Shown piece after piece: positions 1 through 43,003 of a DNA stretch of 43,003 nucleotides. A program made the position numbers and the translations under genes. Source of the DNA: an archaeon (GTDB lineage Archaea; Iainarchaeota; Iainarchaeia; CSSED10-239); the NCBI GenBank assembly GCA_029563035.1, contig JAKQTP010000246.1, forward strand, positions 1-43,003, given 5' to 3'. The stretch's first letter is position 1. The number at the start of each line of letters is the position of its first letter. Below the pieces are notes generated by a model. The model was not told where the DNA came from, made no database searches, and worked only from the letters and a program-made list of their open reading frames with translations.

Positions 1-395
1 AAACTTGTTTGTATTTCCACATCTCTTTTTCGTTCATATTCAGGATCAATTCCAATAATAATTCGTTTATCATAATTGGATAGTCCATATCTACCAAGTT
101 CATATAGAACAATTGGGTTTGGGCTTCCTCTAGAAAACCAAAATGTTATTATATCTGCAGTTGTAAGATGACGATATTCCCAGACAATTTGTTCTTCACT
201 GGCGTTAGGATTGTGAATTGGGAAATTTTTTCTTCTTGGGTTATATATTGTTAAATTATCATGATGTTTTATAAGTTCAATTAATTCAGATTGCCAGTCC
301 GGACAATTTGTTATTCCGCCAGCTAGAAATAATTTTTGTGAATGATATATCGAAAGATTATGTTTTTCATTTGGTGCGGTAATAATATGTGCCAT
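1..395 (-). CDS. Nucleoside 2-deoxyribosyltransferase-like protein (3' end cut by the window)
   Basis: Translating the minus strand from the ATG at 395 gives an uninterrupted frame to the window edge, so the C-terminus is missing. Near the N-terminus it reads KLFLAGGITNCPDWQ, then YNPRRKNFP, EEQIVWEYRHL and ADIITFWFS, the pattern of the Nuc_deoxyri_tr2 family, which exchanges or hydrolyses the base of deoxynucleosides. The glutamate in the LYELG stretch may be the catalytic residue. The start lies 2 nt after the stop of the upstream gene, so it is probably the last visible gene of the minus-strand operon. In a phage it would fit nucleotide salvage. The family call is from motif recognition only. 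Confidence 0.8.
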   Translation of the reverse strand, partial: MAHIITAPNEKHNLSIYHSQKLFLAGGITNCPDWQSELIELIKHHDNLTIYNPRRKNFPIHNPNASEEQIVWEYRHLTTADIITFWFSRGSPNPIVLYELGRYGLSNYDKRIIIGIDPEYERKRDVEIQTS

Positions 396-397
396 AA

Positions 398-715
398 TTA
401 TTTTATTTTTTTTAGTTTTTCAATTTCTTTTTCTAGTTTTTCAATTTCATTAATTGCATCTTGTAAAATTATAACCATTGCAGCATTATCAATTATGATT
501 GGTGATTTTATTCCACGTAAATTTTTAAGATTATGAATTGTTACAACGTCATTTTTATTAAGTCCAATAGCATTGGCGTGTTTATAATTATAACAAACTA
601 TTATTTTATCACCATCATAATTATCAACACCTTTTTTCATAAGTGTTGTATGTCCAACGCCACGATTAACATTATAATATGTTAATAATTCATTTAATAT
701 TTCTTTTATTTTCAT
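398..715 (-). CDS. Hypothetical protein with P-loop-like N-terminus
   Basis: 105 residues. The segment RGVGHTTLM (about residues 18-26) resembles a Walker A loop but has His where Lys is expected, and IKSPIIIDN further on resembles a Walker B strand ending in Asp-Asn. The last 20 residues are Glu/Lys/Leu-rich and probably form a coiled coil. It overlaps the thioredoxin gene by 4 nt, so translation is likely coupled. It may be a degenerate small ATPase-like protein; I assign no function. Confidence 0.75.
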   Translation of the reverse strand: MKIKEILNELLTYYNVNRGVGHTTLMKKGVDNYDGDKIIVCYNYKHANAIGLNKNDVVTIHNLKNLRGIKSPIIIDNAAMVIILQDAINEIEKLEKEIEKLKKIK

Positions 716-1032
716 TGTGTAATTGTTTGAATTTTTTTAACATATCCGGATTTGTTTGTTGCGCCGATCATTCGATCAATCACATCACCATTTTTGAAAA
801 ATAAAACTGCTGGAATATTTCTTATACTATATTGTAAAGTGATTGATGGGTTTTCATCTACATTACATTTGGCAACAATGATTTCATCTGAATATTCGTC
901 AGATATTTCTTCAAGAATTGGTGAAATCATTCTACAAGGACCACACCATGGTGCCCACAAATCAACCATTACGGGTTTTGAGGAATTTAACACCACGGAA
1001 TTAAAATTTTTTTCTGTTACATCTATTGTCAT
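712..1032 (-). CDS. trxA: Thioredoxin
   Basis: 106 residues, the normal thioredoxin length. The active site is WAPWCGPCRM at about residues 26-35, with the conserved IPAVLFFKNG cis-proline segment after it. It is a cytoplasmic dithiol reductant. Phage thioredoxins serve ribonucleotide reductase or, in T7, polymerase processivity; which applies here cannot be told from this window. It overlaps its downstream neighbour by 4 nt and the upstream zinc-ribbon gene by 1 nt, consistent with one minus-strand operon. Confidence 0.97.
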   Translation of the reverse strand: MTIDVTEKNFNSVVLNSSKPVMVDLWAPWCGPCRMISPILEEISDEYSDEIIVAKCNVDENPSITLQYSIRNIPAVLFFKNGDVIDRMIGATNKSGYVKKIQTITQ

Positions 1033-1271
1033 TATTTTTCAATTTTTTTAAATATTACTCCACAATTTTCACAAACAAAATAATCATCAATGATCCACGA
1101 TCGAAATCCCCGACCAAATACACCATTATTATTTCTTTTTATAATGTGTTTGTTATTTTTTGATTTACAGACGGGACAAGTTACATTATGAATTTTATTA
1201 TCTTGATTGGTTTTTTCTTCAACGATCTTTGTTTTTCTTTTATATCTATTATTGGCAATATATTCGCCCAT
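1032..1271 (-). CDS. Small zinc-ribbon protein
   Basis: 79 residues. A basic N-terminal half is followed by CPVCKSK and, about 35 residues later, CENCG, two CxxC knuckles that should bind one zinc ion. The protein ends soon after (IFKKIEK). Small zinc ribbons of this kind in phages are often nucleic-acid-binding adaptors, but no specific family is recognised. It sits directly before the thioredoxin gene. Confidence 0.8.
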   Translation of the reverse strand: MGEYIANNRYKRKTKIVEEKTNQDNKIHNVTCPVCKSKNNKHIIKRNNNGVFGRGFRSWIIDDYFVCENCGVIFKKIEK

Positions 1272-1334
1272 TTTTTCATATAAAATGTTTAATTTATAAA
1301 ATGTACGAAAAAATATATGAAAAACAAAATTATT

Positions 1335-2213
1335 TTAAGAATAATTTCGAATCAACAGTTCTTTAATATTTCCTCTTTTTGAACCATCGGAATTAATTGA
1401 CCTTTTTGCATTGACTCTCACAATACTATATTTTGAATATAGCTCATCAAAAAAATTATCGTCCGGATTATAATTTTTGGGATCGGAATTACTTAATAAC
1501 CACAAATGGTTTTCATCATGAAGATTGTCACAAAATCCGGATAGTCTAGTTTGTGACATATCATCAAAACCATCAGTGGTATATGTGTTAAATGATGATG
1601 TTTGATTTAGTGGTCTATATGGTGGGTCAAAATAAAAAAACGATTTACCTTCTATATAGTTAAAAGTTTTTTCGAAATCATCATTTAATATAATTACATT
1701 TTTAAGATTTTGACTATTAGTTAATAATGTTTTTTCATCACAAATTTTGGGGTTTTTATATTTTCCAAACGGAACATTAAACTCGTTTTTTTTGTTCACT
1801 CTATAAAGTCCATTATAACAGGTTTTATTTAGAAAAATAAAATATGCGCTTTGTATAACGGGATTATTATTTCGTTCATTAAATTTTTGACGAATTTCCA
1901 AATAATAATTTTTACGTTCGTCTAATGAAAATGTAAAATATTTTTTTTGTAAAATTTTTAATTGTGATATAAGTTCGTTGGTATTATCTCGTATTATTAT
2001 ATATGTTGTAGTTAAGTCAGTATTAATATCATTAATAATTACATTTTTTACGTTACTGAAATTACGTAAAATCCAAAATAAGACGGCACCGCCACCGACA
2101 AAAGGTTCGACATATGTGTTTATATCACTATTTAATTCTGTTGGAATATATTCGCGAATATGGGTTAACATTTGTGTTTTACCCCCCGCCCATTTTAAAA
2201 AAGGTTTTGACAT
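1335..2213 (-). CDS. dam: DNA adenine methyltransferase, Dam/D12 class
   Basis: 292 residues. The N-terminal PFLKWAGGKTQ is the SAM-binding motif of the D12 class, YVEPFVGGGAVLFWIL and INDIN follow, and the catalytic motif is FFYFDPPYRPL at about residue 195. The enzyme transfers a methyl group to N6 of adenine, typically at GATC or a similar short site. The order (SAM motif before DPPY) and size match Dam rather than CcrM-type enzymes. No restriction endonuclease is adjacent, so it is more likely a solitary phage methylase protecting phage DNA. Confidence 0.95.
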   Translation of the reverse strand: MSKPFLKWAGGKTQMLTHIREYIPTELNSDINTYVEPFVGGGAVLFWILRNFSNVKNVIINDINTDLTTTYIIIRDNTNELISQLKILQKKYFTFSLDERKNYYLEIRQKFNERNNNPVIQSAYFIFLNKTCYNGLYRVNKKNEFNVPFGKYKNPKICDEKTLLTNSQNLKNVIILNDDFEKTFNYIEGKSFFYFDPPYRPLNQTSSFNTYTTDGFDDMSQTRLSGFCDNLHDENHLWLLSNSDPKNYNPDDNFFDELYSKYSIVRVNAKRSINSDGSKRGNIKELLIRNYS

Positions 2214-2222
2214 TATTAACTA

Positions 2223-3077
2223 TTACACGTTTTTTATTTTTTCAAAAAAATCACGTTGTTCTTCAATTTGTGTTTTTAACGGTGAAATATTAAATTGTTT
2301 GATATTATAAATTGTGGTTAATGATCTATCAATAGGTAAATCACATTCAAATGGTATTACAGTAACATTGAGATTATATATATCTGAAATTAATTTAACT
2401 AGTTCGTATTTGGTAACAACTTCTGGCGAAAATATGTGTCTTGCGCCTTTCCAGAAATTATTATTAACTATTATATTTTCGATTATTTTTGCTAGTTGTA
2501 AACAAGTAACACCATTCCATCTATTATTGATATAACCACGAACAGTTTGATTTTTCATTGATTTCACCCACTCAATTAGAGATCTGGATCGTCCAATTTC
2601 TTCACCAATAATTGATGTTCTAATTACTGTGGATTTTTCTGGTTCACCAAGTGATTTGGTTTTTCCATATATATCAGTACAATCATGTGGATGGGTTTCG
2701 TTATATTGTCCCCTTTTTCCTGAAAATACGGTATCAGTGGAAATATGAATCAATTTCCAGTTTTCATTTTCATATAAATCACTCAAATATAATGGAAATA
2801 ATGAATTAATTTTAATTGCGGTGACTTTATCCTGATTATTGGGTTGTATTCCGTTTGTTGTAATACGATTAATTACAATATCACCAATACAATTAATTAT
2901 AATATCATTCGGCATGACACCTTTACGAAATAATGATTGTTTTAGTTGTGTTTTATCGAGATCTCTAACATCGATATCTGCCCGTGATAAACCGACCACA
3001 TCTAGTCCCTGGGAGATAAGATAAGAATAAACATATCTTCCCAACATTCCTTTATATCCGAGCACATATATTTTCAT
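2223..3077 (-). CDS. RmlD-like dTDP-sugar reductase / extended SDR
   Basis: 284 residues. GYKGMLGRYV at the N-terminus is the Rossmann glycine motif, IINCIGDI follows, and STDTVFSG with YGKTKSLGE supplies the catalytic Tyr-x-x-x-Lys. This is the pattern of RmlD, which reduces dTDP-4-keto-rhamnose with NAD(P)H, and of related sugar-nucleotide reductases. No rmlA, B or C gene is visible, so the substrate may be a host-made nucleotide sugar. It ends 10 nt before dam and its start overlaps the upstream small gene by 26 nt. Confidence 0.88.
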   Translation of the reverse strand: MKIYVLGYKGMLGRYVYSYLISQGLDVVGLSRADIDVRDLDKTQLKQSLFRKGVMPNDIIINCIGDIVINRITTNGIQPNNQDKVTAIKINSLFPLYLSDLYENENWKLIHISTDTVFSGKRGQYNETHPHDCTDIYGKTKSLGEPEKSTVIRTSIIGEEIGRSRSLIEWVKSMKNQTVRGYINNRWNGVTCLQLAKIIENIIVNNNFWKGARHIFSPEVVTKYELVKLISDIYNLNVTVIPFECDLPIDRSLTTIYNIKQFNISPLKTQIEEQRDFFEKIKNV

Positions 3078-3234
3078 GTTTTGAAACTATCACAACATTT
3101 TTATTATATAAGTCAATATAACAATCAGTGCAAAGTTGACCAACGCCTTCAATATAATTATCTCTTTGTTCGATATTCATGTCTTTCGGATACGGTGTTT
3201 CTTTTCCACATATCACACAATTTTCCTTTTCCAT
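3052..3234 (-). CDS. Small CxxC protein
   Basis: 60 residues with two knuckles, CVICGKE at the N-terminus and CTDCY in the middle, likely one zinc site. Its 3' end overlaps the start of the RmlD-like gene by 26 nt in another frame, which supports coupled translation but also lowers confidence. No family recognised. Confidence 0.65.
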   Translation of the reverse strand: MEKENCVICGKETPYPKDMNIEQRDNYIEGVGQLCTDCYIDLYNKNVVIVSKHENICARI

Positions 3235-3260
3235 AATCTATCTTTTTTATTTTATTTGTA

Positions 3261-3878
3261 TCATTGTTTTATATATAATGCATCCCCCCACGTTCCACCA
3301 GCCCAAAATGTTTCAACTCTAACAAATGCAAAATTAGACAAAAACAAATCGAGTTCATTTTCTTGTACACAATTTTTATATAATGTATCACGATTTATTT
3401 CTGTTATTATATAATCGATATATTCCAATGATTTCGTTGCACCTTTAAAAACTTCCAATTCATAACCTTGAACATCAATGTTAATTAAATTAAATAAATT
3501 TCTATCATATTGAATATTATCAAGTTTATTAATTAAAACGGTTTCTTTTTTATCAAATACAATTCCCGGATACTGTGTTAGGTGTTTATCTGGCTCAAGT
3601 ATTGAACTGCTCATACCCTGGTTGGTGGTTTCAACAAACATATCGATTTCACCTTCAAAATTACCCAAAGCAATATTATATGCTTTAATTGTTTCACCAA
3701 ATTGAATATTTTTCAATAAAACATTAAAATTATTTTTTAATGGTTCAAAATATATTATATTGTGTATGTTATGTATTAAATATTCAATATGTTCTTGGCC
3801 ATAATGTGCACCGATATGAAGTACACCTTTTATCTTAAGATTATAATTTTTAATTATATTATCAAAATTCAATAACAT
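3261..3878 (-). CDS. FkbM-family SAM methyltransferase
   Basis: 205 residues. KGVLHIGAHYGQE is the SAM-binding loop, YFEPLKNN is the acidic post-II segment, and LINIDVQGYELEVFKGA is the highly characteristic FkbM motif. FkbM proteins O-methylate sugars or polyketides. The gene abuts two glycosyltransferase genes (1 nt from the next start), so methylation of a glycan is the likely role. A second FkbM domain occurs in the fusion protein at 19241-21634. Confidence 0.92.
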   Translation of the reverse strand: MLLNFDNIIKNYNLKIKGVLHIGAHYGQEHIEYLIHNIHNIIYFEPLKNNFNVLLKNIQFGETIKAYNIALGNFEGEIDMFVETTNQGMSSSILEPDKHLTQYPGIVFDKKETVLINKLDNIQYDRNLFNLINIDVQGYELEVFKGATKSLEYIDYIITEINRDTLYKNCVQENELDLFLSNFAFVRVETFWAGGTWGDALYIKQ

Positions 3879-4670
3879 TTATTCATATATTATTTCAATT
3901 TCTTGATGACATGAAATATTTTCGATACCATCGATATTTTTCATGCTAATTATTTTTCCTTCTAAAAAATTATTATTTAAATCAATAGTATTGACATTGC
4001 CATGTATATTACCATTAACGGTTTGAACTTTATTACATGGATTATTTACAATTATTGATTTATCATAGCAAATCATTTTTGGTTGTCTCATGGGTCGTGA
4101 CGCCCACATTCCTTCCATTGTATTCGGATTTGTATAATATAGATTTACAACATATGGATAAATTTGTTCAGTTCTAAAAATGTGTCCATCTAATGACATT
4201 GGGTACCCATAATCTCCTTGTTCACCCATCCAGTAAAAAGTATTATTATCCGAAAAAACCGGTTGATTAATTGGTCTTTTTCCTTCAGGATAACAGATTG
4301 ATATATTTTTATGAAGTCGTAAGCTTCTACATAAAATTTCTTTATCGTTGTTAAAGATTTCCATTTGTTCATCAAAAAAGTCAAATGGATTTTTGAAAAT
4401 ATTATCATCAACAAAAAATACGGTATATTTTTTATTTTTGTCAATTATCTCAATAACATTTTGTTTAAAATTACTTTCTCTTATGTATTCAACATTAGAA
4501 TATTTCATTTCAAATAATTTCCGATAGCCCTTTTCATATTGATCGTCCGTACAAAGATAAATCACTTTAATTGTATAATTGTCAGCATTGGCAACATATT
4601 TTTTAAAACTTCTTATAAAAAGTTCTAACTGTGCTGCTCTGTTTTTACTGAAAACAGTTATATTAATCAT
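3879..4670 (-). CDS. GT-A-fold glycosyltransferase-like protein
   Basis: 263 residues. It opens with ITVFSKNRAAQLELFIRSF, the nucleotide-sugar-binding start of GT2-like enzymes, and has YTVFFVDDNIF at about residue 85, a likely DxD-equivalent metal site. Spacing to the GT25 gene upstream is 2 nt and to the FkbM gene downstream is zero, so the three are probably co-translated. Donor and acceptor are unknown. Confidence 0.8.
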   Translation of the reverse strand: MINITVFSKNRAAQLELFIRSFKKYVANADNYTIKVIYLCTDDQYEKGYRKLFEMKYSNVEYIRESNFKQNVIEIIDKNKKYTVFFVDDNIFKNPFDFFDEQMEIFNNDKEILCRSLRLHKNISICYPEGKRPINQPVFSDNNTFYWMGEQGDYGYPMSLDGHIFRTEQIYPYVVNLYYTNPNTMEGMWASRPMRQPKMICYDKSIIVNNPCNKVQTVNGNIHGNVNTIDLNNNFLEGKIISMKNIDGIENISCHQEIEIIYE

Positions 4671-4672
4671 CT

Positions 4673-5368
4673 TTAAAAACTATTTAAGTCGCTACCAGCA
4701 TAAAATGTGTGTTTATTTTCGATATCACTAAAACTAGAACGTTGTATTGCTAAACTAGGTATAAACGCATATGCATTATAACCATCTCTTTGTGAGAAAA
4801 AATGTATATTATCAATAGCTTCGCCAGGATATTTTTGTATTTGATTTAACAAATCGTTATAAAATTTTGAATTAAATGCCACTGCGTGGGCACATTGTGT
4901 CCATGGTGTTTTACATAATTCATAATCAAGTGTTTTATAATTTGATTTATTTGGTACAAAAGTTTTATCACCAGTAATCATTTGGAAGTTACCCCAGCCA
5001 CAATGTAAAATATGATTACCACCCAAATAAAACATATCCCAGTCATCGGGTAAGAAATCTATTTTGGCATTAAATTTTTCATAAAAATTATCTATAAAGG
5101 CAACATCATCTTCGAATAAAAGAAAATTTTTGTAATTGTTTTTTATTGCATCTTTTATGATTTCAATATGTGTTAAAAGTAGTGCAAATGCTCCGGGTGG
5201 GTATTTAAATCCTGGCGGTGGTTTTATAAATCGTCCATCTAAAGCCGAAATTCTTTCAACTACAATATTTAACTTTTCAAATTCTTTTTGACTTTCTTCC
5301 CATCTATCAGGTCTTCTATCTAGATTTATACATACAATTTTGTCAAAATAATCATTTAATGTTTTCAT
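4673..5368 (-). CDS. Glycosyltransferase family 25
   Basis: I start this gene at the internal ATG at 5368, giving 231 residues; the longer frame would overlap the upstream gene and add a sequence unlike the family. From this start it reads KIVCINLDRRPDRW, the GT25 opening, then ERISALDG, LLTHIEIIKDA, FLLFEDDVAF (DxD-like) and WDMFYLGGNH. GT25 enzymes add galactose or glucose to LPS or other acceptors. In a phage the target could be host surface glycan, virion protein or modified DNA. Confidence 0.9.
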   Translation of the reverse strand: MKTLNDYFDKIVCINLDRRPDRWEESQKEFEKLNIVVERISALDGRFIKPPPGFKYPPGAFALLLTHIEIIKDAIKNNYKNFLLFEDDVAFIDNFYEKFNAKIDFLPDDWDMFYLGGNHILHCGWGNFQMITGDKTFVPNKSNYKTLDYELCKTPWTQCAHAVAFNSKFYNDLLNQIQKYPGEAIDNIHFFSQRDGYNAYAFIPSLAIQRSSFSDIENKHTFYAGSDLNSF

Positions 5369-5390
5369 GTATTTAAATGTTAATTTTTTT

Positions 5391-5687
5391 TTATAATTTT
5401 GAATCACCATCAAAATATTCTGTATTACCAATAACATAAAGACCTTCAGGGATAAATACGCTAAGATATTTTGGATCAAAATCTTTTTCTGATATGTGTT
5501 TTGTGAAATCATCAATTTTCATTGCTTTTATTTTTGCTTCGTCTTCATTATCTGCTTCTAGTATTATTGATACTGAATTTCCTTTATCACCAAAAAGTGG
5601 ATTTTCATAGCGCACACCATAAACCGGATTAAGATCTTTGAATAAATCTTCAAGTTTTTTTGTTTTTGGATTATAGTATTTTTTCAT
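5391..5687 (-). CDS. Hypothetical protein, first gene of the left operon
   Basis: 98 residues, MKKYYNPKTKKLEDLF at the start and a central stretch SVSIILEADNEDEAKIKA that looks like a beta-alpha unit. No family recognised. It begins the minus-strand operon and lies 90 nt from the divergent gene at 5778. Confidence 0.65.
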   Translation of the reverse strand: MKKYYNPKTKKLEDLFKDLNPVYGVRYENPLFGDKGNSVSIILEADNEDEAKIKAMKIDDFTKHISEKDFDPKYLSVFIPEGLYVIGNTEYFDGDSKL

Positions 5688-5764
5688 CTAATTCATTATT
5701 TATTAAAATATAGACAATTTTTGGTTAATATCAAAGTTTTGAATAAAAAAACGTAATTATTTAT

Positions 5765-5773
5765 ATATTTATG
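5765..5773 (+). promoter_or_regulatory. ATATTTAT(A/G) motif before the OmpA-like gene
   Basis: ATATTTATG, ending 4 nt before the start codon at 5778, in a region of overlapping TATTTATA repeats. Confidence 0.4.
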
Positions 5774-5777
5774 ATAT

Positions 5778-6926
5778 ATGAAAATCCTTATCTCTGAAAA
5801 ACAGTTAAAATGGGTTCTAAAAACACAAGATGTTCTCGAAGAACAATCCGATACCCTTAACGATCAAAGATTGTTGATCGTTTTACAAAATCGTATTAAT
5901 GATATTCTCGATAAAAAAGAAAAAGAAATTCTTAATCGTACAAGTATTAAAATTGTTAATAATAAAGGACAATTAAGTTTACAAATTGGTGAAAGAATCT
6001 ATCCAATGAGAAGAATGGTTCAGGGTGTTTATGCGTTAATTATTCCTGAAAGAAGTAAACTAACGTTTGGTGTCACATCCTCAGCCGATTTAATACCTGA
6101 GATTGAAAAAATAAACGAATATAAAATTCTTTCTGAAAAATATCCAAATTTAAGGGCACAAATTGAAAATAATTTGGTTAATGGTGTTATTTTTACCGAT
6201 CAAAATAATCAAGGAACATTTAAGCTAACTATAACCAGAAAACTTCCAGATGTAAAAGAATATAAATCTGCGGTTGATTTTGGTAGCGAATATCCTTTGG
6301 GTGAATTTTTTGAAAGAAATAAATTGATCTATAAATTCGGAAATGATATGTTCGGCATATTGGAATCCGGTCAACTTAATATGAATTTGGCTGGCATTCC
6401 ACTTAAATTAGAACAAACAACAAACAAACCACAAGTTGCTGTTGCACCCATTTCAATAAGTACGATGGCTCTTGGTGATGTCTTCAACTTTGATAGTATT
6501 GAATTTAAAGATGAAAATTTAGCACGAAGACAATATGGTGCGTTTATACAACAAATACGACATCTCATTCAGAAATATGGTGAGCCTTTTATCAATCACA
6601 TGAAATCCCAAAATCCAACAATATATGGTTATTCTAGTGTTGATGCCGACCCAGAACAACCAATAACTGGTGGTTATAAACCATGTGCTGGAAATAAAAC
6701 AAGACGAGATTATGATTTATGCCTTTCACAAGAAAGAGCCAGGGTCATTGCCGACATATTAAATAAAGAACTACCCGAATTGGGTGGTATTTTTAAATTT
6801 AAAGGAATGGGTGAAACCACCAAATTTGGTCCGGGGTGGACAAAAGAGAACCCAACCGTCCCAGAAGTTACGGCGCCAAATAGACGATATGTTTTAAGTG
6901 ATATTCAACCGTTCACAATAAAATAG
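5778..6926 (+). CDS. OmpA-like peptidoglycan-binding protein with tagged N-terminus
   Basis: 382 residues. The N-terminus MKILISEKQLKWVLKTQ followed by VLEEQ belongs to the shared peptide family described in the findings. The C-terminal 100 residues carry CLSQERARVIADIL and GMGETTKFGPGW, then PNRRYVL, the OmpA C-terminal fold that binds meso-diaminopimelate in peptidoglycan. There is no signal peptide, so it is not an ordinary outer-membrane protein. I infer a virion protein that contacts the cell wall during entry. It stands alone on the plus strand between two minus-strand units. Confidence 0.82.
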   Translation: MKILISEKQLKWVLKTQDVLEEQSDTLNDQRLLIVLQNRINDILDKKEKEILNRTSIKIVNNKGQLSLQIGERIYPMRRMVQGVYALIIPERSKLTFGVTSSADLIPEIEKINEYKILSEKYPNLRAQIENNLVNGVIFTDQNNQGTFKLTITRKLPDVKEYKSAVDFGSEYPLGEFFERNKLIYKFGNDMFGILESGQLNMNLAGIPLKLEQTTNKPQVAVAPISISTMALGDVFNFDSIEFKDENLARRQYGAFIQQIRHLIQKYGEPFINHMKSQNPTIYGYSSVDADPEQPITGGYKPCAGNKTRRDYDLCLSQERARVIADILNKELPELGGIFKFKGMGETTKFGPGWTKENPTVPEVTAPNRRYVLSDIQPFTIK

Positions 6927-6928
6927 AT

Positions 6929-7714
6929 TTAAGATATATAAACAAACGAAACATATACAGTTCTATTTTTTCTGTAATAATATGCGGCAACACCAACAAC
7001 AACAGCATTTTTATAATCACCATTTAAGAAATGTGTGTGGTGTATAGATTTGTTCCAGCCATTTATTAAATCCTTGGCAATTTCATAATATGTGTATTTA
7101 TAATTCATTGGGAGATTTTCAAATGAAACCGATCCGACAATTTCACCATAAGATAAAATATAATCTTCTGCATAAGGATCCCAATTAGCTTGTAAAAAAT
7201 AAGTTCCTCTCATTTCATTTATAAGCATAACTTTTACCGTGTCGGGTAGATCGTTAAAAATTCTATCTGGATTGCCATCACGATCAATATCATACCATTT
7301 TGGATTATGAAATTTCATCATTTGATTAGATGGAATTCTATCGCAATTATTTTTAAAATAATAATAATTGTCTCTAGAAATTATTCGTTCGACAACTGAA
7401 GAACGAATTAACGAATCACCATTATGAATCTTTTTTTGATAATCGTTCATTGCTTTAAACAAAACATCACACATTCTTTTTTCATCGAAATTATTAAAAT
7501 CGATATATTCGTTCAACACCTGTAATTTTGGTGATGTTGGGGGAGTATAAACATCATTTAATGAATGTGTGTTAGAAGAAACATCATCATCAACCCATAT
7601 TGATGAATCAGATTTAAAGTTTTGATAATCCGAATTGTTTCGGTAATCGGTGTAGAAAATCACTGCAATAACCATTATTGCGATAAAAATAAAAAAATTA
7701 ACTGTTCTTTTCAT
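6929..7714 (-). CDS. Hypothetical membrane-anchored protein
   Basis: 261 residues. Residues 6-22 (FFIFIAIMVIAVIFY) form one N-terminal membrane segment after a positively charged start, so the rest probably lies outside the cytoplasm. The soluble part has no recognised motif. Its stop is 2 nt from the stop of the convergent OmpA-like gene. A TATCTTTA box upstream resembles the host -7 element, weakly. Confidence 0.7.
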   Translation of the reverse strand: MKRTVNFFIFIAIMVIAVIFYTDYRNNSDYQNFKSDSSIWVDDDVSSNTHSLNDVYTPPTSPKLQVLNEYIDFNNFDEKRMCDVLFKAMNDYQKKIHNGDSLIRSSVVERIISRDNYYYFKNNCDRIPSNQMMKFHNPKWYDIDRDGNPDRIFNDLPDTVKVMLINEMRGTYFLQANWDPYAEDYILSYGEIVGSVSFENLPMNYKYTYYEIAKDLINGWNKSIHHTHFLNGDYKNAVVVGVAAYYYRKNRTVYVSFVYIS

Positions 7715-7774
7715 TGCGTTTAAAATTTTAATTAGTAAAGATAACGTATTTTTTTTGATATTTCCAAATTTTTT

Positions 7775-7801
7775 TATAAAAAAAGGGGACTACTCCCCTT
7801 T
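7775..7801 (-). terminator. Intrinsic terminator after the zinc-ribbon gene
   Basis: Stem AAGGGGA / TCCCCTT with a four-base loop, followed on the minus strand by a run of T. It closes the unit ending at 7827. Confidence 0.8.
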
Positions 7802-7826
7802 ATGACCTTGTGTGTTTATTTTTTTA

Positions 7827-8549
7827 TTAAAATTTAATTCCACAATGTGGACAAAAACGATGTGAAAATTTTTTTCTTTTAGCTCCACAATTAGTACAAT
7901 AGACAGTTAAATCTTCTTTAACAAATGGTTTTTGTGAAACCGGAAGTATTTTCCAATCTGTTCTCCAAGTCCACCATGTATCAAATAATGTATAATCATT
8001 TACTAAAGATTGAACAGATTGTGAGCCTTTTTCAATTCTTCCTGTCTCAGATGACGTAATACTATTTCCAAATTTATCATGTGATAAGCTACTAACAGGT
8101 GGGGTATTCGTTAAAGTGTAAGGGGCTGTTGCATTATAAGAAATATCGGTCTTTATATTAAAATCGGTAGAAAAATTAACATAATTATACCACGTATTAA
8201 TATTACCAGGTGTAGTATAAAACGATTCTTTATAAAATTTAATTGTTACACTCAAAACAGTGGGGTCATTCATATCCACATTATATGTTTCAAATTTGAA
8301 TTTCTTTGGTTCATCAAGATACCTATCAAGAAACACCCTTTCACCTGGACGTAGAACAATACCCGAACCTATTGATACACCATTAAGTAAAATCTCAGCA
8401 CGAATCTTATTTTGTGTGGGATTAAAAAGTTCTATTTCGAACTCATCACCGTTTTTTAAATAAACGGTATCGTTGTATTGCTTTATGCGTTGTCTACCTT
8501 TGGTAATGAACGCACTGGGAGGATACGTTACATTGACATTTTTTTTCAT
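7827..8549 (-). CDS. Hypothetical protein with C-terminal zinc ribbon
   Basis: I choose the ATG at 8549 (240 residues), preceded by AAGGAA; the frame extends further only through a TTG start. The body is beta-rich (KNGDEFEIELFNPTQNKI, RPGERVFLDRYL), resembling a small beta-sandwich, and the end is CTNCGAKRKKFSHRFCPHCG, a two-knuckle zinc ribbon. A related layout (beta domain plus terminal ribbon) is common in phage accessory proteins, but I know no function. An ATATTTATTAATG stretch lies about 95 nt upstream. Confidence 0.75.
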   Translation of the reverse strand: MKKNVNVTYPPSAFITKGRQRIKQYNDTVYLKNGDEFEIELFNPTQNKIRAEILLNGVSIGSGIVLRPGERVFLDRYLDEPKKFKFETYNVDMNDPTVLSVTIKFYKESFYTTPGNINTWYNYVNFSTDFNIKTDISYNATAPYTLTNTPPVSSLSHDKFGNSITSSETGRIEKGSQSVQSLVNDYTLFDTWWTWRTDWKILPVSQKPFVKEDLTVYCTNCGAKRKKFSHRFCPHCGIKF

Positions 8550-8683
8550 TTCCTTATTTTTTTTATATGAACATCTATTTGTTGGTATCAATTCCAACTC
8601 AAATGTCGTTTTACCGGCACTAGATCCTCAATCACAAGGTCATTAATAAATATAAATAAAATAAAAAAGTAAGTAAATGTTAA

Positions 8684-9160
8684 TTAAAAATTTTGAACAT
8701 TAATTTCAATATTTTTGACAATAATATTTCCGTTATTATCGTTAGTTAAATTAATTTCAATGTCAGAATCAACACCAAAATATCCCAAATCATCGGTTTC
8801 GTTAGTTATGACTTGTGAGTTCCAATCAATCGGTATTGTTATGTTTTCTTCAATAAAATCACCATCAGGATCATTTGCGGGATAATAACTTATTTCAAGT
8901 TCAATATGTGACGGGCCTTTAATGTTGGTCACATAAATGCCTTTTATGCCATATTTTCTCCATTCAATATCTACAATATAAGATAACTCAAAATTTATTT
9001 TAGAAATATCGGCAATTTCACCACCTTTAAATGTTGTTCCAATATAACCAAAATCGCCAGTCGCATAAACAAGATTTGTTCTATCATTAATTGTTTGTTC
9101 TTTAATGATGTTATCCATTAATGTTTTAGTTTGACTTTCGGTTAGAATTACTTTTTTCAT
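8684..9160 (-). CDS. Tagged hypothetical protein
   Basis: 158 residues. Opens with MKKVILTESQTKTLMDN, then IIKEQ at residues 18-22, the clearest copy of the shared peptide with its possible cleavage point after Glu. The rest is acidic and beta-rich (IDIEWRKYG, IELEISYYPANDPDGDF), perhaps a small beta-sandwich. It overlaps the upstream gene by 4 nt and is last in the unit that starts at 11490. Confidence 0.75.
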   Translation of the reverse strand: MKKVILTESQTKTLMDNIIKEQTINDRTNLVYATGDFGYIGTTFKGGEIADISKINFELSYIVDIEWRKYGIKGIYVTNIKGPSHIELEISYYPANDPDGDFIEENITIPIDWNSQVITNETDDLGYFGVDSDIEINLTNDNNGNIIVKNIEINVQNF

Positions 9161-10869
9161 TTTATTACTTTTTGAAATGAACGATATTCACCTGATTCTA
9201 AAAGATTATTTCCTTCTTCAGCAGTCAAATATTGCCCAACACCATAATCTGGTGAATTTTTATCAATATATGTTTTCATATTGGTAAGGAAATAGAAATA
9301 GTCACCATCCATTGCAGAATATCTTTTCAGGAAAAATCTATCAGTTCCTTTACGTAATGGGGTTGTTTTTGTTGACGCAAATTTCATTGGTTCCATCCAT
9401 TCAATTGTATCAACATTCATAATACCATAATAAACGCCAGAACGATCTGTATATAAAACATAATTGCTTTTTCTATCAATACCAATTGGATTATATGTTG
9501 AACCAATTATGCTAACTTTAATAGCCCACACACCACGTTTAATATTTAAAACTTGTTTTAATTGATACTCGTCTAAATATTTATATAACTGTGGGGTTTC
9601 ATTGGCGATGATATTTAGAATACCAAATGGATCATTAATGTCTGAACATTTAAATTTATCTTTATAGTTGTCAAGATTAACGGTATCAATATACAATTTT
9701 CTTAAATTTTTAGTATTATCTTTACTATATGGTAATGTTCTAAAAGACAACTTGTCATTAATAGCTCTTCCTGATTCGATATATTGTTTTTTTATATTAA
9801 ATGATTGTGCACCAAAGAAATTATCACTATACTGATTAAAATTAATATTGTCTATTTTTGCACTAGCTTTTTCTTTTGGCGTTAATGGGTAATATGTAAA
9901 AAATTCTTTTTTTCCGATTAATTGTGGGTGAATATTAACAATATCATCCCATGTTTGATTCGTGTTGGTACCATTTGGTCTAGGTGTTATCATGTAAGGA
10001 CCATTATTACTTCCGGTTGAACTATTCATATTACACACGTTAATAGTGGAAATATAATATCTGTGATCTTCTTGGTAATTTCTATTAAGAACGATATAAT
10101 AAACACTATAACTTCTATATGTTGCGTATAAATTACGACCTTCATTTGAGCCGGGATAATCATTATTACCAATACACCAGTTCATACCACCATATTGTGC
10201 AACTAAAATACGTTGTAAACGACCTAATGCAATTGCTTCATCTTTTCCTGTTATTCTATAAACTGTAATTCCATTTTCATTAATAATACGATTATGTGGT
10301 GACTCCCATTTTTTTAACGCATTTGCTTTTCGTATTTCAGGTGTATCACCCTCTATTCTAAAATCCATAAATGGTGTTGATTGAATTGTACCAGTAACAT
10401 CCATAAAGAATTCTATTTCTTCCCATCTATAATTTTGTATATCTCTGATTTTAGATATATCCATAAGGATTGGTTTTAAATGAGGAAATCTAACTACAAG
10501 AGACGTTATTTCGGGTAAATTTATATAATCAGGATGTTTTTCAGGGTCTTTATAAACACGTAATCCGTTTTTTCTGTTATTAAAAAACGTAATAGCGGCA
10601 TCAGCATCGCCATCGTCCAATGCTGGGTTTTCTTCTTTCCATTTTGCTATAATTTTTGCATGTGGAGAAACTTTTTTCTGGCGTGCTTTTTGATTTTGAC
10701 GTTCAATATCATCAGGACGATCATCGGAATCGTCTTCTGGTTGTTCGGGTTCATCTTCTGGTGGTTCATTCACATTTACTGGCTGATTGGGTAAATCCGG
10801 TTCAAACTCCCCATCTGGGTCGTTTTGTTGTTCTAATAGTAATTCCCAAAATAATTTTTTAATTCTCAT
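9157..10869 (-). CDS. Large tagged protein with acidic Pro/Glu linker
   Basis: 570 residues. A very short tag, MRIKKLFWELLLEQQ, is followed by about 45 residues of Asp/Glu/Pro-rich low-complexity sequence and then a globular part. Within the latter, GGMNWCIGNNDYPG and SVYYIVLNRN at about residues 228-265 are distinctive and may include an active-site Cys, but I do not recognise the domain. Translationally coupled to the downstream gene (4-nt overlap). I infer a virion-carried protein, possibly an ejected enzyme. Confidence 0.78.
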   Translation of the reverse strand: MRIKKLFWELLLEQQNDPDGEFEPDLPNQPVNVNEPPEDEPEQPEDDSDDRPDDIERQNQKARQKKVSPHAKIIAKWKEENPALDDGDADAAITFFNNRKNGLRVYKDPEKHPDYINLPEITSLVVRFPHLKPILMDISKIRDIQNYRWEEIEFFMDVTGTIQSTPFMDFRIEGDTPEIRKANALKKWESPHNRIINENGITVYRITGKDEAIALGRLQRILVAQYGGMNWCIGNNDYPGSNEGRNLYATYRSYSVYYIVLNRNYQEDHRYYISTINVCNMNSSTGSNNGPYMITPRPNGTNTNQTWDDIVNIHPQLIGKKEFFTYYPLTPKEKASAKIDNINFNQYSDNFFGAQSFNIKKQYIESGRAINDKLSFRTLPYSKDNTKNLRKLYIDTVNLDNYKDKFKCSDINDPFGILNIIANETPQLYKYLDEYQLKQVLNIKRGVWAIKVSIIGSTYNPIGIDRKSNYVLYTDRSGVYYGIMNVDTIEWMEPMKFASTKTTPLRKGTDRFFLKRYSAMDGDYFYFLTNMKTYIDKNSPDYGVGQYLTAEEGNNLLESGEYRSFQKVIK

Positions 10870-10881
10870 AACAACTATATT

Positions 10882-11199
10882 TTAAATTCCCGTCCCGTAT
10901 TTACGACGACATTTTTTCCATATTTTATTCTCTTCAGGTGTTAATGTGCTCTGAGTATTATATCCCCAAATTCCATCCGCCACAATATTAGCCCCTTTTT
11001 TCTTTTTTTCTTGCTGGAAAAGAATCAATGCTCTTGTTGTGTCCTTATCCATTTGACCGTTAATTTTTAAATTGGCTCGTGAAATTTGGTTTAAAAAACA
11101 TTGAACAGTAGCCGCTAGAGAAGCATCTTCTGTTTGTTCTTGGATGATTGAATCCACAACCATTTTCACTTGTTTCTCAGTTAAAATATATTTTTTCAT
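10882..11199 (-). CDS. Tagged peptidoglycan-binding protein
   Basis: 105 residues. The tag is MKKYILTEKQVKMVVDS followed by IIQEQ. The remainder is one PG_binding_1 domain: VQCFLNQI, INGQMDKDTTRALILFQQ and VADGIWGYNTQSTL, the helical repeat that holds peptidoglycan in hydrolases. No catalytic domain is attached, so it may be a targeting or structural subunit. Lies 12 nt after the upstream tagged gene in the same unit. Confidence 0.85.
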   Translation of the reverse strand: MKKYILTEKQVKMVVDSIIQEQTEDASLAATVQCFLNQISRANLKINGQMDKDTTRALILFQQEKKKKGANIVADGIWGYNTQSTLTPEENKIWKKCRRKYGTGI

Positions 11200-11211
11200 T
11201 TTTATTTTTTT

Positions 11212-11490
11212 TTATCTTAAATTAAAAACATATCTTCCTTTACCGACATCTTTAATATCTATACCAGTACTTTCTTTAAATGTTTTTATTATTGCTTCAT
11301 CACCACCATGACGATATAAATCTTTAAGTATATCGAATAATGTTATTTCATCAAGGCCGGTCCTGCTAAGTATTTCAGCAAGTCCCTCTAAATTATAGAC
11401 TTCCTGATTTTCTAGTAAAACATCGTTACATTCAATTATGTTGTTTACCAGTGTTTTTACCTGTGATTCCGTAAAAATATACTTTTTCAT
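11212..11490 (-). CDS. Tagged small hypothetical protein, first of its unit
   Basis: 92 residues. Starts MKKYIFTESQVKTLVNN, with IIE and LLENQ within the next 15 residues, so it is a variant of the shared tag. The rest is a short helical domain (LAEILSRTGLDEITLFDIL). It is the promoter-proximal gene of four consecutive minus-strand tagged genes (11490 to 8684). Confidence 0.75.
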   Translation of the reverse strand: MKKYIFTESQVKTLVNNIIECNDVLLENQEVYNLEGLAEILSRTGLDEITLFDILKDLYRHGGDEAIIKTFKESTGIDIKDVGKGRYVFNLR

Positions 11491-11495
11491 ATAAT

Positions 11496-11505
11496 GATAA
11501 ATATT
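11496..11505 (-). promoter_or_regulatory. ATATTTATC motif before the four-gene tagged unit
   Basis: AATATTTATC on the minus strand, 5 nt before the start codon at 11490. Confidence 0.4.
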
Positions 11506-11534
11506 AAATAATTTGGATTTGTAATAGTTACAAT

Positions 11535-11807
11535 ATGTTTAATTTTATTTATATTTATTCAAAAAACGAAATGTTACACACATTACGAGGATTTGAATTA
11601 ATAACATATCAAGATAAGTTGTATTATGTTTTTCGAAAAGTGAATAAAAATTCAATTAAAGATGGTCATATTAATGACATTAAAGAATTTTGGCGTTGTG
11701 ATATTGTTCTTAAAAAAAGAAATAATGAAGATGATATGCTATTGTTTCTAGTTGAAATTCCAGATGCTATTATTATTGAAGATCGGGAGAAAACTGAGAC
11801 TATTTAG
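11535..11807 (+). CDS. Hypothetical protein
   Basis: 90 residues, aromatic-rich N-terminus (MFNFIYIYSKNEML) and a basic centre with FWRCDIVLKKRNNED. No family recognised. Divergent from 11490 with 44 nt between them, and its 3' end overlaps the convergent gene by 8 nt. Confidence 0.65.
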   Translation: MFNFIYIYSKNEMLHTLRGFELITYQDKLYYVFRKVNKNSIKDGHINDIKEFWRCDIVLKKRNNEDDMLLFLVEIPDAIIIEDREKTETI

Positions 11808-12153
11808 TTTCTTTTTTTCTAATAGTTTTTTTCGGATTTTTTTCTTGGGTCGATAAATTATTTATTACATCAAAATTTTTTAAAACATCATTTAGTATTG
11901 CTGCAAATTCATAATTTTCGTTTTCTTCATTTTTTTTGCGAAATAATGTTATAACTTGATTTAATTCAGCATCACTTAATTTGGAAATTACTTTTGTTCG
12001 ATTTTTTATTAAACTTAAAACTGTAAATAGAACAGCCAATTTTTTTTCGTTGGTTAATGTAAAATATTCGTTAATGTTTATTGCTGATAATATGTGATTT
12101 GTTGTGGATGTTAAAAATGACATAAAAGACGGATGGTTAACATTAATTTTCAT
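11800..12153 (-). CDS. Hypothetical helical protein
   Basis: 117 residues, predicted mostly helical: FTLTNEKKLAVLFTVLSLIKN, then a polar helix and a basic tail (KKTIRKKETK). No motif recognised. It overlaps the convergent gene's 3' end by 8 nt. Confidence 0.65.
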   Translation of the reverse strand: MKINVNHPSFMSFLTSTTNHILSAININEYFTLTNEKKLAVLFTVLSLIKNRTKVISKLSDAELNQVITLFRKKNEENENYEFAAILNDVLKNFDVINNLSTQEKNPKKTIRKKETK

Positions 12154-12166
12154 AACGAAACTTTTT

Positions 12167-12175
12167 TATAAATAT
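12167..12175 (-). promoter_or_regulatory. ATATTTATA motif
   Basis: Exact copy on the minus strand, 13 nt before the start at 12153. Confidence 0.4.
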
Positions 12176-12205
12176 TTTTATGAACATATTGGAGACAAAT
12201 ATAAT

Positions 12206-12235
12206 TAAAAAAAGGAGAAATCAAATGTTTTCCCC
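12206..12235 (-). terminator. Intrinsic terminator after the DUF1599 gene
   Basis: Stem GGGGAAA / TTTCTCC with one G-T pair and an eight-base loop, followed on the minus strand by seven T. Confidence 0.65.
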
Positions 12236-12261
12236 TCTTTTTTTTTATGAAAATAGTAAAA

Positions 12262-12609
12262 CTATCGTCCCCATTTTTTTCTCTGAACAATCTGGGCAAT
12301 AATCCCATATACACTTAAATCCTGAAAAGTATCACCAATAGTTTCTCCAACATGATCTTGTCTACCAAGAACGACTAATTGCTTAATTCTTTGAATTTTA
12401 TCATTCATTCTGAAAAACAATCCTGTTAAAGATAATTTTACATCATCATCTGTGGTTAACAATGTTCCTACTGAAATATTTGATGGACCATAATTAAGTT
12501 GTTTGCGACAGAACAAATCGTATTGGTCCCACATAATAGATTTAATTTCTTGAGTCATTTCTGGGTAAATCTTTTCACATTCTTTTACTGCTGACGATTT
12601 TTCTTCCAT
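12262..12609 (-). CDS. DUF1599 / nucleotide-modification-associated domain protein
   Basis: 115 residues. YDLFCRKQLNYGPSNIS, LTGLFFRMNDKIQRI and VGETIGDTFQDLSVYGII followed by KKWGR are the conserved blocks of DUF1599 (Nmad1), a small phage and bacterial family. Comparative work links the family to hypermodified DNA bases; its biochemical role is not established. Here it lies near GMP reductase and in the same window as Dam, a carbamoyltransferase and glycosyltransferases, which fits that link but does not prove it. Confidence 0.85.
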   Translation of the reverse strand: MEEKSSAVKECEKIYPEMTQEIKSIMWDQYDLFCRKQLNYGPSNISVGTLLTTDDDVKLSLTGLFFRMNDKIQRIKQLVVLGRQDHVGETIGDTFQDLSVYGIIAQIVQRKKWGR

Positions 12610-12664
12610 AATTTGATTTTTTTATATTAAAATAAAATATATTGGAAAAAAACAACAAAACCAA

Positions 12665-12673
12665 ATATTTATA
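12665..12673 (+). promoter_or_regulatory. ATATTTATA motif before the RHH gene
   Basis: Exact copy, 14 nt before the start at 12688. This is one of few copies in front of a non-tagged gene. Confidence 0.4.
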
Positions 12674-12687
12674 AAAAAACTATTCAT

Positions 12688-12927
12688 ATGGCATCAGAAA
12701 AATCAAAAACAAAAGAAGCCCATCCAGGGAAATCAGAACAGCCAAAATATAGACAGTTGGTTAGAATGTTATCATTCAGAATCGTTCCAATGTATTATAA
12801 AAAAATTGAAAAAGTTGCTAATAGTCAGAAAACAACCGTTTCTGCTCTTATTAGAAGATATATTAAAGAAGGTATGATGAAAGATCTGGAATTAAGAGGA
12901 GATGATCCCGATTTCAGAATTGAATAG
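12688..12927 (+). CDS. Ribbon-helix-helix DNA-binding protein
   Basis: 79 residues. After a basic, flexible 27-residue start, LSFRIVPMYYKKIEKVAN and TTVSALIRRYIKEGM form the beta-strand, helix, helix pattern of Arc/MetJ-type regulators, which bind DNA as dimers. The acidic tail (ELRGDDPDFRIE) is short. A phage transcription regulator is likely; no toxin partner is adjacent. It ends immediately before the stop of the convergent GMP reductase gene. Confidence 0.75.
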   Translation: MASEKSKTKEAHPGKSEQPKYRQLVRMLSFRIVPMYYKKIEKVANSQKTTVSALIRRYIKEGMMKDLELRGDDPDFRIE

Positions 12928-14001
12928 TTATTTATCGAATCTGCGTCTTGCAGCGTCGGTAATAAAAACATATTGAGCGTATCCAATAAAATCGCTCAAT
13001 TTTTTTGCACCCGAATAACTCATAGCAGATCTAAGATAATCTTTAAAGTTTTCTGTCCATTGTTCTAGAGAGTTTTCAACTTTTTGATATTTTGTAATAC
13101 CTTCAGCAGTTACCAGTTGTGTTTTTCCCCAACTTCTTTGAACAGCTTTTGTACTCATACCACGGTATTTCTTTTTAATTGGAAACCCCCATTTCCATAA
13201 TACTTCGGATAGTTTATTATGTATTTTTACACCCCACAAATAATTATAACCCGCAGATTCGATTGTTTTATTAAAAATTGAACCTATCATAACATAATCC
13301 GCGCCTAGGGCTAGGGCTTTAATGACGTCAGAATAATTCTTCATGCCACCATCAGCAACAATTTTTGTTTTTAATTTATATTCTTTTTGTAACTGTCGGC
13401 ATTCAGCAATTAATGAACCCATAGGATAATTGATTGAAACATTTGCGGCTGTTGTACATCCGGCGCCCGTGCCAATTGAACATCTAACATAATCTGCCCC
13501 AGCTCGTGCTAAATTCACATATGTTTTAGGATTTGCTACATTACCAACCATTAATTGAATATTTGGCCAAAATTTTTTAATATCTTTAATGATATCAAGT
13601 AATTTTTTCATATGGCCATTTGCTATATCAATTAAAACATGTTGGTGATTATAAAAGCAAGATTTATATGGTAACATCGCTTCACATCGGTAATCATCTA
13701 GTTGTTTTTCTATTTCATATAAACCAAATGACTGAAAATATGGCTTTTTCCCATAACCGACAATATGTTGTAAAGGTAATATATGTTGTCCTCTTGGTAA
13801 ACATGGTATTATACCATTATCAATAAATTTTTGATAGTTATTTTTGGAAACAACAGTATCCATTGGTGCAGCCATTAATGGTAACATCTGATAATTATAA
13901 TCCCATTTTTGTGTTATTTTACATTCTTTTCTACTATTAATATCACTACTTTCTGTTGGTATTATAACAATATCATTTAAATCGAATTTCATGTCATCCA
14001 T
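12928..14001 (-). CDS. guaC: GMP reductase / IMP dehydrogenase family enzyme
   Basis: 357 residues without the CBS insert of IMP dehydrogenase, which favours GMP reductase (GMP + NADPH to IMP + ammonia). Blocks: FDLNDIVIIPT, PLMAAPMDTVV, the catalytic loop CSIGTGAGCTT (Cys at about residue 185), KIVADGGMKNYSDVIKALALGADYVMIGS and KKYRGMSTKA. The loop differs slightly from the usual GMP reductase form, so an IMPDH-like activity remains possible. In a phage this redirects purine pools. A TATATTTG box lies about 20 nt upstream (14023-14030) but without a clear TTTG partner. Confidence 0.88.
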   Translation of the reverse strand: MDDMKFDLNDIVIIPTESSDINSRKECKITQKWDYNYQMLPLMAAPMDTVVSKNNYQKFIDNGIIPCLPRGQHILPLQHIVGYGKKPYFQSFGLYEIEKQLDDYRCEAMLPYKSCFYNHQHVLIDIANGHMKKLLDIIKDIKKFWPNIQLMVGNVANPKTYVNLARAGADYVRCSIGTGAGCTTAANVSINYPMGSLIAECRQLQKEYKLKTKIVADGGMKNYSDVIKALALGADYVMIGSIFNKTIESAGYNYLWGVKIHNKLSEVLWKWGFPIKKKYRGMSTKAVQRSWGKTQLVTAEGITKYQKVENSLEQWTENFKDYLRSAMSYSGAKKLSDFIGYAQYVFITDAARRRFDK

Positions 14002-14137
14002 TTTTCAAAATTTTAACAAATACAAATATAAGAAATTTAAACAACATAAAAAAATTATTGGGTTATTTTTGATTGTACTTTAATAATATCGTAATATTTC
14101 GTATATTAATCACAATAAAAATATAATATCAAATGGT

Positions 14138-15385
14138 ATGAAAAAAAACAAAATTTTTATTCAAATTGCATCCTATAGAGATCCTGAATTACTTCCGACA
14201 TTAAGAGATTGTATTGAAAAAGCTAAATACCCCAAGAATTTAGTTTTTTCTATTGCATGGCAACATTCTCCTGAAGATGCGTGGGATAATCTTGATGAAT
14301 TTAAAGATGATAAGAGATTTAAAATTATCGATATTCCCCATTTGGAATCTGAAGGTGTGTGTTGGGCGAGAAATAAACTACAAGGACAATATGATGATGA
14401 AGAATATACCCTTCAATTAGATTCACATCATAGATTTATTCAAAACTGGGATGAAGAATTAATAAAAATGTATAAACAATTGAAAGAAATGGGGCACGAA
14501 AAACCATTAATCACTGGTTATATTCCATCATATGATCCTGATAATGATCCTGGAGGAAGAATAAATGAACCTTGGATAATGCATTTTGATAGATTTTCAC
14601 CGGATGGTATATTACATACAATGCCAGACACAATTGATGATTATAAGGATCGAACGAGACCTATACCAGCAAGGTTTTATTCTGCTCATTTTGCGTTTAC
14701 AACTGGTGATTTTGTAAAAGAAGTACCACACGATCCTAATTTTTATTTTCATGGTGAAGAACATTCCATAAGTGCCCGAGCATATACTTGGGGATATGAT
14801 TTATTTCACCCTGTTAAAACAACAATTTGGCATGAATATACTAGACGTGGTAAGAAAAAACAATGGGATGATGTAAGTACGTGGTATATAAAACAAAATG
14901 GTTCTATTGAAAGATGTCAGCAGTTATTCTATATGAAACCGAGAACACAAGATTTTGGCATTTATGATTTCGGTCCGGTCAGAACATTAGATGATTATGA
15001 AAAATATGCAGGAATTTCTTTCCAAAAAAGAGCCGTTCAACAATATACTATGGACAAAAAACTTCCTCCTAATCCAATTTTGTCTAATGAAGAATATGAA
15101 GCGTCGTTTGTTAAAATTTTTAAACATTGTATTGATGTTGGTTATGATTTGGTTCCAGAAAAAGATTATGATTTTTGGGCAATAGCATTTCATGATGAAC
15201 AAAATGAGACCATGTTCAGGCAAGACGCAGATGAAAACGAAATACGGGGATTTTTTAATGATCCGGACAAATATTGTAAAATTTGGAGACAATTTGAAAC
15301 TTCAAAACAACCGGCATATTGGGTGGTGTGGCCACATAGTAAATCAAAAGGCTGGTGTGAAAGATTAACAGGAAATATCGGATAA
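14138..15385 (+). CDS. GT60-like (GlcNAc-type) glycosyltransferase, copy 1
   Basis: 415 residues. IFIQIASYRDPELLPTLRDC at the N-terminus, IAWQHSPED, VCWARNKLQG and the metal-binding LQLDSHHRF at about residue 105 are the blocks of the family that includes the Skp1 hydroxyproline GlcNAc-transferase. FHGEEHSISARAYTWGYDLF and a WHEYTR motif follow. It is the first gene of a five-gene plus-strand operon and is clearly paralogous to the next gene. The acceptor is unknown: protein hydroxyl groups or a glycan are both possible. Confidence 0.88.
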   Translation: MKKNKIFIQIASYRDPELLPTLRDCIEKAKYPKNLVFSIAWQHSPEDAWDNLDEFKDDKRFKIIDIPHLESEGVCWARNKLQGQYDDEEYTLQLDSHHRFIQNWDEELIKMYKQLKEMGHEKPLITGYIPSYDPDNDPGGRINEPWIMHFDRFSPDGILHTMPDTIDDYKDRTRPIPARFYSAHFAFTTGDFVKEVPHDPNFYFHGEEHSISARAYTWGYDLFHPVKTTIWHEYTRRGKKKQWDDVSTWYIKQNGSIERCQQLFYMKPRTQDFGIYDFGPVRTLDDYEKYAGISFQKRAVQQYTMDKKLPPNPILSNEEYEASFVKIFKHCIDVGYDLVPEKDYDFWAIAFHDEQNETMFRQDADENEIRGFFNDPDKYCKIWRQFETSKQPAYWVVWPHSKSKGWCERLTGNIG

Positions 15386-15388
15386 AAC

Positions 15389-16702
15389 ATGATAAAAACA
15401 GAAAAAAAAACAGAAGAATGGGTTGAGGTTGAGGAATATCACAATAAAACGATTTTTGTACATCTTCCAGCTTACAGAGAACCCGAATTAGTACCCACAA
15501 TAAAAAGCGCTTTAGAAAATGCTGATAACCCAAAACGAATACATTTTGGTATTTGTAGGCAATACAACCCCGAAGATGGTTTTGACAATCTTGATGAGTT
15601 CAAGAACGATAAACGAGTTAAAGTACATAATATGCTCTATACAGAAGCTAAGGGTTTACCATATGCTAGAGCAATTATTAATGATACACTTCTTGAAGAT
15701 GAAGACTTTGTGTGTCAATTAGATTCTCACCATCGATTTATAAAAGGTTGGGATACTCTTTTACTTACTTGGTATTATCAACTTAAAGAAGAGGGTTATA
15801 ACCCGTTAATTTGTGGTTATTTACCTTATTATGATCCTTTCAATGACCCCAAAGCAAGAGTTATGGAACCCTGGTTATCTGAAGCTGCAAGTTTTTATCC
15901 TTTTGGTACTATTTTTATAAGACCAAGAGGTATTCCAAATTGGCAATCTTTAACGAAACCATTTCCCGCACGTTTCTTATCGGGGCATTTTGCTTTCGGT
16001 CCTAATAAATGGGCAAGAGAAGTTCGTCATGACCCAGATATTCTGTTTAGTGGCGAAGAAATTAATCTAACTGTAAGGTCATTTACTCATGGATATGACT
16101 TATTTCATCCACATAGATGTGTTATATGGCATGCAACTATGAGAACAGAACGAAATGGTATATTACTTTGGGATGACCAATATAAAAAGGGGGATTACAC
16201 GTTTGGCCCAAAACAGGATAAAGCTCGAGCCAAGATTAGACAATTACTTAGAACCGAAGATAACGGTTTTGATTTGACAGGTTATGATATTGGTACTGTA
16301 AGAACAATACGAGACTATGAAAAGTATGCGGGAATACATTTTAAGAAGAAATCGTTCCAAAAATATACATCAGACTGTAAATTTCCGCCAAATCCTGTTA
16401 TAGAAAATGAAGAAGAATGGGAAAATTCTTTCATGTTTTCCTTTTATCACCTAGTTAATATAGAAAGGCATCAATTACCTGCTAATGATTATCGTTTCAT
16501 TCTAATTGCATTTGATGATGAAAATGGAATAGGTATTTTTAGTAAGTCGATTGAAGGTCCACAATTAACTGATTTTATGATAAACGGGAAACCCATTCAT
16601 TATGAAGAAATGTTTCTAACAGATAAAAATCCGTCTAGGGTTGTTTTCTGGGGGTATAGTGATACGCGTGGATGGGCTGAAAGAGTAGAAATTAAGATTT
16701 AA
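15389..16702 (+). CDS. GT60-like glycosyltransferase, copy 2
   Basis: 437 residues, paralogue of the previous gene, with the same blocks in order: IFVHLPAYREPELVPTIKSA, ICRQYNPEDGFDNLDEF, CQLDSHHRFIKGWD and GEEINLTVRSFTHGYDLFHP. Near the end KYAGIHFKKKSFQKYT matches KYAGISFQKRAVQQYT of copy 1. It begins 3 nt after copy 1 ends and is 2 nt from the carbamoyltransferase. A tandem duplication followed by divergence, probably giving two acceptor or donor specificities. Confidence 0.88.
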   Translation: MIKTEKKTEEWVEVEEYHNKTIFVHLPAYREPELVPTIKSALENADNPKRIHFGICRQYNPEDGFDNLDEFKNDKRVKVHNMLYTEAKGLPYARAIINDTLLEDEDFVCQLDSHHRFIKGWDTLLLTWYYQLKEEGYNPLICGYLPYYDPFNDPKARVMEPWLSEAASFYPFGTIFIRPRGIPNWQSLTKPFPARFLSGHFAFGPNKWAREVRHDPDILFSGEEINLTVRSFTHGYDLFHPHRCVIWHATMRTERNGILLWDDQYKKGDYTFGPKQDKARAKIRQLLRTEDNGFDLTGYDIGTVRTIRDYEKYAGIHFKKKSFQKYTSDCKFPPNPVIENEEEWENSFMFSFYHLVNIERHQLPANDYRFILIAFDDENGIGIFSKSIEGPQLTDFMINGKPIHYEEMFLTDKNPSRVVFWGYSDTRGWAERVEIKI

Positions 16703-16704
16703 TT

Positions 16705-18333
16705 ATGATTAACATATCGTTTTATGGGTCACATAATGCCAGTTATGTTGTAGAAAAAGACGGTAACATTGAATTGGTATTAGAAGTCGAAAGATTTCTC
16801 AATTATAAGAATGGTGGTATCGCACAGTATAAATGTCCAAGATATTCGGATATATTGTTTTATGCTAAATACATTTCGAAGTTCTTAACAGAATATTTCA
16901 ACGTAAAAGAGTTTGATAATTGTTATTATCTTAGCACACAGGTTGTCTTAGAAAAATATTATCATTTGGAACGATATATTCCTGCTAAGAATTATATTCA
17001 GAATATCCATCATCATCAAGCGCATGCCGCGGGTTCTTTTTATCAATCACCATTTCAGGATGCGTTGATTTTTAGTTTTGATGGTGGCGGTGATGATGCT
17101 TTCTTCTGTGTTTACATTGGAAACAGAGAAACGTCTGTTAAACCAATAAAAGTTATTTTTAATCCTACAAAACCTAATATTCATTACGATTTGGGATTTC
17201 CTTATATGGTTTTTGCCCATTATTTAAATGATATAAAACATGAAGACATATCTGAAGGTAATTTGGTGTATCCAGGTAAAATAATGGGACTATCTTCATA
17301 TGGAACTGTTCGTCAGGAATGGCTACCTTATTTTATCGACTTTTATAAATCAGGACCTAATGGCGGATATACTGATGGAAGATTGAACTTTGAATTCAAT
17401 ATGGATGATTTAGGTAAAAAAATTGGTGTTAGCTTTGATATAAATAAAAGGCTTGAAGGAGAATTAGCTTGGGACATTGCGGCAACATCGCAGAGAGCGT
17501 TTGAAGAATGTTTTTTGGAAATAGCAGTTCCTTTTATGAATGAATATTCAAATCTACCTATTTGTATAACTGGTGGATGTGGTTTAAATATTTTACTTAA
17601 TACCAGGCTGAAACAAGAATTTAATAGACCCATTTTTGTTGGGCCAGACCCAAATGATTGTGGTATTGCATTAGGATTAATGTTGGGTAACCTGAGGCCA
17701 CAGAAACAAATAGACCTAACATATTCAGGACTACCATTATTAGACATTAATTCTTTATCGCATTATACACATGAAAAAGAATTTTTTAAAACAGATTTCT
17801 TTGATGTAGATAAAATCACTTCTGAACTTAATGATGGTAAAATTATAGGAGTTGCGAGAGGAAAAAGTGAACATGGGCCTCGAGCGTTGGGTAATAGAAG
17901 TATTTTGTGCAATCCAACAATATCGAATATGAAAGATATATTAAATGAAAAGGTTAAGCATAGAGAATGGTATAGGCCATTTGCCCCTGTTGTTCGACTT
18001 GAAGATGTGTCAAAATATTTTGAGTGGGAAGGAGAAAGTCAATGGATGAGTTTTTGTCCAAAAGTTCGTGAAGAATGGAGAGAGAAACTTGTTGCGATAA
18101 CACATGTTGATGGTACTGCAAGAATTCAGACAGTAACAAAAGAACAAAATGAGTGGTTATATAATATACTAACTGAATTTGAGAAAAAATCTGGAGTTGG
18201 TGTGTTATTAAATACATCATTTAATGTTGCAGGAAAGCCGATATTATCAACATTAAAAGACGCTTTTAAAATTTTTGAAGAAAGTGAAATGGATGGTTTA
18301 ATAATTGAAGATTATTATTTTAAAAAGAAATGA
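16705..18333 (+). CDS. O-carbamoyltransferase, NodU/CmcH/TobZ family
   Basis: 542 residues, the usual length. NISFYGSHNASYVV opens the Kae1-like domain, HHHQAHAAGSFY (about residues 100-111) carries the metal-binding histidines, FSFDGGGDDAFF is the phosphate-binding strand, and the C-terminal domain has KSEHGPRALGNRSIL, EWYRPFAPVV and LLNTSFNVAGKPIL. The enzyme uses carbamoyl phosphate and ATP to carbamoylate a hydroxyl group of a sugar or other small molecule. Set between glycosyltransferases, it probably decorates the glycan they build. Members also occur in phage DNA-hypermodification loci. The stop overlaps the next start by 4 nt. Confidence 0.93.
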   Translation: MINISFYGSHNASYVVEKDGNIELVLEVERFLNYKNGGIAQYKCPRYSDILFYAKYISKFLTEYFNVKEFDNCYYLSTQVVLEKYYHLERYIPAKNYIQNIHHHQAHAAGSFYQSPFQDALIFSFDGGGDDAFFCVYIGNRETSVKPIKVIFNPTKPNIHYDLGFPYMVFAHYLNDIKHEDISEGNLVYPGKIMGLSSYGTVRQEWLPYFIDFYKSGPNGGYTDGRLNFEFNMDDLGKKIGVSFDINKRLEGELAWDIAATSQRAFEECFLEIAVPFMNEYSNLPICITGGCGLNILLNTRLKQEFNRPIFVGPDPNDCGIALGLMLGNLRPQKQIDLTYSGLPLLDINSLSHYTHEKEFFKTDFFDVDKITSELNDGKIIGVARGKSEHGPRALGNRSILCNPTISNMKDILNEKVKHREWYRPFAPVVRLEDVSKYFEWEGESQWMSFCPKVREEWREKLVAITHVDGTARIQTVTKEQNEWLYNILTEFEKKSGVGVLLNTSFNVAGKPILSTLKDAFKIFEESEMDGLIIEDYYFKKK

Positions 18334-19250
18334 AAATATATTGCACATTACCAATATCACCGTATTACCATCATGGATGGAATGATTTCTTTATAGAAAT
18401 TTTATTATATCTTAAAGAAACATATAATGCTGACATTATTTCGTCTGATGTTAATCCAGGGTATGTTAAAGAATTTGATTATGATTTACCTGATTGTGAA
18501 ATGTTTATCTATGACGAAGAGAAAGATATTTTGAAGGGTATAACATGGGCTGATAGACCAGGTTCTGTTTTAGTACCATTTAAAAAGAGAAGTAATCCTG
18601 AAGACAGAATTGTATTTTTTCAGACAGCCAATTTCTTTCCAAAAGGATTTAACCCTTTAGATTTTACGTTTAAATTACTTGAAAGCTCTTGGATACCATA
18701 TGATCCCGCAACTAATTATGATTATTTTTATCATTTAAGAAAATTCATAGGATATGATAAACTAATTGATGAAATGTTTTTTATGGGTAATGACGCTTGG
18801 AGATATGACGTGAAAAGATTAAGAGATATTGGTATTTGTAATCCAACTAATCCTAGCTTAAATCATGTCGGTTATATGAGAGAAATGATTAAGTATAAAA
18901 TTGGATTTGCTTGTCCGTGTGCAGGTGAAGTGGCGTATAGAGATTTCGAATACTTAGCAACGGGTGTTCCAATGTTAAGATTGGAATTTATGACACAATT
19001 AAATCCGCCACTAATACCCAATTATCATTATATTGCAGTTGACAGGTCACCGTTTCCGTGGAGTGTAGATAGTGATAGAGAAGGCGGTGAATTATATGTC
19101 GAAGCATATAAGAAAAGATTTTTGGAGGTTAAAGATAACATTGATTTTCTTGAATTTATCGCGAAAAACGGAAGAGAATATTATGAAAAATATTCACATC
19201 CTAGCGTTCGCCTAAAACATTTAATGAACATTTTAGAATTATGGACTTAA
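18330..19250 (+). CDS. Glycosyltransferase-like protein of the glycan operon
   Basis: 306 residues. The order of elements suggests a GT-B fold: KIYCTLPISPYYHHGWNDFF at the start, a middle linker, then GFACPCAGEVAYRDFEYLATGVPMLR at about residues 190-215, which resembles the donor-binding segment of exostosin and GT1-like enzymes, and a C-terminal helix pair. Overlaps both neighbours (4 and 10 nt), so it is translated with them. The family call is moderate. Confidence 0.7.
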   Translation: MKIYCTLPISPYYHHGWNDFFIEILLYLKETYNADIISSDVNPGYVKEFDYDLPDCEMFIYDEEKDILKGITWADRPGSVLVPFKKRSNPEDRIVFFQTANFFPKGFNPLDFTFKLLESSWIPYDPATNYDYFYHLRKFIGYDKLIDEMFFMGNDAWRYDVKRLRDIGICNPTNPSLNHVGYMREMIKYKIGFACPCAGEVAYRDFEYLATGVPMLRLEFMTQLNPPLIPNYHYIAVDRSPFPWSVDSDREGGELYVEAYKKRFLEVKDNIDFLEFIAKNGREYYEKYSHPSVRLKHLMNILELWT

Positions 19251-21634
19251 TATCAAAAACACTACATTATTTGGGCAAAAATAAAAAGGATTTATTTGTT
19301 GTACAAATTGGTGCAATGGATGGTATAACCTTTGATGATACAAGGGAATTTCTCGATATATACAAATGGAAAGCATTACTTATTGAACCAATACCAGAAA
19401 TATTTGAAAAACTTAAAGAAAATTTTAAAAATGTCGACAATTACATTTATGAACAAAGTGCAATTGTTGAAAATGACGGACCCGTTGAAATGCTAACAAT
19501 ACCATATGATATTATTGAAAAAGAAAATTTACATCATGGATATAAAGGAATGAGTAGTGTGTACCCATTAAAAAATGGTTTTGGTAGTAATTTTCAAAGA
19601 GATATTGAAGTTAAAGAAAAGTTTGGTGTTAATATTACTGTACCAGGTATTACATTTAAAACTTTATGTGAAAAACATAATATAAAAAAAATAGATATTT
19701 TATTATGTGATGCAGAAGGTTATGATTGGAAAATTTTTAATCAATTGGATTTTTCCAAATATCGCCCTAGTTTCATTCGTTTGGAATTATTGAATTTAAC
19801 TGAGGAAGAAAAAAAATTAACTATACAAAAATTGGAAGATAACGATTATATTATTGAAACTAATAGTAGTAATATTGATGCAACAGACAAAACATTAATG
19901 AATGAAATAATATCAAATACTACTATAAAAGAAGTAACAAAAAATCTTACAGTTGTGACTGGTTTGTGGAATATTGGAAGAAACGATAGAAGTTTTGATC
20001 ATTATATTGAACGTTTTAAAGAATTTTTAGAAATCCCAGCAAATTTATTCATTTATATACCAAAAGAACTAGAAAATATAGTTTGGGAAAAAAGAAATAA
20101 AGAAAATACGTATATTAAAATTGCCGATTTGGATTATATAAAACATATGTATCAACCATTCTGGGGAAGAACACAAGAAATTAGAACCAATCCAAAGTGG
20201 TACAATACTACAGGTGAAAACGGCTGGTTAAAAACTAGTCCACAAGCAACCTTAGAGTGGTATGATCCTATCGTACAATCCAAAATGTTCTTACTTAATG
20301 ATGCTACAATATGGGACCCATTTAATACGGAATATTTTATATGGTTAGATGCTGGTATTACAAATACTGTTGATCTGAATCATTTTAAAAATAATCGAGT
20401 ATTAGACAAAATAATTCCTTATCTATCTGATTTTTTATTTCTTTCATATCCATATATCGGTACAGATGAAATTCATGGTTTTAATTTAAAGGTTATGAAT
20501 CGTTATGCTGGCGACGATGTTAAATATGTTTGTAGAGGTGGTTTATTTGGTGGTAAAAAGGAAATCATCAATCAAGCCAATGCCACGTATTACACAACAC
20601 TAGATCGAACCTTAAATGATGGTTGTTTAGGTACGGAAGAAAGTATTTTTACCATAATGTCATATCGAGAACCACACATATATAGGAGATATATGTTAGA
20701 TGATAATGGTTTAATAATTAAATTTACACAAGCACTTATAGATAATAACGTTGAATTGGTCCCAGTTTCACTACCCAAAACTATTAAACATAAAATTATA
20801 ACAAATGGTGATTTAGAAAAGGTAAAAACAAATCTTTATATTTTGACTTTTAACTTTCCAGAACAACTCCAGTTTTTATTAACCAATATGGAAAAAACAT
20901 CAGAATGGTTAACAAAACCTCATCTTGTTCTTATGGACAATTCAACTGATGAAAATATATCCAATCAAAATAAAGAAATTGCTGAAAAATATAATTTTGA
21001 ATATGTTTGGTTGGGGCGTAATACTGGAATATGTGGTGGAAGACAATCAGCCTCTAATCATTTTCACGATTCAGATGCAGATTTTATGTTATTTTTCCAA
21101 GATGATATGACAATAAATTCAAAAGACTATGAGGGTCAGTTTTGTAGAAATGGATTTAGAAAATATGTTCCGAATTTATATGATATAATTCATAAAATAA
21201 TGTTAAAAGAAGAATTTGATTTCTTAAAATTATCGTTTACTGAAGTTTATTTTGATAATGATAAAGCATTGCCATGGTATAATGTTCCACAACATATCCG
21301 TACTCGTGACTGGCCTGATTATGATAAATTACCAATAACTGGACTTGATCCAAATTCTCCACCAACCAAATATGAACATGTTAAAATTCTAGACGGTTTA
21401 GCATATTTGACCGGTGAAATTAATTATTCGGATTGGCCTATGATACAATCTAAGGAAGGTAATAAAAAAATGTTTATTGATACAACATGGGCACATCCAT
21501 ATGAACAAACATGGAGTTCACATATATACCAACTAACAAAAGAAGGGAAAATAAATTCTGGTATTTTATTGGCTTCTCCTATATGGCACGAACGAATAAA
21601 ATATTATAAACCAGAAGAAAGAAGGGAAAATTAA
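19241..21634 (+). CDS. Three-domain fusion: FkbM methyltransferase - HtrL/YibB - GT2
   Basis: 797 residues. Residues about 1-205: FkbM methyltransferase (FVVQIGAMDGITFDDTREF, LIEPIPEIFEKL, ILLCDAEGYDWKIF). About 232-500: HtrL/YibB-like domain (VVTGLWNIGRNDRSFDHYI, YFIWLDAGITNTV, RGGLFGGKKEII, CLGTEESIF), a GT-A-like family seen in LPS loci. About 530-797: GT2 domain (LYILTFNFPEQLQFLLTN, VWLGRNTGICGGRQSA, MLFFQDDMTI). One polypeptide thus joins sugar O-methylation to two transfer steps. Last gene of the operon. Confidence 0.85.
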   Translation: MDLISKTLHYLGKNKKDLFVVQIGAMDGITFDDTREFLDIYKWKALLIEPIPEIFEKLKENFKNVDNYIYEQSAIVENDGPVEMLTIPYDIIEKENLHHGYKGMSSVYPLKNGFGSNFQRDIEVKEKFGVNITVPGITFKTLCEKHNIKKIDILLCDAEGYDWKIFNQLDFSKYRPSFIRLELLNLTEEEKKLTIQKLEDNDYIIETNSSNIDATDKTLMNEIISNTTIKEVTKNLTVVTGLWNIGRNDRSFDHYIERFKEFLEIPANLFIYIPKELENIVWEKRNKENTYIKIADLDYIKHMYQPFWGRTQEIRTNPKWYNTTGENGWLKTSPQATLEWYDPIVQSKMFLLNDATIWDPFNTEYFIWLDAGITNTVDLNHFKNNRVLDKIIPYLSDFLFLSYPYIGTDEIHGFNLKVMNRYAGDDVKYVCRGGLFGGKKEIINQANATYYTTLDRTLNDGCLGTEESIFTIMSYREPHIYRRYMLDDNGLIIKFTQALIDNNVELVPVSLPKTIKHKIITNGDLEKVKTNLYILTFNFPEQLQFLLTNMEKTSEWLTKPHLVLMDNSTDENISNQNKEIAEKYNFEYVWLGRNTGICGGRQSASNHFHDSDADFMLFFQDDMTINSKDYEGQFCRNGFRKYVPNLYDIIHKIMLKEEFDFLKLSFTEVYFDNDKALPWYNVPQHIRTRDWPDYDKLPITGLDPNSPPTKYEHVKILDGLAYLTGEINYSDWPMIQSKEGNKKMFIDTTWAHPYEQTWSSHIYQLTKEGKINSGILLASPIWHERIKYYKPEERREN

Positions 21635-21635
21635 T

Positions 21636-21645
21636 CTATTTATAG
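21636..21645 (+). promoter_or_regulatory. TATTTATA motif before the metallopeptidase gene
   Basis: CTATTTATAG, 12 nt before the start at 21658. The stretch TTTATAGATAA recurs before 42852. Confidence 0.4.
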
Positions 21646-21657
21646 ATAAATAAAAAC

Positions 21658-22950
21658 ATGAAAAAAACTGTAAAATTACGGACATCTAAATTACCAGGTG
21701 CTATTAAAATGGTACTTAATGAAAAAATGGGTGTGCCTGATAATATATATGAAACCGCAGTACAATTATACAATCAAATTATAGAATATCTTTCAACATC
21801 AATCTCACCAAACACTCGTATTAATGAAATAAAATTCACATTAAATGGAGATTATCATATTTCAAATTATAATTTTAATTTTGCCAATTTTACAATTACG
21901 GTTATTACAGACAATAATGACGATTATGACTATGAACTAGTAAGTACAAACACACAATTGTCACACAGAATAGAAAATTGGAAATTTATTTCGACACGTA
22001 AAGATTTGAAGGTAATTGATATTGATTTAATATTAACAGCGCCAGAATATTGGGATGTTGAAAATATTATTAAATATTTAAAAAAGGAAAGATGGAGCAT
22101 AATATCAACATTAACACACGAATTAAAACATGTATATGATGATCAAGTAAAATTAAGTGTACCGATTCATTATCATTCCGAATATAATACTATTCAAGAA
22201 ATCAGATTAAATAATATAACCCCGATAAATAGATTTTTGTTTTATTTATATTTTATTCATGAACTTGAAAATTTAGTGAGGCCAAGTGAATTTTATGCTC
22301 TTTTAAAAGAAAAAAGAATTACTAAATCACAGTTTAAATCGTTTTTTAATGAATCTGAATTAATCAAAAAATTAAAAAGTATACGAGATTTTAAATTTAA
22401 TGAGTTGTTCAACGAATTACGTGATTATATACCATTTATTGAAGAATTTATTGATGATGTCATAGAACAAAATGATAATATCCCAGCTCCACCAAATGAT
22501 ATAAGTAATGATGAAAAAATAGATTACTTTTTGAAATTATTTTTTATGTTGTTATTGTCCAAAAAATTTGATAATTATAAAGAATTTATTACACAAAATG
22601 TAAATCCATTATCAATATTATTTGGTGGTGATGATTTTGAACAGGCAAATAAAATGATGCGTAAATATTTTTTTCATGTAAAAAAATTTAAAAATTATCG
22701 AGATTTTTTTGGATATGAAGAAAAAAGGCTTAACTTAGCAGCCGATAAAATGATTCGTAAACTTGCAAAATTATACGATATGGTAGAACATGACGAAAAA
22801 TCATCAATTGTTAATTGGGATCTTCATCATAAAATTAACAAAACAGCAGAAAAAACATTGAAAGAGATTAAAAATCTAGCCCGTGAAGGTAAATTAAATT
22901 TTACTGTTGAGAAATCCCCATCAAAGAAGTCAGGCAAATCTACTTCTTAA
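21658..22950 (+). CDS. Zinc metallopeptidase-like protein (HELKH)
   Basis: 430 residues. The N-terminus MKKTVKLRTSKLPGAI then KMVLNEKMG is a divergent form of the shared tag (LNE). At about residue 158, STLTHELKHVYDDQ gives the HExxH zinc motif of a gluzincin-like peptidase. The C-terminal third is helical and charged, ending in a Lys/Ser-rich tail. No signal peptide. I infer a protease carried in or acting on the virion. Substrate unknown. Confidence 0.75.
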   Translation: MKKTVKLRTSKLPGAIKMVLNEKMGVPDNIYETAVQLYNQIIEYLSTSISPNTRINEIKFTLNGDYHISNYNFNFANFTITVITDNNDDYDYELVSTNTQLSHRIENWKFISTRKDLKVIDIDLILTAPEYWDVENIIKYLKKERWSIISTLTHELKHVYDDQVKLSVPIHYHSEYNTIQEIRLNNITPINRFLFYLYFIHELENLVRPSEFYALLKEKRITKSQFKSFFNESELIKKLKSIRDFKFNELFNELRDYIPFIEEFIDDVIEQNDNIPAPPNDISNDEKIDYFLKLFFMLLLSKKFDNYKEFITQNVNPLSILFGGDDFEQANKMMRKYFFHVKKFKNYRDFFGYEEKRLNLAADKMIRKLAKLYDMVEHDEKSSIVNWDLHHKINKTAEKTLKEIKNLAREGKLNFTVEKSPSKKSGKSTS

Positions 22951-23080
22951 TTTCGTCTTTTCCCTTGGATTTCTTCTCAGGTGGTTTTAAACCATCCTTT
23001 TTCGTCTTTTTGTCTTGATAATGTTCCATTGTAGCTTCGTAATGTTGTTTACGAATGCTATTTTTTTCTTCCTCAGACAT
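22940..23080 (-). CDS. Small highly charged protein
   Basis: 46 residues, found by translating the minus strand: MSEEEKNSIRKQHYEATMEH, then a Lys-rich tail (KPPEKKSKGKDEIKK). The upstream gene's TAA is followed by one base and this ATG, so the two are coupled. Its 3' end overlaps the convergent metallopeptidase gene by 11 nt. Function unknown. Confidence 0.6.
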   Translation of the reverse strand: MSEEEKNSIRKQHYEATMEHYQDKKTKKDGLKPPEKKSKGKDEIKK

Positions 23081-23081
23081 G

Positions 23082-23384
23082 TTAAATATACTCATGACTA
23101 TCAACCACATTAGTTATTTTTATTATTTCATTTTTTTTAACCATTAAAACAATACATTTTTCGTATTCTTCTTTTTCTTCAAATATTTTAATTAATTTAT
23201 TAATTATTTCTGTGCAAAATTCAAGATCATTGTCATATTGAAGAACAGAATTTGATTTAAAATAATTAATTAAATCATCATTGTCAAGCTTATTAAAATA
23301 ATCATAAATAATATTTATTTCATCATCGGTACATTTACCAATATGAAGAATTCTAACCGCTTGAAGTAAAAAATTTATTGACAT
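23082..23384 (-). CDS. Hypothetical helical protein
   Basis: I start at the ATG at 23384 (100 residues, MSINFLLQAVRIL) because an ATATTTATT motif lies 6 nt upstream; the longer frame would run into the divergent gene at 23433. The protein is acidic and helical (CTDDEINIIYDYFNKLDNDD) with a beta end. No family recognised. Confidence 0.65.
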   Translation of the reverse strand: MSINFLLQAVRILHIGKCTDDEINIIYDYFNKLDNDDLINYFKSNSVLQYDNDLEFCTEIINKLIKIFEEKEEYEKCIVLMVKKNEIIKITNVVDSHEYI

Positions 23385-23390
23385 CTCAAT

Positions 23391-23399
23391 AATAAATAT
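23391..23399 (-). promoter_or_regulatory. ATATTTATT motif
   Basis: Minus-strand copy, 6 nt before the start at 23384, back-to-back with the plus-strand copy at 23419. Confidence 0.35.
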
Positions 23400-23418
23400 T
23401 CTAAATGATGTAAGTTGC

Positions 23419-23427
23419 ATATTTATA
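23419..23427 (+). promoter_or_regulatory. ATATTTATA motif before the two-peptidase gene
   Basis: Exact copy, 5 nt before the start at 23433. It helps to choose that start over the ATG 18 nt upstream, which would lie before the motif. Confidence 0.4.
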
Positions 23428-23432
23428 AACAT

Positions 23433-24491
23433 ATGAAAATAGTTATTACTAAAGGGCAAGCAGTACGAATACTAAATGAACAATCATTAATGGATGATCC
23501 TGAAATTAATCAATATGCTCCAAATTTTGAAAGACTTGTTAAATTATTAAGATCACCCACTCTAAGTGACACATTGGATGCCACAAGAACTGATGGAAAT
23601 GACAATACTGTAACAGACGTTGAAAAGCAACCAAATCAATATGTTGACACAAACAAAAATTTCAGATTTTTTCAACGAGATTCTGAAACTAAAACATTAG
23701 ATGACAATGTTATGATGCATCCATTGGGCAAAAAATACCCAATAAGTAGTGAATTTGGTTTACGTAATACAACTGTCGGTGGTAGAGATCATAAAGGTAT
23801 TGATATTGCAGTAAAATCCGGATCACCAGTCTATGCCCCTTTAGATGGTATTGTTGAAGTATCTAAAGACACATCACCCAACCCATGTGGTGGTCATATT
23901 AGGATTAACCATGGTGATGTAATTACAAAATATTGTCATTTAAGACAATTAGTGGTAAGAAAAGGTGAAAATGTAAAAAAAGGACAAATAATAGCTTATA
24001 GTGGTGGTGGGAAAAATGATCCTATGCGTGGAAGAGCGACCGGGCCTCATTTACATTATGAAATTTTAAATAAATCAGGAATTGCCATGAATCCGGTATC
24101 GGTACAAAAGAATCTGGCTGAAGAAAAAGAAACTAAAAAAAACACATATAGTAAAATTAAAGATTTTGCTGATTTTGTGAGAAAAGAATTGAAAATTAAA
24201 CACCCACCAACCATTGTTATAACCAACAAAAGAGATGGTCTTAAAACAACAGCAAATTATGATTATGGTAGTGAACAGAAAATAATGAAAGTGTATGCCA
24301 AAAATAGAATGTTAGTTGATGTGATGCGTAGCGTTGCTCATGAATTAATACATCACCAACAGTGGGAAAAAGGTTTACTAAAAACACCACCACCCGATAT
24401 TGGTGGTCCTATCGAAGATGAAGCAAATGCTGTTGCCGGACAATTAATTAAAAAATATGCATTAAAAGATTCAACAATTTATGACGAGTGA
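23433..24491 (+). CDS. M23 endopeptidase fused to a second HExxH zinc domain, tagged
   Basis: 352 residues. The tag is MKIVITKGQAVRILNEQS. At about residues 100-215 is an M23 (lysostaphin-type) domain: SSEFGLRNTTVGGRDHKGID supplies the first metal ligands and GPHLHYEILNKSG the HxH. M23 enzymes cut peptidoglycan cross-bridges. The C-terminal part has VMRSVAHELIHHQQ (HExxH) and a downstream EDEANAVAGQ that could give the third ligand. Two different zinc active sites in one chain is unusual. No signal peptide; probably a virion-borne wall-degrading enzyme. Confidence 0.85.
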   Translation: MKIVITKGQAVRILNEQSLMDDPEINQYAPNFERLVKLLRSPTLSDTLDATRTDGNDNTVTDVEKQPNQYVDTNKNFRFFQRDSETKTLDDNVMMHPLGKKYPISSEFGLRNTTVGGRDHKGIDIAVKSGSPVYAPLDGIVEVSKDTSPNPCGGHIRINHGDVITKYCHLRQLVVRKGENVKKGQIIAYSGGGKNDPMRGRATGPHLHYEILNKSGIAMNPVSVQKNLAEEKETKKNTYSKIKDFADFVRKELKIKHPPTIVITNKRDGLKTTANYDYGSEQKIMKVYAKNRMLVDVMRSVAHELIHHQQWEKGLLKTPPPDIGGPIEDEANAVAGQLIKKYALKDSTIYDE

Positions 24492-25052
24492 TTATCTTAC
24501 TAACGTCAATGTAATTCTCTGATTTATTAATCTATTAAAACTCCGTTCTGGACCATCTAGACTAAATTCAAATTCTGGCACAGTAACATATATCATTGTT
24601 GAAGGTGTGACACCATATGGACGTGTTGGGAAATTTATAATATATGAACCACCTATATGTATCATGGTTTTTTTATCAACTAACTGAAAATAATTACGAT
24701 TCAAATAACCAACATAATACCAATCAAGTATTTGACTTTGATTATTTTTGATTATAAGTTGATTGTAGTCAAATTCCCAAATATAACCTATTTTAAAAAA
24801 GTAGCATGCAGGTATGTTGGTGGTATCATTTTTTATTAACCATAATTCGTCTGTTATCGAAATAACATCAAATGGTGAAATCGCATAAAAATCATCGTTA
24901 ACTACCTGAACATTTTCGGAATATGTTGTTGTTATATTAATTATTTTCCATTCTCCGTTAATATTAAATTGGGTATTTGTTGGTTCATTATATTCTTGAC
25001 AACCAAAGAAAAATGGTAAAAGTAAAATGATAAATAAAAATAATTGTCTCAT
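24492..25052 (-). CDS. Predicted lipoprotein, lipocalin-like
   Basis: 186 residues. A type II signal peptide, MRQLFLFIILLLPFFFGCQ, ends in a Cys at residue 18 that should be lipidated. After it, NINGEWKIINITTTYS begins a beta-rich domain like the lipocalin-like lipoproteins of Bacteroidetes. It is probably exported to the host periplasm or outer membrane during infection, perhaps for superinfection exclusion, as phage lipoproteins of other groups do. The stop is immediately next to that of the convergent peptidase gene. Confidence 0.75.
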   Translation of the reverse strand: MRQLFLFIILLLPFFFGCQEYNEPTNTQFNINGEWKIINITTTYSENVQVVNDDFYAISPFDVISITDELWLIKNDTTNIPACYFFKIGYIWEFDYNQLIIKNNQSQILDWYYVGYLNRNYFQLVDKKTMIHIGGSYIINFPTRPYGVTPSTMIYVTVPEFEFSLDGPERSFNRLINQRITLTLVR

Positions 25053-25122
25053 TTTTATAATTTTTTCAATGTGAATTTAAAATATTTTTAATTAATAACC
25101 AAATAATTCTGTATATAAATAT

Positions 25123-25131
25123 ATATTTATG
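25123..25131 (+). promoter_or_regulatory. ATATTTATG motif
   Basis: One nt before the ATG ATG pair at 25133 and 25136, the closest spacing in the window. Confidence 0.35.
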
Positions 25132-25132
25132 G

Positions 25133-25444
25133 ATGATGAAAATACTTGTAACAGAAAAACAACCTGCTAGTTTACTTGGAAAAAATAAAGAACTGGATGA
25201 AGAATCCTCAATGGGTTCACCATCAACTACTAACTTTACTACCAGTTCGTCAAGTAGTTCTGCATCAAGTTCTGATGGATATGGAAGTAGTCCATCTGCT
25301 GCGGATTATCCACCATATCCGGATGTTGGTCATTGGGAAACTGGATTGGAACGTGGCCCGGCAAATCAAATTGCCACAAATTCAAAATGGTCTGATGTTG
25401 TTGGAAGTAAACTAACAAGAGGTAAAGCAAATCCATTGAAATAA
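25133..25444 (+). CDS. Small tagged Ser-rich protein
   Basis: 103 residues (102 if the second ATG is used). MKILVTEKQPASLLGKNK is a shared-type tag, followed by a Ser/Thr run (SSSSSSASSSDGYGSS) and a conserved-looking end, HWETGLERGPANQI and TRGKANPL. There is no enzymatic motif. The low-complexity centre and tag suggest a minor virion component. Followed after 37 nt by another tagged gene. Confidence 0.65.
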   Translation: MMKILVTEKQPASLLGKNKELDEESSMGSPSTTNFTTSSSSSSASSSDGYGSSPSAADYPPYPDVGHWETGLERGPANQIATNSKWSDVVGSKLTRGKANPLK

Positions 25445-25457
25445 TTAAAAATTAATG

Positions 25458-25466
25458 ATATTTATA
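25458..25466 (+). promoter_or_regulatory. ATATTTATA motif before the large peptidoglycan-binding gene
   Basis: Exact copy, 15 nt before the start at 25482. Confidence 0.4.
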
Positions 25467-25481
25467 TAAAAATACAAAAAT

Positions 25482-27515
25482 ATGGAAAAGTCTCAGGAAA
25501 ATCTAAATGAATCATTAAATAAAATAAAATACTTAATAAATTATGATTCATCCAAAACACGTATCGAAAATACTGAATCGATAATATCTGAACAAGTTGG
25601 AGCAGTTGCTGGGCCTCAAATGGCTGCTAATATAGCCGCCAAGCAATCTCTAAAAATGCCACGAGGCACAAGCAATGAAATTATTGGATCTCGTGGTGAA
25701 GCAACAATTAGAGAAATTGACCGTATTGCAGGCAACATTAACTGGGAGCTCAACACCAAAGCTAGCTTAAGAACAGATTCACGAAATATGATCGCAGTAT
25801 ATAATCAATTAAGAAAATTAGCTGGGAAAACATATAAAGGAAAAAGAGCGATTGAAGTGGCTAATGAACAATATCAAAGATATTATAAAAAATCAATATT
25901 AGATGATATTGAAAAAAAATCTAAATTAAATTTTCAGGGTGAAGGATATAAGAAATTAATCATTGATTTATTACAGGGTAAAGAAGAACCTGCAACTAGT
26001 ACCGATCAAACTACATCACCTGATGTAAAACCTGGTGGATCTGGCGGTAATACTGGTGGATATAAATTTGTAATAGGCACGAGCGATGATCCATACAGAT
26101 ATGGAACATTAGGTAGTGGAATTGGATCAATTCAACAGACATTAGGTCTTGCGGCTGATGGAAAATGGGGTCCAAAGACTGATGCTAAAATAAAAGAATT
26201 GGCTCCTGAATATGCTAAAGGATTTACAAATGGCGATTTAGTTAAAGTTGCACAAGCAATCAGGGCAAAAACACAACCTGAATCACAACCAATAGCTCGT
26301 AGTACTGAGCCTGCTGTTAATCCGAAAGTAGCATCACAGCCATCATCTAAAAGCTTATCACAAGTACCATTGGCTGAGCAAAAAAAAAAGCTAAGTGAAC
26401 AAACTCGTCCAGGCGAAATGCTTGGCAAAACTGCTGCTGTAACAGGTGGGGCTTTGGCTGCTGGCGGAATCGCTGGCGCTGGAGCTGGCATTGCTGGAAG
26501 TACTGCAACAGGTAGTATGGCGGCATTAGGAGTAGGAAGCGTTGTACTTGGGGCAAAATCGGCTTTATTGCCAGCTACAGCTATTACAGCTGTTGGGGGA
26601 GGTGTAATAGCAGGGGCAGCCGCTTTAGCGTTAACTCCACTTGTTTTATGGCTAATTGACAAGGATAAAGCAAGGCCAAAAGTTCAAAAATTATTCAAAT
26701 ACGTTGAAGATAATAAAACCCAAATTGACCAAGTTCCAAGAGGATTGAGTGATGAACAAATATGGGACGCTTCTGATCAACTATTCATTGCGATGAAAAG
26801 ACTTGGTACAAGAGAAAAAGCTGTATATCGTGTATTTGAATCTTTAAAAACAATATCAGACTTATCAGCCTTAATAACATTTTATAATCAGGATAATAAA
26901 GTTTCATTAATGAAACAGCTTGATAGGGACTTTAATATGACAAAAGAATGGATGAAAATATATCGTCCGATCAGAAATTTAGTTTTACGTTTTGCTAAAG
27001 AAATGGCACAAAATCAACCTGAAACACCTGAAACAAGTGTTGGAGGAGCTGGCGGCGCTGGTGGAACATATAAGTTTGTTGATGGATCAGCTGAAAATCC
27101 ATATAAATATGGAACTAAAGGTCATGGTATAGTTAAAGTTCAAGAATGTTTAGGATTAAAAGCTGATGGATTATTCGGACCGAAAACTAAATCAAGATTA
27201 TCATCTCTTGGTCAATCATATGATCAATTTACAAATGAGGATGTTGCAACTATTTGTAAAATGGCTCGTCAAGAAAGATCTCCAATAACTGTTAAAGGAG
27301 CTCAGGGTGCGACTGCTGGACCAGTTGCGACTGCTCCAAAATTAACAAAAAATCTAAATATGACATCATTGGCGCCCACAGATAGAATATCAAATGATCG
27401 AATGAGAAATATTGTTGGAAATGTGAGGAGAGGTAAGAAATATGTTGGTGAACCACTTAACCCAGAAGAGACCGATTTTGTCAATAATTATATCTCAAAA
27501 GCAAGAGAAAAGTAA
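25482..27515 (+). CDS. Large tagged protein with two peptidoglycan-binding domains and a hydrophobic centre
   Basis: 677 residues. The start MEKSQENLNESLNKIKYLIN and then IISEQVG (about residues 35-41) is a longer version of the shared tag. Two PG_binding_1 repeats lie at about 175-255 (GSIQQTLGLAADGKWGPKT) and 525-600 (VKVQECLGLKADGLFGPKT), each after a Gly-rich linker. Between them, about 315-390, is a Gly/Ala-rich, strongly hydrophobic stretch ending ALALTPLVLWLIDKDK, likely membrane-inserting. This could be an ejection or tail protein that crosses the cell envelope; no lytic domain is recognised. Confidence 0.8.
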   Translation: MEKSQENLNESLNKIKYLINYDSSKTRIENTESIISEQVGAVAGPQMAANIAAKQSLKMPRGTSNEIIGSRGEATIREIDRIAGNINWELNTKASLRTDSRNMIAVYNQLRKLAGKTYKGKRAIEVANEQYQRYYKKSILDDIEKKSKLNFQGEGYKKLIIDLLQGKEEPATSTDQTTSPDVKPGGSGGNTGGYKFVIGTSDDPYRYGTLGSGIGSIQQTLGLAADGKWGPKTDAKIKELAPEYAKGFTNGDLVKVAQAIRAKTQPESQPIARSTEPAVNPKVASQPSSKSLSQVPLAEQKKKLSEQTRPGEMLGKTAAVTGGALAAGGIAGAGAGIAGSTATGSMAALGVGSVVLGAKSALLPATAITAVGGGVIAGAAALALTPLVLWLIDKDKARPKVQKLFKYVEDNKTQIDQVPRGLSDEQIWDASDQLFIAMKRLGTREKAVYRVFESLKTISDLSALITFYNQDNKVSLMKQLDRDFNMTKEWMKIYRPIRNLVLRFAKEMAQNQPETPETSVGGAGGAGGTYKFVDGSAENPYKYGTKGHGIVKVQECLGLKADGLFGPKTKSRLSSLGQSYDQFTNEDVATICKMARQERSPITVKGAQGATAGPVATAPKLTKNLNMTSLAPTDRISNDRMRNIVGNVRRGKKYVGEPLNPEETDFVNNYISKAREK

Positions 27516-27525
27516 GAACAACCCG

Positions 27526-27534
27526 ATATTTATA
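27526..27534 (+). promoter_or_regulatory. ATATTTATA motif before a short hairpin RNA region
   Basis: Exact copy 11 nt after the preceding stop and 9 nt before an ATG that opens an 11-codon frame. Confidence 0.35.
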
Positions 27535-27543
27535 ATTGAGTCT

Positions 27544-27579
27544 ATGGCTTGGTCACCATACGACGATAAAGTTTGTTAA
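27544..27579 (+). CDS. Possible 11-residue microprotein
   Basis: The frame reads MAWSPYDDKVC and stops. It is placed 9 nt after an ATATTTATA motif and before a perfect AAAGGAGG and a UUCG hairpin. The arrangement is suggestive of a short leader or a small RNA, but so short a frame could be chance. Confidence 0.2.
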   Translation: MAWSPYDDKVC

Positions 27580-27613
27580 ACGAAAAGGAGGTTGTTCAAA
27601 TTATCTCGGCAAA

Positions 27614-27635
27614 GAGGGCTTCGGTCCTCTTTGTT
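27614..27635 (+). terminator. UUCG-capped hairpin
   Basis: Nine-pair stem AAAGAGGGC / GTCCTCTTT capped by TTCG, about 100 nt after the large peptidoglycan-binding gene. There is no long T-run directly after it, so it could be a weak terminator, an RNA-stability element or part of a small RNA. An isolated AAAGGAGG lies 30 nt before it. Confidence 0.4.
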
Positions 27636-27658
27636 CGTTTCGTATATATCAATAAAAA

Positions 27659-27683
27659 AAGGTACTCAATGAGTACCTTTTCT
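27659..27683 (-). terminator. Terminator of the tmRNA gene (usable from both strands)
   Basis: Symmetric stem AAAGGTACTC / GAGTACCTTT with a short loop. On the minus strand it follows the tmRNA 3' end by a few bases and runs into seven T. It also has A/T runs on the other side and could stop plus-strand transcripts. Confidence 0.85.
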
Positions 27684-27688
27684 ATTAG

Positions 27689-28101
27689 TGGAGGTGAGCG
27701 GGTTCGAACCGCTGTCTTGCTCGCCAAACCATACTTGGACTACATGCTTATTTGATTATTCATAATCAACAAATATCAGATTCCTATTTTACCATTGTTA
27801 TCTGCAACTCTGGGAAGTTCACTTTTGTTAAAGTAGAACCTCAAACGAGACTTTCGATACACTTAGCGGGCAGTATCGGCCTTTGTTGGAACTTCTGTTG
27901 CTAGGTTATATGTTCATCGACCCCTCGTAGCGCTTCGTCTGAGACTAGGCGGCCACATTGGATGTTGCGAGTAAACCCGCTACTTCCATGTTTTTATAAA
28001 TGTTGCCATTTATCATTTACCATCGTAGTTTTAAGTCATAGATGATATTAGACCACATGCCCAAATACCATTTAAACGCCAATCAATACCTGGTCACCCC
28101 C
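27689..28101 (-). ncRNA. ssrA: tmRNA (transfer-messenger RNA)
   Basis: 413 nt. The 5' end GGGGGTG pairs with the 3' CACCTCC (one G-U), next to a T-arm AGCGG-TTCGAAC-CCGCT and discriminator A; CCA is not encoded. Between the ends lies a long insert with a frame that ends in -VAA and TAG at 27945. The most plausible tag starts at GCG 27980, after AGTA (the usual bases before the resume codon), and reads AGLLATSNVAA; an in-frame longer tag from 28007 cannot be excluded. tmRNA plus SmpB rescues stalled ribosomes and marks the product for proteolysis. It has its own host-type promoter and terminator. tmRNA in phages is known but uncommon. Confidence 0.92.
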
Positions 28102-28122
28102 ATTAAATCAAAGAACGTAATG

Positions 28123-28153
28123 CAAATATATAAATATTATTTGAATTTCCAAA
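28123..28153 (-). promoter_or_regulatory. Bacteroidetes-type promoter of tmRNA
   Basis: Minus strand TTTG, 19 nt, TATATTTG, matching TTTG-N19-TA(N2)TTTG. The -7 box ends 22 nt before the mature tmRNA 5' end; CGTTCTTTGA in between resembles a boxA. Confidence 0.85.
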
Positions 28154-28160
28154 ATATTTC

Positions 28161-29702
28161 TTACCTATTTTGAAAAATTTTATTTATAATCTTTTGAAGC
28201 TGTTGTGGACTCGTATCAGGGACTTGGGTTGGACCAAATCCATGTTTTTGTTTAAAATGAACAAACCCTTTATTAAAGTTTTCTTTCCACTCAGGAGTAT
28301 GCCCAATAGTTGAATTCTCAATGCATCCTTCAATATCCTTAATGTATTTCCAAGATTGATTGATATCGGCAAACCACCAGTATGGCGTCGTATATCCCTT
28401 TTTATAGGCCATCATTGTATGATCAACATGTTCCCATGCGTTTCGATAGAATTCATCAACGAGGCCGATATCTTCTAGAACATCTCTATGATAATATGAA
28501 AATGCCCCAACACAATTAGGATATAATGCCACTTCAATTCCATCTCCAAACTTAAGAATCTCTCTTGGATTAGGTTCCGTAAGATTTTCCTGCTTCGCCC
28601 TTTCATCCAGTGTATTAAATCCACGAGCGCCCTTTTTATTGGCAGGGCCTTGCAAAGCATAGTTTAAATGTTTAATACCTGAATAAACTGATGTTTTAAT
28701 ATACTTGTCAAATACCTCGTCCGTTTGTAATAAAACGTCATCTTCCATTACGAAAATATGCTCACATCCCTGTTCAAGGAGATATTTCATAGCAGTATTT
28801 TTCGCTATACCAACGGATTTATTTTCATTATGCTGAATAATGTGTGCGTGCTTCGGATAAACATCAGGATCATAAGGTGTTCCATCATTAACTATAACGA
28901 AATGTTTTATCCATTGTGGAATTGTTGCTGCAGATTGCCTTATTCTATCTGGTGCATTATATGTAACTATACCAACCCCAATACTATCCCTTGAATAGTT
29001 TAATAACTGTAATATACTTTTGTTATTGGTCATTCTAAGAGGTAGAACATCTTTAAATTTTTCTTCAAATTGAGCCTTGTTTAATTCCCATTGTTCATTT
29101 GTTTGACCAATAGATTTATGGGTGATATCAAATTTTGTGGTTACACCAATTTTAACACCTTCTAAATAATTGTGGATACAGAATGGAATGTCATAAAAAT
29201 GAAAACCTTTAAAATCTTCATCAAATTTCACTTTAATTCTTTGCTTATGTACCATAAAAAATACCCCATCCACACATATAACATCTTTGAGAGTATCAAT
29301 ATATGATTCTTTGGAATATTTGTTTACCCATGTTTTTCCATCCTTTGTGTGAGAAACCTTTCCTTCCATTGACTTTTGAATCTCCCACCATCTTCCATTA
29401 ATAAGATCTGTAGTACCAGCAACACCAATTATTCCGTAATCTTCGAACTTTTCAAATAATTTTATTATTTTATTTCCAATATTTGTTGTGTTAATTATAA
29501 TGTCGTCGTGCATAAAAACGACTATATCATTGGAGCTTTCTTCAATCCCTTTATTGTAGACCTCAGCCAATGACATCTTATTGTCGTTTTCATATATCAG
29601 GATTTCGGTCTTCGGATGTGAAAACGCTTTTCTTATACTTCTATAAAGGTTATCGTCTTTTTTTCTAGTTGACGTAACAACACTTACAATATTATCGTTC
29701 AT
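28161..29702 (-). CDS. Tandem-domain GT2-like glycosyltransferase
   Basis: 513 residues. Domain 1 (about 1-225): VSVVTSTRKKDDNLYRSIRK, LAEVYNKGIEESSNDIVVFMHDDI, a GT-A start and DxD-equivalent HDD. Domain 2 (about 240-513): GIVTYNAPDRIRQSAATI, VIVNDGTPYDPD, VGIAKNTAMKYL and IFVMEDDVLL, a second GT-A copy. Two catalytic domains in one chain suggest it adds two sugars or a repeating unit. The 3' end is 59 nt from the tmRNA gene; its start overlaps the phosphoesterase gene by 4 nt. Confidence 0.85.
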   Translation of the reverse strand: MNDNIVSVVTSTRKKDDNLYRSIRKAFSHPKTEILIYENDNKMSLAEVYNKGIEESSNDIVVFMHDDIIINTTNIGNKIIKLFEKFEDYGIIGVAGTTDLINGRWWEIQKSMEGKVSHTKDGKTWVNKYSKESYIDTLKDVICVDGVFFMVHKQRIKVKFDEDFKGFHFYDIPFCIHNYLEGVKIGVTTKFDITHKSIGQTNEQWELNKAQFEEKFKDVLPLRMTNNKSILQLLNYSRDSIGVGIVTYNAPDRIRQSAATIPQWIKHFVIVNDGTPYDPDVYPKHAHIIQHNENKSVGIAKNTAMKYLLEQGCEHIFVMEDDVLLQTDEVFDKYIKTSVYSGIKHLNYALQGPANKKGARGFNTLDERAKQENLTEPNPREILKFGDGIEVALYPNCVGAFSYYHRDVLEDIGLVDEFYRNAWEHVDHTMMAYKKGYTTPYWWFADINQSWKYIKDIEGCIENSTIGHTPEWKENFNKGFVHFKQKHGFGPTQVPDTSPQQLQKIINKIFQNR

Positions 29703-30409
29703 TTTTGTAAAATTTTTGCTTTCAATTTTCCTTTAACTTCAGTTAATTTTATGATAATTGGTTTGTTAGATGGTACATACCTACGTGTGCAGGTTGATCC
29801 ATTAACAAATAATGTATCAATAGTTGCAAGTTCGCCGTATGCTTCATGAATATGCCCAAACACATGCAAAGTTGGCTTTATCTTTTCAACATAATCTCTC
29901 AAAGTTGATGATCCTAGTGGCATATAAGTTGGTAAACCAAAATCTCTTATATTTTGTGGCGGACAATGTGTTATTAAAACATCGGTATCTATTGGTATTT
30001 TCTCATAGTATTTATACAAATCTTTTTCAGGAATATTAAATGCCCAGTTCATAAATGGTGGTTGCCATGGAGTGCCATAAAATTTTATTGGTCTGGAAAA
30101 CTTAGGATCTTCAATAGTAAACGACGAATCTTCCAGATAAACACAATCTGACTGAGATAGATTTTCCTCATTTATATAATGATATAGCCAAGGCTCTTTT
30201 CTCTCAAATCCCCAATCATGGTTTCCTGCAATAAAAATTTTAGCGTCATAACCTTCAAGATTCTGAAACCAATGTACAAAACTCTGTATATCTCTCTCAG
30301 ATCCAATATTACAACAATCGCCAGCATGAATTAACACATCCCCTTTTGGTAATTTAGGGATTATACTTCGATGTAATCCATGAGTATCTGATAATAGTAT
30401 AATTCTCAT
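29699..30409 (-). CDS. Calcineurin-like metallophosphoesterase
   Basis: 236 residues from the ATG at 30409; a frame from a TTG at 30418 would overlap the promoter. Motifs in order: LLSDTHG, HAGDCC, AGNHDWGFE, ITHCPPQN, HVFGHIHEAYG, the complete two-metal site of the family. Such enzymes hydrolyse phosphomonoesters, diesters or nucleotides, and in phages may act on nucleic-acid ends or nucleotides; the substrate cannot be read from the sequence. The -7 box ends only 6 nt before the ATG, so the transcript may be leaderless. Confidence 0.92.
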   Translation of the reverse strand: MRIILLSDTHGLHRSIIPKLPKGDVLIHAGDCCNIGSERDIQSFVHWFQNLEGYDAKIFIAGNHDWGFERKEPWLYHYINEENLSQSDCVYLEDSSFTIEDPKFSRPIKFYGTPWQPPFMNWAFNIPEKDLYKYYEKIPIDTDVLITHCPPQNIRDFGLPTYMPLGSSTLRDYVEKIKPTLHVFGHIHEAYGELATIDTLFVNGSTCTRRYVPSNKPIIIKLTEVKGKLKAKILQK

Positions 30410-30415
30410 AATAGG

Positions 30416-30447
30416 CAAATATACTATTTTTTATTCAAAAAAACAAA
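30416..30447 (-). promoter_or_regulatory. Bacteroidetes-type promoter of the phosphoesterase-glycosyltransferase unit
   Basis: Minus strand TTTG, 20 nt, TATATTTG. A second TATATTTG on the plus strand at 30450-30457 faces the CCA-enzyme gene but lacks a clear TTTG partner. Confidence 0.75.
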
Positions 30448-30478
30448 TCTATATTTGTATTTATAATTAATACACAAT

Positions 30479-31912
30479 ATGACTCAGGAAGAAAAAATAC
30501 TAGATCTTGTAAAAAGAACAATCAAAGGTACTGAATGGGAAAATAAAATTTATCTCGTTGGCGGAGCCGTTCGTGATCAAGTTATGGTTGGTGTTGTTGA
30601 TGATCTGGATTTCGTTGTTGAAGGTAACATTACTTCAGGAGTCGACTTTGCTGAATGGCTATGTAAAAAATGGAATGTATTTAAACCCAATAGTAATCCC
30701 GTCATTTTTCCAAAATATGGAACGGCAAATATGCATTATAATGACATTAAATTAGAATTTGTTGCTCCACGAAAAGAAAAATATACTGAAGGATCTAGAA
30801 AACCTGTTGTTTCGGATGGCGTTTTAATGGATGACGCAATGCGAAGAGATCTTACGATCAATTCATTGATGAGGAATATAAGTACTAACCAAATAGTAGA
30901 TCTCACGGGAAAAGGAATGTATGACATCAAAAACGGGATAATTCGAACCCCTTCAGATCCAGAAATCATATTTAAAGACGATCCATTACGAATGCTAAGA
31001 GCAATCAGATTTACCGTTAAATATGGATTTAAAATGTCCCAAGAAACAATGGATGGAATAACTATGCACGCTAATTTAATTAATAGTGGAGCAGTTTCAC
31101 AAGAAAGAATTGGTACTGAACTAAGTAAAATACTTTTATCCAAAGATCCTGTTATGGGAATTGAACTGATGCAAAAAACGGGCTTATTAAAAATAATAAT
31201 CCCAGAACTTGATCAAATGGTAGGACTTGGACAAAACAAATACCATAGTGAGGATGCGTATCACCATACTCTATCGGTATTGAAAAATACTCCACCTAAA
31301 TTGGAAACTCGATTAATGGCATTACTTCATGATATTGGAAAAGCGGCAACAAAATCTACGGCAGAAGGTGATGAAGTTCATTTCTATGGTCATGAAAATG
31401 TTGGCGAGAAAATTGCAATTGATATTTTGAGAAGATTAAAATACCCGAATGAACTGATAAATGCTGTTGCTTTGGGTGTTAAGACACATATGAGTTTAAA
31501 ACATGGTCTTGATGATGCAGCGAAAATTAGTGATAAAACGTTGAGAAAGTTTTCAGTTTCAACTGGGGAACATCTTAATGATATACTGGATCTTATTCAT
31601 GCCGATAATGTTTCGCATTCTGATGTTGCGTCAATGCCTAATCAAATTAAATATGTTAAACAAAGAATTGATAATTTAAAAACACCCAAAACTCAAACTG
31701 ACGTAAAATTACCATTGGATGGGAATGATATAAAACAGATTCTCGGCATTAAAGATGGACCGATGGTAGGCAAAGTAAAAACTGCAGTTGAAGATGCTTG
31801 GTATGAAAATCCCAATCTCACAAGGGATGAAGCAATTGAAATCGTTAAACAATTCAAAATTGAAAACGAAATCAACGAAATAAAACGAATAATGAAAGCA
31901 ATAATAAATTAA
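30479..31912 (+). CDS. cca: CCA tRNA nucleotidyltransferase with HD domain
   Basis: 477 residues. YLVGGAVRDQVM and DDLDFVVEG are the class II nucleotidyltransferase head with the catalytic Asp pair, RRDLTINSLM and DPLRMLRAIRFTVKYGF are the conserved neck, and LLHDIGKAATKS at about residue 280 with HENVG is an HD phosphohydrolase domain. It adds or repairs the 3' CCA of tRNA. Nearly all tRNA genes in this window lack an encoded CCA, so the phage tRNAs need this activity. Followed by a strong terminator. Confidence 0.95.
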   Translation: MTQEEKILDLVKRTIKGTEWENKIYLVGGAVRDQVMVGVVDDLDFVVEGNITSGVDFAEWLCKKWNVFKPNSNPVIFPKYGTANMHYNDIKLEFVAPRKEKYTEGSRKPVVSDGVLMDDAMRRDLTINSLMRNISTNQIVDLTGKGMYDIKNGIIRTPSDPEIIFKDDPLRMLRAIRFTVKYGFKMSQETMDGITMHANLINSGAVSQERIGTELSKILLSKDPVMGIELMQKTGLLKIIIPELDQMVGLGQNKYHSEDAYHHTLSVLKNTPPKLETRLMALLHDIGKAATKSTAEGDEVHFYGHENVGEKIAIDILRRLKYPNELINAVALGVKTHMSLKHGLDDAAKISDKTLRKFSVSTGEHLNDILDLIHADNVSHSDVASMPNQIKYVKQRIDNLKTPKTQTDVKLPLDGNDIKQILGIKDGPMVGKVKTAVEDAWYENPNLTRDEAIEIVKQFKIENEINEIKRIMKAIIN

Positions 31913-31913
31913 A

Positions 31914-31939
31914 AGGTCGGATTTCTCCGACCTTTTTTT
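31914..31939 (+). terminator. Intrinsic terminator of cca
   Basis: Stem AAGGTCGGA / TCCGACCTT with a TTTC loop and eight T. Two further palindromes follow (31944-31960 and 31970-31986) without T-runs on the plus strand; the second may serve the convergent gene. Confidence 0.9.
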
Positions 31940-31992
31940 TGGGGCTGTGGTTAACAGCCGCTCCACCATCTCGTTTTAAAAACGAGCAAATT

Positions 31993-32400
31993 TTATTTTT
32001 TTGGTTCAGTAAAATCTTGATTTGGATCCACTTTTATTGGAACAAATAATGCGTACCCATCATCATCTTCAAAATGATTACATTCATCAATCATCCATTG
32101 GAATTTATATCTCCAATATTCGAAAGCATTTCGTTCTTCATTCCATCGTGCTCTATTCGCCCGACGATGATTACCGATATATACTGTCCCATTTACTAAT
32201 TCATTCTTAGGTATAGCTCCAGCTTCAATGAGTTTTGGAATATAGAATGTTCTATATTCTTCTTGACCCACAACAGGAATGTGCGGAACATCTTCAGGTT
32301 TTTCAAAATGGGGAAGATTTTTCCAATATTCCATTTCCTTGATTTTCCTTTCAGCAAACTTTTCAAGGGCTTGTTTCTTATATTTTTCTAAGTCATTCAT
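31993..32400 (-). CDS. Hypothetical protein
   Basis: 135 residues, starting with a charged helix (MNDLEKYKKQALEKFAERK) and continuing with an aromatic, charged domain (YIGNHRRANRARWNEER, EYWRYKFQWMIDE). No family recognised. It lies 5 nt after the transglycosylase-like gene, so probably in the same unit. Confidence 0.68.
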   Translation of the reverse strand: MNDLEKYKKQALEKFAERKIKEMEYWKNLPHFEKPEDVPHIPVVGQEEYRTFYIPKLIEAGAIPKNELVNGTVYIGNHRRANRARWNEERNAFEYWRYKFQWMIDECNHFEDDDGYALFVPIKVDPNQDFTEPKK

Positions 32401-32405
32401 ATATC

Positions 32406-33086
32406 TTAATTTAGAAGATCCATCATCATTTTATCATCATCTAAAAGATATTTATTCGGATCATTAATATATTCAATGATTTTCAAATAATTTCTTGACA
32501 AATTATAAATTGAAAATTCTTTAATATAATCCGAAACTTTTGTTCCGTATCCATCTTGAAGATCAACTTTACCATCACTTAAAAGAAAAATTTTAATTCC
32601 TCCCAAACCTCCAAGATGCATTCCAGCAAGTAATCCACCTTTCGTAATGTAAATACCATTAACTATCTGTCCAATATAATCAACATATCGAACATCCGAA
32701 TATTTACTTATTTTTCGGTTAAGATCAAGTTCATTACACATAATCAAAGCTTTTAGAGCTTCGATCTGCAATTCTCTTGGAAATATTGATGGGTCTTTTC
32801 TAAACGCTTCAGGGGTTATGTGACCAAACCCAACTCTTTCTAATGCTGATTGACCAAATTGAAATTCACCAAGATAATTGTACGAATTAACTGTTGTCCA
32901 ATCATTTCCTGATTCTTTAAATCCAAGATGGTTCATAAACTCATCAAATTCCTTTTCATATTCACTCAGATAAAAATTGTACAATGACATTTCCATCTGT
33001 TTTTTTTTCTGTTCACCACTAAAATCTGGCGCCGCACAAATGTGAGAAACACCGATTAAACAAAGAACAACGATTAGCTTTTTCAT
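32406..33086 (-). CDS. Secreted lytic-transglycosylase-like protein
   Basis: 226 residues from the ATG at 33086, which starts a clean signal peptide (MKKLIVVLCLIGVSHICAA). The mature part has LGFKESGNDWTTVNSYNYLG and EFQFGQSAL, which resembles the catalytic Glu-Ser and following motif of SLT/goose-type lysozyme folds. It could cut peptidoglycan from the periplasmic side late in infection, i.e. act as an endolysin exported by Sec. The family call is by motif only. It has its own host-type promoter. Confidence 0.72.
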   Translation of the reverse strand: MKKLIVVLCLIGVSHICAAPDFSGEQKKKQMEMSLYNFYLSEYEKEFDEFMNHLGFKESGNDWTTVNSYNYLGEFQFGQSALERVGFGHITPEAFRKDPSIFPRELQIEALKALIMCNELDLNRKISKYSDVRYVDYIGQIVNGIYITKGGLLAGMHLGGLGGIKIFLLSDGKVDLQDGYGTKVSDYIKEFSIYNLSRNYLKIIEYINDPNKYLLDDDKMMMDLLN

Positions 33087-33131
33087 GGTTATACGATTTA
33101 AGTTAATAACTAAATGTGAAGCTATGTTGTA

Positions 33132-33162
33132 CAAAGATAACACTAATTTTCTAACTACCAAA
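33132..33162 (-). promoter_or_regulatory. Bacteroidetes-type promoter of the transglycosylase-like gene
   Basis: Minus strand TTTG, 19 nt, TATCTTTG, 45 nt before the start at 33086. Confidence 0.75.
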
Positions 33163-33232
33163 TATTTTCCTTTCTTTTTTGATGAAATATACGAAATAAA
33201 TATCAGATAATCAAGTAAAATCTATTTTGTTG

Positions 33233-33958
33233 CTATTTCTTTTCGGGTTCTTTACGGAATGACCACTTGTCAAATCCATGCTGAGCTATCTTATACTTGT
33301 CATCAACATTAACAATGTCTTTTTCTTTGTTTCCAAGCACACCACTCAAAAACATCTGAATTTCCTGAAATGCCTGAAACGCATTAAACACTTTGAAGAA
33401 TTGGTATTCCTTCAATAATGGATTAATGAAAAATTTGGGATTGTTATGATAATTCTTTTCTCTGTAATACCTTCCGTAATCACTATCATAAACAAACACA
33501 GGCGTATTAAGCTCACGAAAAATGTCCATTGCATCATATGATAAGACATAATTGAGGCTGTCTTCAAGATTTCCTCCCCACCAGCTGAACTGTTCAACTA
33601 TTTTCTTTATGTTGTCATTATTATAATCAATTGTGGTAATTAATTCATCACCGACATATGGTTTTTTTTCTCCTACACTATAGAATTTCCAACCAACATA
33701 TATTTTACCACAGAATCCAATAATAAACGGAGCCACATGTTCATAAACAACTTTGAGCTCTTTTTTGACACTCACATTGGATAATCTATAAAACGGACTT
33801 GGCTTGGTATTATTTAATGCATGATATCTTCGAAATATCTTTGGATATTTTTCTTCATCTAATTCGATGATATCTCGATTATAAACAATGGTCTTGTCGA
33901 TACCCGTAGTACCAGCAACGCCATCATAATAATCTTTCCGTTTCGAAATTATATACAT
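33233..33958 (-). CDS. Hypothetical protein
   Basis: 241 residues. The N-terminal 110 residues look beta-rich (YHALNNTKPSPFYRLSN, FIIGFCGKIYVGWKFY), the middle has SWWGGNLEDSLNYVLSYDAM, and PVFVYDSDYGRYYREKNYH follows. Cytoplasmic, no transmembrane segment. No family recognised. Begins 26 nt after the end of the tRNA-Leu(UAA) gene. Confidence 0.7.
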   Translation of the reverse strand: MYIISKRKDYYDGVAGTTGIDKTIVYNRDIIELDEEKYPKIFRRYHALNNTKPSPFYRLSNVSVKKELKVVYEHVAPFIIGFCGKIYVGWKFYSVGEKKPYVGDELITTIDYNNDNIKKIVEQFSWWGGNLEDSLNYVLSYDAMDIFRELNTPVFVYDSDYGRYYREKNYHNNPKFFINPLLKEYQFFKVFNAFQAFQEIQMFLSGVLGNKEKDIVNVDDKYKIAQHGFDKWSFRKEPEKK

Positions 33959-33984
33959 ATCAAAATTTTAAGTTGAAAAAATTG

Positions 33985-34272
33985 TGCCCAGAATGGGAGT
34001 CGAACCCACACGGCCTTCACAGGCCACAGGATTTTCTTACCACTATAGTTTTCACTACCAATTAATTGTTTGTGGTCTGGACTATACCTTTACCATATCA
34101 TCATTGACTTAGGTATTCCGTGTCTAGTCTCTACACCTTCCTCACACCAAGGCTTGGCTCGGTATTCCCATTTTAAAGGGTTCACCGAATTTACGGAATT
34201 CTACATCTCTCTTTTCAGAAAGAGCACTCCAAACATAAAGTCCTGCATGTCTACCAATTCCATCATCTGGGC
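33985..34272 (-). tRNA. tRNA-Leu(UAA), interrupted by a group I intron
   Basis: 5' exon 34238-34272 (acceptor GCCCAGA, T8 G9, D-arm, anticodon 5' strand CAGGA, then C T T) and 3' exon 33985-34035 (AAAA, TCCTG, long variable arm GGCC/GGCC, T-arm GTGGG-TTCGACT-CCCAT, TCTGGGC, discriminator A). Joined, they give an 86-nt leucine tRNA with anticodon TAA and a normal seven-base loop. The break falls between anticodon bases 34 and 35. CCA is not encoded. It is the last gene of array 1, separated from Gln(UUG) by a small protein gene. Confidence 0.92.
34036..34237 (-). ncRNA. Group I intron, IC3-like, 202 nt, in tRNA-Leu(UAA)
   Basis: Core elements on the minus strand: P3 ATTCCGT / ACGGAAT, P4 TCGGT / ACCGA with P5 CCC / GGG, GAGCCAAGCC, then GAAGGTGTAGAGACTAGAC (P7 5' side) and AAAGGTATAGTCC (P7 3' side), a P9 hairpin TAGT-GAAA-ACTA with a GNRA loop, and a final G before the 3' exon. 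P1 can form between exon ACTT and intron GAGT with a U-G pair at the splice site. A P2 hairpin CTCTTT / AAAGAG follows it. No homing endonuclease frame is present. Self-splicing is expected from the family. Confidence 0.92.
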
Positions 34273-34292
34273 AAAAATATCTTCAAAGAACA

Positions 34293-34538
34293 TTATTCGT
34301 CATCGTCCGATCCGGCATCAACTCTATCGTCGTCTTTTAACTTTCCAAAAGTTAAAGTGTTTTTTAGATACCGTTCTTTTGTCTGCTCAGCTGTCTCATT
34401 ATATCTTGTGAAAACAGTTATACGAAGCTCGGGTATGTAAACCATCTTCCGATCCAACGTACATTCCTTGGATATTTTTAATAACCTTGGACTGAGCTTG
34501 TCCCGTTCACCCACTTCCGAATAAAACTTTTGTGCCAT
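34293..34538 (-). CDS. Small hypothetical protein inside the tRNA array
   Basis: 81 residues, MAQKFYSEVGERDKLSPRLL at the start, a central basic helix (EQTKERYLKNTL) and a very acidic end (DDDRVDAGSDDDE). It has its own promoter and sits 20 nt before the intron-bearing tRNA. Function unknown. Confidence 0.65.
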   Translation of the reverse strand: MAQKFYSEVGERDKLSPRLLKISKECTLDRKMVYIPELRITVFTRYNETAEQTKERYLKNTLTFGKLKDDDRVDAGSDDDE

Positions 34539-34564
34539 TTTCCATAATCATAATTTAACAAAAA

Positions 34565-34596
34565 CAAAGATATGTATAATTTTTGAATTTACCAAA
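34565..34596 (-). promoter_or_regulatory. Bacteroidetes-type promoter of the small gene and tRNA-Leu(UAA)
   Basis: Minus strand TTTG, 20 nt, TATCTTTG, between tRNA-Gln(UUG) and the 81-residue gene. It may give tRNA-Leu(UAA) transcription independent of the array 1 leader. Confidence 0.7.
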
Positions 34597-34606
34597 TTTA
34601 TTTTTG

Positions 34607-34679
34607 TTGCCCTCCCAGGAATCGAACCTGGACAGACCAAGATCCAAAGTCTTGCGCGCTACCGTTACGCTAGAGGGCA
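34607..34679 (-). tRNA. tRNA-Gln(UUG)
   Basis: 73 nt. Acceptor TGCCCTC / GAGGGCA, anticodon arm CAAGA-CTTTGGA-TCTTG with anticodon TTG, T-arm with TTCGATT. CCA not encoded. Confidence 0.95.
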
Positions 34680-34689
34680 ATATTTTTTG

Positions 34690-34762
34690 TTGTCTTAGAG
34701 AGGATCGAACTCCCAGTTTCTTGATCCAGAGTCAAGCGTGTTACCAATTACACCATAAGACA
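34690..34762 (-). tRNA. tRNA-Gln(CUG)
   Basis: 73 nt. Acceptor TGTCTTA / TAAGACA, anticodon arm CTTGA-CTCTGGA-TCAAG with anticodon CTG, T-loop TTCGATC. CCA not encoded. Confidence 0.95.
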
Positions 34763-34765
34763 ATT

Positions 34766-34843
34766 TGGGGTGTCTGACGAGACTCGAACCCGCAACAACC
34801 AGAACCACAATCTGGGACTCTAACCATTTGAGCTACAGACACC
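34766..34843 (-). tRNA. tRNA-His(GUG)
   Basis: Acceptor GTGTCTG / CAGACAC with an encoded G-1 opposite C73, the His identity feature. Anticodon arm CCAGA-TTGTGGT-TCTGG with anticodon GTG. The only tRNA here followed by an encoded CCA (34766-34768), which may be chance. Confidence 0.95.
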
Positions 34844-34967
34844 ATATTCTTTATAATACAAAAATTAATAACAACCACAATATCAAAGAACCAATTAAAC
34901 TTTTAGTCAATCTCAATAAAAGATTGTGCAGTGATCACTTCGTGCAAGTAGTTTAATATCAACCACC

Positions 34968-35041
34968 TTGGGGTGCCGGAGCTCGAATCCGGAACCTCTA
35001 AATCCCAAATTTAGTAATCTAACCAATTGATATACACCCCA
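34968..35041 (-). tRNA. tRNA-Pro(UGG)
   Basis: 74 nt. Acceptor TGGGGTG / CACCCCA, anticodon arm CTAAA-TTTGGGA-TTTAG with anticodon TGG, T-arm CCGGATTCGAGCTCCGG. CCA not encoded. Gaps of 71 and 124 nt on either side hold no gene I can support; the one before it contains TGTTCTTTTTA, boxA-like. Confidence 0.95.
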
Positions 35042-35112
35042 CTATAAAAAGAACAATATTATCGTCTTTTTTATCGATAATTTCATTTTATCGTATAAAT
35101 CCACGATAATTG

Positions 35113-35186
35113 TACGCCTGGAGGGACTCGAACCCCCACTCTCCACATCCGTAGTGTGATATGTTATCCAATTACACCACAAGCGT
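35113..35186 (-). tRNA. tRNA-Arg(ACG)
   Basis: 74 nt. Acceptor ACGCTTG / CAGGCGT, T8, D-stem GTGT / ACAC, anticodon arm TCACA-CTACGGA-TGTGG with anticodon ACG. A34 normally needs deamination to inosine by host TadA. CCA not encoded. Confidence 0.93.
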
Positions 35187-35192
35187 ATTTTG

Positions 35193-35268
35193 TACCCCCG
35201 GAGGGACTCGAACCCCTGCATTCTTCTGATCCGAAGTCAGATGTGTTATCCAATTACACCACGGAGGT
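35193..35268 (-). tRNA. tRNA-Arg(UCG), first tRNA of array 1
   Basis: 76 nt. Acceptor ACCTCCG / CGGGGGT, anticodon arm TCTGA-CTTCGGA-TCAGA with anticodon TCG; one A-C mismatch at the base of the T-stem. The 5' end lies 7 nt after the T-run of the leader terminator. CCA not encoded. Confidence 0.93.
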
Positions 35269-35275
35269 ATTCAAA

Positions 35276-35308
35276 AAACAAAAAGCCCCACTCACTTTTG
35301 AATGGGGC
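35276..35308 (-). terminator. Terminator between leader 1 and tRNA array 1 (attenuator stem 3:4)
   Basis: Ten-pair stem GCCCCATTCA / TGAGTGGGGC with loop AAAG, followed by TTTTTG and TTTTTT. Its 5' arm and flank, ACGGCCCCATTCA (35299-35311), can instead pair with TGAATGGGGTCGT inside the leader frame (35353-35365), all 13 positions with one G-U. Confidence 0.88.
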
Positions 35309-35343
35309 CGTCCTTTAATAATAACCAAAAACTAACAAAAAGT

Positions 35344-35412
35344 TTAAGCATAACGACCCCATTCAACCTGTGGTTGTAAATGACGGGGCTGTTGTGTCAT
35401 TAAACTTTTCAT
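35344..35412 (-). CDS. Leader peptide of tRNA array 1 (22 residues)
   Basis: The ATG at 35412 opens 22 codons ending in TAA. Residues 7-15 are QQPRHLQPQ, and over the whole frame there are four Gln (CAA twice, CAG twice), two Pro, two Arg (both CGT), one His and two Leu (both TTA). The array behind it encodes exactly tRNA-Arg, Pro, His, Gln(CUG and UUG) and Leu(UAA). The segment at codons 16-20 can pair with the terminator's 5' arm; an earlier segment, ACAGCCCC (35385-35392), can pair with that segment, and CAACC-ACA-GGTTG makes a local hairpin between them. It starts about 25 nt after a host-type promoter. I infer a sensor peptide, not a functional protein. Confidence 0.75.
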   Translation of the reverse strand: MKSLMTQQPRHLQPQVEWGRYA

Positions 35413-35437
35413 TGTGAAACTAAAATTAAATCCAGTA

Positions 35438-35469
35438 CAAATATAAATATTCTTTTTTTAAAAAACAAA
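35438..35469 (-). promoter_or_regulatory. Bacteroidetes-type promoter of leader 1
   Basis: Minus strand CAAAAACATTTG, 20 nt, TATATTTGTA. The flanks closely match the leader 2 promoter (CAAAAACATTTG and AAGAATA are shared). Confidence 0.88.
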
Positions 35470-35510
35470 TGTTTTTGAGAAAAAATTATTTTTTTTTACA
35501 TTTCTATTAT

Positions 35511-35891
35511 TTATTCGGGTTCTATATTCGATTCTGGGTATTCCCATTCTAATTGATCAAAATGCAAATCAATATATTCATTAATTTTTTCTTTTAATTC
35601 TTCTTCATTAAAACTTTTAAAATTACCATCATCAAAAATCTCAGAAAAATAAATTGTTGCAGTACCACCAAGTGTTCCGTAAACAATAACTTTCTTTTCG
35701 TCATCAAAAATATTATTTTGTTCACCTTTTTCAACATCTACAATATTCCAGTGATCAAGTTCTTCGTCATCATACCAAGGTGGATTTTCGGTAAAATGAG
35801 GATCATCATCCCTAACATTATCGGGTAGATAGCTTGTATTTTTCATGATTTCAAGAATCCTTTCTTTTTCTTCATTCAATGTTCTTTTCAT
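35511..35891 (-). CDS. Tagged acidic hypothetical protein (LNEEK family)
   Basis: 126 residues. MKRTLNEEKERILEIMKN is the second type of shared N-terminal peptide. The rest is strongly acidic (ENPPWYDDEELDHWN, FNEEELKEKINEYIDLHFD) with a short beta segment (KKVIVYGTLGGTATIYFSE). No known domain. A candidate virion or scaffold-associated protein. Confidence 0.72.
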   Translation of the reverse strand: MKRTLNEEKERILEIMKNTSYLPDNVRDDDPHFTENPPWYDDEELDHWNIVDVEKGEQNNIFDDEKKVIVYGTLGGTATIYFSEIFDDGNFKSFNEEELKEKINEYIDLHFDQLEWEYPESNIEPE

Positions 35892-35906
35892 AATGGTATA
35901 TTTTTT

Positions 35907-35915
35907 TATAAATAT
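35907..35915 (-). promoter_or_regulatory. ATATTTATA motif
   Basis: Exact copy on the minus strand, 15 nt before the start at 35891. Confidence 0.4.
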
Positions 35916-35991
35916 TTGATTTAGTGGAAAAAATTCTCCATTTATATATTAGATATTGTTTTTATTGGAAAATTTTCGTTTTTTGGTTTTA

Positions 35992-36000
35992 ATATTTATA
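35992..36000 (+). promoter_or_regulatory. ATATTTATA motif before the membrane M23 gene
   Basis: Exact copy, 5 nt before the start at 36006; the divergent copy is at 35907. Confidence 0.4.
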
Positions 36001-36005
36001 ATATT

Positions 36006-36899
36006 ATGAAACTACCTTTTTATAAATTTGACAAAATTGACTTACAATATAAGAAAATTAATATAACTTATAAAACAATTATTAAGTTTGTTTTAACACA
36101 GGTTATTATAACAATAGGATTAATTTTCTTACTTTCTTTATTATTTAATACACCGAAAGAGTCGAAATTAAAAGACCAAATCGGTAAATTAGAATATGAT
36201 CTGTATGTTATTGACAAAAAAGCCGATGGGGTTTATTATTACTTACAAACATTACAACAAAAAGATAGTATTATTTTACATAAATACGATAATCCCGAAG
36301 GTGATTTGACGGTAATCACACCCAAAACAGTTGGTGATAAACTAGATGCTATTTATAAAACCATACAATATAATAGTGAACGATTAAAAGATGTTATAGA
36401 AAAAATAACTGCTGATGATAAAAGATTGAGACATTATCCCGCCATACAACCAATATCAAAAAAAGATTTGGAAAGAATATCGTCTGGTTTCAGTATGAGA
36501 ATACATCCAATATATAGAATCAACAAATTTCATTATGGAATGGACTTTGTAGCTCCGGTTGGAACTGCAGTATATGCCACGGCCGATGGTGTAGTCACAA
36601 TGGCTAGTGAATATCTTGGATATGGAAACTACATCAAAATTGATCACGGATACGAATATGAAACGGCTTATGGTCATTTAAATAGTATTGGTGTACGTAA
36701 AGGTCAAAAAGTAGTAAGAGGACAAGTAATTGGGACTGTTGGAAATACTGGAATATCAACCGGTGACCATCTTCATTATGAAGTTATACATCGAGGAAAA
36801 GCAGTTAATCCAATTAATTATTTTGCTCAAGATATAACTGCTGATGAATATATATTAATGCTTAAAGTTCAAGAAACATTAAGAGTGGCGTTGGATTAA
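36006..36899 (+). CDS. Membrane-anchored M23 peptidase
   Basis: 297 residues. One membrane segment at about residues 25-46 (ITIGLIFLLSLLF), then a helical stalk, then an M23 domain at about 155-280: GFSMRIHPIYRINKFHYGMD gives the first ligands, AYGHLNSIGV and GDHLHYEVIHRG the His ligands. All four zinc-binding positions appear intact. M23 enzymes cut peptide cross-bridges in peptidoglycan. With the catalytic domain outside the membrane it resembles the host cell-division or MepM type, and could act in lysis. It has no shared tag. Confidence 0.9.
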   Translation: MKLPFYKFDKIDLQYKKINITYKTIIKFVLTQVIITIGLIFLLSLLFNTPKESKLKDQIGKLEYDLYVIDKKADGVYYYLQTLQQKDSIILHKYDNPEGDLTVITPKTVGDKLDAIYKTIQYNSERLKDVIEKITADDKRLRHYPAIQPISKKDLERISSGFSMRIHPIYRINKFHYGMDFVAPVGTAVYATADGVVTMASEYLGYGNYIKIDHGYEYETAYGHLNSIGVRKGQKVVRGQVIGTVGNTGISTGDHLHYEVIHRGKAVNPINYFAQDITADEYILMLKVQETLRVALD

Positions 36900-36917
36900 A
36901 TTATAAAATAAATTTAG

Positions 36918-36987
36918 CGTAGGTGCAACTCGAATCCTGATCCGATGGGTTGGAGCCACCAATGTTAACCAATTACACCACACCTAC
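36918..36987 (-). tRNA. tRNA-Trp(CCA) with shortened T-stem
   Basis: Acceptor GTAGGTG / CACCTAC with discriminator G, D-stem GTGT / ACAT, anticodon arm GGTGG-CTCCAAC-CCATC with anticodon CCA. The T-arm reads CAGGA-TTCGAGT-TG: the 3' strand of the stem lacks three bases, so only two positions can pair. Total 70 nt. Either a defective gene, an unusual tRNA, or an assembly error. Confidence 0.75.
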
Positions 36988-36994
36988 ATTTTTG

Positions 36995-37076
36995 TGGCTT
37001 CGGTGGGTTTCGAACCCACACGCCTTGCGACACCAGGTTTTGAATCTGACGCGTATTCCAATTCCGCCACGAAGCC
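36995..37076 (-). tRNA. tRNA-Leu(CAA)
   Basis: 82 nt, class II. Acceptor GGCTTCG / CGAAGCC, anticodon loop TTCAAAA with anticodon CAA, one A-C mismatch closing the anticodon stem, variable arm CGC-AAG-GCG. CCA not encoded. Confidence 0.9.
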
Positions 37077-37084
37077 ATCGTAAA

Positions 37085-37112
37085 TAACCCCCTTTTAGGT
37101 TGGGGGTTTTTT
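37085..37112 (+). terminator. Terminator, plus-strand polarity, between tRNA genes
   Basis: Stem AACCCCC / GGGGGTT followed by TTTTTTT on the plus strand; on the minus strand no T-run follows. It probably stops transcripts of the M23 gene that pass antisense through tRNA-Trp and tRNA-Leu(CAA). Confidence 0.75.
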
Positions 37113-37145
37113 TCAGAAGCTTTTTATTAAAGAAACTCCCATTAG

Positions 37146-37219
37146 TGGATCGTAAGGGATTCCAACCCTTGACCTCCTGTGTGCAAGACAGGCGCTCTAG
37201 GCAACTGAGCTAACAACCC
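37146..37219 (-). tRNA. tRNA-Ala(UGC)
   Basis: 74 nt. Acceptor GGGTTGT / ACGATCC with the G3-U70 pair that identifies alanine tRNA, anticodon arm CCTGT-CTTGCAC-ACAGG with anticodon TGC. The T-loop is TTGGAAT instead of TTCGAAT. CCA not encoded. Confidence 0.93.
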
Positions 37220-37226
37220 ATATTAG

Positions 37227-37307
37227 TGCGGATAAAGGGACTCGAACCCCCACGCCTTTCGGCACAACATCCTAAGTGTTGCCTGTCTACCATTCCATCA
37301 TATCCGC
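37227..37307 (-). tRNA. tRNA-Leu(UAG)
   Basis: 81 nt, class II. Acceptor GCGGATA / TATCCGC, anticodon arm CAACA-CTTAGGA-TGTTG with anticodon TAG, variable arm GCC-GAAA-GGC. CCA not encoded. Confidence 0.94.
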
Positions 37308-37312
37308 ATTTG

Positions 37313-37394
37313 TCACCTTGAAAGGACTTGAACCTTCATGCCTTACGGCACATGACCCTCAATCATGCTTGTCTACCATTTCCAACACAAGGTG
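37313..37394 (-). tRNA. tRNA-Leu(GAG)
   Basis: 82 nt, class II. Acceptor CACCTTG / CAAGGTG, anticodon arm CATGA-TTGAGGG-TCATG with anticodon GAG, variable arm TGCC-GTAA-GGCA. A third leucine isoacceptor in this array. CCA not encoded. Confidence 0.93.
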
Positions 37395-37403
37395 AATATT
37401 TTG

Positions 37404-37477
37404 TATTGCGTAGCGGGATCGAACCGCTGAATACAGGGTTGAAAGCCCTGCGTGTTAACCAACTTCACCAACGCAAC
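37404..37477 (-). tRNA. tRNA-Glu(UUC)
   Basis: 74 nt. Acceptor GTTGCGT / ACGCAAT with a G1-U72 pair, anticodon arm CAGGG-CTTTCAA-CCCTG with anticodon TTC, T-arm AGCGG-TTCGATC-CCGCT. CCA not encoded. Confidence 0.93.
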
Positions 37478-37488
37478 ATATTTTTTTG

Positions 37489-37564
37489 CGGGCTATATGG
37501 GGATCGAACCCACCTGAATTTCTCCGTGACAGGGAGACGGCCACAACCAGCAGCCCCATAGCCC
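37489..37564 (-). tRNA. tRNA-Asp(GUC), first tRNA of array 2
   Basis: 76 nt. Acceptor GGGCTAT / ATAGCCC, discriminator G as expected for Asp, anticodon arm TCTCC-CTGTCAC-GGAGA with anticodon GTC. Position 8 is G instead of the usual U. CCA not encoded. Confidence 0.92.
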
Positions 37565-37576
37565 ATATTTCCAACA

Positions 37577-37588
37577 TGTCAAAGAACA
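37577..37588 (-). promoter_or_regulatory. boxA-like element before tRNA array 2
   Basis: TGTTCTTTGACA on the minus strand, close to the rRNA antitermination boxA (TGCTCTTTAACA in E. coli), between the leader terminator and tRNA-Asp. A CGTTCTTTGA occurs in the same place before the tmRNA. Confidence 0.45.
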
Positions 37589-37599
37589 CCATTTTATAT

Positions 37600-37630
37600 A
37601 AAAAAACCCGACTGTGTGGGTAGCCGGGCT
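37600..37630 (-). terminator. Terminator between leader 2 and tRNA array 2 (attenuator stem 3:4)
   Basis: Nine-pair stem AGCCCGGCT / AGTCGGGTT (two G-U) with an eight-base loop, followed by T-run. Its 5' arm GCCCGGC (37623-37629) can instead pair with GTCGGGT at the end of the leader frame (about 37664-37670). Confidence 0.85.
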
Positions 37631-37661
37631 CTTTCATTATAAAGTATGATATTTACAGATC

Positions 37662-37745
37662 TCACCCGACAGTGCATAGTTTCTCATCGTCAGCCCATAG
37701 ATGTTCAGCCGCGAAGAGATTCAGTATGTCGAGCAATGTTTTCAT
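37662..37745 (-). CDS. Leader peptide of tRNA array 2 (27 residues)
   Basis: The ATG at 37745 opens 27 codons ending in TGA. Composition: six Leu, three Asp, three Ala, two Glu, one Trp, i.e. 15 of 27. The array behind it encodes exactly tRNA-Asp, Glu, Ala, Trp and Leu with anticodons CAA, GAG and UAG. The six Leu codons are TTG, CTC, CTG, CTC, CTA, CTA; none is TTA, although TTA dominates in this AT-rich genome. The last codons and stop (TGTCGGG, 37665-37671) can pair with CTCGACA near the start (37727-37733) or with the terminator's 5' arm. Same promoter type as leader 1. I infer an attenuation leader. Confidence 0.75.
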   Translation of the reverse strand: MKTLLDILNLFAAEHLWADDEKLCTVG

Positions 37746-37768
37746 TTCTTTATTTTTTAATTGCGATA

Positions 37769-37800
37769 CAAATATACGTATTCTTTTTATAAATACCAAA
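37769..37800 (-). promoter_or_regulatory. Bacteroidetes-type promoter of leader 2
   Basis: Minus strand CAAAAACATTTG, 20 nt, TATATTTGTA, the same arrangement and partly the same flanks as the leader 1 promoter. Confidence 0.88.
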
Positions 37801-37826
37801 TGTTTTTGAAAAAAAAAATTATTTTT

Positions 37827-38291
37827 TTAAAAATTATCTGAAATTTCAGGTTCAGTTAAATTGGACATCACGTCTTCCATGCCCTCTAAAACACCATTAA
37901 CACCTATACCGGGCATATTAACATAATCATTCACCAATTCTTCTAGTTTATATTTAAATTCTGTTAATTTATCATAATCAATTTCACCATTATCGGATTG
38001 TTCCCCCATTATATTATCACTTGATTCGTTGTCAACTGCGTTTATATTACTGTCGATTGGATCTTCCAATTCATTTCCATCGGATAATACGGTATCAAGA
38101 GCATCCATAATGAGTTTTCTAAATTCATCATCACTAAGTCCCGAAGCTATGGTATTTCTAATGTGTTTTATGTGTTCAATAGACATATTATGCATACCGC
38201 CAAGAATAGACATTCCCGGCCATGATACATCACCAATTCTTTCCATAATAGAAAGAATTCTCTTTTTTTCTTCGTTCAATGTTTTTTTCAT
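37827..38291 (-). CDS. Tagged hypothetical protein (LNEEK family)
   Basis: 154 residues. MKKTLNEEKKRILSIMERIG is nearly the same as the N-termini of the 126- and 401-residue proteins. The rest is acidic and helical (LSDDEFRKLIMDALDTVLSD; FKYKLEELVNDYVNM) with no recognised domain. Separate ATATTTATA motif upstream, so it is probably its own unit. Confidence 0.72.
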   Translation of the reverse strand: MKKTLNEEKKRILSIMERIGDVSWPGMSILGGMHNMSIEHIKHIRNTIASGLSDDEFRKLIMDALDTVLSDGNELEDPIDSNINAVDNESSDNIMGEQSDNGEIDYDKLTEFKYKLEELVNDYVNMPGIGVNGVLEGMEDVMSNLTEPEISDNF

Positions 38292-38309
38292 AGTTAAATA
38301 TTTTTTTTT

Positions 38310-38318
38310 TATAAATAT
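38310..38318 (-). promoter_or_regulatory. ATATTTATA motif
   Basis: Exact copy on the minus strand, 18 nt before the start at 38291. Confidence 0.4.
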
Positions 38319-38332
38319 CTCATTAATTGTGA

Positions 38333-39538
38333 TTATCCTGTACTTTCAATAAAATCAATTTCTTTTATTGATATTTTATCTGGTGTTGCATGTGATTTTG
38401 ACCGCGCTCTATGTGTATAAACAAAAAAACCATTTTTATCAGCACCCATTGACACACCTTTAGATTTTGAAGTTTTATCTATTAATTCTTTTGGTATTAT
38501 TAAACCTTTAACTATACCACCTTCGTGATATGACGAACCACCGGCAAAATATTTGAGTATTTCTTGTTTCATTTCATTACCAATTGTTTTAGATCTCATC
38601 AAAGCACCTTTATTTTGTTCATATTCTGATTTTTCTTCATACATAATTTGAAATATTCTTCGTTTTTCATTAAATATTTGTGATTCATGAAGTTCCATTT
38701 TTGTTTCTGTTGGGTGTCCGCTTAAATTAGATAAAGCATAAGATCCGCCTTCAACAAACCATTCTGCAATATCAGACCTATGATGAATAATATTTAACAT
38801 TTGATCTATTATGGGTATTTTTTCTTCTGGTGAAGATGCTTCAAATATTAATTTCTTTAATAATTTTTGTAAAGGTTTTAAACCATAATCACTTATAAAA
38901 TCACCAAGTTTATTATTAGGATCGCTTTGATAATAATCAAAAAATCTATTCTTCAATTCTTCATAAAGTCTGTCTCTCAATTCGTCACGATTCAATTGAT
39001 CAATATCAAAATTTTCATCAATAAATTTTTCCACAAAGGGATGTATTGTTGTGGTACACGGTGAAAGATCTTCCGGTAATTTATAACCTTTATCAGGATT
39101 ATCAAATGGAATTTCTAATTGATCCTTATCAAATTTATGAAATACGCAATTTAATTGTTCGTCAATCCAATATCCGATATTATCTTCAAAAGCCTCTTCA
39201 TCTCCCCATTGTGTATGGCCAGCCAATGCGGTAAAAATTGCAATTTTAAGAGTATTATCAATCATTATGTCTTCAATCATTTCTAATCCTTTTTCATCCC
39301 TAACAAATCCATATCTCATAAAATCTTCCCAAATTCTTTTTAGTCTTGAAAATGGAATTACTTTCCATGGTACATGTTTGGTGAATTCTGGTGTGTTATT
39401 ATATAAGAAATCATGAAATAATGAACGTTTAATTTCATCTTCTCTTGTATATACATCCTCCACATCCTGATAAGTTGCTTCATTTAAAAAGGACATGAGA
39501 GATAATATCCGTTTTTTTTCTTCATTTAATGTTTTCAT
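38333..39538 (-). CDS. Tagged protein with a second, internal copy of the tag
   Basis: 401 residues. The N-terminus is MKTLNEEKKRILSLMSFLNE; at residues 281-308 a second copy reads MELHESQIFNEKRRIFQIM and continues to YEQ. Between the two is an acidic helical domain; after the second is a basic domain ending GFFVYTHRARSKSH and KEIDFIESTG. The layout suggests two tagged proteins fused head to tail. If the tag is a cleavage signal, the protein would yield two products. Function unknown. Confidence 0.75.
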   Translation of the reverse strand: MKTLNEEKKRILSLMSFLNEATYQDVEDVYTREDEIKRSLFHDFLYNNTPEFTKHVPWKVIPFSRLKRIWEDFMRYGFVRDEKGLEMIEDIMIDNTLKIAIFTALAGHTQWGDEEAFEDNIGYWIDEQLNCVFHKFDKDQLEIPFDNPDKGYKLPEDLSPCTTTIHPFVEKFIDENFDIDQLNRDELRDRLYEELKNRFFDYYQSDPNNKLGDFISDYGLKPLQKLLKKLIFEASSPEEKIPIIDQMLNIIHHRSDIAEWFVEGGSYALSNLSGHPTETKMELHESQIFNEKRRIFQIMYEEKSEYEQNKGALMRSKTIGNEMKQEILKYFAGGSSYHEGGIVKGLIIPKELIDKTSKSKGVSMGADKNGFFVYTHRARSKSHATPDKISIKEIDFIESTG

Positions 39539-39554
39539 AAAAATCCATCATATA

Positions 39555-39563
39555 CATAAATAT
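39555..39563 (-). promoter_or_regulatory. ATATTTATG motif
   Basis: Minus strand, 16 nt before the start at 39538. Confidence 0.4.
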
Positions 39564-39634
39564 TTTGATTTTTTTTTGGCACAGTTATTGACTATAGCAT
39601 CACAATAATAAAAAAAATTAAAAAATTAAAAGAA

Positions 39635-40078
39635 ATGAAAAAAATTGTATTTTTATTTGTTTTTTTAGTTATGACAGTAACATTATCAGCCAAACATTGG
39701 TATAAGCAACCGTCCAGTGAAGATATTGAAGATTTTAAAATTCTTATGGAATTAAAAGCTAGTGGGGATATTATTTTACCAGAAATTCATGTGGTTGCTT
39801 ATGTTTCACAACAAGATACTTTGGGCGTAAAAGTAAAACAACAAACGAGAGATCGAAAAAGAACACCACAACTTGATGAAAATGGTAACCCCATTAAAGA
39901 TCAAAAAAGACTTTGTATACATCAAGACCAAATGTCAAAAGCAAAAAATAGTAATGTTCAACGTCATAACAAAAACATGATTAATCATCGAGCAAGACCA
40001 CAAACAATTCGTCCGGGTGGTTTTGGAATACCTCAAGGCACAAAACCCGGAACGCCACAAAGAGGGAAAAATAGATAA
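39635..40078 (+). CDS. Small exported basic protein
   Basis: 147 residues. Signal peptide MKKIVFLFVFLVMTVTLSA, then a short beta-like part (DIILPEIHVVAYVSQQDTL) and a long basic, Gln/Arg/Pro-rich tail (PQTIRPGGFGIPQGTKPGT). Probably periplasmic or surface-exposed in the host. No recognised domain. Followed by a terminator and another exported protein. Confidence 0.68.
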   Translation: MKKIVFLFVFLVMTVTLSAKHWYKQPSSEDIEDFKILMELKASGDIILPEIHVVAYVSQQDTLGVKVKQQTRDRKRTPQLDENGNPIKDQKRLCIHQDQMSKAKNSNVQRHNKNMINHRARPQTIRPGGFGIPQGTKPGTPQRGKNR

Positions 40079-40098
40079 ATTTTTTGATTGTTTTTTAG

Positions 40099-40125
40099 TA
40101 AAAGGGAGAAATTTTCTCCCTTTTT
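40099..40125 (+). terminator. Intrinsic terminator
   Basis: Stem AAAGGGAGAA / TTCTCCCTTT followed by TT GTTTT, 20 nt after the stop at 40078. Confidence 0.8.
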
Positions 40126-40169
40126 GTTTTGGTACGAATCTTGTTGTTTATATATTAAATCTAATTGAC

Positions 40170-41459
40170 ATGAAAAAAATTATTTTAATAATTGCATTAT
40201 TAATAACTACATTAATGGCAACAGCACAAATCGACACCACGGGAATGTCTGATTATGAGAAATATTATTACATAAAAACAGGTGAAATTGACACCGCACA
40301 TAAAAATGTGACAAACTCATCTAATTATGAAAGTTTTTCAATTGATGATAAAAAATTCAAGTTTAATTTAAAAACGGGTAACATTGATGCAATTAAATCC
40401 GAAAATGATGATGTTTATTATATTCCAAGTAGAGAAGAATTAGATAGGAAAAAAGAAGAACTTAAATTAAAACAAAAAGAGCTTCGTCTTGAAAAAAAAG
40501 AATTGAGACTGTATCAAGATTCTCTTTATTATGATGCAAAACAAGAAGTTTATAACGACCTTTATTATACATCATTAATTTATAGATTCCATAGGTCAAC
40601 ATTTTATCCTTATTGGAGATATAATTATTATAGTCCATTTTATTATAATCCTTTTTATTACAACCCATTCTATTATTGGCATTGGGATCCTTGGTTTGAT
40701 TATCCGTTTTATTATAACTATTGGTACGGATCTCGTATGTATAAAAGATGGTATTGGGAATCGTATCCACGAATATATAATAATTATTATACTTACAATT
40801 ATGGGAATTATGTGCCAAATAACATAAATACTTATCAACAAACAAGTCATAATACCCGAAATACTAGTATAATGAACGATACGAGAGTCAATTCATTGTC
40901 TAATAGACGAATGACACCAACAACAAGTTCAAGAACATATACACAATCAAAAATCACCCCACAAACACAGCAACAAAGAAGAGAAACAACAAAATATTCG
41001 TCTCCGAATACTACAGAACGTACAGTTGTACAGACAACGAGAAGGGAAACACCAACTGTTCAAAAACCAACTTACACGGACCGAACATATACACCATCTT
41101 ATGATAGAATACCTGTTACAACGAGGCCACGGTTTAACAATACACCTGTTAATCGTAACTATATAAAAGATATTGATGATAAAAAAGTAATAACACCAAG
41201 AACAAATCAGTCGACATATACAACACCGAGAAATAATTCCACAACGAGAAGCTCGGCACCTGTGAACTATTCGTTGCCACGAAGTTCCACACCGACATAT
41301 TCGACACCTAGAAATTCGTCATCTTCTTATTCTACACCAAGTAGAAGTTCTTCACCATCATTTTCTACTTCGAATCGAGGTTCATCCACAAGTTCAACAT
41401 CTAGTGGAAGAACATATTCTGGGTCGGAAAATAGAAGCACTTCGGGAGGTAGAAGATGA
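40170..41459 (+). CDS. Exported Tyr-rich and Ser/Thr/Arg-rich protein
   Basis: 429 residues from the ATG at 40170, which starts a signal peptide (MKKIILIIALLITTLMATAQ); the longer frame would cross the terminator. Then a charged coiled coil (RKKEELKLKQKELRLEKKEL), a Tyr/Phe/Trp-rich section with repeats like YNPFYYNPFYY (about residues 150-215), and a disordered end of Ser, Thr, Arg, Pro with recurrent SSTPTYSTPR-like units. It looks like an exported, possibly adhesive or surface-coating protein. No enzymatic domain recognised. Confidence 0.68.
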   Translation: MKKIILIIALLITTLMATAQIDTTGMSDYEKYYYIKTGEIDTAHKNVTNSSNYESFSIDDKKFKFNLKTGNIDAIKSENDDVYYIPSREELDRKKEELKLKQKELRLEKKELRLYQDSLYYDAKQEVYNDLYYTSLIYRFHRSTFYPYWRYNYYSPFYYNPFYYNPFYYWHWDPWFDYPFYYNYWYGSRMYKRWYWESYPRIYNNYYTYNYGNYVPNNINTYQQTSHNTRNTSIMNDTRVNSLSNRRMTPTTSSRTYTQSKITPQTQQQRRETTKYSSPNTTERTVVQTTRRETPTVQKPTYTDRTYTPSYDRIPVTTRPRFNNTPVNRNYIKDIDDKKVITPRTNQSTYTTPRNNSTTRSSAPVNYSLPRSSTPTYSTPRNSSSSYSTPSRSSSPSFSTSNRGSSTSSTSSGRTYSGSENRSTSGGRR

Positions 41460-41513
41460 TAAAAAATTATATGTGTTTTACCGACTAGTCTTTATTCTTT
41501 ACTATATTTATCA

Positions 41514-41522
41514 ATAATCAAC
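41514..41522 (+). promoter_or_regulatory. ATATTTATC motif
   Basis: 36 nt before the start at 41559, the longest spacing seen. Confidence 0.3.
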
Positions 41523-41558
41523 CCCGGCTAGTATTTGACGGGATTGTAATAATAATCC

Positions 41559-42824
41559 ATGTTTAAAAACCTGCCTGTGAGAGAAAAAATTAAAATATTA
41601 ATTATTGATGAATCTAAAGATGATATAAAAAAAATATCTGATTTATTGATTTCAAATGGCTACTTAGAATCAAATTTAATTACAATAAATGATGAAGAAT
41701 CATTTACCAATGTTCTAACTAAAGAAACCCCAGATGTTATAATTTCAGAACATGAGGTTAAGAGTTACAACTCATTAAATGGTCTTAACATTTCAAAAAA
41801 AATATTACCGAACGTTATTTTTATAGTAGTTAGTGGTCAAATTACTGATGATTTTGGCCTTGAATTAATAAAAGAGGGTATTGACATATATTATTTAAAA
41901 AAATCTTTTTCAAAACTTCCGTTCATGATTGAAAAATTCTACAATAGTAGACACATTGAGGAAGAGATGTCAAAATTAGAATCTATTAACGCAGAACTAG
42001 AACGTGCTTATAGAGAAATTGAAATGAGAAATAAAAATATGATACAAAGTATCTTATTTGCCAAAAGAATTCAAGATCAGACATTACCGAAAATAGATAT
42101 ATTATTAAAAAACTTTCCAGAAGCATTCATAATAAACAAACCAAAAGACATTGTTACTGGAGATTTTTATTGGTTTCACAATACAGCCAAATCAGACGTC
42201 ATCATGCCTGATGATAGATTCATGGTTGCTGTTGGTGATTGTACTGGCCATGGTGTATCAGGAGCATTATTATCAATGATTGGTTATAATTTATTAAATG
42301 AAATAGTTAGTGATGATGATGAGAAAATAACCGACCCAACAATAATAATGAAACACCTTGATAATAGTATTGTAAAAGCATTAAAACAAGATTCAAATGT
42401 TGGTTACCAAGATGGTATTGACATGTCATTTGTTAGTATCGACAAAATAAATAAGAAAATTTATTTTTGTGGTTGTAAACGGCCATTGTTATATTTAGTT
42501 CGTAGTGAAAAACAAATTAATGTATTTAAAGGTGAACAATTTATGATTGGTGGTACTTGTGAAGGTATTACAAAAACATTTAAAACAATAGAAATACCAT
42601 ATCAGGAAAATGATATTATTTATATGTTAACCGATGGCATTACTGATCAATTTGGTGGCCCACGAAATAGAAAATTAATGCGTGATAATTTTAAAGAAAT
42701 GTTAATTGAAGTTCACCATTTAAATTTAGTTTATCAAGCACAATTACTTGAACAAAAACTTCTGAAATGGCGTGGTGATAATGAACAAACCGACGACATT
42801 TTAGTGGTAGGAATAAAATTATAG
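41559..42824 (+). CDS. Receiver domain - coiled coil - SpoIIE (PP2C) phosphatase
   Basis: 421 residues. Residues 1-125: receiver-like domain, IKILIIDESKDD with the acidic pocket, VVSG (Ser92) and YLKKSF (Lys), but the normal phospho-acceptor Asp is Glu64 (VIISEHEV). Residues about 135-165: coiled coil linker. Residues 175-421: SpoIIE/PP2C domain with GDFYWF, VGDCTGHGVSGALLSMI and LTDGITDQFGG, all metal ligands present. Such proteins dephosphorylate anti-anti-sigma factors or other Ser/Thr-phosphoproteins. The Glu may mimic permanent phosphorylation, so the phosphatase could be constitutively on. Unusual cargo for a phage. Confidence 0.9.
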   Translation: MFKNLPVREKIKILIIDESKDDIKKISDLLISNGYLESNLITINDEESFTNVLTKETPDVIISEHEVKSYNSLNGLNISKKILPNVIFIVVSGQITDDFGLELIKEGIDIYYLKKSFSKLPFMIEKFYNSRHIEEEMSKLESINAELERAYREIEMRNKNMIQSILFAKRIQDQTLPKIDILLKNFPEAFIINKPKDIVTGDFYWFHNTAKSDVIMPDDRFMVAVGDCTGHGVSGALLSMIGYNLLNEIVSDDDEKITDPTIIMKHLDNSIVKALKQDSNVGYQDGIDMSFVSIDKINKKIYFCGCKRPLLYLVRSEKQINVFKGEQFMIGGTCEGITKTFKTIEIPYQENDIIYMLTDGITDQFGGPRNRKLMRDNFKEMLIEVHHLNLVYQAQLLEQKLLKWRGDNEQTDDILVVGIKL

Positions 42825-42825
42825 A

Positions 42826-42834
42826 ATATTTATA
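42826..42834 (+). promoter_or_regulatory. ATATTTATA motif
   Basis: Exact copy with downstream GATAAG, 17 nt before the start at 42852. Confidence 0.4.
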
Positions 42835-42851
42835 GATAAGAGGGATTATAT

Positions 42852-43003
42852 ATGTTTAAAAAATTCACAAAAGGATTGGAGCACATAAAGCTCTTTAGTA
42901 GTCAATATCTTACTATCGTGACATTTGCCGGTATTATTCTGGGTGGATATAAAGTATATGATAAATGGAATGATAGTATTAAACTAGTGCAAGAAAAAGT
43001 TGA
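42852..43003 (+). CDS. Membrane protein, 5' part only
   Basis: The frame runs from the ATG at 42852 to the window end (50 codons). The start is basic (MFKKFTKGLEHIKLF), then YLTIVTFAGIILGGYKVY is one membrane segment. The rest is outside the window, so nothing more can be said. Confidence 0.6.
   Translation, partial: MFKKFTKGLEHIKLFSSQYLTIVTFAGIILGGYKVYDKWNDSIKLVQEKV

What the first reader, a model, noticed from the sequence alone, without database searches (positions are those of the whole stretch)
35276..35469. Leader peptide 1 matches the tRNAs of array 1 and sits in an attenuator-like fold
A host-type promoter drives a 22-codon frame, then a ten-pair intrinsic terminator, then tRNA-Arg(UCG), Arg(ACG), Pro, His, Gln(CUG), Gln(UUG) and Leu(UAA). 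Nine consecutive residues, QQPRHLQPQ, all belong to the five amino acids served by that array, and codons CAA, CAG, CGT, CAT, CCA and TTA are those read by its tRNAs. The frame also holds an antiterminator: TGAATGGGGTCGT (35353-35365) pairs with ACGGCCCCATTCA (35299-35311), the terminator's 5' arm, while ACAGCCCC (35385-35392) can pair with the antiterminator. This is the classical 1:2, 2:3, 3:4 scheme of amino-acid operon attenuation. If true, scarcity of charged Gln, Pro, Arg, His or Leu tRNA stalls the ribosome and lets RNA polymerase into the tRNA genes: a phage tRNA supply controlled by codon need.
Basis: partly seen in the sequence, partly recalled or inferred. Interest (0 to 1): 0.97.

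Follow-up and report, generated by a model that had tools for sequence, protein, structure and literature searches.

The report
Codon-sensing leaders control phage tRNA genes
In front of each of two tRNA gene clusters this bacterial virus carries a short reading frame enriched in the codons those tRNAs read, followed by a predicted transcription stop signal, a layout that would switch the tRNA genes on when a ribosome stalls for lack of one of those tRNAs.

Summary
Window leader 1 (35344-35412, -) lies between a Bacteroidota-type promoter and a predicted terminator ahead of Arg-Arg-Pro-His-Gln-Gln. Leader 2 (37662-37745, -) does the same for Asp-Glu-Leu-Leu-Ala-Leu-Trp. The window belongs to a T4-like phage: its end is identical to a contig with head, portal and terminase genes. 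In uncultured relatives a rule based on structure alone (frame, terminator, tRNA) gives 57 distinct leader peptides. Fifty fall into six families, each enriched for the amino acids of its own array; consistent relabelling of amino acids never reaches the match (0 of 200,000). Where isoacceptors are split between arrays, leader codons mostly follow them (Arg CGN or AGR, Ile ATY or ATA; Ser only partly). In a stalled-ribosome folding model, codons of the own array are denser before the predicted switch point in 47 of 48 units. Best reading: ribosome-mediated attenuation of tRNA genes, a known mechanism with a target not described before to my knowledge. Not shown: transcription, translation, readthrough, inducing signal. 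Leu(UAA) is probably not part of unit 1, and three lineages keep leaders whose tRNAs are mostly gone.

The parts
35438..35469 (-). Bacteroidota-type promoter-like site of unit 1, TTTG-N20-TATATTTG
   Evidence: a looser pattern (TT[T/G]-N16-23-TAnnTTTG) lies within 140 nt upstream of 47 of 50 leaders against 5% of random windows
35344..35412 (-). leader 1 frame, MKSLMTQQPRHLQPQVEWGRYA
   Evidence: 10 further distinct peptides of its family stand before Pro/Gln arrays, most with His
35385..35392 (-). arm ACAGCCCC that can sequester the antiterminator arm (1:2 pairing)
35353..35365 (-). antiterminator arm TGAATGGGGTCGT (region 2), inside the codons for VEWGR
35284..35311 (-). predicted intrinsic terminator of unit 1; its 5' arm ACGGCCCCATTCA (35299-35311) is region 3
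35192..35268 (-). tRNA-Arg(UCG)
35112..35186 (-). tRNA-Arg(ACG)
34968..35041 (-). tRNA-Pro(UGG)
34766..34842 (-). tRNA-His(GUG)
34689..34762 (-). tRNA-Gln(CUG)
34606..34679 (-). tRNA-Gln(UUG)
33984..34272 (-). tRNA-Leu(UAA) with group I intron; probably a separate transcription unit
   Evidence: RF00028 at 34055-34247; promoter-like site starting 324 nt upstream
37769..37800 (-). Bacteroidota-type promoter-like site of unit 2
37662..37745 (-). leader 2 frame, MKTLLDILNLFAAEHLWADDEKLCTVG
   Evidence: 16 of 16 viral-contig hits of a pattern for this frame type stand before tRNAs
37604..37637 (-). predicted intrinsic terminator of unit 2
37488..37564 (-). tRNA-Asp(GUC)
37403..37477 (-). tRNA-Glu(UUC)
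37312..37394 (-). tRNA-Leu(GAG)
37226..37307 (-). tRNA-Leu(UAG)
37145..37219 (-). tRNA-Ala(UGC)
36994..37076 (-). tRNA-Leu(CAA)
36918..36987 (-). tRNA, read by eye as Trp(CCA)
   Evidence: Infernal 34.8 bits; missed by ARAGORN; anticodon read from the sequence

Best explanation
Leader 1 and its tRNA array likely form a ribosome-sensed transcription attenuator: a short frame rich in the array's own codons is followed by a predicted terminator, and a ribosome that stalls there for want of a charged cognate tRNA would let RNA polymerase read through into the tRNA genes. Shown in sequence: promoter-like site, frame, hairpin with U-run, array; the match between leader codons and array tRNAs, and its change across relatives; the mutually exclusive antiterminator and terminator pairings. 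Computed: a ribosome held at the matched codons leaves region 2 free to capture the terminator's 5' arm, while a ribosome that reaches the stop codon covers region 2 and the terminator forms. Inferred: the frame is translated; scarcity of any one of the array's charged tRNAs (an OR gate) raises transcription; once the tRNAs are plentiful, termination returns, which closes a feedback loop. The window holds two such units. Sequenced relatives hold up to four, which together serve nearly all amino acids.
For: Units found by structure alone: 66 in 43 loci, 57 distinct peptides, 50 in six families. Amino-acid match: observed 3.394 against 1.973 (sd 0.193) under consistent relabelling, 0 of 200,000 as high; the true pairing ranks first of 24 in the four-leader clade. 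Codon level: A leaders Arg CGN 18:AGR 1, Ile ATY 22:ATA 2, Ser TCN 25:AGY 0 with Arg(ACG), Ile(GAU), Ser(UGA); B leaders AGR 7:CGN 1, ATA 11:ATY 0, AGY 10:TCN 9 with Arg(UCU), Ile(UAU), Ser(GCU); background CGN 204:AGR 720. Residues served by the unit's own array: 0.66 before the computed switch, 0.35 after, higher before in 47 of 48 units; with the family's consensus array 0.74 and 0.39, 48 of 48; residues of the clade's other arrays 0.10 before and 0.24 after; similar with other footprints. Antiterminator helix better than shuffles in 48 of 57 units, 47 of the 50 in families; covariation in the Asp-led family. Content shifts: L207 has Val in array and leader; L223 has Gln in array A and Q in leader A, none in array or leader B. 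pN/pS 0.14-0.41 in four families. Specificity: 16 of 16 viral hits of a leader pattern precede tRNAs; 0 of 8 genome-collection hits lead a tRNA array; the rule gives 0 units at 30 tRNAs of bacterial contigs and at 27 tRNAs in the fetched regions of two distant phages.
Against: No expression data. The units are related by descent: in effect six leader families in two clades. Three lineages keep a leader whose matching tRNAs are mostly absent: L254/L261 (Asp and Arg only), L259/L244 (no Val or Ala), and L197-L201, five records with one and the same B leader but only Leu, Arg, Met and Gly. Leader A of L205 has a Gln codon although Gln lies in array B there. B leaders carry nearly as many TCN as AGY codons (9:10). 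In 5 of 6 B units a promoter-like site lies between terminator and first tRNA and could bypass control. The antiterminator of window leader 2 is weak (7 pairs, p 0.16): sequestration of the terminator's 5' arm at its matched codons is mostly 0.6-0.7, hardly different from the state without a ribosome (0.67). At full equilibrium the terminator wins at all stall positions in several units, so the switch there rests on co-transcriptional folding. The RNA without a ribosome is not clearly 'off': mean antiterminator 0.74; matched stalls exceed it in 36 of 50 units. Two of 50 units show no usable switch. pN/pS is 0.83 in the Asp-led family (2 pairs only).
Confidence: 0.87

Rival explanations
1. Same anatomy, other signal: the attenuator responds to amino-acid shortage or to general slowing of translation, and tRNA level is not what is sensed.
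For: Classical leaders sense amino-acid supply through charging (recalled), and any slow ribosome would trigger the switch: in most units printed the model is 'on' for a stall at nearly any codon before the switch.
Against: Amino-acid shortage is not cured by making tRNA. Arg and Ile codons follow the isoacceptors present in the array and not just the amino acid, and leaders differ by array within one phage, which a global sensor would not need.
Confidence: 0.1
2. The frames encode functional small proteins, and the resemblance of their composition to the arrays is incidental.
For: The frames are conserved, and four of five families tested show purifying selection.
Against: Six peptide families show the same composition rule (0 of 200,000 relabellings); matched residues are concentrated before the switch; codons near the C-terminus coincide with the antiterminator arm in most units.
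Confidence: 0.02
3. The hairpins are processing or stability elements of the tRNA precursor, and leader translation affects processing, not transcription termination.
For: tRNA precursors are processed from long transcripts (recalled); 5 of 50 units have a second promoter-like site downstream of the hairpin.
Against: The hairpins end in U-runs of terminator type (required by the rule), and most leaders carry a competing arm against the 5' half of the hairpin.
Confidence: 0.04

Closest known systems
Amino-acid operon attenuators of trp/his/ilv type (ribosome-mediated attenuation; recalled textbook knowledge)
   Same: Promoter, short control-codon frame, overlapping 1:2, 2:3 and 3:4 pairings, intrinsic terminator before the genes; several amino acids in one leader as in ilv
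   Different: The genes behind the terminator are tRNAs, not biosynthetic enzymes; leaders cover up to about 14 amino acids and partly follow isoacceptors; several leaders in one genome share out the amino acids; the carrier is a phage
Aminoacyl-tRNA synthetase attenuator pheST (recalled)
   Same: A translation-machinery gene set controlled by its own amino acid's codons
   Different: One amino acid and a protein product
T-box riboswitches
   Same: Sense tRNA charging to control termination (recalled)
   Different: T-boxes bind uncharged tRNA directly (recalled); no T-box match in the window at Rfam gathering scores or in 33800-38000 at E up to 1
Phage tRNAs as counter-defence against tRNA cleavage (PMC10264068, start of abstract and two passages seen; PMC11555353, start of abstract seen)
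   Same: Phage-encoded tRNAs could replace lost host tRNAs
   Different: A search of the main text of PMC10264068 for 'leader' and 'promoter' found neither; here supply looks conditional
Freshwater Bacteroidetes phages with bS21 (PMC9723584, passages seen)
   Same: Complete genomes of 293-331 kbp, GC 31.0-33.7%, 5-25 tRNA genes, inferred by the authors to be myoviruses; kinship to the window's phage (GC 30.9%) not tested
   Different: The passages seen do not mention leaders before tRNA genes

Membership tests
Ribosome-mediated transcription attenuator | Promoter upstream of a short leader frame | tested here: met
   Promoter pattern upstream of 47 of 50 leaders, random windows 5%; pattern only
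Ribosome-mediated transcription attenuator | Control codons in the leader match the product of the operon | tested here: met
   exceptions L254/L261, L259/L244, L197-L201
Ribosome-mediated transcription attenuator | Intrinsic terminator between leader and genes | tested here: met
   By pattern: for the window; it is required by the rule, so it is not independent evidence there
Ribosome-mediated transcription attenuator | Antiterminator that excludes the terminator | tested here: met
   47 of 50 family units at p <= 0.05 against shuffles; for leader 1; covariation; not met at that level in window leader 2 (p 0.16)
Ribosome-mediated transcription attenuator | 1:2 hairpin that keeps the gene off without a ribosome | tested here: inconclusive
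   Present in the folds of window leaders 1 and 2; over 50 units the state without a ribosome is mixed
Ribosome-mediated transcription attenuator | Leader is translated | tested here: inconclusive
   pN/pS 0.14-0.41 in four of five families tested, 0.83 in the fifth with 2 pairs; no ribosome profiling
Ribosome-mediated transcription attenuator | Readthrough rises when the cognate charged tRNA is scarce | not testable with these tools
   Needs an experiment
Amino-acid biosynthetic operon | Genes behind the terminator encode biosynthetic enzymes | tested here: not met
   They are tRNA genes
T-box riboswitch | Match to the T-box family | tested here: not met

The most novel reading that the evidence does not exclude
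These phages run a genome-wide tRNA homeostat: up to four leaders together watch codons of nearly all amino acids, each leader is an OR gate for its own array, and loss of any single tRNA, for instance by a host anticodon nuclease, switches on the array that replaces it.
Probability: 0.4. Interest if true: 0.97.

Novelty: new variant of a known kind. Interest (0 to 1): 0.93.

Why it matters
[quoted passage not shown] A leader states in its codons which shortages the phage answers to, so codon compensation and defence evasion become testable gene by gene. It would also be the first case known to me of ribosome-mediated attenuation of tRNA genes, and a natural multi-input sensor of tRNA supply. 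Eight full-text searches aimed at leaders, attenuation or phage tRNAs listed no paper that, by title or start of abstract, describes leader control of phage tRNA genes: five listed nothing, one search listed 20, one search listed 1, and one search showed 12 of 35. Most subscription papers are not in that library and no bioRxiv collection is held.

Tried and rejected
Close relatives of the 126-aa and poly(A)-polymerase neighbours in viral contigs: none. A strict QQPRHLQPQ codon pattern: 0 hits; later seen to be too strict, because most homologues read QPQPQQHP or the like. The M23 neighbour gave one relative, L240. Rfam gives no leader family, only sub-threshold matches. Named phages: two leader regions found 644 and 14 records, none covering 80% of the query; the listed matches with annotation are mostly tRNAs, but only 20 of the 644 were listed. 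Two named distant relatives have tRNAs but no unit in the regions fetched. The idea that the window is cellular was considered (6,306 relatives of the poly(A) polymerase) and rejected because the window's last 438 bases equal the end of a contig with head, portal and terminase genes.

How the counts were made: the rule was run on 43 tRNA-bearing loci that I chose, leaving out most that repeat the same record; L198-L201 were left out and checked later (the same leader as L197). Rows dropped: 9 repeated peptides (66 to 57). Seven peptides fell outside the families: six do not look like leaders (among them the ends of a longer frame at L192 and L194) and one (L205 MKNLNNI...) is B-like but missed by the label rule. 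Family labels were set by peptide patterns that I wrote after seeing the leaders, not by array content. The rule missed L207, B leaders of L191, L195 and L204, leader A of L205 (GTG start) and the Asp-led leaders of L248 and L256, so these are not in the counts. Arrays at the ends of contigs or of fetched pieces are incomplete (for example L245 and L249), which lowers the own-array match.

Full report
What is in the window. On the minus strand, from 35469 to 34606, lie a promoter-like TTTG-N20-TATATTTG, a 22-codon frame (MKSLMTQQPRHLQPQVEWGRYA, 35412-35344), an 11-pair terminator-like hairpin (35309-35284) and tRNAs Arg(UCG), Arg(ACG), Pro(UGG), His(GUG), Gln(CUG), Gln(UUG). The leader RNA is unusually stable (z -4.9). 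When the stretch from 35375 onward is folded alone, as if a ribosome held the control codons, the antiterminator forms; from 35345 onward, as after the stop codon, the terminator forms. A second unit lies upstream: promoter-like site 37800-37769, leader 2 (MKTLLDILNLFAAEHLWADDEKLCTVG, 37745-37662), hairpin 37637-37604, then Asp, Glu, Leu(GAG), Leu(UAG), Ala, Leu(CAA) and a tRNA that I read as Trp(CCA). Five of the six Leu codons of leader 2 are CTN and none is TTA; its array has no Leu(UAA).

Whose genome. The last 438 bases of the window are identical to the end of contig C35 of genome G001. C35 carries a major head protein, a portal protein and a terminase (PHROGs); the portal is of the T4-like family (PF07230; one relative is named 'T4-like portal protein'). 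G001, shown as 1 Mb and 99% complete, looks like a bacterial bin with phage contigs mixed in: its contig C15 matches most of window 1-12246 and C1 matches 12515-14000, as far as the query went.

Relatives have the same layout. tRNAs were found in 19 of 23 long records reached through the portal. A pattern made from the window's leader 2 and L207's leader hit 16 stretches of viral contigs, and all 16 are short frames ahead of tRNAs; some come from the same or near-identical phages (L225 is L207's record; L231 and L239, and L224 and L237, share a leader). The same pattern in the genome collection (257 billion bases) hit 8 stretches, none of them a short frame leading a tRNA array. Fuller regions show up to four units in one phage (G026 and G029): Pro/His/Gln; Asp/Glu/Val/Leu/Ala/Trp; Tyr/Lys; and Cys/Asn/Ile/Ser/Phe/Gly/Thr/Arg. 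Another group of relatives has two larger units, A (Ala, Phe, Lys, Val, Trp, Arg(ACG), Cys, His, Ile(GAU), Met, Thr, Asp, Ser(UGA), Glu) and B (Leu, Arg(UCU), Pro, Asn, Tyr, Ile(UAU), Met, Gly, Gln, Ser(GCU)), with leaders such as MIRSTHTMSFTICSKWAEVADICMSRGVL and MMNLVYIQQPLNNPLSGNGRGIYLCDPSSELVKL.

Statistics. A rule that uses only a frame of 15-45 codons, a terminator-like hairpin 5-60 nt after it and a tRNA within 750 nt gave 66 units in the 43 loci given, 57 distinct peptides. Fifty fall into six families by peptide pattern; 7 do not. Relabelling the amino acids consistently in all leaders, which keeps relatedness, never reached the observed match (0 of 200,000; within each clade 0 of 50,000). 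The matched pairing beats the 23 other pairings of the four-leader clade, and A/B matched is 1.594 against 0.986 swapped. Codon boxes for Arg and Ile follow the isoacceptors in A against B; Ser does so in A, while B leaders carry 10 AGY and 9 TCN codons. The Fisher values are descriptive, because the leaders are related. Val in the leader core agrees with Val in the array in 9 of 11 Asp-led units; the two that disagree have Val codons and no Val tRNA.

Mechanism test. For each of the 50 units and every codon, the RNA ahead of a ribosome with that codon in the A site was folded up to the start of the terminator's 3' arm. In most units antitermination drops at one codon; two units have no usable drop. 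Residues served by the unit's own array make up 0.66 of the leader before the drop and 0.35 after, higher before in 47 of 48. With the family's consensus array the figures are 0.74 and 0.39, 48 of 48, while residues of the clade's other arrays make up 0.10 before and 0.24 after (higher before in 21 of 116). Footprints of 10 and 16 nt give 46 of 46 and 48 of 48 with the consensus array. The leader arm pairs with the terminator's 5' arm better than shuffles in 47 of the 50 family units (48 of all 57), with different sequences in different families, and within the Asp-led family the arms covary (50 of 80 cells of the flank paired against 39.0, sd 3.0; 2 of 10,000 as high; relatedness not removed). 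The promoter pattern precedes 47 of 50 leaders. Purifying selection on the frame is seen in four of five families tested.

What does not fit. L254/L261, L259/L244 and L197-L201 keep leaders for tRNAs that they mostly lack; Infernal adds no missing Val or Ala (two extra tRNA-like hits in L259 read by eye as Glu and Trp). Leader A of L205 has a Gln codon although Gln is in array B. B arrays have a promoter-like site after the terminator in 5 of 6 units. Window leader 2 has a weak antiterminator, and a stall hardly raises it above the state without a ribosome. That state is mixed over all units. L208 and L209 have tRNAs and no unit; L192 and L194 give only frames outside the families; the fetched regions of two distant named phages give none.

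Reading. Ribosome-mediated attenuation is the known mechanism that fits these parts. The gene set behind it, tRNA genes whose anticodons read the leader's own codons, is what is new to me. Because the product is tRNA and not amino acid, the loop makes most sense as a sensor of tRNA supply during infection, for instance when host tRNAs are cut by anticodon nucleases, a defence that phage tRNAs have been proposed to evade (PMC10264068, start of abstract and passages; PMC11555353, start of abstract). That last step is inference.

Noticed in passing
window 33984-34272 (-): tRNA-Leu(UAA) is interrupted by a group I intron (Rfam RF00028 at 34055-34247, 50.2 bits against a gathering score of 50).
   Followed up: partly
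window 27686-28101 (-): The phage encodes a tmRNA; relatives L259 and L261 do too.
   Followed up: no
between terminator and first tRNA, e.g. window 37577-37586 (-): A motif TTCTTTGANA, mostly TTCTTTGACA, like boxA of rRNA operons (recalled), lies between terminator and first tRNA in 26 of 50 units; 44 of 79 occurrences are within 250 nt upstream of a tRNA. It may support processive antitermination of the arrays.
   Followed up: partly
L193, L212, L216, L218, L223: Promoter-like site between terminator and first tRNA of the B arrays, 5 of 6 B units and 0 of 44 others: a possible constitutive bypass.
   Followed up: partly
L191 4796-4870 (-), L193 13387-13459 (+), L243 (17413-17485 on the reversed strand); L224 5142-5249 (-), L244, L257: tRNAs with anticodon CUA (ARAGORN 'Pyl') and UCA ('SeC') in relatives: possible stop-codon suppressor tRNAs.
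   Followed up: no
window 35511-35891 and 37827-38291 (-): Two proteins sharing the start MK(R/K)TLNEEK(E/K)RIL sit directly upstream of leaders 1 and 2.
   Followed up: no
window 30479-31912 (+): A poly(A) polymerase / tRNA nucleotidyltransferase-like protein that could add CCA ends to the phage tRNAs.
   Followed up: partly
genome G001, contigs C1, C15, C35: A bacterial bin shown as 1 Mb holds contigs of this phage.
   Followed up: yes
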